NCBI GenBank assembly: GCA_903959855.1
Contig: CAJBYR010000055.1
Span: 1-37,626, forward strand
Source: an uncultured beta proteobacterium
GTDB lineage: Bacteria; Pseudomonadota; Gammaproteobacteria; Burkholderiales; Rhodocyclaceae
Length of the DNA: 37,626 nucleotides
Reading direction: 5' to 3'
Shown here: positions 1 through 37,626 of the stretch, in pieces
How positions within the stretch are numbered: the first letter of the stretch is position 1
How the letters are laid out: each line of letters starts with the position of its first letter
Program-made: the position numbers and the translations under genes
The notes under the pieces: generated by a model
Database searches by the model: none
Seen by the model: only the letters and a program-made list of their open reading frames with translations
What the model was told of the DNA's origin: nothing

Positions 1-1
1 C

Positions 2-1099
2 ACCACGGCCGCCGGCCGCAGCGATTTTTCGCGCAAGTTCGCCGAAAACCACGCCAACCAGAAGAAGCCCGGCAACATCAAGCGCGGCATCGGCATGGCC
101 TCGATGCTGCACGTCGGCGGCGGCGCCAAGATCTACCCCTCTGACGGCTGCGGCACCATCCTCAAGATGGATGACTTCGCCAACGTGACCCTGATCACCG
201 GCGCCTCGGAAATCGGCCAGGGCTCCGAGACCGTGCTCTCGCAACTGGTCTGCGAGGAGCTCGGCCTGCCGATTTCCGCCATCACGGTCGTGAACAACGA
301 CACCGCGATCACGCCCTGGGACGTCGGCGTGCACGCCAGTCGCACCACCTTCATCGCCGGCAACTCCGCCATCGGCGCGGCGAAGAAGGCCAAATCAAAG
401 ATTCTCGCCGTAGCGGCAAAGAAGTTCGACTGCACGGAAGCCGAGCTCGATCTGCGCGGTGGCTTCGTGATCCGCGCCGACAGCGGCGAGGCCCTGGTGG
501 AACTTTCCAAACTGCTGCGCAACCTGCACTTCCAGGACAAGGCCGAACTGGTGATGACCACCTTCTATTACGAGCCGCCCAGCGTGCACCAGGACAAGGG
601 CTTCAAGGGCGACGTCTCCGCCGCCTATGCCTGGGGCAACCAGGTGGTCGAGGTCGAAGTCGACACCGACACCGGCTTCATCAAGCTGCTCAAGGTCACC
701 GGTGCCCACGACGTCGGCCGCGTGCTCAACCGGCTCGGAATCGAGGGGCAGATCGAGGGCGGCATCGTCATGGGCCAGGGCTACGCCTTCACCGAGGACC
801 TGAAGATCGAAGACGGCAAGATGAAGAACCCCAACTTCCGCGACTACAAGCTGGTCACCGCGCCGGAAATTCCCGAGATGGACATCGCCTTCATCGAATC
901 GATGGACGGCGAAGGCCCGCAAGGCGCCAAAGGCGTCGGCGAAGCGCCGGCCATCTGCATGGCGGCCGCGGCCGCCAACGCCATTGCCAATGCCACCGGC
1001 GTGCGCCTGTTCGAACTGCCCTTCACCCCGGAAAAGGTCTACCGCGCCCTGCACGGCCAGACACCGAAACGGTATTGGAAACCTTGGAAAGCCGAATAG
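2..1099 (+). CDS. Molybdopterin-dependent hydroxylase large subunit (xanthine dehydrogenase/HcrA family), C-terminal part
   Basis: The reading frame is open from base 2, so the gene is cut by the window edge; the ATG at 95 is internal. About 365 residues remain of a family subunit that is normally 750-800 residues. The visible part carries the molybdenum-cofactor signature [12 protein letters not shown], the second cofactor-binding stretch [16 protein letters not shown] and, near the end, GAKGVGEAP, whose Glu aligns with the catalytic base of molybdenum hydroxylases. Family members hydroxylate or reductively dehydroxylate aromatic and N-heteroaromatic rings (4-hydroxybenzoyl-CoA reductase, nicotinate and xanthine dehydrogenases). 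Substrate cannot be told from this fragment. The Fe-S and FAD partner subunits would lie upstream of the window. The next gene starts one base after the stop, so it is the head of a catabolic operon. Confidence 0.88.
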
Positions 1100-1100
1100 C

Positions 1101-2294
1101 GTGAAGCGCCGCACGATACTGTCAATGGAGCAGGCATTGAGCCTGCCTTACGCGACCTTGCGCTTCGCCCAGCTCGGCTGGCGCGTGATCCGCATCGAAT
1201 CGACGCCCACCGGCGACGGCCTGCCGGGCGATCCGAACCGCTATATCGGCGGCCGCGTCGCCGACGACGACCGGCGCAGCTATTTCATCGCGCCCAACGT
1301 CGGCAAGGAAGCCATCGCGCTCAATCTCAAGGATCCGCAAGGCCAGGAGATCCTGCGCCGACTGATCGTCGATCTCGACGTCGACGTCTTCTGCTGCAAC
1401 ACCGTGCCCAAGCGCTACAAGCAACTCGGCATCGACTACGAAAGCCTCGCCGCGGTGAAGCCCGACCTGATCTGGGCCGGGATCTCTGCCATGGGCCCGG
1501 AATACCCCGACGCTCCCGGCTACGACCCGGTGATCCAGGCCATGGCCGGCTACATGGAACTCACCGGCCCGGCCGACGGCCCGCCGACCTTGTCCGGCGT
1601 GCCGCTGATCGACCTCAAGGCCGGCGACGAGGTTTACGCCGGCGTCATGATGGCGCTGCTGGAGCGCGCCGAGACCGGCAAGGGCAGCCGCATCGATGTC
1701 TCGATGCTGCAGGCGGCGGCCTCCTGGCTGATCACCACCCTGCCCCTGCTCGACTTCAATTGCGATTCGTCGGAGATCACACGCTGCGGCAACGAGCACC
1801 GCAAGTTCATCCCGACCAACGTCTACCCGACCGCAGACGGATTCATCTACATGGCCATCGGCAGCGACGTGCAGTGGCGGCGCCTGACCGAGATTCCCTG
1901 GTTCGCCCCCGTCGCCAACGCCGTACGCGCCACCAACGAGGGACGGGTGAAAGAGCGCGAGGCCATCCATCGCGACATGGCGGCGGTGACCCGCCGCATC
2001 GCCACCGCCGACATTGCTGCCGAGTTCCGCAAGGCGACAATCCCGCATGCGGCGATCAACGACATCCCCGCGGTGCGCGACATGGAAGCCGTCGCCCGCA
2101 GCCTGACCCGCACCCGCACCCCCGACGGCCGCGAGGTGCGCATGCAACCGATGGCGGTCGACCTGCCCGGGGCAAGCAAGGAACTGGGCTTCCCCGCCAA
2201 GTACGGCGAGCACACCCAGACGGTACTGGGCGAAGCAGGATTTTCCGCAGTCGACTGCACACGGCTCAGGGAATTGGGCATCATTGCCGGATAG
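1101..2294 (+). CDS. CaiB/BaiF (family III) CoA transferase
   Basis: A 397-residue protein of the usual family III length. It has the N-terminal nucleotide-fold stretch [20 protein letters not shown], then the segment [18 protein letters not shown], whose Asp is at the position of the catalytic aspartate that forms the acyl anhydride/CoA thioester intermediates, and [17 protein letters not shown] typical of the family. Family members move CoA between acyl-CoA donors and carboxylic acids (formyl-CoA, carnitine, benzylsuccinate). The start chosen is GTG at 1101, one base after the preceding stop; ATG at 1125 is the alternative and would drop eight residues. The ORF-track start at 984 lies inside the upstream gene and is rejected. 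The gene's place between a molybdenum hydroxylase and a solute-binding protein suggests activation of an imported acid. The substrate is unknown. Confidence 0.9.
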
Positions 2295-2343
2295 CGCAAA
2301 ACCAACAACCACGCAAGCACACATCCATCAAGGAGGAGACAAC

Positions 2344-3495
2344 ATGAAAGCAACCCGAACCCTATTCACCCTGGCCGGCATCGCCCTCGCTGCAAGCTTG
2401 CCCGTCCACGCCCAGGTCAAGATCGGCGTCATCACCTCATCGACGGGGGGGACAGCATTTGTCGGCATTCCGCAGAAGAATTCCGTGACACTGCTGCCGA
2501 AGAAGGCCGGCAACCTCGACATTGAATACATCGTAGTCGATGATGCCAGTGACTCCACGCAAAGCGTTCAGCAGACCAAGAAGCTGCTCTCCGAATTCAA
2601 GATCGACGCCCTGATCGGCCCCTCGGGTTCGCCCAACGCCATGGGCGTGCTGGGCTTCATGGCGGAGGCGCAGACGCCTATGCTGGCCCCGGTCGGATCT
2701 CCGGCCGTGGTGCTGCCGATGGATGACAGGAAGCGCTGGGTGTTCAAGACCCACCCCAACGACGATGTGATCGGTGCCGGCCTGCTCGCGGCAATGACTA
2801 AACGTGGCGTAAAGACGCTGGGGTTCATCGGCTACAACGATCCATACGGCGAAAGCTGGTACAAGGCTTTCATTCCCATGGCTGAAAAGGCCGGCATCAA
2901 GATAGTTGCCAACGAACGCTACAGCCGCCAAGACACCAGCGTTACCGGCCAGGTTGCCAAGCTGATCTCTACCAAACCCGAGGCCGTGCTGATTGCAGGT
3001 GTCGCTGCCGGCGCTGCGCTGCCCCACACCCAACTGACCGACGCCGGCTATAAGGGCATGGTGTTCCATACCCACGGTTCGGCAACCAGCGCCTTCCTGC
3101 AGATCGGCGGCAAGAAGGTCGAAGGCGCGCTGATGGTAGGCCCGGCCTTGCTGGTGATCGACGAAATGAGCGACGCCGACCCGGTGAAGAAGGTAGCCAT
3201 GGAATACGTCGGCCCCTACGAAAAGCAGTTTGGCTCGCGCCCACCAGTGTACGGTGCCGGCATCTACGACGCCGGCCTGCTGCTGTCGCGCGCAATCCCC
3301 GAGGCCGCAAAAAAAGGCAAGCCCGGCACGCAAGAATTCCGTAGCGGGCTGCGCGACGCTATCGAAGCTACCAAGAACATAACCATGTCGCAGGGGATTG
3401 TCACCATGACCGCCCAGGACCATTCCGGCTACGACTCTCGTGGAAGCGTTCTGATTACCGTCAAGGACGGTAAGTTTGCGCTGGTCAGGGACTAA
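2344..3495 (+). CDS. ABC transporter periplasmic substrate-binding protein (Liv/aromatic type), orphan
   Basis: A 383-residue type I periplasmic binding protein. The ATG at 2344 is preceded by a strong AAGGAGGAG site and opens a Sec signal peptide (MKATRTLFTLAGIALAASL, cleavage near VHAQ). The mature part begins QVKIGVITSSTGGTAFVGIP, the typical entry of Leu/Ile/Val-family binding proteins, followed by VVDDASD and the mid-protein YNDPYGESWYKAF. No permease or ATPase gene is in the window, so it must work with transporter parts encoded elsewhere or upstream. It is a clear paralogue of the protein at 17960-19099 (both share the IPxKN and LLPK motifs, YGExWYxxF and a C-terminal IEATKN...DHxGxDxR pattern). 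Position after the CoA transferase suggests that it captures the acid that the operon activates. Ligand identity is inference. Confidence 0.9.
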   Translation: MKATRTLFTLAGIALAASLPVHAQVKIGVITSSTGGTAFVGIPQKNSVTLLPKKAGNLDIEYIVVDDASDSTQSVQQTKKLLSEFKIDALIGPSGSPNAMGVLGFMAEAQTPMLAPVGSPAVVLPMDDRKRWVFKTHPNDDVIGAGLLAAMTKRGVKTLGFIGYNDPYGESWYKAFIPMAEKAGIKIVANERYSRQDTSVTGQVAKLISTKPEAVLIAGVAAGAALPHTQLTDAGYKGMVFHTHGSATSAFLQIGGKKVEGALMVGPALLVIDEMSDADPVKKVAMEYVGPYEKQFGSRPPVYGAGIYDAGLLLSRAIPEAAKKGKPGTQEFRSGLRDAIEATKNITMSQGIVTMTAQDHSGYDSRGSVLITVKDGKFALVRD

Positions 3496-3543
3496 GCCAT
3501 ACGGGGCGGCGCCACTGCCGCCTCTACCATCGCCGTCCGAATC

Positions 3544-4596
3544 ATGAGCAGGAAGAACCAGCCGCCGTGGACTCCGTCGCCGGAGTATGCGGCGCTGTTG
3601 CCTGAAATCTCCGGATGCAATTTCAACGGCTGGGGTGAAACCGAACCGCGCCGGCCACGCCAGATCTTCTGGCTGCGCAAAACCGACGGGCACCCCTTCG
3701 GCCGGCTGCTCGATGCCGTCAAGCAGCGCTTCTCCAGCGTCCAGGCCTACAACGATGTATACGCCTATGCCGACCGTGGGCCCGGCAAGCTGCCGGAGCC
3801 GGCGCCAAAACGCCGTGCGGCCAGCGCCGACTCCTGGACCCGCGAGGTCAAGGACTTCGTCCTCAATCACCCCGGCGCGCGGCCGGCCGGCTATCCCGGC
3901 GCCGGCAGCGAGGCCGAACTGGTCGGCGTCACCGCAATCCGTCCGGAATGGGTTTACGAGGGTTTCGAAAGTGGGCTGCCCAACCTGATCATGGTCGGCA
4001 ACGTCATGGACCACGCCCGCCTCTCGCGGGTACCCTCCAGCGCCGACGACCCGGAAGGCCAGCTCGAGGTCTGCGACCAGTACAACCGCGGCGCCCGCGT
4101 CGTGAATTGGCTCGCGCACTGGATCCGCAGCCAGGGCTACCAGGCCAAGCCGCATGCCGGCCCCTGGGTCGGTTCGCTCAATCTCCTGCCGGCGGCCATC
4201 GCCTGCGGCTTCGGCGAACTCGGCAAGCACGGCTCGCTGATCAATCGCGAGTACGGGTCGAGCTTCCGCCTGGCGGCCGTCGAGACCGACCTGCCGCTGA
4301 TTGCCGATGCGCCGGACAGCTTCGGCGCCGACGACTTCTGCAGCGGCTGCCAGGTCTGCGCCAACGACTGCCCGCCCGACGCCATCAGCCGCGAAAAACT
4401 GATGGTGCGCGGTAGCGTCAAATGGGCGGTGGATTTCGACCGCTGCATCCCCTACTTCAACGAAACCTTCGGCTGCGGCATCTGCATCGCCGTCTGCCCC
4501 TGGAGCACGCCCGGCCGCGCGCCGAAACTGGCCGAACGCTTCAGCCGCCGCGCCGGCGAACGCGCCGCTTCACGTGCCAGCGAGGCGACGGCATGA
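3544..4596 (+). CDS. QueG/reductive-dehalogenase-like protein with two [4Fe-4S] motifs
   Basis: A 350-residue cytoplasmic protein with no signal peptide. The C-terminal third carries CSGCQVCANDCPPDA (C-x2-C-x2-C-x3-CP) and CIPYFNETFGCGICIAVCPWS (C-x9-C-x2-C-x3-CP), the pattern of two [4Fe-4S] clusters. The second, ending in GC..C..VCPWS, matches the arrangement in epoxyqueuosine reductase QueG and in reductive dehalogenases, which bind cobalamin without a DxHxxG motif. The central part (EYGSSFRLAAVETDLPL) also resembles that superfamily. The N-terminal half (LLPEISGCNFNGWGE, IFWLRKTDGHPFGRLLDA) is not a region I recognise. It is not QueG itself, because its N-terminus and context differ. A paralogue lies at 15809-16837. 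The gene sits 48 bp after the binding protein and 154 bp before the ferredoxin oxidoreductase, so ferredoxin-driven reduction of a CoA thioester or cofactor is possible. Function is unknown. Confidence 0.85.
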   Translation: MSRKNQPPWTPSPEYAALLPEISGCNFNGWGETEPRRPRQIFWLRKTDGHPFGRLLDAVKQRFSSVQAYNDVYAYADRGPGKLPEPAPKRRAASADSWTREVKDFVLNHPGARPAGYPGAGSEAELVGVTAIRPEWVYEGFESGLPNLIMVGNVMDHARLSRVPSSADDPEGQLEVCDQYNRGARVVNWLAHWIRSQGYQAKPHAGPWVGSLNLLPAAIACGFGELGKHGSLINREYGSSFRLAAVETDLPLIADAPDSFGADDFCSGCQVCANDCPPDAISREKLMVRGSVKWAVDFDRCIPYFNETFGCGICIAVCPWSTPGRAPKLAERFSRRAGERAASRASEATA

Positions 4597-4750
4597 CGCT
4601 CTCGCACCGCATCTCGACCCGCCATCGCACCTGGTGGTGCACCACCACCCACAGCTCCCGAACGCCGCTCGCCTCCACACCCCGCTGAAAGCCACGATCG
4701 CGCATGCGATGCAGTCGCCCCCAGGGCGCAGCAGCACGGAGGAGCAGCAG

Positions 4751-7700
4751 ATGAGCATTGCCAACGTAAGTCTTGACGACAAGTACCGGCTGCAGCACGG
4801 CCGCGTGTTCCTCACCGGCATGCAGGCCCTGGCGCGCCTGCCCATGCTGCAACACGAATTCGACCGCCGTGCCGGGCTGCACACCGCCGGCTATGTCTCT
4901 GGCTATCGCGGATCGCCCCTGGGCGGCCTGGATACCGCGCTGCATGCCGCAGAGCCGTATCTGCAGCAATACGACATCAGCTTCCATCCCGGGCTGAATG
5001 AGGACATCGCCGCCACCGCGGTCTGGGGCACGCAGCAATTGCACCTGTTCCCGAAGCCCAGGTTCGACGGCATCTTTTCCATGTGGTATGGCAAAGGGCC
5101 CGGGGTCGATCGCAGCGGCGATGTCTTCCGCCACGCCAACCATGCCGGCACGTCCAAACACGGCGGCGTCCTGCTGATCGCCGGCGATGACCCGTCCGCA
5201 CGTTCCTCGGCCGTGGCGCACCAGAGCGAACATATCTTTTCGGCCTGCGGCATCCCGGTGCTGGCACCATCCAACCTGCAGGAATACCTCGACTACGGCC
5301 TGCACGGCTGGGCCATGTCGCGCTACTCGGGGTGCTGGGTGGCGATGAAGCTGACCTCGGATACCGCCGAAAGCTCGGCCACCGTGGACATCGCCCCGGA
5401 GCGCATGGAATTTGTCATCCCCACCGACTTTGAGCTTCCGCCCGACGGCGTGCACCTGCGCTGGCCCGATCCGCAGCTGGCGCAGGAGCATCGCCTGCAG
5501 CAGTACAAGGTCTATGCCGCCATCGCCTACGCCCGCGCCAACCGCCTCAATCACCTCGTCTTCGACAGCCCGCGCCCGCGCCTGGGCATCATTGCCTGCG
5601 GCAAGGCCTACGTCGACGTGCGCCAGGCCCTCGATGACTTGTGCATCGACGAGCGCTACGCCGCAGAGATCGGTCTGCGCCTGTTCAAGGTGGGTATGCC
5701 CTGGCCGCTGGAAGCCGACTCGGTGCGGCATTTCGCCGAGGGCCTGGAAGAGATTCTGGTGGTCGAGGAGAAGCGCCAGATCATCGAATACCAGCTCAAG
5801 GAAATGCTCTACAACTGGCGCGATGATGTCCGGCCGCGCGTCGTCGGCAAGTACGACGAAACCGGCGAGTGGCCGGTGCCAGAGCATCGTTGGCTGCTGC
5901 CGCCCACCGCAGAGCTGACGCCGACCATCGTCGCCCGCGCCATTGCCGCGCGCATCGGCCGCTTCCACAGCTCGGCGCGCATCAGCGACTGCATTGCCCG
6001 GCTCGATGCAAAGGTGCAATCGCTGTCCAGGCCGCGCATCGCCGTGATGCGCACGCCGTACTTCTGCCCCGGATGCCCGCACAACCAGTCCACCAAGGTG
6101 CCCGAGGGCAGTTGCGCACTGGGCGGCGTCGGCTGCCACCTGATGGCGGTGATGATGGGTCGCAACACCATCACCATCTCGCACATGGGCGGCGAAGGTG
6201 CCGCCTGGCTGGGTCTGGCGGGCCACAGCGGCACGCAGCACGTATTTGCCAACATGGGCGACGGCACCTATTTCCACAGCGGACTGCTGGCGATCCGCGC
6301 CGCCGTCGCCGCTGGCGTGAACATCACTTACAAACTGCTGTTCAACGATGCTGTGGCCATGACCGGCGGCCAGCCCATCGATGGCACCCTCACCGTGCCG
6401 CAACTGACGCGCCAGCTCGCCGCCGAAGATGTGAAACGCATCATCGTGATGTCGGACGAACCGGAAAAATACAAGACGGTTTCCGACTTCGCGCCGGGCG
6501 TCGAGATCCGCCATCGTGATGCGCTTGAGGCTACCCAGCGCGAACTGCGCGAAACCGCCGGCGTCACCGCCCTGATCTACGACCAGACCTGCGCCGCCGA
6601 GAAGCGCCGCCGGCGCAAGCGCGGCGCCTTGGGCGACCCCGACCTGCGCATCTTTATCAACCAGGCGGTGTGCGAGGGTTGCGGCGATTGCGGCATCAAG
6701 TCGAACTGCCTTGCGGTGGTACCGGTGGAAACCGAGTTCGGCCGCAAACGCATGATTGACCAGCACGCCTGCAACAAGGACTACTCCTGCCTCACCGGTT
6801 TCTGTCCCAGCATCGTCACGGTGCATGGCGGCAAGGTCAGGCGCGGGCGGGCATTGCAAAACGACGCCGCGGATTTCGCCGACCTTCCCGAACCGCCTAC
6901 CGTTGCCCTGCCCGATCCCTATGGCATTCTGATTGCGGGCGTCGGCGGTACCGGGGTGGTCACCATCGGTGCCCTGCTCGGCATGGCCGCCCACCTCGAA
7001 GGCAAGGGCGTCACCGTGCTCGACATGACCGGCCTGGCGCAAAAGGGCGGCGCGGTAATGTCACACGTGCGTCTGGCTAACCGCCAGAGCCAGCTGCATT
7101 CGGCACGCATCGCCGCCGGCGAGGCAAAACTGCTGCTGGGCTGCGACATCGTTGTCACGGTCAGCGAGGAAGTCCTGTCCAAGGCCGCCACGGGCTGCAC
7201 CCACGCGGTGGTCAATACCGGGCGCACCATCACCGGAGAATTCATCCGCAATCCGGACCAGCCCTTCCCCGACGGGGCAATGGAACAATCGGTGGCGGAT
7301 GCCGTCGGCACCGGGGCCGCCACTTTCCTCGATGCCGGCCGCCTGGCGACGAAATTGATGGGCCACGCGATGGCGACCAACATTTTCATGCTCGGCTTCG
7401 CCTTCCAGCGCGGCCTGGTACCGCTGTCTTCCGCAGCCATCCTGCGCGCCATCGTACTCAATGGCACGGCGGTTGACGACAACACCCGCACCTTCCACTG
7501 GGGGCGACGCGCCGCACTCGATCCGCAAGGCATCGACGCCATGATCGCCGACGACGAACCCGCCGATCCCGCGCAACGTATTTCAGAAAACCTCGACGAA
7601 ATCATCGAACGCCGCCGCGCCTTTCTTGTCGGGTATCAGGATGAAGCCTATGCGCGCCGCTATGTTGAACTCGTTGCGCAGGTGCGGCAGCGGGAGTTGA

Positions 7701-8245
7701 AAGTCGGCGCTGACGGTACGGCGCTCAGCGAAGCCGTCGCCCGCAATTACTTCAAGCTGCTGGCCTGCAAGGATGAATACGAAGTGGCGCGGCTGTTTGC
7801 CAGCCCCGCATTCGGCCATCAACTGGCCGCCAGTTTTGACGGCGAATACCGGCTCAATTTCTACATCACCCTGCCCTGGAACCGGGGCGTCAAGCCCGGT
7901 GACGAGCCGAAAAAGATCCGCTTCGGCCCCTGGCTGTTGCCGGCAATGAAGCTGATGGCCGGCTTGAAGTTTCTGCGTGGCACGGCCTTCAATCCCTTCG
8001 GCCGGATGCCCGAGCGGGTAAAGGAGCGCGAGCTGATTTCCGAATACGAAGCCACGGTCGGGCGCATCCTCGAACGTCTCGACCCCAGCAATCGCGACGC
8101 GGCCGTGGCGCTGGCGCGCGTGCCGGAAACGATACGCGGCTTCGGGCCGGTGAAGGAGCGCTCAATGGAGGCGGCGACGGCGAAGCGCGGGGAGTTTATG
8201 GCGGCGTTTGAGAGGATGGATACTCCAGCACCACTGGCCGGCTAG
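4751..8245 (+). CDS. Fused indolepyruvate:ferredoxin oxidoreductase-type 2-oxoacid oxidoreductase
   Basis: A 1164-residue protein. The start is ATG 4751 after GGAGGAGCAGCAG; the track start at 4574 overlaps the upstream gene and adds unrelated sequence. Domain order: pyrimidine-binding alpha domain (GYVSGYRGSPLGGLD, about residues 45-60), cofactor domain with CPGCPHN near 438 and the thiamine-diphosphate motif GDGTYFHSGLLA near 502, a cysteine cluster VCEGCGDCGIKSNC and CNKDYSCLTGFCPS around 640-690, and a C-terminal gamma-type domain starting GVGGTGVVTIGALLG near 729. This is the long proteobacterial fusion of IorA and IorB. Such enzymes oxidise aryl pyruvates and related 2-oxoacids to acyl-CoA while reducing ferredoxin; several of the long fusions have no proven substrate. 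The preceding double-cluster protein is a candidate electron partner. It ends the first operon. Confidence 0.92.
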   Translation: MSIANVSLDDKYRLQHGRVFLTGMQALARLPMLQHEFDRRAGLHTAGYVSGYRGSPLGGLDTALHAAEPYLQQYDISFHPGLNEDIAATAVWGTQQLHLFPKPRFDGIFSMWYGKGPGVDRSGDVFRHANHAGTSKHGGVLLIAGDDPSARSSAVAHQSEHIFSACGIPVLAPSNLQEYLDYGLHGWAMSRYSGCWVAMKLTSDTAESSATVDIAPERMEFVIPTDFELPPDGVHLRWPDPQLAQEHRLQQYKVYAAIAYARANRLNHLVFDSPRPRLGIIACGKAYVDVRQALDDLCIDERYAAEIGLRLFKVGMPWPLEADSVRHFAEGLEEILVVEEKRQIIEYQLKEMLYNWRDDVRPRVVGKYDETGEWPVPEHRWLLPPTAELTPTIVARAIAARIGRFHSSARISDCIARLDAKVQSLSRPRIAVMRTPYFCPGCPHNQSTKVPEGSCALGGVGCHLMAVMMGRNTITISHMGGEGAAWLGLAGHSGTQHVFANMGDGTYFHSGLLAIRAAVAAGVNITYKLLFNDAVAMTGGQPIDGTLTVPQLTRQLAAEDVKRIIVMSDEPEKYKTVSDFAPGVEIRHRDALEATQRELRETAGVTALIYDQTCAAEKRRRRKRGALGDPDLRIFINQAVCEGCGDCGIKSNCLAVVPVETEFGRKRMIDQHACNKDYSCLTGFCPSIVTVHGGKVRRGRALQNDAADFADLPEPPTVALPDPYGILIAGVGGTGVVTIGALLGMAAHLEGKGVTVLDMTGLAQKGGAVMSHVRLANRQSQLHSARIAAGEAKLLLGCDIVVTVSEEVLSKAATGCTHAVVNTGRTITGEFIRNPDQPFPDGAMEQSVADAVGTGAATFLDAGRLATKLMGHAMATNIFMLGFAFQRGLVPLSSAAILRAIVLNGTAVDDNTRTFHWGRRAALDPQGIDAMIADDEPADPAQRISENLDEIIERRRAFLVGYQDEAYARRYVELVAQVRQRELKVGADGTALSEAVARNYFKLLACKDEYEVARLFASPAFGHQLAASFDGEYRLNFYITLPWNRGVKPGDEPKKIRFGPWLLPAMKLMAGLKFLRGTAFNPFGRMPERVKERELISEYEATVGRILERLDPSNRDAAVALARVPETIRGFGPVKERSMEAATAKRGEFMAAFERMDTPAPLAG

Positions 8246-8431
8246 CAATGGCGAGTGGCGCGGTGGCAGGCTTCGGGCAAACCGTGGGGCCGCTTCCGCG
8301 ACGGAACTCTTCTCGCCAATTGGGAACCTGGGTGGCAAACTCTCTGCGTAACACCATGACTCAGGGAAAGGGGGGTGGTATAGCCCGTCCGTCGACCATC
8401 TGCAGTTGTGAATTGATGGGATGGCTTTGTT

Positions 8432-8698
8432 TCACTCATAGTGGGTCCACATGCGCAAGACGCGAACCGTTTTCTCTTTGGTAAAAACCTCGTAGACCAT
8501 GCGGTGCTGAATATTGATGCGACGAGAGTACGCGCCGGCAAGATCACCGACCAACTTTTCGAAAGGTGGTGGATTTTGAAACGGGTCACTGGCGAGAACC
8601 GCCAGCATTTCTTGGGCCTTTGGCTTAAGCCCACTTGCAGCAAGCTTTTTCGCATCCTTCATTGCTTGCTTGGCAAAAACAATTTCCCAACTCACCAC
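8432..8698 (-). CDS. yoeB: YoeB/Txe-family mRNA interferase toxin
   Basis: An 88-residue protein of the length of RelE/YoeB toxins. The C-terminal half, YSRRINIQHRMVYEV and RMWTHYE, aligns with the YoeB stretch SRRIxxEHRLVY and its terminal HY, which supply the catalytic Arg and His. It starts with GTG at 8698 inside the antitoxin stop (GTGGTGA; 7 bp overlap), so translation is likely coupled to the antitoxin. YoeB toxins cleave mRNA in the ribosomal A site at translation start regions. It lies 3' to 3' with the ferredoxin oxidoreductase, 186 bp away. The call rests on family motifs and on the partner gene; activity is not shown by sequence. Confidence 0.92.
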   Translation of the reverse strand: MVSWEIVFAKQAMKDAKKLAASGLKPKAQEMLAVLASDPFQNPPPFEKLVGDLAGAYSRRINIQHRMVYEVFTKEKTVRVLRMWTHYE

Positions 8699-8934
8699 TT
8701 AAGCGCCTTCGAGCTTTTTGCGAGAGGCTCGGCCATCCCGGCTTTGATGGACTCGCGCATGCCCGGTACCGCCAATAGGTACAGAGTTTCTTGAATTGCG
8801 CTCCAATCTTCCGCCGAGATCAGAACGGCACTATTGCGCTTGCCGGAAATAATGATTGGCTGATGCGACTCTACTGTTTGGTCAATAAGCCGGTATAGGT
8901 TTGCGCGAGCTTCACTAGCGGTAAGCGTGTTCAT
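8692..8934 (-). CDS. yefM: YefM/Phd-family antitoxin
   Basis: An 80-residue protein with the Phd/YefM opening MNTLTASEARANLYRLIDQT, the dimerisation core PIIISGKRNSAVLISAEDW and a polar C-terminal tail expected to bind and block the toxin. The start is ATG 8934, with AGGAG 8 bases upstream; the track's ATG at 8949 would place this site inside the gene. As the first gene of the pair it should bind the palindrome at 8963-8978 and repress the operon, with the toxin as co-repressor, as known for YefM-YoeB. Confidence 0.92.
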   Translation of the reverse strand: MNTLTASEARANLYRLIDQTVESHQPIIISGKRNSAVLISAEDWSAIQETLYLLAVPGMRESIKAGMAEPLAKSSKALKW

Positions 8935-8956
8935 TTCGCACTCCTGCAAAAAGGAT

Positions 8957-8987
8957 TTTATGGTACGCTAATGCGTACGTCTGTCAA
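8957..8987 (-). promoter_or_regulatory. Promoter of the yefM-yoeB pair
   Basis: On the minus strand TTGACA (8987-8982) is a perfect -35 box and CATAAA (8962-8957) a candidate -10 at 19 bp spacing. The spacing is a little long, and TAAAAT two bases further is an alternative -10. The GTACGC/GCGTAC palindrome fills the spacer, so bound antitoxin would block RNA polymerase directly. Confidence 0.6.
8963..8978. promoter_or_regulatory. Palindromic operator for the YefM-type antitoxin
   Basis: GTACGC-TAAT-GCGTAC is a perfect inverted repeat (6-bp arms, 4-bp spacer) between the -35 and -10 of the antitoxin gene. Known YefM operators also contain GTAC-centred palindromes, so this is the obvious autoregulatory site. 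Confidence 0.7.
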
Positions 8988-9069
8988 CCTAGCGCGAAGC
9001 CGGCTACGTCGAGCGGAACGGCTTACCGTTGGCTGACCTGCCCCGAGGCAAGCCACCTGGCACCGCAGT

Positions 9070-9897
9070 TCAAACGATACGATCCTCCGGCCGCGTGATC
9101 TTGCGCATCGGCTCATAGCGCTCGCTCTGGGTGCATAGAGGGTACTGCGCAATTCCGCCATACCATGCCGGATCAGTGATGCCTTCGAATACCTCGCGCA
9201 GGCGCTGTCCCCAGGTACGATGGATCATCTGGAAATAGGGGTTCTGATCGTCGATGCAGGCGATCTGCTCGCTGCGGAGTTCGCCTTCACGGTACACCAG
9301 CAGATCCAGTGGCAGGCCCACGCTCAAGTTCGATTGCAGCGTCGAATCCATTGAAACCAGGGCACACTTGGCGGCTTCGTCGAGCGAGGTATAGGGCGTC
9401 AGCACCCGGTCGAGTATCGGCTTACCGTACTTGCTCTCGCCGGCCTGGAAGAAGCAGGTCTCGCGCGTGGCTTCGATAAAGTTTCCCTCGGAGTACACGA
9501 GGAACAATCGCATCACCTCGCCCTTGATCTGACCGCCGAAAATCATGGAAGCGTTGAAGTCGATACCGGAAGCCCGCAATGACGGGCCATCCTGCTCGTG
9601 CACCCGGCGCACGGCCGCACCCAGCACGCGTGCCGCGTCAAACATGCTCTCCGCGTTCCAGATCGTCAGCGGCGGCTGATCAAACCCGCGGTCGATCTTC
9701 TCCAGCTGAAGAATCTCCCGCACCGACTGGCTGATGCTCAAATTGCCTGCCGACAGCAACACCATGAAGCGATCGTCCGGCTTTTCATAGACGATCATTT
9801 TGCGAAAGGTGCTGATCTGGTCGATGCCGGCATTGGTGCGGGAATCGGAGAGGAACACGAGTCCGGCATTGAGGCGGATGCCAATACAGTAGGTCAT
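9070..9897 (-). CDS. Anbu-type proteasome homologue (peptidase family T1)
   Basis: A 275-residue protein. It begins MTYCIGIRLNAGLVFLSDSRTNAG, the hallmark of the Anbu ('ancestral beta subunit') branch of proteasome-like hydrolases: after removal of Met1 the Thr2 becomes the N-terminal nucleophile, and SDSRTNAG holds the conserved Asp/Ser region. FRKMIVYEKPDDRFMVLLSAGNLS continues the beta-subunit fold. Anbu proteins assemble into open helical rings and are often found beside genes for an alpha-E protein, a transglutaminase-like peptidase and an ATP-grasp protein, linked to a peptide-synthesis system. None of these is adjacent here, so this copy is an orphan. No accessory ATPase gene is adjacent. 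The start is fixed by the need for Thr2. Confidence 0.93.
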   Translation of the reverse strand: MTYCIGIRLNAGLVFLSDSRTNAGIDQISTFRKMIVYEKPDDRFMVLLSAGNLSISQSVREILQLEKIDRGFDQPPLTIWNAESMFDAARVLGAAVRRVHEQDGPSLRASGIDFNASMIFGGQIKGEVMRLFLVYSEGNFIEATRETCFFQAGESKYGKPILDRVLTPYTSLDEAAKCALVSMDSTLQSNLSVGLPLDLLVYREGELRSEQIACIDDQNPYFQMIHRTWGQRLREVFEGITDPAWYGGIAQYPLCTQSERYEPMRKITRPEDRIV

Positions 9898-10082
9898 GGG
9901 TGCTATTTCTGTTCTGTGGGGCGTTGAGAGTGGGACAACATCCCTGTCACTGGAGATTCATGACCAAAAGCCACGCCTCCTATCGGGATTTCCTGCGCCG
10001 CTTTATACCACCTAACAAGCGGCGATGGCCGTTCGTCCCACTGATACGAGACATGTCCGCGCCGCCGCCAGCGTACCCAGCC

Positions 10083-10748
10083 TCACGCGCCGACCATGTC
10101 CTGCCAATAAAGAGTCCTGTTGCCCCCGCCGCGTTGTTGGCCAAACTTCGCGATAGCCTTCGCCAGCGTCGCCACCGGGATCGACCGGTATTTCGTGGCC
10201 TTCCCCATCAGGAATTTGTCGGCCAGGGGAAGCAGCGGAAACACCATGGATTCCGCCCAGCGGCGATCGACCCGTTCTGCCACGATCATGCTGGGGCGAT
10301 AAATGCTCAGGTCGGCAAACCCGAGTGCCCTTAACTCATCCTCCGTCCGGCCTTTGAGGCGGGCATAGAACACGGACGATCCGGCATCGGCATTGGCGGC
10401 GGAAAGGTAGGCAAAGCGTTTTGCGCCGGCGGCGAGCCCGGCCCTGGCAAACTCGATCACATAGTCATGATCTATCCGGGTCATCGCCGCTTGCGAGCCG
10501 GCGATCCTGATCGTGGTGCCGAAGGTGCAGTAACAGTCGTCAACCCGCAGCCCTTCGAAGCCCGCAGCCAGATTATCGAAATCGATCACGCGATCATCCA
10601 GCTTGCGGTGCTTGATGCCAAGCGGTTTGCGGCTCAGGGCAACAACTTTGCCGTAGCCCGGATCGTCCAGCAGCAGCGGCAGGAGCTCTTGCCCCGTGGC
10701 TCCGCTGGCCCCGAGCAGAACAGCAACTCTTGGTTGGCGCTCGGTCAT
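10083..10748 (-). CDS. NAD(P)-binding atypical SDR protein (TIP30/NmrA-like)
   Basis: A 221-residue single Rossmann-fold protein with the dinucleotide motif GASGATGQELLPLLL at residues 13-27. Further motifs are YCTFGTTIRIAGS, the segment FAYLSAANADAGSSVFYARLKGRTE with the Tyr-x-x-x-Lys pair of SDR proteins, and IYRPSMI typical of HTATIP2-like members. These are small oxidoreductase-like proteins with poorly defined substrates. The gene begins 7 bp after the DUF1993 gene stop on the same strand, so the two are probably co-transcribed. Actual reaction is unknown. Confidence 0.85.
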   Translation of the reverse strand: MTERQPRVAVLLGASGATGQELLPLLLDDPGYGKVVALSRKPLGIKHRKLDDRVIDFDNLAAGFEGLRVDDCYCTFGTTIRIAGSQAAMTRIDHDYVIEFARAGLAAGAKRFAYLSAANADAGSSVFYARLKGRTEDELRALGFADLSIYRPSMIVAERVDRRWAESMVFPLLPLADKFLMGKATKYRSIPVATLAKAIAKFGQQRGGGNRTLYWQDMVGA

Positions 10749-10755
10749 TGCGGGC

Positions 10756-11262
10756 TCACGGCTTGCCCAGGTAATCGCCTTTTCCGATCTCGATGCCGTT
10801 GTGCCGCAGGATGTTGTACGCGGTCACCAGATGGAAATAGAAATTGGGAATGGCGTAGCCGATCAGGTAGGGCATGCCTTTGAATGACAGATCCTTGCCG
10901 CCGGCCTTGAGCGCAATGTCCCTGTCTTCCGAGCCATTGAGCTGCGCTGCGGAAAACGATTCGACGAACGCGATCGTTTTTGCCAGGCGCGCGCGGAGTT
11001 CTTCGAAGCTCTGCTCGGTATCCTCGAAGCGCGGGACGTCGACGCCGGCCAACCGGGCGACCGCGCCTTTGGCATGGTCGGTGGCAATCTGAACCTGCTT
11101 GACGAAGGGCAGCATGTCGGGAAACAGCCTGGCCGACATCAACACCGCCGGATCGATTCTCTTCGCCACGGCATGGGCCTGCGCCTTGTCCAGAATGGCG
11201 TCCAGGTTGCGCAGCATGCCGGCAAAGCGTGGCGCACAGGCGTCGTACATTGAAATAGTCAC
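10756..11262 (-). CDS. DUF1993 family protein (DinB-like four-helix fold)
   Basis: A 168-residue protein starting with GTG at 11262 behind AAGGAG. The opening MTISMYDACAPRFAGMLRNLDAILDKA, the mid-protein LFPDMLPFVKQVQIATDHAKGA and the end FYFHLVTAYNILRHNG are typical of DUF1993. The conserved His residues suit a metal-binding DinB-type helical bundle. No reaction has been assigned to the family. It leads a two-gene minus-strand unit with the SDR protein and is divergent from nnrS across 193 bp. Confidence 0.85.
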   Translation of the reverse strand: MTISMYDACAPRFAGMLRNLDAILDKAQAHAVAKRIDPAVLMSARLFPDMLPFVKQVQIATDHAKGAVARLAGVDVPRFEDTEQSFEELRARLAKTIAFVESFSAAQLNGSEDRDIALKAGGKDLSFKGMPYLIGYAIPNFYFHLVTAYNILRHNGIEIGKGDYLGKP

Positions 11263-11455
11263 GGTGGTAGCTCCTTCGGATTCCGGTTTTCAGCACCGTC
11301 CCGGGCGGAATTCGCCGGGGACGTCGGCACCAGCGCTTGAGGGCTGGTGAAGCCGTGATCTTACGCCCGGCAAGTGGCTTTCCGCCGGTCGCAGCCGACG
11401 CCGGCACGCGGCTTCCCGCATAATTGCTCCTTCCGTCTCGCATTCCGGCAAGCAC

Positions 11456-12631
11456 TTGATCCCTTCCCCCTTCTGGGCCAGCGCATTCCGCCCTTTCTAC
11501 CTGTTGGGCAGCCTGTACGCGCCATTGCTGGCGACGCTCTGGCTGGGCGCGTATCTGGGCCTCTGGCAGTTGCCCGGGGCGCTGCCCCTGAAACTGCTCC
11601 ACGCCCACGAATTCATCTTCGGCTTTGCCGCCGCCATCATCCTCGGCATCGTCATCACCGCACTGCCCAGTTGGGCGCGTACCGAAGAAATCGAGGGCGG
11701 CCGCCTCAAACTGCTGGTTGCACTCTGGTTGCTCGGGCGCATCGCATTCTGGACTTCTGCCTTGCTGCCCGCACCGCTGCCGGCGATACTGGATTGCCTG
11801 CTGTATGCCGCCGCGATTGCCATGCTGGCGCCGCAACTGATAGCGGCGAAGAATCGGCTTTACCTGCTGTTGCTGCCCGTCCTTGGCGGTCTGTTCATCG
11901 CCAACCTGCTCTATTACCACGGCGCCGCCGGCGGCAACGCCGATCTGGCCGGGCGCGCCTTGCGCGGCGCGATTTACTCGATCGTGGTGCTCTACGTGCT
12001 CAAGGGCGGCGTGCTGGCGCCGATTTTCACCGGCAACACGCTGCGCGAAACCGGGCGCGGCGACCAGGCGCCCTTCGTCATGGCCCTCGAAGCCACGGCA
12101 CTGGGCGCGCTGCTGGCCCTGGCCGCCTGTGATCTCGGCGGCGCACCGCGCTTCTGGACCGGTAGTGCGGCGCTGGCCTGTGCCCTGCTCTACGGCTGGC
12201 GTTCGCTGCGCTGGCAGGGTTGGCGTGTTGCCGATATGCCGCTGCTGCTGACCATGCATCTGGGCTTCGCCTGGCTGGTGCTGGCCTACCTGCTCAAAGC
12301 CATTGCAGATCTGACCGGATCGCTACCCGAAGCGGCCTGGCTGCACGCCTTCACTGTCGGCAGCCTGGGGCTGATGATGCTCGGCCTGATGACCCGCGTC
12401 AGCCTGCGCCACACCGGCCGCGCACTGAAGGTGCCGCCGGCCATGCTCGCCGCGTATGTCGCCATGTTTCTCGCCGCCACGCTGCGCCTCGCCGCCAGCC
12501 TGACCGGCTACGGCGTCGCCCTGATCGGGCTGTCGACCTTGCTCTGGGCCGGCGCCTTTGCCCTTTACCTGCTGCAATTCGCCCGCATCCTCGTCGCGCC
12601 CAGCCTGCCACGGACTACCATCGAACCATGA
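11456..12631 (+). CDS. nnrS: NnrS family membrane protein (nitric-oxide response)
   Basis: A 391-residue, very hydrophobic protein with about twelve predicted membrane helices. The family signature is seen at the start (FWASAFRPFYLLGSLYA), in LLHAHEFIFGFAAAIILGI, in NLLYYHG and in GSLGLMMLGLMTRVSLRHTGR. NnrS proteins are haem- and copper-containing inner-membrane proteins that lower nitrosative stress and are found mainly in denitrifiers. The start used is TTG at 11456, which gives the correct family N-terminus; no ATG lies in frame nearby. The stop overlaps the next start by ATGA, so the downstream acyl-CoA ligase is translationally coupled, an odd pairing. Confidence 0.92.
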   Translation: MIPSPFWASAFRPFYLLGSLYAPLLATLWLGAYLGLWQLPGALPLKLLHAHEFIFGFAAAIILGIVITALPSWARTEEIEGGRLKLLVALWLLGRIAFWTSALLPAPLPAILDCLLYAAAIAMLAPQLIAAKNRLYLLLLPVLGGLFIANLLYYHGAAGGNADLAGRALRGAIYSIVVLYVLKGGVLAPIFTGNTLRETGRGDQAPFVMALEATALGALLALAACDLGGAPRFWTGSAALACALLYGWRSLRWQGWRVADMPLLLTMHLGFAWLVLAYLLKAIADLTGSLPEAAWLHAFTVGSLGLMMLGLMTRVSLRHTGRALKVPPAMLAAYVAMFLAATLRLAASLTGYGVALIGLSTLLWAGAFALYLLQFARILVAPSLPRTTIEP

Positions 12632-14127
12632 ACGTCGCCCACCTTCTTGTACGCTCGGCGCGCCTGTATGCCGACCAGCCGGCGCTGGCGCTGGGCGTGA
12701 ACAACGTCGCCGGCTACGCAGAGCTTGGCGATCGCGTGGCCCGCCTTGCCGCCGGGCTGGCGGCACGCCTGGCCCCCGGCGATCGCGTCGGGCTGGTGAT
12801 GAAAAACTGCCCGCAGTATGTCGAACTGATGTTCGCCTGCTGGCATGCCGGGCTGGTGGCGGTGCCGATCAATGCCAAACTGCATCCCCGCGAACTGGAG
12901 TACATCCTCGACCACAGCGGCGCACGCTTGTGCTTCGCGACACCGGACTTGTATCCGGCCGTCAGCGGACTCGCCGTACCGGGGCTGGAAGGCGCCATCG
13001 AGATCGGCTCCGCGCACTGGGAGGAAATCGGCCGGACCGAACCCATGCCGGTCACCGGGCGCTGTGGCGACGATCCGGCCTGGCTGTTCTACACCAGCGG
13101 CACCACGGGGCGGCCCAAGGGGGTGACGCTGACCCACCGCAACCTGATGGCCGCGATACTGAATTATTTCGCCGATGTCGATACCATTACCCCCGGCGAC
13201 GCCATCATCCATGCTGCGCCGATGTCGCACGGCTCCGGCTTCTACATGCTGCCGCATGTCGCGCAGGGCGGTCTCAACGTCACGCCGGAATCGGGCGGTT
13301 TCGAGCCCGCCGAAATCTATGCGCTGCTGCAGGCGCATCGCGGCGTGACGCTGTTTGCGGCGCCGACCATGGTCAAGCGCCTGGTCGACCATCCACCGGC
13401 CGACAGCACCCACCTCAAGACCATCGTCTATGGCGGCGGCCCGATGTACGTCGCCGACTGCAAGGCGGCGCTGGCCCGCTTCGGCAACAAGCTGGTGCAG
13501 ATCTACGGCCAGGGCGAATCGCCGATGACCATCACCTGCCTGCATCGCAATGCGCATCTCGACATCGCGCATCCGCGCCATGAGGAGCGACTGGCCTCGG
13601 TCGGCCCCGCCTTCACCGGGGTCGAGGTCCGCATCGCGGATGCCGCGGACAACCCGCTGTTGCCCGGCGAGATCGGCGAAGTGCTGGTGCGCGGCGACAC
13701 CGTCATGGCCGGCTACTGGAACAACCCGGCGGCCAGCGCCGAAACCCTGCGCAACGGCTGGCTGCATACCGGCGATGTCGGCTGCCTGGACGCCGACGGC
13801 TTCCTCACGCTCAAGGATCGCAGCAAGGATGTGATCATTTCCGGCGGCTCGAACATCTACCCGCGCGAGGTCGAGGAAGTATTGCTGCGCCACCCGGCGG
13901 TGAGCGAAGTTTCGGTGATCGGCCAGTCAGATGCCGAATGGGGCGAGATCGTGATCGCCTTCATCGTTCCGCGCGGCCCGGCACCGGATACGGCCGAACT
14001 CGATGCGCTGTGCCTGGACAACATCGCCCGCTTCAAACGGCCGAAACGCTACCTGATGGTCGATGCGCTACCGAAGAACAGCACCGGCAAGGTGCTCAAG
14101 ACCGTGCTGCGCGAACAGTTGTCCTGA
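12628..14127 (+). CDS. AMP-forming acyl-CoA synthetase (ANL superfamily), copy 1
   Basis: A 499-residue adenylate-forming ligase. The ATP-binding P-loop LFYTSGTTGRPKGVTLTH lies near residue 155, the A5 region IYGQGESPMT further on, the hinge region HTGDVGCLDADGFLTLKDRSKD after that, and the C-terminal catalytic lysine lies in KNSTGKVLKTVLR. Such enzymes convert a carboxylic acid, ATP and CoA into acyl-CoA. The YGQGESPMT motif (in place of the common YGxTE) is seen in ligases for short or aromatic acids, but specificity cannot be read with confidence. The start at ATG 12628 overlaps the nnrS stop (ATGA). The track start at 12220 is in the wrong context and is rejected. It converges with a second ligase 132 bp away. 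Confidence 0.92.
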   Translation: MNVAHLLVRSARLYADQPALALGVNNVAGYAELGDRVARLAAGLAARLAPGDRVGLVMKNCPQYVELMFACWHAGLVAVPINAKLHPRELEYILDHSGARLCFATPDLYPAVSGLAVPGLEGAIEIGSAHWEEIGRTEPMPVTGRCGDDPAWLFYTSGTTGRPKGVTLTHRNLMAAILNYFADVDTITPGDAIIHAAPMSHGSGFYMLPHVAQGGLNVTPESGGFEPAEIYALLQAHRGVTLFAAPTMVKRLVDHPPADSTHLKTIVYGGGPMYVADCKAALARFGNKLVQIYGQGESPMTITCLHRNAHLDIAHPRHEERLASVGPAFTGVEVRIADAADNPLLPGEIGEVLVRGDTVMAGYWNNPAASAETLRNGWLHTGDVGCLDADGFLTLKDRSKDVIISGGSNIYPREVEEVLLRHPAVSEVSVIGQSDAEWGEIVIAFIVPRGPAPDTAELDALCLDNIARFKRPKRYLMVDALPKNSTGKVLKTVLREQLS

Positions 14128-14259
14128 ACCCGCTTCCAGGAACGCCTCTCGACGCGCATCATGGCGAAGACATCCACTGCTCCGTCGATTGTCTTGTAGT
14201 GGCTACGTAAGCTTACCGAGCCTGGCCCTGCTGCAACGATCCTTGTGAGAATCCGGCAG

Positions 14260-15834
14260 CTAGAAATTTGCCTGCTCGCCGTATTGACCGGCGGCTCTGT
14301 CCGCCGCGTATTCTTGTCTCAGCCTGGTCTTGAGAACCTTCCCCAGCGCGCTTCTTGGCAGCTCCGGAACTACTTCAAGCAAGCGTGGAATCTTGTACCC
14401 GCCTATGTGCTGGCGGCAATGGGTCACCAACTCCTCGATTGTGACCTGTACTCCGGGGCGACATACGACAACAGCGAGCAGAGCCTCCCCATATCGCTCA
14501 TCCGAAACTCCGATTACGGCGACCTCTGATACCTTTGGATGCAGTGCAAGTATTGCCTCGACTTCGACGGAGTAAACGTTCTCCCCTCCCGTGATGATCA
14601 TGTCCTTGCACCGATCGAGTATCGTGAGATACCCGTTTGCATCGAGCCGGCCCACGTCGCCGGTGCGAAACCATCCATCGACGAATGCCTGGGCGGTTTC
14701 GTCCGGCGCATTCAGATACCCCGGGGAGATATTCGGCCCGCGGGCCCGAATTTCACCGGAAGCGCCTGATGGAACATCGCGCCCATGCTGATCGGTAATC
14801 CGCAACTCAACGCCGGGAAGCGCCTGCCCGGCACTTCTGAGCCGCTCACAGGGATCGCCCACCAATGAACTGACATGATCCTTCATGGTCAGGACCGTCA
14901 GCAGCGGAGAGGTTTCCGTCAATCCATAACCCTGCGTCAGATCAACCCCGGGGAAGCGTTCAAGCAACTGCCGGATCGCGGGTGTGGGCATTGGCGACGA
15001 TCCATAGATCAGCTGTCGCAAGCTGGAACAGTCATGATCGCGAGCGCCCTCGGCAGCAAGGATCGCCATGACCATGGTCGGCGCCAGCATGGTCCTTGTA
15101 ACGCGACATTGTTCCACCGCGCGCATGAATTCATCCGGCGAAAACTGAGGAAGAAACGCATGCGACCCGCCCTGCAGGGTAACTCCGGTTCCCAGCAGGT
15201 CAGCCGAATGAAACATCGGGGCGACATGCAAAAAGATCTCGTCGGCGGAAAAGTGGAAACGCGAGGAGACCTGGAGCGCATTGCTGATGATGTTGCGATG
15301 CGTAAGCGGCACCCCTTTACTTTTTCCAGTGGTTCCGCCGGAGTAGAGGACAAGAGCCACATCGCTTTCATCCGGATCAATCGCATCCACCGGCTGCGCC
15401 GAGGCAAGAAGAGCCTGACAGGACTGCCCGGATGTCCCGGGAGTCTCGTCCAGGCTGAGTACCCGGCCCGCCCATCGAATCAGCGGCTCCGAGTTGAAGT
15501 GGGCCATGAAAGGCGACTCGACGCCAACCAGACTGCAATTGGCGTGTTCCAGAATGAAGGCGATTTCCGGCGCCGCCAGGCGAAAATTGATCGGCACCGG
15601 TATCGCGCCGATCCAGTATCCGGCGTGCATCAACTCGAAACAACGCGGACTATTGCGGGTCACCAGGCCAAAGGTCGAGCCGCGCGTGACGCCGAGTTCG
15701 AGAAGCATTGCGGCAGTACGCGCGATCCGGTCAATGAGTTCGGCCCAGGTCATGCGGCGGCCGTCATTGAAAATGGCGCTGCGATCTCCAGCTTGGGAGA
15801 GATTCCTTTTAAGGGCGCTTACCAAGGTCAGCAT
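14260..15834 (-). CDS. AMP-forming acyl-CoA synthetase (ANL superfamily), copy 2
   Basis: A 524-residue ligase with P-loop LVLYSGGTTGKSKGVPLTH, A5 motif QGYGLTETSPLL, hinge RTGDVGRLDANGYLTILDRCKD and C-terminal lysine in RSALGKVLKTRLR. YSGGTTG instead of YTSGTTG is a mild variant. The start is ATG 15834, preceded by GGAGAGGA; ATG 15849 is an alternative, while the longer track ORF (to 16101) runs back through the upstream gene in another frame. The first codons overlap the end of the Fe-S protein gene by 26 bp, so the two are a coupled minus-strand pair. Together they pair an acid-activating enzyme with a QueG/RdhA-like protein, a partial repeat of the layout in the first operon. Confidence 0.9.
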   Translation of the reverse strand: MLTLVSALKRNLSQAGDRSAIFNDGRRMTWAELIDRIARTAAMLLELGVTRGSTFGLVTRNSPRCFELMHAGYWIGAIPVPINFRLAAPEIAFILEHANCSLVGVESPFMAHFNSEPLIRWAGRVLSLDETPGTSGQSCQALLASAQPVDAIDPDESDVALVLYSGGTTGKSKGVPLTHRNIISNALQVSSRFHFSADEIFLHVAPMFHSADLLGTGVTLQGGSHAFLPQFSPDEFMRAVEQCRVTRTMLAPTMVMAILAAEGARDHDCSSLRQLIYGSSPMPTPAIRQLLERFPGVDLTQGYGLTETSPLLTVLTMKDHVSSLVGDPCERLRSAGQALPGVELRITDQHGRDVPSGASGEIRARGPNISPGYLNAPDETAQAFVDGWFRTGDVGRLDANGYLTILDRCKDMIITGGENVYSVEVEAILALHPKVSEVAVIGVSDERYGEALLAVVVCRPGVQVTIEELVTHCRQHIGGYKIPRLLEVVPELPRSALGKVLKTRLRQEYAADRAAGQYGEQANF

Positions 15835-16837
15835 TTGCTTCCTCTCCATCTTTCTGCGGCCTGGACCTGGCCCGAATACTCCATTTTTCCGCCAGACTTG
15901 ATGCCCGCCCCGGTTTGCTCCAAGGGCAGACGGCCAGGCAGATTGCGCAACCAAACGTCTCATTGAAGTATGGGATGCACTTTTCGAAATCGACCCACCA
16001 CTTCTCGACACCGCGCACCAATCCTTTTTCGTTATGGATCGCCCCGGGCGGGCAGGCGTCGGTGCAAACCTGACATCTGGTACAAAAGTCATCGGCACCA
16101 AAGTGATCAGGTTCGCTGGCTACAAGCGGCATATCGGTTTCCACCGCAGCCAAGCGAAACGACGACCCGTGAACGCGGTTGATCAGCGATCCATGCTTGC
16201 CCAGCTCCCCGAATCCCGCTGCAATGGCAGCTGGAACCAGCGAAAGTCCATGAACCCATGGACCCGCATGCATGCGCGCGCGAAACCCCCGCTCCAATAG
16301 CCAGTCGGCCGTTCGTGCGACAACGCGCGCTCCCCGGTTGTATTGGTTCGCCACCTCGACCTGGGCTATCGGATTCTCGAACGTCGAAGGCTGTTGCGAC
16401 AGCATTCCATAATCCATGGACAAGGAAAACACAATCACGAAGGGGAGGTCTGCCTCATGCCCTTCGTAGAACCACGCGCTGTCACTGCTGGCGATGCCGA
16501 CCTGGTCTGCTTCGTTGGCGAGAGCGAATTCCCGGACCAGCCGTGTCCATTCTGCGGCCGGCTTCTCCGCCTTGATCGGGGCGGGAGCGCTTCGCGGCTT
16601 TGGTCCGCGATCTGCCTTGGCAAAGACTTCGTACAGCGCAGGTACGCTGTTGTATCTAGCGACAACCGCGTCTTGAAGCCGGCCAAACGGGTGACCGGCA
16701 GTTTTTCTTAGCCAGAAGATCTGGCGCGCCTTTCGAACAACTGGCTCGCCAACGCCATTGAATTCGCTTCCGGAAATTTCCGGCAATAACGCGAAATGAT
16801 CAGTCGGCGGCAACCAGTACGCATTTTTTCGGGCCAT
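15809..16837 (-). CDS. QueG/reductive-dehalogenase-like protein with two [4Fe-4S] motifs, paralogue
   Basis: A 342-residue paralogue of the protein at 3544-4596. The same landmarks occur in the same order: LLPEISGSEFNGVGE, QIFWLRKTAGHPFGRLQDAV, NQYNRGARVV, GFGELGKHGSLINR, SSFRLAAVETDMPLV, then cluster motif CTRCQVCTDACPPGA and cluster motif CIPYFNETFGCAICLAVCPWS. The start at ATG 16837 gives MARKNAYW, matching the paralogue's MSRKNQPPW; the track start at 16954 adds 39 residues without a counterpart. No signal peptide is present. By family it may bind a corrinoid as well as two clusters; this is inference. It is followed by an overlapping acyl-CoA ligase and divergent from a LuxR-type regulator. 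Its DNA is less GC-rich than the first copy. Confidence 0.85.
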   Translation of the reverse strand: MARKNAYWLPPTDHFALLPEISGSEFNGVGEPVVRKARQIFWLRKTAGHPFGRLQDAVVARYNSVPALYEVFAKADRGPKPRSAPAPIKAEKPAAEWTRLVREFALANEADQVGIASSDSAWFYEGHEADLPFVIVFSLSMDYGMLSQQPSTFENPIAQVEVANQYNRGARVVARTADWLLERGFRARMHAGPWVHGLSLVPAAIAAGFGELGKHGSLINRVHGSSFRLAAVETDMPLVASEPDHFGADDFCTRCQVCTDACPPGAIHNEKGLVRGVEKWWVDFEKCIPYFNETFGCAICLAVCPWSKPGRASSLAEKWSIRARSRPQKDGEEANADLGKRP

Positions 16838-17106
16838 AGCTTGGTTCCAGGCAGTAAGGCGATAGCCGGCATTCGTGCAGAGCGGGACGGTTCCCGGCGT
16901 GGACACGACACCTGACCTTGATGTCAATTTAATGATCGGCGCTGTTGTTTGCAATACACGCTGTCCGCTCTTGGGGGGACATCGCGACGGTCATTTTCGA
17001 TTCCCGTCATTGCACTGCACAACGGTTGCCTTCATGCTGTGCGGTGAGTCGTTGGATAATGTTGTCCAGCGTAGCCGACGGGTGATTTGTCAATCGGGGT
17101 GATTTT

Positions 17107-17904
17107 ATGGTGAAAGAATGGGCCATCCGGCCTTCTGGAAGGAATCGCCTCGCGGACTCGCACATTGCGTTGGTGGCAATCGAGTCCGTCGAAAGAACAG
17201 GTTTTGCGGAATCCATGCTGGGAGCGATAAATACATGCGCCGCATTTGAACACTGCACTGTGTTTCGCTTCAAAAAAGACACTACGCACCGCATCAGCTG
17301 CTCGATTCTCGACGCCGCCAGCCGTCACCACACGTCAGTCGCAAGGCATACCTCGGAACTCTTCATAGATCGCTTCGCTCAGTTTGACTGGAACACACGG
17401 TATCTCGGACTGGAACATCCGGATGTTGTCCAAGCGAGCTATTTCTCAACCGGCGACCTTGCCCATCATGAATATCGCTCGTGTTGTTACGATCGTAACG
17501 GACTAGTCGATCGCTTGTCATTTGCAGCCATGGACGGGCTCGATTCGGTTGTCACATTCAACCTGTATCGCAGCATTCGACAGGGAAACATCAGCTCACA
17601 CGAGTGTTCAGCCCTGATAGGCACGGCGCCGATCATTGCCCGCGCCGCCCTGAGGCACGCCAACCGCGCACAGTCTGCAAACGGAAAGCGTGGCATTGAT
17701 CTCATGGACCGACTTCGCGATGTTCATACATTGACGCGCAGGGAGCATCAGTTGTGCGCGCTGCTACTCGATGGATTGACCATACGCGATGCTGCGGAGC
17801 AGATGGGAATAAAGCTCAGCACAGCGACTACGTTGAAAAAGCGGGCATTCGCACGGCTGCACCTGCAGACGAAAGATGATCTGCTTCGTCGCGTAGTCGG
17901 TTAA
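17107..17904 (+). CDS. LuxR-type HTH transcriptional regulator
   Basis: A 265-residue protein. The C-terminal HTH (about residues 208-265) reads LTRREHQLCALLLDGLTIRD, then AAEQMGIKLSTATTLKKRAF, the LuxR/FixJ DNA-binding fold. The N-terminal 200 residues have no receiver-domain aspartate pocket that I can see and no clear autoinducer-binding motif; a sensory domain of unknown ligand is likely. It is divergent from the Fe-S protein/acyl-CoA ligase pair and is the obvious candidate regulator of that pair. The gene is markedly AT-richer than the surroundings (27 of 60 G+C in 17221-17280). The stop is followed at once by a bidirectional hairpin. Confidence 0.85.
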   Translation: MVKEWAIRPSGRNRLADSHIALVAIESVERTGFAESMLGAINTCAAFEHCTVFRFKKDTTHRISCSILDAASRHHTSVARHTSELFIDRFAQFDWNTRYLGLEHPDVVQASYFSTGDLAHHEYRSCCYDRNGLVDRLSFAAMDGLDSVVTFNLYRSIRQGNISSHECSALIGTAPIIARAALRHANRAQSANGKRGIDLMDRLRDVHTLTRREHQLCALLLDGLTIRDAAEQMGIKLSTATTLKKRAFARLHLQTKDDLLRRVVG

Positions 17905-17933
17905 AAAGAAAACGGCCGGGTTTGACCCGGCCG
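17903..17933 (-). terminator. Intrinsic terminator of the binding-protein gene
   Basis: CGGCCGGGT-TTG-ACCCGGCCG is a perfect 9-bp stem with a 3-base loop. On the minus strand it is followed by TTTTCTTTTT, a good U-tract, placing it 27 bp after the stop of the gene at 17960-19099. The plus-strand side lacks a T-run, so it terminates the LuxR gene less clearly. Confidence 0.88.
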
Positions 17934-17959
17934 CAATCGTGCAATCGTTCCCGCGCCGC

Positions 17960-19099
17960 TTACTGCACCAGCTTCCAGGTGCCATTCTCGACGCGCACCA
18001 TGACACGGGCACGGGCATCGAGGCCGGCATGGTCGGTCGGGCTGTAGTTGTATACGCCCGTCGTCGCCACCAGATTCTTGGTCGCTTCGATCTCGTCGCG
18101 CAAGGCCTTGCGGAACTCGGGCGTGCCCGGCTTGGCCTTTTTCAGCGCGCGGGTCGCCGCGCCGTCGAGCACCATCCAGGCATCCCATGCCAGCGCCGCA
18201 AACAGGGAGCGCGAGCCCTTGCCGTGGGCCGTCTCGTACTTCTGCAGGAACTCAAGGGCGACCTTCTTTGACGGGTGGCTATCCGGAAGCTGTTCGGCGA
18301 CCAGATTGGGCCCGACCGGCAGCAATGCACCTTCCACCAGTTTGCCGCCGACGCGCAGGAAATCACCGTTGGCCACGCCATGTGTCTGGTAGATCTTGCC
18401 CTTGTAGCCACGCTCCACCAGCGTAGCTTGCGGCAACACGCCAGGGGTGCCGGCAGCGCCGATGAGAATGGCTTCCGGCGCCGCCGAAACCAGCTTGAGG
18501 ACCTGTGCGGTGACACTGGTATCGGAACGGCCGTAGACCTCCTTGCCCACGATCTTGATATTGGCCGCCTGGGTCAGCTTCGAGAACTCGGCGTACCAAC
18601 CCTCGCCGTAGGCATCCGAGAACCCGAGATAGGCGACTGTCTTGATCCCCGTCTTGACCATGTGCTCGACAATGCCACCGGCAACCAGCGAGTCGTTCTG
18701 CGGAATCTTGAACACCCAGGCGCGCTTTTCATCAACGGGCTCGACAATGCGGGCGGATGCCGCCAACGCGATCAGGGGCGTGCGCTTTTCGAATACCACA
18801 TCGATCATCGCCAGTGTGCTGGGCGTAATCGATGAGCCGATAACGACATCGACCATATTCTCGTTGATCAGCTTGTGGGTGTTCTTCACGGCGGCGGATG
18901 GGTCCGTCGCATCATCTAGGATAAAGAACTCCACCGGGGTGCCGGCAATCGATTTCGGAAGAAGCGCGAAAACGTTCTTCTCCGGAATGCCCAGCGACGC
19001 CGCCGGGCCCGTCGCCGCCAGCGTTACCCCCACCTTGATTTGTGCCGCGACCGACGTGGCCACCAGCGCCGTTGCCAAAACTGCGAGCAGCTTCTTCAT
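17960..19099 (-). CDS. ABC transporter periplasmic substrate-binding protein (Liv/aromatic type), second orphan copy
   Basis: A 379-residue type I periplasmic binding protein. The start at ATG 19099 has AAAGGAGGAGAGG upstream and opens a Sec signal peptide, MKKLLAVLATALVATSVAAQ. The mature protein starts IKVGVTLAATGPAASLGIPEKN, with ILDDATDPSAAVKNTHKL and GFSDAYGEGWYAEFSKL following. It is a paralogue of the protein at 2344-3495. No permease or ATPase genes are next to it. It has its own promoter (19243-19271) that is nearly identical to the promoter of the Rieske/corrinoid operon, and its own terminator. The inference is that it captures the substrate, or a relative of it, handled by that operon. 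Confidence 0.92.
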   Translation of the reverse strand: MKKLLAVLATALVATSVAAQIKVGVTLAATGPAASLGIPEKNVFALLPKSIAGTPVEFFILDDATDPSAAVKNTHKLINENMVDVVIGSSITPSTLAMIDVVFEKRTPLIALAASARIVEPVDEKRAWVFKIPQNDSLVAGGIVEHMVKTGIKTVAYLGFSDAYGEGWYAEFSKLTQAANIKIVGKEVYGRSDTSVTAQVLKLVSAAPEAILIGAAGTPGVLPQATLVERGYKGKIYQTHGVANGDFLRVGGKLVEGALLPVGPNLVAEQLPDSHPSKKVALEFLQKYETAHGKGSRSLFAALAWDAWMVLDGAATRALKKAKPGTPEFRKALRDEIEATKNLVATTGVYNYSPTDHAGLDARARVMVRVENGTWKLVQ

Positions 19100-19242
19100 C
19101 CTCTCCTCCTTTGATTGTCTTGTAATGGTATTGCCGCAACGTATCGGTTGCGGCAATCCGTCGTCTGTGCCACCGGTGCCCCGAATGCAAGCGCGACAAG
19201 CAGGACGATACAACATTCCCGGCCCGCCAAGGGCGCAGATTC

Positions 19243-19271
19243 ATAGTAGTGGTTGCGAGGTTATGTGTAAA
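19243..19271 (-). promoter_or_regulatory. Promoter of the binding-protein gene, matching the Rieske operon promoter
   Basis: On the minus strand TTTACA (19271-19266), 17 bp, then TACTAT (19248-19243). The -35 sits in the block TTCAATTTACACATAA (to 19261), which differs at one base from the block at 20270-20285. The predicted transcript has a leader of about 135 bases before the ATG. See the matching feature at 20270-20303. Confidence 0.7.
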
Positions 19272-19328
19272 TTGAAGCCCGGAAATAAACATTATTAGGC
19301 TGATTCATACCACTCCACGAGCCCGACC

Positions 19329-20252
19329 TCACTCGGGATAGCTCTCGAAGATCCCCTTGACCAGGTGCCTCAGCCAACTGTTGGCTTCATCGTGGTGAAA
19401 GCGTGGATGCCAGTGCTGCCTCAGCGCAAAACGCGGCAACTGCAGCGGCGTGTCGACAATCCGGATCGCCTTGTATTCCGAAAAAATGCGCCCCAATTCA
19501 CGCGGCACGGTGGCGATCAGGTCCATATTCTGGGCAATCAACAGCGGCACGGCAAGGAAGTGCGGCGTAGTGAGGAAGATGCGCCGCGCCCTGCCGTACT
19601 CGTCGATCACGCCATCGTAGTATTGATCGGCCTTTTCCGCGAGCGAAACGACGATGTGCTGCATCTCGAAAAACATGTCCTCGGTGAGCGTGGGCCCGAT
19701 ACGCAGATTGCGTCGATTGACGATGGTCACGAAGGGGTGGGTAAACAGTTGCTGCTGAAACAGACCCGGCGGAATGGCGTGCAGCGACCCGATTGCCAGA
19801 TCGACGTTTCCGGATTCAAGCGCCGCGAATATCTGTTTCGGCGGCAACTGCAGGGTCCGGATGCTGCAACCGGGCGCCTGCTCGCGCAGGGCATCAATCA
19901 GCGGCGGCAAAAACACCAGTTCGCCCATGTCGGTCATGCACAGACTGAAAACACGCTTTGCTTTTGCAGCATCGAAGCGCGTATTCACCAGCAGGTCACT
20001 GCGGATGGTTCCCATCACCGAGAGCACCGATGGGGCCAACGCTGATGCTCGCGGCGTCGGCTTCATTCCTTCGCCGGTCTTGACGAACAGCGGGTCGTCG
20101 AAAAAGCTGCGCAAGCGCTTCAAGGCATGGCTCATGGCGCTTTGCGACATTCCCAGTTCATCCGCCGCGCGCGACACGCTTTGCTCGCGTATCAAGGCAT
20201 CGAACACGGCAACAAGATTGAGATCCAGATCAGCTTTATGCAGAATTTTCAT
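19329..20252 (-). CDS. LysR-type transcriptional regulator
   Basis: A 307-residue LysR protein. The N-terminal winged HTH reads DLNLVAVFDALIREQSVSRA, then ADELGMSQSAMSHALKRLR, typical of the NahR/NodD/LinR branch, and the C-terminal part is the periplasmic-binding-like effector domain (VNRRNLRIG, FLTTPHFLAVPLLIAQNMD). It is divergent from the Rieske/corrinoid operon across 103 bp and lies just upstream, on the same strand, of the binding-protein gene that has the same promoter core. It is thus the first candidate to control both, responding to the substrate or an intermediate. A TATTAT -10 for its own transcription falls at 20287-20282, inside the shared block, so autoregulation is likely. 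Confidence 0.93.
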   Translation of the reverse strand: MKILHKADLDLNLVAVFDALIREQSVSRAADELGMSQSAMSHALKRLRSFFDDPLFVKTGEGMKPTPRASALAPSVLSVMGTIRSDLLVNTRFDAAKAKRVFSLCMTDMGELVFLPPLIDALREQAPGCSIRTLQLPPKQIFAALESGNVDLAIGSLHAIPPGLFQQQLFTHPFVTIVNRRNLRIGPTLTEDMFFEMQHIVVSLAEKADQYYDGVIDEYGRARRIFLTTPHFLAVPLLIAQNMDLIATVPRELGRIFSEYKAIRIVDTPLQLPRFALRQHWHPRFHHDEANSWLRHLVKGIFESYPE

Positions 20253-20269
20253 AATGCCTATGCGGTTTG

Positions 20270-20303
20270 TTCGATTTACACATAATACGTGAACTTCTAG
20301 TAT
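20270..20303 (+). promoter_or_regulatory. Promoter of the Rieske/corrinoid operon with 16-bp shared block
   Basis: TTTACA (20275-20280), 17 bp, TAGTAT (20298-20303). The block TTCGATTTACACATAA (20270-20285) recurs with one change, in reverse orientation, at 19276-19261 before the binding-protein gene, and the -10 follows at the same distance there (TACTAT). Spacing, orientation and both hexamers are kept, which makes chance unlikely. The boxes are imperfect, as expected for an activator-dependent promoter. Confidence 0.72.
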
Positions 20304-20308
20304 TCACG
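20288..20308. promoter_or_regulatory. Inverted repeat over the -10 of the Rieske operon promoter
   Basis: CGTGAA-N9-TTCACG is a perfect 6-bp-arm dyad that spans the predicted -10 (20298-20303) and start point. It lies in the lysR/Rieske intergenic region and has no copy before the binding-protein gene. It may be a site for the LysR protein or for a separate repressor; which is not decided by sequence. Confidence 0.5.
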
Positions 20309-20355
20309 GAACGTCCCGCAAAGCGGACGCGCCGGAGATTACGGAGGAGCTGATC

Positions 20356-21393
20356 ATGTTCATCAAGAACTGCTGGTATGTGGCCGCCTGGGACACCGAG
20401 GTCCCGGCCGACGGATTCCTGACGCGGACCATCACCGGTGTGCCGGTCGTACTTTGGCGTGACTCCACCGGCAAAATAGTTGCTTTCGAGGACCGCTGCT
20501 GCCACCGTGGCGCGCCCTTGTCGAAAGGTCGCCGCGAAGGCGATTGCCTGCGCTGCATGTACCATGGCCTGAAGTTCGACCGCAGCGGCACCTGCGTTGA
20601 AATCCCCTCGCAAAAGACTATCCCGCCGCAAGCCAGGGTGCGCAGCTTCCCTGTCGTCGAAACCCATCGCTGGGTCTGGATCTGGATGGGCGACGCCGCA
20701 GCGGCCGACACGGCCCTGGTTCCGGATACCCACTGGCTCAACGATCCCGCCTGGCGCAGCAACGACGGCTACATTCACTACGATGTCGGCTACCTTCTGA
20801 TCGCCGACAACCTGCTCGATTTTTCGCACTTGCCTTACGTCCATCCGACGACGCTCGGCGGCAGCGAAGACTATGCCAAGGTGGTACCGAAGGTGGAACG
20901 CACAGCGCGCGGGGTCAAGGTCACCCGCTGGACAATCGATACCGAAGCGCCGGGTTTCATCCAGAAAGTGCGCCCGTTCGCCGGCCGCGTCGACCGCTGG
21001 AACATCTACGACTTCGTCATGCCTGGGGTACTGCTGATGGATTCCGGGATGGCGCTCACCGGTACCGGCGCACCGGACGGAAATCGCATCGACGCCGCCG
21101 AATTCCGCGGCTGCCAGGCGCTGACACCGGAAACCGAAAACTCCACCCACTACTTCTTCGCCCATCCACACAACTTCCTGATCGACCGCCCGGATGTCAC
21201 GACATCAATCCATCAGAGCGTAGTCACCGCGTTCGCCGAAGATCGCGAAATGATCATGGCCCAGCAAACATCGCTGTCGCAGGACGGCGGATTCAAGATG
21301 GTCAATCTCGGCATCGATTCGGCGCTCACGCAGTTCCGCTGGATGGTAAGCCGCCAGATCGAGGAAGAAAGCAAGCATGCCGCAGCCGCCTGA
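20356..21393 (+). CDS. Rieske non-haem iron oxygenase, VanA/DdmC-like O-demethylase type
   Basis: A 345-residue oxygenase subunit of the length of vanillate and dicamba O-demethylases. The Rieske [2Fe-2S] ligands are in CCHRGA (C-x-H) and CMYHG (C-x2-H); the mononuclear iron region is DNLLDFSHLPYVH, with the Asp bridge and two His. The C-terminal stretch TPETENSTHYFFAHPHNF is very like the same region of dicamba monooxygenase. The start ATG 20356 follows GGAGGAG. Family enzymes use O2 and electrons from a VanB-type reductase to oxidise a methoxy or N-methyl carbon, releasing formaldehyde. The next gene encodes that reductase and overlaps by 17 bp. Substrate is not known. It is the first gene of the operon that also encodes a corrinoid methyl-transfer system. 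Confidence 0.92.
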   Translation: MFIKNCWYVAAWDTEVPADGFLTRTITGVPVVLWRDSTGKIVAFEDRCCHRGAPLSKGRREGDCLRCMYHGLKFDRSGTCVEIPSQKTIPPQARVRSFPVVETHRWVWIWMGDAAAADTALVPDTHWLNDPAWRSNDGYIHYDVGYLLIADNLLDFSHLPYVHPTTLGGSEDYAKVVPKVERTARGVKVTRWTIDTEAPGFIQKVRPFAGRVDRWNIYDFVMPGVLLMDSGMALTGTGAPDGNRIDAAEFRGCQALTPETENSTHYFFAHPHNFLIDRPDVTTSIHQSVVTAFAEDREMIMAQQTSLSQDGGFKMVNLGIDSALTQFRWMVSRQIEEESKHAAAA

Positions 21394-22339
21394 CACCCTC
21401 AACCTGAGGGTTGCCGCGCGCCGGGCCATTGCCGATGAGGTCGTCGAGTTGGAGTTGCGGTCGATCGACAACGCGCAACTGCCTGGCTTTGAACCCGGCG
21501 CGCACATCGACGTCCATCTCGCGAACGGCATGGTGCGCCAGTATTCACTCGCCAACTATCAGCCTGCCCCCGACAGCTACACTATCGCCGTCGGCCTCGC
21601 AGTCGCCTCGCGCGGCGGATCGAAACACATCCACGAGTCAATTGCGGTTGGCGACCTTCTGCCGGTCAGCTTGCCGCGCAACAGTTTCCCACTCGATCCG
21701 GCTGCGGCAGGCTATGTCTTCATCGCTGGCGGCATCGGCATCACGCCCATCATGAGCATGGTCCGCTGGTGCGAAATGTCGCGCACGCCCTGGCGCCTGC
21801 TTTACAGTGCCAGAAGCCGGCAACGCGCTGCCTACGCCGAGCAACTGGCCGCGCTCGGCGGCGAGCGCGTCCATCTGCATTTCGATGACATTACCGGCAG
21901 CTTTGCCGACCTCGACAACTACCTCGCCAAATTGCGCGCCGAAGACCAGGTCTATTGCTGCGGTCCCGAACCATTGATGCAGGCCGTCGGCCGGGCTGCG
22001 GCACACCATCCGGCCAGTCATGTTCGCTTCGAGCACTTCAGCGTTGTACCCACCGATGCGCCGTCACTGAATCACGCCTTCACGGTGCGTTTGACGCAGA
22101 GCGCACGCGACCTTCCGGTTCCAGCCGACATCAGCATCCTTGATGCCCTAGATCTGGCCGGCATCGCACATCCCTTCGGCTGCCGGGAGGGGCTATGCCG
22201 AAGCTGCGAAGCCGAGGTCTGCGGTGGCATTCCCGACCATCGCGATTTCGTGCTATCGGACGAAGAACGCGCAGCCAACCGCAGCATCATGGTTTGCGTA
22301 TCACGGTCGAAGTCCGACTGCCTGGAACTGAAACTCTAG
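21377..22339 (+). CDS. VanB-like phthalate-dioxygenase-family reductase (FMN, NADH, 2Fe-2S)
   Basis: A 320-residue reductase. Order: flavin domain with RQYSLANYQ, the FMN-binding counterpart of RxYS; NAD domain with FIAGGIGITPIMSM near residue 113 and CCGPEPLMQAV near 194; C-terminal plant-type ferredoxin domain with CREGLCRSC and a distant Cys in MVCVSRS. This is the standard electron donor for class IA/VanAB-type Rieske oxygenases. The start overlaps the oxygenase gene by 17 bp, so the two are coupled. Because a MetV-MetF-type protein begins 9 bp downstream, the reductase might also give electrons to that enzyme or to the corrinoid reactivator; this is speculation. Confidence 0.92.
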   Translation: MPQPPDTLNLRVAARRAIADEVVELELRSIDNAQLPGFEPGAHIDVHLANGMVRQYSLANYQPAPDSYTIAVGLAVASRGGSKHIHESIAVGDLLPVSLPRNSFPLDPAAAGYVFIAGGIGITPIMSMVRWCEMSRTPWRLLYSARSRQRAAYAEQLAALGGERVHLHFDDITGSFADLDNYLAKLRAEDQVYCCGPEPLMQAVGRAAAHHPASHVRFEHFSVVPTDAPSLNHAFTVRLTQSARDLPVPADISILDALDLAGIAHPFGCREGLCRSCEAEVCGGIPDHRDFVLSDEERAANRSIMVCVSRSKSDCLELKL

Positions 22340-22348
22340 GGTCTAGCC

Positions 22349-23764
22349 GTGTTGGCCCTCCGCTACTGGTCGGTGCGCCACGCCCGGGGACTGGCCCGCG
22401 CTTACGACTTTCTGGCATCACTTGCACCGTGGCTTGCCCCACTGGCCAGAATCATCGGAATAGCCAGGGTGGAAGCCGCGTTGCGCCCCGTCGAGCGCCT
22501 CGCAAAAACGACCTTGTTCGATTGCCGCATGTGCGGCCAGTGCGTGCTTTCAGCGACCGGAATGGCCTGCCCGATGAATTGCGCCAAGGAAATGCGCAAT
22601 GGCCCCTGTGGCGGCGTAAGGCCGGACGGCAGTTGCGAAGTCCACCCCTCTCTGCGCTGTACCTGGACTGAAGCCGTCGCCGGCGCCAACAGGATCGCCG
22701 CCGATCGCGGAGCCCGCCCGACACCATTGCTGCCGGCGATCGACCAGCGCCGACATGGCGCCTCGACTTGGATTCAGGTACTTCAGGGCCGCCCCGACCC
22801 GGCGTTCCAGCCAGCCGTCGGCGAGCGAGTGACGCGCGCAACCGGGCAAGGAGGGCTTGAGCAAGCCTGCAACTCCGGTCGTCTGGTCGTCACTGTTGAA
22901 GTTGCACCACCGGATTCGGCGCGTCCCGAACCCCTGCTGCGGCGAGCCCGGCTGTTTGAAGGCCTGGTCGACGCCATCAATATTACCGACGGCGCCGGCG
23001 GCAACTGCCACATGTCCAGCGTCGCCGCCTCGGCCATTCTGGCCGAACATGGCCACACGCCGGTCTATCAGATCGCCTGCCGTGATCGCAATCGGATTGC
23101 CATCCAGGGGGACATCCTTGGTGCCGCTGCGCTCGGCGTCAGGAACATACTGTGCCTGACCGGTGACGATGTCAGCCAGGGTGACCATCCCGAGGCCAAG
23201 CCCGTGTTCGACCTGGATGCGGTTTCGCTGCTCCACATCACCCGTGGCATGTGTGATCGAGGGGAGTTTGCCTCCGGTCGCAAGTTGCAGGAGGCCCCCG
23301 ACCTGTTCATCGGCGCAACGACGAATCCCTTTGTGCCGCCGTTTTCCGATCGCATCGCGAATCTGGAAAACAAGGTGCTGGCCGGAGCGCGCTTCATCCA
23401 GACGCAGTTCTGCTTCGACCTCAAGCGCTTTGAAGCCTTCATGCACCAAGTGCGACAGCGCGGACTCGACCGCCGCGCCCATATCATCGTCGGTGTCGGA
23501 ACCCTGAATTCGGCAAGGGCCTTGCGCTGGATGGCCGAGAACGTTCCTGGCGTATATATCCCGCCGGAGGTGCTGGCCAGAGTCGAATCCGCATCCGACC
23601 AGGCGCGCGAGGCACGCCTGGTATGCGGCGAAATAATGCGAGCCGTCACCAGGATCCCCGGGGTCGCCGGCATTCACCTCATGGGCCACCGCAACGAGGA
23701 GGTACTCGCCGAAATCATTGACGAGCACGACTTGCGTCGGCAGCCGCGTTTGTATACCGTCTGA
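22349..23764 (+). CDS. Methylenetetrahydrofolate reductase with N-terminal MetV-like cysteine-rich domain
   Basis: A 471-residue protein starting with GTG at 22349. Residues 59-104 hold eight cysteines (C59, C62, C65, C74, C78, C87, C96, C104) in DCRMCGQCVLSATGMACPMN and NGPCGGVRPDGSCEV, the pattern of the MTHFR C-terminal/MetV domain that binds zinc or iron-sulfur clusters. From about residue 170 a MetF TIM barrel follows (VVTVEVAPP, INITDGAGG, CRDRNRIAIQGDILGA, NILCLTGDDV, FIQTQFCFD). In acetogens MetV and MetF are separate subunits of the enzyme; here they are fused, V before F. In this operon it would oxidise methyl-THF made by the corrinoid system to methylene-THF. The C-terminal helical regulatory domain of eukaryotic enzymes is absent. 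Confidence 0.9.
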   Translation: MLALRYWSVRHARGLARAYDFLASLAPWLAPLARIIGIARVEAALRPVERLAKTTLFDCRMCGQCVLSATGMACPMNCAKEMRNGPCGGVRPDGSCEVHPSLRCTWTEAVAGANRIAADRGARPTPLLPAIDQRRHGASTWIQVLQGRPDPAFQPAVGERVTRATGQGGLEQACNSGRLVVTVEVAPPDSARPEPLLRRARLFEGLVDAINITDGAGGNCHMSSVAASAILAEHGHTPVYQIACRDRNRIAIQGDILGAAALGVRNILCLTGDDVSQGDHPEAKPVFDLDAVSLLHITRGMCDRGEFASGRKLQEAPDLFIGATTNPFVPPFSDRIANLENKVLAGARFIQTQFCFDLKRFEAFMHQVRQRGLDRRAHIIVGVGTLNSARALRWMAENVPGVYIPPEVLARVESASDQAREARLVCGEIMRAVTRIPGVAGIHLMGHRNEEVLAEIIDEHDLRRQPRLYTV

Positions 23765-23785
23765 CTATCACAACAAGGGAGGAAC

Positions 23786-24451
23786 ATGATGAGCGACATG
23801 ACCGACAAAGAGCGGCAGTTGGTGGAGTGGCTGTCCGACATGAACGAGGACGATGCCCTGGACCTGGCCAAGAAGATGCTGCTGGAAGAAGGCGTCTCGC
23901 CGCTGCGCGTTCTGGAACTCTGCCGCAACGCCATGGACATCGTCGGCAAGCGCTTCGAGGAAGGCGAGTATTTCCTCCCTGAACTGGTGCTGGCCGGTGA
24001 GATGCTGGAAACCATCGGCGCCATCGCCAAGCCCCTGATCACGCATGCGCCCGGCGAGGAGCCAAAGAAGCTCGGCAAGGTGCTGATCGGCACGGTCCAT
24101 GGCGACCTGCACGACATCGGCAAGAACATCGTCAGCTTCATGCTCGACATCAACGGCTTCGACGTCAAGGATATCGGGATCGATGTGCCGGTGAAGACCT
24201 TCATCGAGGAGATCCGCGCCTACGAACCCGATGTGGTCGGGCTGTCGGGCTTCCTGACCCTGGCCTTCGACTCGATGAAGGAAACCATCGCGGCCTTCGA
24301 GAAGGAAGGGATGCGCCAGCAGTTCAAGGTGATGATCGGTGGCGGGCAGATCGACGAGACGGTGCGCGCCTATACCGGCGCCGATGCCTTCGGCATCAAC
24401 GCGGTGGAGGCGGTGAACCTGTGCCGCAGCTGGACGGAGAAGGCCGCATGA
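23786..24451 (+). CDS. Corrinoid (B12-binding) methyl-carrier protein
   Basis: A 221-residue protein of the MtaC/MtbC/MtvC type. Residues 1-90 form the helical cap domain (EEGEYFLPELVLAGEM), and from about 97 the Rossmann-like cobalamin domain begins. GDLHDIGKN gives D107-x-H109-x-x-G112, whose His is the lower cobalt ligand in base-off/His-on binding; VVGLSGFLTLAFDSM and MIGGGQI complete the B12 pocket. GGGAGGAAC precedes the start; the second codon is also ATG and cannot be excluded. Its stop overlaps the methyltransferase start (ATGA). It should carry the methyl group between the two methyltransferases of the operon. Confidence 0.95.
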   Translation: MMSDMTDKERQLVEWLSDMNEDDALDLAKKMLLEEGVSPLRVLELCRNAMDIVGKRFEEGEYFLPELVLAGEMLETIGAIAKPLITHAPGEEPKKLGKVLIGTVHGDLHDIGKNIVSFMLDINGFDVKDIGIDVPVKTFIEEIRAYEPDVVGLSGFLTLAFDSMKETIAAFEKEGMRQQFKVMIGGGQIDETVRAYTGADAFGINAVEAVNLCRSWTEKAA

Positions 24452-25713
24452 ATACCGCCACCCAACCCGCCACCGACGCCAAGGCCGCCTACGACGCACG
24501 CTGGAAGCGCATCCTCGATTGCGTCGCCCTGAAACAGGCGGATCGCATGCCGGTGATCATGTATGCCACGTACTGGCTGGCGCGCTACGGCGGCATCAGC
24601 AACAAGGAGCTGATGTACAACTATGAGAAGACGGCCGAGATATCCGAACGCGCCGTGCTTGAATTCGAACCCGATGCCTGTATTTCGCTGGTCGGCGCCA
24701 ATGCCCTGGGGCGGGTGTTCGAGGCCACCGATTACAAGCAACTGAAGTGGCCGGGACACGGTGTCGGTGACGACCAGCCCTACCAGTATCTCGACCGTGA
24801 GTACATGAAGGCCGACGAGCTCGGCGAACTGGTACGCGACCCCACCGCCTTCTACCTCAACAAGTATCTGCCGCGGATCTTCGGCGCCTTTGAAGGCTTC
24901 GAGCACTTTCCGGCACTTCCGGGCATGTTCTATTTCCGTGCCATCACCGGCCTGCGCCCCTTCGCCAATCCCGACTTGCGCAAGGCACTGCGACGCGTGC
25001 TCGATGCCGCTGACGAAGTCGAGATCTACATGAACCACGCCGGACAGTGGAACCGCCGCATTGCCTCGCTCGGCTTTCCACTGATCAATGGCAGTGCATC
25101 CGGTGCACCCTATGACGTGCTTGCAGACTATTTCCGCGGTGCGACAGGAATGATGAAGGACCTGTTCCGCCACAAAGAGCAGTTGCTCGAAGCCATCGAC
25201 ATGATGCGGCGCAATCTGGTGCGCATGACCATTGCCAATGCCAAGGCATCGGGCAACCCCATCGTCTTCATCCCCATCCACTGGGCGCCGGACGCCTTCA
25301 TGTCGCCCAAGCAGTTCGAGACCTTCTGGTGGCCGAGCTTCCGCCAGATGATGGTCGAACTGATCGAGGCCGATTTGATCCCCATGCCGCTATGGGAATC
25401 TGACTGCACCAAGCGCCTGGAGATCATCAAGGACGTGCCTGCCGGAAAATGCATTTACTGGTTCGAACGTACCGACATTGTCAAAGCCTACGAGGTTCTT
25501 GGCGACCGGGTGGCATTGCGCGGCAACCTCTCGCCCTCGATGATGACCACCGGCACACCGGCTGACGTCGATGCCGCGGTCAAGCGGCTGGTCGACGAAA
25601 TCTGGAACAAGGGTGGCAGCCTGATGCTGGATACAGCCTTTGGCATTCCCGACGAAACCCCGGTTGAAAACGTTCGCGCAATGTTCGATTCGGCGCGCAA
25701 GTACGCCGGCTGA
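24448..25713 (+). CDS. UroD/MtaA-family corrinoid methyltransferase (candidate methyltransferase I)
   Basis: A 421-residue protein of the uroporphyrinogen-decarboxylase fold used by MtaA, CmuA and acetogen methyltransferases. The start ATG 24448 overlaps the corrinoid-protein stop by ATGA and has GGAGAAGG before it; the track start at 24421 is inside the upstream gene. The fold landmarks include RMPVIMYATYW at the N-terminus, RGNLSPSMMTTGTPADV and a C-terminal FGIPDETPVENV. In MtaA-type enzymes zinc is held by a His-x-Cys pair and a later Cys; here the corresponding places read PLWESDC and TAFGI, so the metal site differs. Genuine haem UroD is unlikely because of its context. The role inferred is methyl transfer from an unknown methylated substrate to the corrinoid protein. 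Confidence 0.85.
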   Translation: MNTATQPATDAKAAYDARWKRILDCVALKQADRMPVIMYATYWLARYGGISNKELMYNYEKTAEISERAVLEFEPDACISLVGANALGRVFEATDYKQLKWPGHGVGDDQPYQYLDREYMKADELGELVRDPTAFYLNKYLPRIFGAFEGFEHFPALPGMFYFRAITGLRPFANPDLRKALRRVLDAADEVEIYMNHAGQWNRRIASLGFPLINGSASGAPYDVLADYFRGATGMMKDLFRHKEQLLEAIDMMRRNLVRMTIANAKASGNPIVFIPIHWAPDAFMSPKQFETFWWPSFRQMMVELIEADLIPMPLWESDCTKRLEIIKDVPAGKCIYWFERTDIVKAYEVLGDRVALRGNLSPSMMTTGTPADVDAAVKRLVDEIWNKGGSLMLDTAFGIPDETPVENVRAMFDSARKYAG

Positions 25714-25718
25714 GCACC

Positions 25719-26399
25719 ATGCGCGCTTCTCGCGGCTTCGATGTCCTGCGCGAGGTGGCGGATGCACCGCCGCGCGTGCGCCGTTCGCCGGTCGGCGAGC
25801 GACAGCGACTGAAGGCGCTGGACCTGCTGCGTCGCGAACGGCTTGTCGAAACCGCTTACTGCTATTGCATTGTTCCGCTCGATGCCCCGCCTGCAGCGGT
25901 GCTTCATGCTGCTGGAGAAAGCCTCGAAGCCCCCTGGCTGCTTCCGGAATCGGGCGAACTGACCGCCATTGCCTGTGCCGTTTGCACCATCGGCACGGCC
26001 TACGAACACCGCGTAAGCCAACTCTTCGCGGAACGTCAGGCCTCGCTGGCAATGGCCCTCAACGACCTGGGTAACGAACTGCTGTTTGCGGTATCGCGCC
26101 GCGCGCAGGATCGAATTCAGGCAGACGTGAATCGACGCGGACTGTCGATGGCCGGCGAACTGCGTCCGGGCGACCCCGGGCTGGCAATCGAGGCGCAGGG
26201 CCCCGTATTGCGATTGGCCTGCGCTGACACCATCGGCATCACGCTGGGGCCGGGCGGGCTGATGAATCCCGTCAAGTCGTGCTCCATGGTGCTCGGCGTC
26301 GGCATCGGCCTGCCCGCCGTCAAATGGTCGCGCTGCGACCATTGCCCGACACGACACAAATGCCGGGTTGTCGAGCCAGCGGCAGGGGCTGCCGCGTAG
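25719..26399 (+). CDS. Stand-alone methionine-synthase activation-domain-like protein
   Basis: A 226-residue protein that resembles the vitamin-B12-dependent methionine synthase activation domain without the rest of MetH. Landmarks are the late GITLGPGGLMNPVKSCSMVLGVG, matching the SAM/cobalamin-facing part of that domain, and CDHCPTRHKC, a C-x2-C-x5-C cluster that could hold an Fe-S centre or zinc. AIACAVCTIGTAYEHRVSQLF is typical of these small relatives, which are found beside corrinoid methyltransferases in anaerobes. It lies 5 bp after the methyltransferase and 6 bp before the RACE-type reactivator. A role in repair or docking of the oxidised corrinoid protein is inferred; no activity is proven for the stand-alone family as far as I know. 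Confidence 0.82.
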   Translation: MRASRGFDVLREVADAPPRVRRSPVGERQRLKALDLLRRERLVETAYCYCIVPLDAPPAAVLHAAGESLEAPWLLPESGELTAIACAVCTIGTAYEHRVSQLFAERQASLAMALNDLGNELLFAVSRRAQDRIQADVNRRGLSMAGELRPGDPGLAIEAQGPVLRLACADTIGITLGPGGLMNPVKSCSMVLGVGIGLPAVKWSRCDHCPTRHKCRVVEPAAGAAA

Positions 26400-26405
26400 C
26401 CGCCC

Positions 26406-28268
26406 ATGAATGCGCCCACCACACGCACTCACCGCCTGCGCTTTCCCGAACTGGGTCGGGAGATCGACGCCAACAGCGACGAGACCATTTTTCATGCCGC
26501 ACGTCGCAACGGCCTGCGCATTGTCGGCGCCTGTGGCGGTCGGGGTACCTGCGGCACCTGTGTCGTACGCGTCACCGAAGGGCGTATCGACCATGTGCAT
26601 TCCGCACCGCCGGAACGGCTCGAAACCAACGTACCAACATCTGATACGGGCGCGCCGCATGGCCGGCGCAAGTGGCTGCGCGCCTGCCAGCTGCGTGTCC
26701 GCAGTGATTGTGTCGTCGAGGTCGCCCCTCGCTCGCTCGCCCCAGTTGTCCGCGCCGATATTGATATGGCCGATTCCGGCATCGATGATGCCCTCGATCC
26801 GGCCGTCAGCGTCTGCGATCTCAGCCTGCCAGCCGCCACGCTCGCCGACCCGCTGAGCGACGCGGATCGAGTTGCGCGGGCCTTGCGCCTGCCCGCGGTG
26901 GCGATCGATCTTGGCGCCGCCCGGGCCCTTCCCGGCGCCTTGCGCGACAGCGAGGAAAACGACACCTGGACGGTGCGCGTACATCTGCGCGGCAACGAGG
27001 TGATTCGCTTCTCCGCGCCGGGTAGCCGGACCCTTGGCCTGGCTGTCGATCTCGGTACCACCAATGTCGCCGCCTTCCTGCTTGATCTCGAAACCGGCCA
27101 GCGCATCGCCGGCCTCGGCATAGAGAACCCCCAGACCGCCTGGGGTGCCGACCTGATCAGCCGGATCAACCATGCCATTCGCAGCCCGCAGGCGCTGGGC
27201 GAGTTACGCACGGCAGCCGTCGCCGCGATCAATGGCCTGGCCCATGACCTTTGCCGCGACCTCGGCGCCGGCACACAGGACATTGTCGATGCCGCGATTT
27301 GCGGCAACACCGCAATGCATCATCTGCTGCTTGGCCTGCCTGTGCGCCAGCTTGGCCGCGCGCCCTTCGTTGCTGCAAGCCTAAAGGCCATGGACCTGAA
27401 GGCGCGTGATCTCGGCTTGGCTTTCTGTCCGGGCGCCGGAGTTCACCTGGCGCCGAGCGTCGGCGGCTTTGTTGGCGGCGACCACGTCACCGCCCTGCTC
27501 GCCACCGAGGAACGCTGGCGCACGGGTGGTACCAGCCTGGTGATGGATATCGGCACCAATACCGAAATCTCGCTGATACATCAGGGGCGCATCGTGTCGG
27601 CCTCCTGCCCCTCCGGCCCGGCCCTGGAAGGGGGCCACATTTCCTGCGGCATGCGCGCCGCCGACGGGGCCATCGAGCGGGTTGGCGTGAATGGCAGGCG
27701 CCTGTCGATACGCACCATCGGTGGTGAAGACGCCGTCGGCCTTTGCGGGTCCGGCGTGCTTGACACCCTTTCCGCCATGCGTCGCCTCGACATCCTCAGC
27801 GCACGCGGCCGTATCGCCGAAGGGTATGAGGATGTCGTCGACCACGAAGGTGTCAGAGCCGTCCGACTGGCCCCGGGAGTGCACTTTTCTCAGCACGATG
27901 TGCGCGCCGTACAACTGGCCAAAGCGGCGATCCGTGCCGGCACCGAAATGTTGCTGCGCGAGCAAGGCATCACCGAGCAACAAATCCAGCGCTTCATCGT
28001 CGCCGGGGCCTTTGGCGCCTATATCGATATTGCCAGCGGCATCGACATCGGGCTTTTTCCCGACCTGCCCGTTACACGTTTCGAACAGGTAGGTAATGCC
28101 GCCGGTCTTGGAGTACGGCGCCTGCTGACAAGTCTCGCGGCCCGCCGCCGCGCCACCGAAATCGCGGCTGCCTGCAAATACATCGAGCTATCGACGCGCA
28201 GCGACTTCCAGCAATGCTTCCTCCACCACATCGCCTTTCCAGACCCTATTCCGAGGAGACCCGCGTGA
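26406..28268 (+). CDS. RACE-type reductive activator of corrinoid proteins (2Fe-2S plus ASKHA domain)
   Basis: A 620-residue protein. The N-terminal ferredoxin domain has C43, C49, C52 and C94 (GACGGRGTCGTC ... LRACQ). After a linker, the DUF4445/ASKHA ATPase domain follows with LAVDLGTTNVAAFLLDLETG near 216, ENPQTAWGADLISRI, MDIGTNTEISL near 380 and VAGAFGAYIDI near 538. Proteins of this design (RamA relatives, acetogen activating enzymes) use ATP to reduce inactive Co(II) corrinoid to Co(I). RamA-type activators have two [4Fe-4S] clusters instead, so this is the plant-ferredoxin-type class. Its stop overlaps the next start (GTGA). It strongly supports a working corrinoid methyltransferase system rather than a relic. 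Confidence 0.93.
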   Translation: MNAPTTRTHRLRFPELGREIDANSDETIFHAARRNGLRIVGACGGRGTCGTCVVRVTEGRIDHVHSAPPERLETNVPTSDTGAPHGRRKWLRACQLRVRSDCVVEVAPRSLAPVVRADIDMADSGIDDALDPAVSVCDLSLPAATLADPLSDADRVARALRLPAVAIDLGAARALPGALRDSEENDTWTVRVHLRGNEVIRFSAPGSRTLGLAVDLGTTNVAAFLLDLETGQRIAGLGIENPQTAWGADLISRINHAIRSPQALGELRTAAVAAINGLAHDLCRDLGAGTQDIVDAAICGNTAMHHLLLGLPVRQLGRAPFVAASLKAMDLKARDLGLAFCPGAGVHLAPSVGGFVGGDHVTALLATEERWRTGGTSLVMDIGTNTEISLIHQGRIVSASCPSGPALEGGHISCGMRAADGAIERVGVNGRRLSIRTIGGEDAVGLCGSGVLDTLSAMRRLDILSARGRIAEGYEDVVDHEGVRAVRLAPGVHFSQHDVRAVQLAKAAIRAGTEMLLREQGITEQQIQRFIVAGAFGAYIDIASGIDIGLFPDLPVTRFEQVGNAAGLGVRRLLTSLAARRRATEIAAACKYIELSTRSDFQQCFLHHIAFPDPIPRRPA

Positions 28269-29152
28269 CCGCATCCCCCGACTTCGCCATCCGCATCATC
28301 GGCGAACGTATCAATCCCGGCTTCAAGAGCACCCGCGGCCTGTTCGACAATGAAGACATACCAGGCATTCAGGCACTGGCGGTGAAACAGGCAGAGGCTG
28401 GCGCGAGCTTCCAGAACGTCAACATCGGCGCCCGCGCCATGACCGATCCCGAGTTCATGACGAAAATCATCACGGCGATTCAGGATGTCGTGAGTACGCC
28501 GCTTTCCTTCGACTTTCCGAGCAAGAAGGTGCAGGAGATCTGCCTCTCCGCCTACCGGCCGGAGCGGGCCGATGGTGCCCTGCCGATCGTCAATTCGATC
28601 ACCGAGCATCGCTGGGACCTCATGGAACTCTACGGCCGCTTCCGCTTCAAGGTCATCCTCATGGCATCGGAACGCATGGAAGACGGTATCGCCAGGGGCA
28701 ACAAAACGGCCGACCAGATCTACGGCACGGCACGCCGGGCCACGTTGCGCCTGCAGAACGACTACGGGATGCCGCTCGACGACATATTCATCGACATGTC
28801 GGTATCGGCCATCATCGCCGACACGGTGGGCCTCAATCGGGCGACCATCGATGCCATCAAACTGATCGGCGCCGACCCGGAGCTCAAGGGCGTGCACATG
28901 ATGGGCGGCCTCTCCAACATCGGCCAGCAATTGCCACCCAAGGCCGCCGACGGCTCCGACCTCAAGCACTGCCTGGAAAATGCCTTCCTCACCCTCAGCG
29001 TGCCACATGGCTTCGACACCGTGCTCGGTACGCCGTGGCGCGGCTACGCCCCGTTGCCCGAAGACCACTATGTGCTGAAGACGTATCGCAATTTCCTAGA
29101 GCAATCGGGCACAAATGCCCTGCGCGCCGTGCGCAAGTTCTACAAAGCCTGA
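28265..29152 (+). CDS. Methylcorrinoid:tetrahydrofolate methyltransferase (pterin-binding, MeTr/MtvA type)
   Basis: A 295-residue pterin-binding TIM barrel, the size of AcsE/MtvA methyltransferases. The start is GTG 28265 with AGGAG upstream and a 4-bp overlap with the activator gene; the track start at 28214 is inside that gene. The opening IRIIGERINPGFKSTR matches the GERIN motif of the family, followed by FQNVNIGARAMTDPEF, PIVNSITEHRW and IFIDMSVSAI at pterin-contact positions. The first of these reads NVN where many relatives have DxN. It should pass the methyl group from the corrinoid protein to tetrahydrofolate, giving the substrate for the MetV-MetF fusion. Dihydropteroate synthase is the other family member, but its loops and context do not fit. 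Confidence 0.9.
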   Translation: MTASPDFAIRIIGERINPGFKSTRGLFDNEDIPGIQALAVKQAEAGASFQNVNIGARAMTDPEFMTKIITAIQDVVSTPLSFDFPSKKVQEICLSAYRPERADGALPIVNSITEHRWDLMELYGRFRFKVILMASERMEDGIARGNKTADQIYGTARRATLRLQNDYGMPLDDIFIDMSVSAIIADTVGLNRATIDAIKLIGADPELKGVHMMGGLSNIGQQLPPKAADGSDLKHCLENAFLTLSVPHGFDTVLGTPWRGYAPLPEDHYVLKTYRNFLEQSGTNALRAVRKFYKA

Positions 29153-29155
29153 ACC

Positions 29156-30361
29156 ATGGCACCCCTGCAAGACATGGCAGTGGTGGTCGATGAGTGGTTC
29201 GACGGCGAACGCCGTCACCGCGAGGCCACGACATTTCTGATCCGCGAGGGTCGCATTGCCGAAATAGCCCCTGGCGATCGCTCCGCCAGCCTGGTGATCC
29301 CCGGCACACCCATTGAGCGCGGTGGCTTTCTGATGCCTGGCCTGGTGGATGCCCACGTGCACCTCTTTCTCGATGGCAAACCCACCGATACCGCCACCCG
29401 CTCGGCGCACCTGAAGCAATCTGTCGAGGATCTGACCGACGCAGCACGCGCCAGCGCACGCCAGTCAATGGCCTGTGGCATCACCCTGGTCCGCGATGCG
29501 GGCGACCGCTACGGCATCAACAACCGCATACGCGACGAAAGCCGCAGCGGTGCCGCCGGTCTTTGCCATGTGCGCTCGGGCGGATTGGGCGTGAAGCGCC
29601 CCAAGCGCTATGGCGCCTTCATGGCGCGAGACGTGACAGACGAAGCCGCGATCCGCGAGTCTGTGGCGGAACTGGCGAAATCGAGCGACGAAATCAAACT
29701 CATCCTCACCGGCATCATCGATTTCGACGCCGGCGCTGTCACGGATGAACCACAGTTCGAACTGGCGGACACCCGACTGGTGGTTGAAACAGCGCGGGCC
29801 CACGGACGGACGACCTTCGCCCATTGCAGCGGGATCAAGGGATTGCGGATTGCCGCGCAAGCCGGTGTTGGCTCCATTGAACATGGCTTCTTCATGGACC
29901 GCGAAACGCTGGCGGTCATGCGCGACAAGCAGATCGCCTGGACGCCGACATTCTGTCCGGTACATTTCCAGTGGGCGCATCCCGAGGCGGCCGGCTGGTC
30001 ACCCAACACCATCGGCAACCTGCGTCGCATCCTCGACTCACACGCCGAACATCTGCGTCTGGCCGACGAAATGGGGGCACCGCTCCTGCTCGGCACCGAC
30101 GCGGGCAGCATGGGCGTGGAACATGGCCATGCCCTGTTTGACGAAATCGATCGCTACCTTGAGGCCGGTATCGCATTGGAACGCGTCATCGCCGCTGCCA
30201 GTTCCGTTCCACGAAAGCACTTCGGACATTCCAATGCCCTGCTGACCCGGGGCAGCCCGTTTGATGCGGTGCTGCTGCCGGTATCCCCCTTCGGCGATCC
30301 ACAAGCCCTGCGCAAACCCAGCCGAGTCTGGAAGAGAGCGACCGTTCACGCGGCGACCTGA
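29156..30361 (+). CDS. Metal-dependent amidohydrolase (imidazolonepropionase-like)
   Basis: A 401-residue amidohydrolase-superfamily protein. Metal ligands appear as GLVDAHVHLFL (H-x-H near residue 65), a Lys in DEIKLILTG, His in TTFAHCSG and SIEHGFF, and the Asp of LLLGTDAGSMGVEHG. These enzymes hydrolyse amides, lactams and related C-N bonds, sometimes esters. It begins 3 bp after the methyltransferase stop, so it belongs to the same transcript and is its last gene before a 77-bp gap. Its presence hints that the natural substrate of the operon may carry an amide or N-heterocycle as well as a methyl group. That link is inference. Confidence 0.88.
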   Translation: MAPLQDMAVVVDEWFDGERRHREATTFLIREGRIAEIAPGDRSASLVIPGTPIERGGFLMPGLVDAHVHLFLDGKPTDTATRSAHLKQSVEDLTDAARASARQSMACGITLVRDAGDRYGINNRIRDESRSGAAGLCHVRSGGLGVKRPKRYGAFMARDVTDEAAIRESVAELAKSSDEIKLILTGIIDFDAGAVTDEPQFELADTRLVVETARAHGRTTFAHCSGIKGLRIAAQAGVGSIEHGFFMDRETLAVMRDKQIAWTPTFCPVHFQWAHPEAAGWSPNTIGNLRRILDSHAEHLRLADEMGAPLLLGTDAGSMGVEHGHALFDEIDRYLEAGIALERVIAAASSVPRKHFGHSNALLTRGSPFDAVLLPVSPFGDPQALRKPSRVWKRATVHAAT

Positions 30362-30438
30362 TTGGCAGTTGCCGGCTCCCGGATCGGCACCGAGGCTGGT
30401 AACCTATCCGCATTGCTCTTGAGCGTGCGCGCACCGAC

Positions 30439-31440
30439 ATGACCCCCAGCCAGATCGTCAAGTTTCTCGACCAGCATGTGGTCGGCCAGGAAGAAGCCAA
30501 ACGCCAGTTGGCCGTCGCCGTCTATACCCACTACCGCAAGATCGCGCTGGCGGCGCCGGAAAAGCTCGATATCATCAAGAGCAACGTGCTGCTGATCGGC
30601 CCCACCGGCACCGGCAAGACGCTGTTGTGCGAAACCCTGTCGCGCGTCCTCGGCGTGCCCTTCGTCACCGCCAACGCCACCTCGCTGGCGCAAAGCGAAT
30701 ACGTCAATGACGAGATCGTCGCCATCCTCGAGCGCCTGATCGACAAGGCTGAGGGCGACGTCGGCCGTGCCCAGCGCGGCATCGTCTTCATCGACGAGAT
30801 CGACAAGCTCAAGGTAAACGAGACGCAGCAGATGCAACTGCGCGGCACCTCGGGCGAGGGCGTGCAGCATGCCCTGCTGAAGATCATGGAAGGCGCGCCG
30901 GTCAAGCTCAAGGAAACAGCCTACATCGACACCACCGAGATCCTCTTCATCTGCGGCGGCGCCTTTGTCGGCATCGAGAGCATTCTTGCGCGCACCCATT
31001 CCTTCGGCTTCATTTCGACCTCGGAGGACGACAACCAGAAGCTGCTCGACCGCCTCAACGCCCGCATCAAGCCCACCGACTTGTTCGAATACGGGCTGAT
31101 CCAGGAATTCGCCGGGCGCCTGCCCGTGGTGGCTTCGCTGCTGCCGCTGTCGCGCGAGATGATGGTGCGCATCATGACCGAGCCGAAGAACTCGATCTAC
31201 GAGCAATACCGCCAGATTCTCCGGGACTCGGGCGTCGATCTGCTGATCGAGCCGCTGGTGTTCGAGCAGATCGCCGATCTGGCGATGGAATACAAGGTCG
31301 GCGCGCGCAGCCTGCGCGGCATCTTCGAGGAAATGCTGACGCCGGTGATCTACCTGGTACCCGACCATCCCGAGGTGAAACAGGTGCGCATCACCTCGCT
31401 GTTCGAAAACCCCCGCTACATCGGCCAGAAATCGGCGTAA
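30439..31440 (+). CDS. ClpX-like AAA+ ATPase without zinc domain, RKH loop or GYVG pore motif
   Basis: A 333-residue protein that aligns with ClpX over the whole AAA+ module: QHVVGQEEAKRQLAVAVYTHY, Walker A GPTGTGKT (54-61), Walker B IVFIDEID (115-122), sensor region EFAGRLPVVA and the C-terminal GARSLRGIFEEML with sensor-2 Arg. ClpX is about 420 residues; the N-terminal C4 zinc-binding domain is missing. The pore-1 loop GYVG reads EYVN (87-90), the RKH substrate loop is deleted (LLKIMEGAPVKLKETAYIDT), and the IGF ClpP-docking loop reads SFGF. It is therefore not the housekeeping ClpX, although ATP binding and hydrolysis look intact. No clpP is near. It may be a dedicated remodeller for a neighbouring enzyme; client unknown. 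Confidence 0.9.
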   Translation: MTPSQIVKFLDQHVVGQEEAKRQLAVAVYTHYRKIALAAPEKLDIIKSNVLLIGPTGTGKTLLCETLSRVLGVPFVTANATSLAQSEYVNDEIVAILERLIDKAEGDVGRAQRGIVFIDEIDKLKVNETQQMQLRGTSGEGVQHALLKIMEGAPVKLKETAYIDTTEILFICGGAFVGIESILARTHSFGFISTSEDDNQKLLDRLNARIKPTDLFEYGLIQEFAGRLPVVASLLPLSREMMVRIMTEPKNSIYEQYRQILRDSGVDLLIEPLVFEQIADLAMEYKVGARSLRGIFEEMLTPVIYLVPDHPEVKQVRITSLFENPRYIGQKSA

Positions 31441-31514
31441 TACCAGCGCCGGCTCTTGCCCCGGCGAAGGCAGCTCGGCCGATTGTGCGCGGCGCAGGTT
31501 TGTTGGATAATCGA

Positions 31515-31531
31515 TTGTATACCGCATACAA
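31515..31531. promoter_or_regulatory. Perfect dyad of GntR-operator type before the HADH-ECH fusion gene
   Basis: TTGTAT-ACCGC-ATACAA is a perfect inverted repeat with 6-bp arms and a 5-bp centre, ending 10 bp before the ATG of the next gene and just ahead of its AAGGA site. GntR-family repressors such as VanR and several catabolic FCD members bind sites built on TTGTATAC/ATACAA. No GntR gene is in the window, so the regulator would be elsewhere. Confidence 0.55.
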
Positions 31532-31541
31532 GGATGTCGAC

Positions 31542-33554
31542 ATGACCAGCCGCTTCGCCAATCCGCTACTCGCCACGCCCGCCCGCCCCCTGCCCCGCGC
31601 TGTTGCCATCATCGGCGCCGGTACCATCGGCCCGGATATCGGCTACTACCTGAAGAGCGCGATTCCCGGCCTCAAGCTCTACCTGGTCGACGTCAATCAG
31701 AAGGCTGTCGAATCCGCGCTGCTGCGCTTTGCCGAGTATTCGCGAAAAGCCGTGGCGCGCGCCAAGATGAGTGAGGCCGAAGCGAAGGACGTAGTCACCC
31801 ACCTCTACGGCACCATGGATTACGCCGACATTGCCGATGCCGACTGGGTGATCGAGGCCGCCACCGAGAACCTGCCGCTGAAGCGCAAGATCTTCGCCAT
31901 GATCGAAGCCGTGGTGCGGCCCGATGCGCTGATCACCTCGAACACCAGCTCGCTGCCGGCGGAACTGATTTTTTCCGAAATGCGGCACCCGGCCCGCGCC
32001 ACCGTGACGCACTTTTTTGCCCCCGCCTGGCGCAACCCGGCGGTCGAAGTCATCGAATGGAAGAAGTCCGACCCGGCCGTGGTTGACTACCTGCGCTGGG
32101 CCTTCTGCGTCACCGGCAAAGTGCCGCTGCTCACGGCCGACGTCGCCTGCTTCATGCTCGACCGCATTTTCGACAACTGGTGCAATGAGTCGGCCCTGCT
32201 GCTCGACCGCGCCACCGCCGCAGAGGTCGATAGCGTCGCCAGCGAGTTTGTCCACGCCGGCCCCTTCTTCGTGCTGAATCTCGCCAACGGCAACCCCATC
32301 ATCACCGAGACCAACACCCTGCAGGCCGAGATGGAGGGCGCGCATTACGATCCGGCGCCGATCTTCAAGTCGGTCGATACCTGGGTCACCGTGCCGCCCG
32401 GCAAAAAGGTCGCCGTCGCCCCGGCTACCGCGCAGGCGATCCGCCAGCGCCTGCTGGGGATACTCTTTTCGCAGAGCGTGGACATCGTCGACCGCAAGAT
32501 CGGCGATTCGGCCGACCTCGACCTCGGCTGCCGCCTGGCACTGGGCTTCAAACACGGCCCGCTCGACCTGATGCGCATGCTGGGCGAGCAGACCACCGGC
32601 CAGGCGCTGATACGCCTGCGCAGCGAGCGCGCCGGGATGCCCATGCCGACGCGGCCCTTCGATGCCTATCAGGGCTTCCTGCGCCACATCCTGGTCGACG
32701 ACCTCGGCGATGTGAAAGTCATCACCCTGCGCCGCCCCGAGGCGATGAACGCCCTGCACGACGAAATGAACGACGAGATCCTTTCGGTGATCCGCCGCTT
32801 CGAGAGCGACCCCAAGGTCACCGGTTTCGTCATCACCGGCTACGGCACCAAGGCCTTCTGTGCCGGTGGCGACATCGGCCGCTTCGTGGATATGCTGGGC
32901 GATGCCGACGCCTCGGCGCAGTACGCACGCGATTGCTCGCGCCTGCTGGTGCACCTCGACCAGATGAAGAAGCCGGTGGTCGCCGCACTCAACGGCATCG
33001 CCCTGGGCGGAGGCTTCGAGCTGGCCTCGCGTTGCCACAGCATCGTGGCGCTTAAGCGTGCCTGGATCCAGATGCCCGAGGTGACCCTGGGCATCACCCA
33101 CGGCATCGGCGCCATGGCCGTGCCCTACCGCCGCTGGCCGCATGCGGCGCCGACCTTCAACGCCATGCTGCGCACCGCAGAGCGACTGAAGGCCGCGCGT
33201 GCCCATGAACTGGGCATCATCGACGGCATCGCCGACGACGTCGACCACCTGGTGGCGATGGCCGTGGCGCGGGCGCGCGAACTCGCCGGCAAGATCAAAC
33301 CGATCGGCGACAATCCCGTGCAAGTCCGCATCGATCCGGTCGACGCACGTGCCGCCAGCGGCCAGGTGCTGAGCCGCGAGTGCATCGAACTGATGGAGCG
33401 CTCGATCCTCGAAGCGGCGGCAGCGGCGAGCTTTGCTGAGGCGCTGGAAGTCGGCTACCGTTCCTTCGGCCTCTCCGCCTGCCTCGACAGCGCGCGCGAG
33501 GGCATCACGGCCTTCAAGGAAAAGCGCACGCCGGACTTCAGCAAGACCAAATGA
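31542..33554 (+). CDS. 3-hydroxyacyl-CoA dehydrogenase/enoyl-CoA hydratase fusion (dehydrogenase first)
   Basis: A 670-residue bifunctional protein. The ATG 31542 follows AAGGA; the track start at 31485 would include the operator. NAD-binding GAGTIGPDIGYY is at residues 25-36, the dehydrogenase stretch SNTSSLPAE and catalytic His in THFFAPAWRNPAVE follow, and the second 3HCDH domain reaches about residue 370. From about 385 a crotonase domain begins: RRPEAMNALHDEMND, oxyanion motif AFCAGGDIG, GIALGGGFELASRC and MPEVTLGI, with both Glu positions used by hydratases present. FadB has the opposite order (hydratase first). Dehydrogenase-first fusions are known in archaea and in some bacterial acyl-CoA routes. 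It probably hydrates an enoyl-CoA and oxidises the 3-hydroxyacyl-CoA. Specific chain or ring substrate is unknown. Confidence 0.92.
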   Translation: MTSRFANPLLATPARPLPRAVAIIGAGTIGPDIGYYLKSAIPGLKLYLVDVNQKAVESALLRFAEYSRKAVARAKMSEAEAKDVVTHLYGTMDYADIADADWVIEAATENLPLKRKIFAMIEAVVRPDALITSNTSSLPAELIFSEMRHPARATVTHFFAPAWRNPAVEVIEWKKSDPAVVDYLRWAFCVTGKVPLLTADVACFMLDRIFDNWCNESALLLDRATAAEVDSVASEFVHAGPFFVLNLANGNPIITETNTLQAEMEGAHYDPAPIFKSVDTWVTVPPGKKVAVAPATAQAIRQRLLGILFSQSVDIVDRKIGDSADLDLGCRLALGFKHGPLDLMRMLGEQTTGQALIRLRSERAGMPMPTRPFDAYQGFLRHILVDDLGDVKVITLRRPEAMNALHDEMNDEILSVIRRFESDPKVTGFVITGYGTKAFCAGGDIGRFVDMLGDADASAQYARDCSRLLVHLDQMKKPVVAALNGIALGGGFELASRCHSIVALKRAWIQMPEVTLGITHGIGAMAVPYRRWPHAAPTFNAMLRTAERLKAARAHELGIIDGIADDVDHLVAMAVARARELAGKIKPIGDNPVQVRIDPVDARAASGQVLSRECIELMERSILEAAAAASFAEALEVGYRSFGLSACLDSAREGITAFKEKRTPDFSKTK

Positions 33555-33708
33555 AATAGGGCTATCCGGCAGCCATGATTGATATCCAGCTTACATTGCG
33601 CAACGCAGCACATTAGTAGAAAGTTGTTTGAGCGTGCTGGCATCATGGATGTAAGCGTCCAGCGGCCCCATCTATGCTGAGCGTGTAATGCTGTGCAATG
33701 TTGTTGCT

Positions 33709-33734
33709 GGCTTATCGCGGCGCCGGCATAAGCC
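33709..33734. repeat. Inverted repeat of unknown role
   Basis: GGCTTAT-N12-ATAAGCC is a perfect 7-bp-arm inverted repeat in the 264-bp gap between the HADH-ECH gene and the DUF4143 gene. Neither side has a T-tract, so it is not a standard terminator. The gap otherwise holds only the promoter at 33762-33790; nothing else was recognised in it. Confidence 0.4.
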
Positions 33735-33761
33735 GACGCAGGGGTAGGTTCATATTTATAC

Positions 33762-33790
33762 TTGTATGTTCTACTGTCAAGCTGGATAAT
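33762..33790 (+). promoter_or_regulatory. Predicted promoter of the DUF4143 ATPase gene
   Basis: TTGTAT (33762-33767), 17 bp, GATAAT (33785-33790), in an AT-rich patch with the predicted start about 22 bases before the ATG at 33819. The -35 box matches poorly, the -10 well. Confidence 0.45.
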
Positions 33791-33818
33791 ACAAGCATGA
33801 TTCACTGCCGATGACCCC

Positions 33819-34988
33819 ATGTACCCTCGCCTCGCCACTGATCGCCTGCATACCCTTGCCGCCCGGTTTCCCGCCGTGGTCATTCTCGGCGCACGCCAGG
33901 TGGGCAAGACCACGCTGGCCCGGCAGGCGTTTCCCGATCATGCCTATGTCGATCTCGAAGACCCGCGCACCGGCGAGTTGTTCGGCGACGACCCGCGGTT
34001 TCAACTGGACCAGCATAGCCTTGGCAGCGGATTGATCATCGACGAAGCCCAGGCGGTGCCGGCAGTCTTCGCCGCCTTGCGCGGGGCGATAGACGCCGAC
34101 CGGCAGGCGCGCGGGCGATTTGTGGTGCTGGGCTCGGCGCAGCCGACGCTGGTGCGCGGAGTGTCCGAATCGCTTGCCGGGCGCGTCGGGCTGCTCGAAC
34201 TCGACCCTCTCACTGCCAGCGAAACGAGGGCGACGCCTCCGCTTCGCTCGTGGCGCGAGCTATGGCTCTGTGGCGGCTTTCCGGATGCGCTGGCGGCCGG
34301 CGTCGATGGCTTCCGCGACTGGCACGAAGCCTATTTGCGCAGCTATGTCGAGCGCGACCTGCCTCAGCTTGGCATTGCCGCCGAGCCCATTTTGACGCGC
34401 CGGCTGCTGACCATGCTGGCGCACCAGCAGGGCGGCCTGCTCAACGTCAGCAACCTGGCGGCGGCGCTGGGGGTCGGCCACGCCAAGGTGGCCCGCCTGC
34501 TCGATGTGTTCGAGGCGACCTTTCTGTTGCGCCGGCTGCCGCCCTGGTTTCGCAATGTCGGTAAGCGGTTGGTCAAATCGCCCAAGACCTACCTGCGCGA
34601 CAGCGGGCTGGTGCACCATCTGCTGAATATCGGACGCATGGATGAACTCGACAGCCACCCGATCAGGGGCGCCAGCTGGGAAGGCTTTGTACTCGAAGAC
34701 CTGCTGCGCCGCGAGCGCCTGGCCCATCCGCAGACCCAGCCGCATTTCTGGCGCACCGCCGCCGGTGGCGAGATCGATCTGCTGCTCGATCACGGCAATC
34801 TGCGCCATGCCATCGAGATCAAGGCGGGGCGCGGTACGGCCCATCAGGCGCGCCACCTGGCGGCGATGATGCAGGATGTCGAAGCGCAGCAGGGCTGGAT
34901 CGTCGACCAGGGTGATGCGGCCGAAACCGCGATCAATCCCTCCGTGAGCGGAGTGGGTGTGGAAAAGGCGCTGGGCTTGCTGCCATGA
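33819..34988 (+). CDS. DUF4143-type AAA ATPase (AAA_14/DUF4143)
   Basis: A 389-residue protein. The N-terminal ATPase has Walker A VILGARQVGKTTLARQ (about 22-37) and Walker B GLIIDEAQ (about 70-77), and FVVLGSAQPTLVRGVSESLAGR, typical of AAA_14 proteins. The C-terminal DUF4143 half has the winged-helix-like LLNVSNLAAALGVGHAKV and a nuclease-fold-like end with GEIDLLLDHGNLRHAIEIKAGRGT, in which Asp-x(n)-Glu-x-Lys recalls restriction-endonuclease-like folds. These proteins are common, often patchily distributed, and of unknown function; a mobile or toxin-related origin has been suggested for some. It stands alone between unrelated genes. Confidence 0.88.
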   Translation: MYPRLATDRLHTLAARFPAVVILGARQVGKTTLARQAFPDHAYVDLEDPRTGELFGDDPRFQLDQHSLGSGLIIDEAQAVPAVFAALRGAIDADRQARGRFVVLGSAQPTLVRGVSESLAGRVGLLELDPLTASETRATPPLRSWRELWLCGGFPDALAAGVDGFRDWHEAYLRSYVERDLPQLGIAAEPILTRRLLTMLAHQQGGLLNVSNLAAALGVGHAKVARLLDVFEATFLLRRLPPWFRNVGKRLVKSPKTYLRDSGLVHHLLNIGRMDELDSHPIRGASWEGFVLEDLLRRERLAHPQTQPHFWRTAAGGEIDLLLDHGNLRHAIEIKAGRGTAHQARHLAAMMQDVEAQQGWIVDQGDAAETAINPSVSGVGVEKALGLLP

Positions 34989-35363
34989 CTGGCCGCTCGC
35001 ACGGCGTCTGTTCCTGCAGGATCGCGGCCATCGGCCCGATCCTCTCCTGTCGTCACTGCGCCTTGCGCCCGTTTGAAAATTTTCGCCTGGCGAGAGTTCT
35101 CTCTTTGAATCCGTCGTCCGGATTCCAGAAAGGCAAACGGGGGGCAGGCCAGATTGAATGGCGGGTTTGGAGCAAGCCTTGTATTGAACGGCGGCTATGG
35201 AGCGATTTTCCGAACGACCGTTGATGACCGAACTGGGACATCAAGTTTCATCTTTAACGCCAGCCAGATGACATTGTGCATTGCACAGAGAATCGACAAT
35301 CACGAAATCCGGATAGCCTGAAACAGAAGTACCGGGCGCGGCGATGCCGCGCCCGCCGGCGAA
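34989..35363. other. Gene-poor 375-bp stretch
   Basis: No convincing gene is seen. The 79-codon ORF at 34985-35224 has no recognisable motif and an unlikely composition. The only structure noted is the hairpin at 35334-35354. The stretch could hold the decayed remains of a gene, but I see no match to support that. Confidence 0.5.
35334..35354. terminator. GC-rich hairpin after the DUF1348 gene
   Basis: GGGCGCGGC-GAT-GCCGCGCCC is a perfect 9-bp stem with a 3-base loop, 9 bp after the stop of the minus-strand gene at 35364. The base run after it on the minus strand (GGTACTTCTGTTT) is only weakly T-rich, so it is a possible, not a classical, intrinsic terminator. Confidence 0.45.
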
Positions 35364-35831
35364 TCAGAGCCCCAAGTCACTCAAGCCCGGATGGTCGTCG
35401 GGCCGGCGCCCGAGCGGCCAGTGGAACTTGCGCTCGGATTCCTTGATCGGCAGGTCGTTGATGCTGGCGAAGCGCCGCATCATGAAGCCCTGCTCGTTGA
35501 ACTCCCAGTTCTCGTTGCCGTAGGCGCGCATCCAGTTGCCGGAGTCGTCATGGCATTCGTAGGCGAAGCGCACTCCGATGCGGTTGCCGGCGCAGGCCCA
35601 TAGTTCCTTGATGAGGCGGTAGTCGAGTTCCTTGGCCCATTTGCGCTGCAGGAACAGCTTCACCTGCTCGCGGCCGACCGGGAACTCGGCACGGTTGCGC
35701 CAGCGCGTGTCTTCGGTATAGACCAGCACCACGCGATCGGGGTCGCGCGTGTTCCAGGCGTCCTCGGCCATGCGCACCTTCTGCGCCGCGGTTTCGGGGG
35801 TGAAGGGGGGAACTGGGGGCTTGGTCTCCAT
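35364..35831 (-). CDS. DUF1348 family NTF2-like (SnoaL fold) protein
   Basis: A 155-residue protein. The start is ATG 35831 with GAGGAG upstream; the track start at 35879 would run through the operator. The conserved stretch [29 protein letters not shown], then [24 protein letters not shown], and [22 protein letters not shown] mark the DUF1348 family. These small cone-shaped folds bind hydrophobic ligands or act as isomerases/hydrolases; no reaction is assigned to DUF1348. It is divergent from a TetR repressor gene across 76 bp that contain one perfect palindrome, so it is very likely the repressor's target. Confidence 0.9.
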
Positions 35832-35880
35832 GCGGTGCTCCTCGTGTGTTTCAGGTTGGGGTCGGCGCAGGATATACAAG

Positions 35881-35898
35881 GTAGACAGATCTGTCTAC
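35881..35898. promoter_or_regulatory. Perfect 18-bp palindrome, TetR operator
   Basis: GTAGACAGATCTGTCTAC reads the same on both strands over all 18 bases. It lies between the divergent DUF1348 and tetR genes, 9 bp before the tetR ATG. Both its length and position fit a TetR-family operator that controls both genes. Confidence 0.85.
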
Positions 35899-35907
35899 AA
35901 TGGCCGC

Positions 35908-36477
35908 ATGACCGCCACCAATGCCCCTGCCGCCGCGCCGAACGCGCGCGAGCGCATCCTGCTCACCGCCCACGACCTGTTCTACCGCGACGGCATCCGC
36001 GCCACCGGCATCGACCGCGTGATCGCCGAATCGGGCGTGGCCAAGCTCAGCTTCTACCGCCACTACCCGAGCAAGAACGACCTGGTGCTGTCCTTCCTCG
36101 AGCATCGCCACGCGCGCTGGATGGCCTGGTTCGAAGACGCGCTGGCGCGCCACGGCAGCAGCCCGCAGGCGCTGGTGCCCGCGCTCAAGGAATGGTTCGC
36201 CAACGCAGGCTTTCGCGGCTGCGCCTTCATCAACAGCGTCGGCGAACTGGGCGGGTCCGTACCCGGGGTCAATGAAATCACGCGCCGGCACAAGGCCGAC
36301 ATGACCCGAGCCCTGGCGCGCCTGCTGCCGCCGTCCTCCCGGCGCCGACATCTGGCCACGGACCTCGCCATCGCCGTCGATGGCGCCATCATCCGCGCCC
36401 AGTTCGACGGCAATCCGAAAGCCGCGCTGGCCTCGCTGAGGCGAATCGTAGCGTCGCTGACTAGGCCTGCTGTTTGA
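35908..36477 (+). CDS. TetR-family transcriptional repressor
   Basis: A 189-residue TetR protein. The HTH domain covers about residues 12-60 (ARERILLTAHDLFYRDGIRA, then TGIDRVIAESGVAKLSFYRHYPSKNDLV). The ligand domain has AFINSVGELGG, seen in a TetR subgroup often linked to small stress-response or flavin enzymes. The ATG at 35908 starts 9 bp after the palindrome; the track start at 35749 lies inside the divergent gene. Its 3' end overlaps the convergent RraA-family gene by 17 bp. Autoregulation together with control of DUF1348 is the simplest reading. Confidence 0.92.
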   Translation: MTATNAPAAAPNARERILLTAHDLFYRDGIRATGIDRVIAESGVAKLSFYRHYPSKNDLVLSFLEHRHARWMAWFEDALARHGSSPQALVPALKEWFANAGFRGCAFINSVGELGGSVPGVNEITRRHKADMTRALARLLPPSSRRRHLATDLAIAVDGAIIRAQFDGNPKAALASLRRIVASLTRPAV

Positions 36478-37183
36478 CCCAGGCGACGTAGCGCGCCTTG
36501 GCCTCTTCGTTCGGCGGATAGAGGCCGGGCAAGGGCAGGCCGCGCGCCACCTCGGACATGATCCAGCCTTCGAAGCGCTCCTGCTCCAACGCCTCGGGAA
36601 TCACCTCGGCCAGCAGGCCCGCCGGAATCAACACCGCGCCATCGGCATCAGCCACCACAATGTCATTGGGAAACACCGCCACACCGCCACAAGCGATCGG
36701 CTCCTGCCAGCCGACGAAGGTCAGCCCCGCCACCGATGCCGGCGCCGCCGTGCCCTGGCACCAGACCGGCAGCTGCGAGCCCAGCACGCCCTCGATGTCG
36801 CGCACCACGCCGTCGGTCACCAGCGCCGTCACCTCGCGCTTCATCATGCGCGAGCAAAGGATGTCGCCGAAGATGCCGGCGTCGGTGACCCCCATCGCAT
36901 CGACCACCGCGATGCAGCCCGCCGGCATGGCCTCGATCGCCGCCCGGGTCGAGATCGGCGAGCCCCACGAGGCCGGCGTCGCCAGGTCTTCGCGCGCCGG
37001 CACGAAGCGCAGCGTAAAGGCGCGCCCCACCAGGCGCTGCGGATGGGCTTGCAGCGGCCGGGCACCCCGCAGCCAGACATTGCGCAAGCCTTTCTTCAGC
37101 AGCACCGTGGTCAGGGTGGCCGTGGTGACACCCGACAATTTGCGCCGGATTTCCTCGTCGAGCGGCAGCGGATCGATGCCCAT
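36461..37183 (-). CDS. RraA-family protein (ribonuclease-regulator/HMG aldolase fold)
   Basis: A 240-residue protein starting at ATG 37183 behind AAGGAG. The active-site region of the family is clear: GIFGDILCSRMMKREVTALV followed by TDGVVRDIEGV, with Arg and Asp at the positions that bind substrate and metal in 4-hydroxy-4-methyl-2-oxoglutarate/oxaloacetate aldolases. FPNDIVVADADGAVLIPAGL gives the second conserved stretch. The protein is longer than RNase E regulator RraA (about 160 residues) and more like the catabolic members, so a class II aldolase or decarboxylase activity is more likely than RNase E control. It lies 32 bp after the aminopeptidase gene on the same strand. Confidence 0.88.
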   Translation of the reverse strand: MGIDPLPLDEEIRRKLSGVTTATLTTVLLKKGLRNVWLRGARPLQAHPQRLVGRAFTLRFVPAREDLATPASWGSPISTRAAIEAMPAGCIAVVDAMGVTDAGIFGDILCSRMMKREVTALVTDGVVRDIEGVLGSQLPVWCQGTAAPASVAGLTFVGWQEPIACGGVAVFPNDIVVADADGAVLIPAGLLAEVIPEALEQERFEGWIMSEVARGLPLPGLYPPNEEAKARYVAWVKQQA

Positions 37184-37215
37184 GGTCTTTGCTCCTTGTA
37201 AATTCGGTTACCGGC

Positions 37216-37626
37216 TCAGCCGGCATAGACCGCCGACAACGCCGCGATCATGAAGGCCGGATCCATTGCTCCGGCGCTCTCGCGGGCGCTGTGCATGGCC
37301 CACATCGGCGAGCCGACGTCGACGCTGGCGATGCCCAGCCGCGCCGCGACGATGGGACCGATGGTGCTGCCACAACCGAGGTTGCTGCGGTGGGAATACT
37401 GCTGGAAAGGCACTCCAGCGGTTTCACAGGCCGCCATGAAACGGGCCGCCGTCGAGGCCTCGGTGGCATAGCGCTGGTTGGCGTTGCTCTTGATTACCGG
37501 GCCGCCATTGACCCTGACCTTGTGGTCCGGCTCATAGGCCGCCGGGAAATTCGGGTTCCAGGCATGCGCCATGTCGGCGCTGACGAAGAAGCTCTGCGCC
37601 AGCGCACGCCGCCGGTCTTCCTCGTC
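37216..37626 (-). CDS. M18-family aminopeptidase (aspartyl aminopeptidase), C-terminal part
   Basis: Cut by the window edge: 136 residues of a family that is normally about 430. The frame is open through 37626, beyond the internal ATG of the track. Family motifs are SADMAHAWNPN (metal-ligand His), GGPVIKSNANQRYAT, SNLGCGSTIGPIVAARLGI and DVGSPMWAMHSARES, with the last His a zinc ligand. M18 enzymes are dodecameric zinc peptidases that remove N-terminal acidic residues. The visible stop and the end AALSAVYAG agree with the family's normal C-terminus. Confidence 0.92.
   Translation of the reverse strand, partial: DEEDRRRALAQSFFVSADMAHAWNPNFPAAYEPDHKVRVNGGPVIKSNANQRYATEASTAARFMAACETAGVPFQQYSHRSNLGCGSTIGPIVAARLGIASVDVGSPMWAMHSARESAGAMDPAFMIAALSAVYAG

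Follow-up and report, generated by a model that had tools for sequence, protein, structure and literature searches.

A conserved ClpX-like AAA+ unfoldase paralogue of Burkholderiales without zinc domain or RKH loop: a possible alternative partner of ClpP

In E. coli ClpX, the RKH loops touch the substrate above the pore, and their mutation from RKH to AAA abolishes degradation of ssrA-tagged substrates and raises ATPase activity approx. 5-fold (PMC7112951), while either the I268L substitution or an altered length of the IGF loop severely weakens binding to ClpP (PMC7112951, citing Amor et al. 2019). Among additional ClpX proteins, ClpX3 of Myxococcus xanthus (MXAN_2743) is encoded by an isolated gene, has neither N-terminal domain nor RKH motif, and, as a deletion shows, is needed for normal growth at 36 °C (PMC11423568), and ClpX2 of Azotobacter vinelandii is 76% identical with the clpP-adjacent ClpX of Azoarcus BH72 and is thus of the canonical type (PMC3916325). 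In the present study we examined a further ClpX-like protein, encoded in a 37626-nucleotide stretch of DNA from an uncultured member of the Rhodocyclaceae, the whole of which is referred to below as the window.

The open reading frame at positions 30439–31440 of the plus strand encodes 333 residues; a first-pass annotation, made from the DNA letters, had described it as a ClpX paralogue with an intact frame, and both its coordinates and its frame proved correct. The product aligns with E. coli ClpX from directly past the zinc domain nearly to the C-terminus and matches the Pfam families AAA_2 and ClpB_D2-small. Both NCBIfam ClpX models span its whole AAA+ module with scores below their curated cut-offs (NF003745, 356.6 compared with 359; TIGR00382, 324.9 bits compared with 370.75). 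The anatomy was read from a sequence alignment to the solved E. coli ClpX structures and to 91 orthologues, on which the loop geometry given here rests. The features of the locus are as follows.

30397..30405, plus strand: extended −10-like element TGGTAACCT, 42 bp before the ATG
30439..31440, plus strand: ClpX-like AAA+ unfoldase paralogue, 333 amino acids, without N-terminal zinc domain
30598..30621, plus strand: Walker A, GPTGTGKT, with the family-invariant C64 next to it on the same helix
30697..30708, plus strand: pore-1 loop EYVN (canonical GYVG), aromatic residue retained and both glycines substituted
30781..30807, plus strand: Walker B, IVFIDEIDK
30904..30918, plus strand: site of the RKH-loop deletion, KLKET where the canonical PPQGGRKHP... 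runs ~10 residues longer
31003..31011, plus strand: FGF tripeptide where canonical ClpX has the ClpP-docking IGF, [FY]G[FY] in the family and followed by a conserved I
31117..31119, plus strand: arginine finger R227 (EFAGRL)
31306..31308, plus strand: sensor-2 arginine R290 (GARSLR)

The first-pass annotation had held that the ATPase core was intact while the zinc domain and the RKH loop were gone, and all three statements were borne out. The ClpX-type motor motifs, i.e. Walker A and B, sensor-1, the arginine finger and sensor-2, are present in the window protein by alignment to the E. coli structures and are kept throughout the 91 distinct orthologues, none of which carries an upstream in-frame CxxC...CxxC, and in all members the RKH loop is deleted, with ~10 residues fewer than the canonical form. 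The replacement of the pore motif GYVG by EYVN was likewise confirmed by alignment to the E. coli structures and the orthologues. The first pore-1 position is occupied by E in 42 members, K in 27, R in 16, Q in five and D in one, glycine never being retained, and is followed by an aromatic residue (Y or F) in 91/91, by V in 90 and then by N in 74. By comparison, GYVG is found in all 21 canonical ClpX proteins that we examined from genomes holding the paralogue, and the first glycine is always kept in these 21 and in 80 phage ClpX proteins. The search for homologues with EYVN and no RKH loop, suggested as a check on the original reading, thus found the same anatomy, with the pore-1 variation just given, recurring in 91 distinct orthologues, far beyond chance.

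The loop that docks on ClpP in canonical ClpX requires a more qualified statement. It had been described as SFGF in place of IGF; the residue change is real, but the tripeptide is altered, with FGF aligned to IGF, and not lost. The form [FY]G[FY] is present in 88 of 90 members, with the central glycine in 90/90 and I as the following residue in 85/90, and the loop is ~3–4 residues shorter than the canonical IGF loop, on the N-terminal side. The first residue of the tripeptide is aromatic in the paralogue family and aliphatic in canonical ClpX, and since it was always aliphatic (I, L, M or V) in the 21 canonical and 80 phage proteins, the [FY]G[FY] tripeptide is, on this comparison, a conserved family state and not decay. 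The loop is followed by a conserved, family-specific stretch, LDRLNxRVKP, in which N207, K211 and P212 are invariant; the residues specific to the family and absent from canonical ClpX include C64, Q85, H144, N207, K211 and Y285.

A normal clpX elsewhere in the genome, a further check suggested at the outset, was found. The 4.26 Mb window genome contains a second, complete clpX (G000:C27), with zinc domain and adjoining clpP and lon, whose product is 43% identical with the paralogue, as well as a single clpP and its own hslU (C151). In 20/20 further holder genomes clpP likewise adjoins a full-length clpX of the canonical type, whose product has the zinc domain, GYVG and RKH, and a search of the holder genomes for a second, dedicated clpP found none, each having one full-length copy. 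Values of dN/dS against the window copy were 0.06–0.24, and 0.03–0.20 for other close pairs, which shows that the paralogue is under purifying selection. The proposal that selection had kept it for a special job therefore stands, in the sense of a maintained, specialized paralogue alongside normal ClpX.

The family comprises at least 91 distinct orthologues of 56–97% identity, carried by 34/101 near relatives, by 71/247 genomes of the window's own family, Rhodocyclaceae (16/62 genera), and by 31/399 genomes of its own order, Burkholderiales; the named relatives are mainly Sulfuritalea and other Rhodocyclaceae. No member was found outside the order in samples of 370 genomes from the class and 397 from the phylum, a search that members more divergent than ~47% identity could have escaped, and two class-level matches at 47% were rejected as family members, being canonical ClpX. 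In the tree a long stem leads to the paralogues, which are united as one clade (100/100) and fall outside that of the proteobacterial clpX genes. A topology in which the two are joined was rejected by the AU test (p = 0.016), and with it a recent duplication of the local clpX, with caution for long branches. Strict vertical descent, with the copies of the window's family held as one clade, was also rejected (p = 0.011); because families are, in addition, intermixed in the gene tree within the order, these data suggest some horizontal transfer plus loss within Burkholderiales. Plasmids and phages gave no match at ≥60% identity, and carriage by either was rejected, the best IMG/VR relatives being ordinary phage ClpX. 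In the library searched, no paper was found that describes this family or a ClpX paralogue of Rhodocyclaceae or Sulfuritalea; the paralogues are a real and conserved ClpX subfamily of Burkholderiales, apparently uncharacterized.

The first-pass annotation had also taken the neighbouring genes to indicate a metalloenzyme or an acyl-CoA enzyme as client. This inference should be dropped: the genes flanking the paralogue vary from lineage to lineage, and neither the corrinoid operon nor the HADH-ECH gene tracks it. The operon adjoins the paralogue only in the window and in a sister genome (G017; L064/L096). HADH-ECH lies nearby in 11/83 loci, all from close relatives, and genome-wide is as common with the paralogue as without it (13/15 versus 6/7 in the same genus; 2/26 versus 3/30 elsewhere). 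The paralogue, moreover, appears to be transcribed from a promoter of its own. In 22 of the 32 close orthologues TG[CGT]TA[ACT][TC]CT is matched no more than 65 bp from the start, compared with 0.15 expected from shuffling. The pattern was, however, picked on sight of the sequences, and some of these orthologues have inherited their upstream sequence in common, which makes the evidence good but not blind. The element sits 22–62 bp before the start, and many of its carriers have differing upstream genes. Given a context that is not conserved and an apparent promoter of the gene's own, the neighbours are uninformative on the client, and a client guessed from them was rejected. A heat-shock promoter was likewise rejected, sigma-32-like sites (≤3 mismatches) being found upstream in 35 sequences compared with ~24 in simple shuffles, a slight and unconvincing excess of weak sites.

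Several features of the surroundings are recorded here in their own right. On the plus strand of the window, positions 20356–29149 encode a Rieske/VanA-type oxygenase, a ferredoxin-reductase-like protein, MTHFR with DUF5981, a UroD/MtaA-like methyltransferase, a RACo-type corrinoid activator and a pterin-binding methyltransferase; this cluster resembles a methyl-transfer (O- or N-demethylation) operon and is kept as a block in G017. The HADH-ECH fusion (31485–33554, plus strand) has its 3-hydroxyacyl-CoA dehydrogenase half ahead of its enoyl-CoA hydratase half, in the opposite order to FadB/FadJ; most of the genus has it, as do scattered other members of the family. Elsewhere on the same strand, 33819–34985 encodes an AAA_14/DUF4143 protein with a strong match (303 bits) to the PADLOC candidate defence family PDC-S01, and 4574–8245 encodes a 1223-residue 2-oxoacid:ferredoxin oxidoreductase fusion with DUF6537 (indolepyruvate oxidoreductase type), adjoining a 4Fe-4S protein and a periplasmic binding protein. 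In one Rhodocyclaceae lineage (L053, L055–L061 and L083) the paralogue is divergent beside genes that by eye resemble cutA and dsbD, with a conserved TG[CT]TATTCT element between them.

Our best explanation, to which we give a probability of roughly 0.45, is that the paralogue is an alternative, narrow-specificity ClpX-type unfoldase that most likely docks on the genome's single ClpP. Long separate from clpX and presumably expressed from its own promoter, it would, judging from its intact motor motifs, assemble into a ClpX-like hexameric motor and pull polypeptides through the pore by means of the pore-1 aromatic residue. In the absence of zinc domain and RKH loops, substrates tagged with ssrA or delivered by the usual adaptors would not be taken, and by analogy with the E. 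coli RKH-to-AAA mutant, in which degradation is abolished, it is fair to predict that ordinary ssrA and adaptor recognition has been lost. A small set of clients would instead be recognized by the altered pore-1 loop or by some partner, and docking on ClpP, perhaps weak or conditional, would occur through the [FY]G[FY]-I loop; if docked, the paralogue would share ClpP with ClpX, as each genome has only one. The conserved aromatic-Gly-aromatic-I motif at the docking position favours such docking. The E. coli loop mutants, by analogy, argue against it, the paralogue differing in both first residue and loop length, and on the sequence evidence we tentatively put ClpP docking somewhat ahead of a ClpP-free role.

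That ClpP-free role, which the first-pass annotation had raised and in which the protein would be a remodelling ATPase that releases its one client after unfolding or maturing it, with the aromatic loop contacting another partner, is a credible second choice. ClpX acts in this way on MuA, and mitochondrial ClpX on ALAS. In favour of such a role are a loop changed in the two respects that weaken ClpP binding in E. coli, the family-specific LDRLNxRVKP with its invariant residues and the single ClpP of the holders. Against this, a loop that no longer docked should drift, yet this one has kept the hydrophobic-Gly-aromatic form of docking tripeptides. The strictest version, a Burkholderiales-confined subfamily fully off both ClpP and the ssrA/adaptor system, serving as a dedicated ATPase for one conserved client complex bound by the [FY]G[FY] loop, we consider unlikely. 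A heat- or stress-tolerance ClpX acting on denatured proteins and not on a narrow client set, in the manner of M. xanthus ClpX3, appears less likely still: the isolated gene, the missing N-terminal domain and RKH motif and the growth phenotype of the clpX3 mutant at 36 °C (PMC11423568) are in its favour, but the sigma-32-like excess is unconvincing and the Myxococcales protein compared below is just 37% identical, with GYYG and IGF. Mixed hexamers with canonical ClpX that tune ClpXP are very improbable; canonical ClpX occurs alongside the paralogue in the same genomes, and the two have a common ATPase architecture, but with 42% identity and so long a separate history the compatibility of their interfaces is doubtful. 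Finally, a decaying or mis-assembled clpX copy, for which one relative with a broken frame (L058) might be cited, is already contradicted by 91 distinct orthologues with nearly all frames unbroken, dN/dS values of 0.03–0.24 and a conserved motor.

The family represents a natural experiment in which the ClpX engine is kept, the known recognition parts are removed and the pore and docking loops are rewired uniformly across an order. It makes directly testable what a minimal ClpX motor can recognize once zinc domain and RKH loops are gone, and whether ClpP can be driven through a loop of the form aromatic-Gly-aromatic. In addition, some Burkholderiales genomes may contain a second protein of a different kind that an automatic ‘clpX’ label conceals.

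Compared with canonical ClpX (E. coli; PDB 6wr2 and relatives; NF003745/TIGR00382), the paralogue has the AAA+ large and small domains and all motor motifs in common at ~43% identity, and differs in having no zinc domain and no RKH loop, EYVN as pore-1, FGF in a shorter loop, scores under both curated cut-offs and a gene that does not adjoin clpP. ClpX2 of A. vinelandii, which acts in NifB/NifEN turnover, is also a second, non-housekeeping ClpX, but is canonical in type, whereas the paralogue is only 43% identical with the canonical ClpX of its own genome; as nifH does not track the paralogue either (13/41 holders and 11/37 non-holders), identity with the nitrogenase-linked ClpX2 was rejected. 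HslU resembles the paralogue as a related AAA+ unfoldase without zinc domain or RKH loop, but has a long inserted I domain; the window protein has none, scores only 176 bits with the HslU model TIGR00390 (cut-off 362), far weaker than with the ClpX models, and comes from a genome with its own hslU, and it was therefore rejected as an HslU. Phage ClpX proteins (80 IMG/VR contigs) have the ClpX core in common at 38–46% identity, but unlike the paralogue family keep the zinc domain in 78/80. Among other atypical sequences, an aligned Lachnospiraceae ClpX-like protein (L074) has pore-1 GYIG, no RKH motif in a loop of the same length, and a retained N-terminal cysteine region; a second from this family (L075, unaligned) looks similar, and the two are possibly a further atypical form of ClpX. 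A Myxococcales ClpX-like protein (L077, 1929–3233), with no zinc domain or RKH and with pore GYYG, is probably of the M. xanthus ClpX3 type and was used as its proxy. It falls outside the paralogue clade at 37% identity and retains IGF, and by this proxy the losses of zinc domain and RKH loop in the two types look independent. M. xanthus ClpX3, similarly encoded by an isolated gene and similarly without N-terminal domain and RKH motif, is nevertheless a published precedent, and a ClpX without these parts is not new as a kind.
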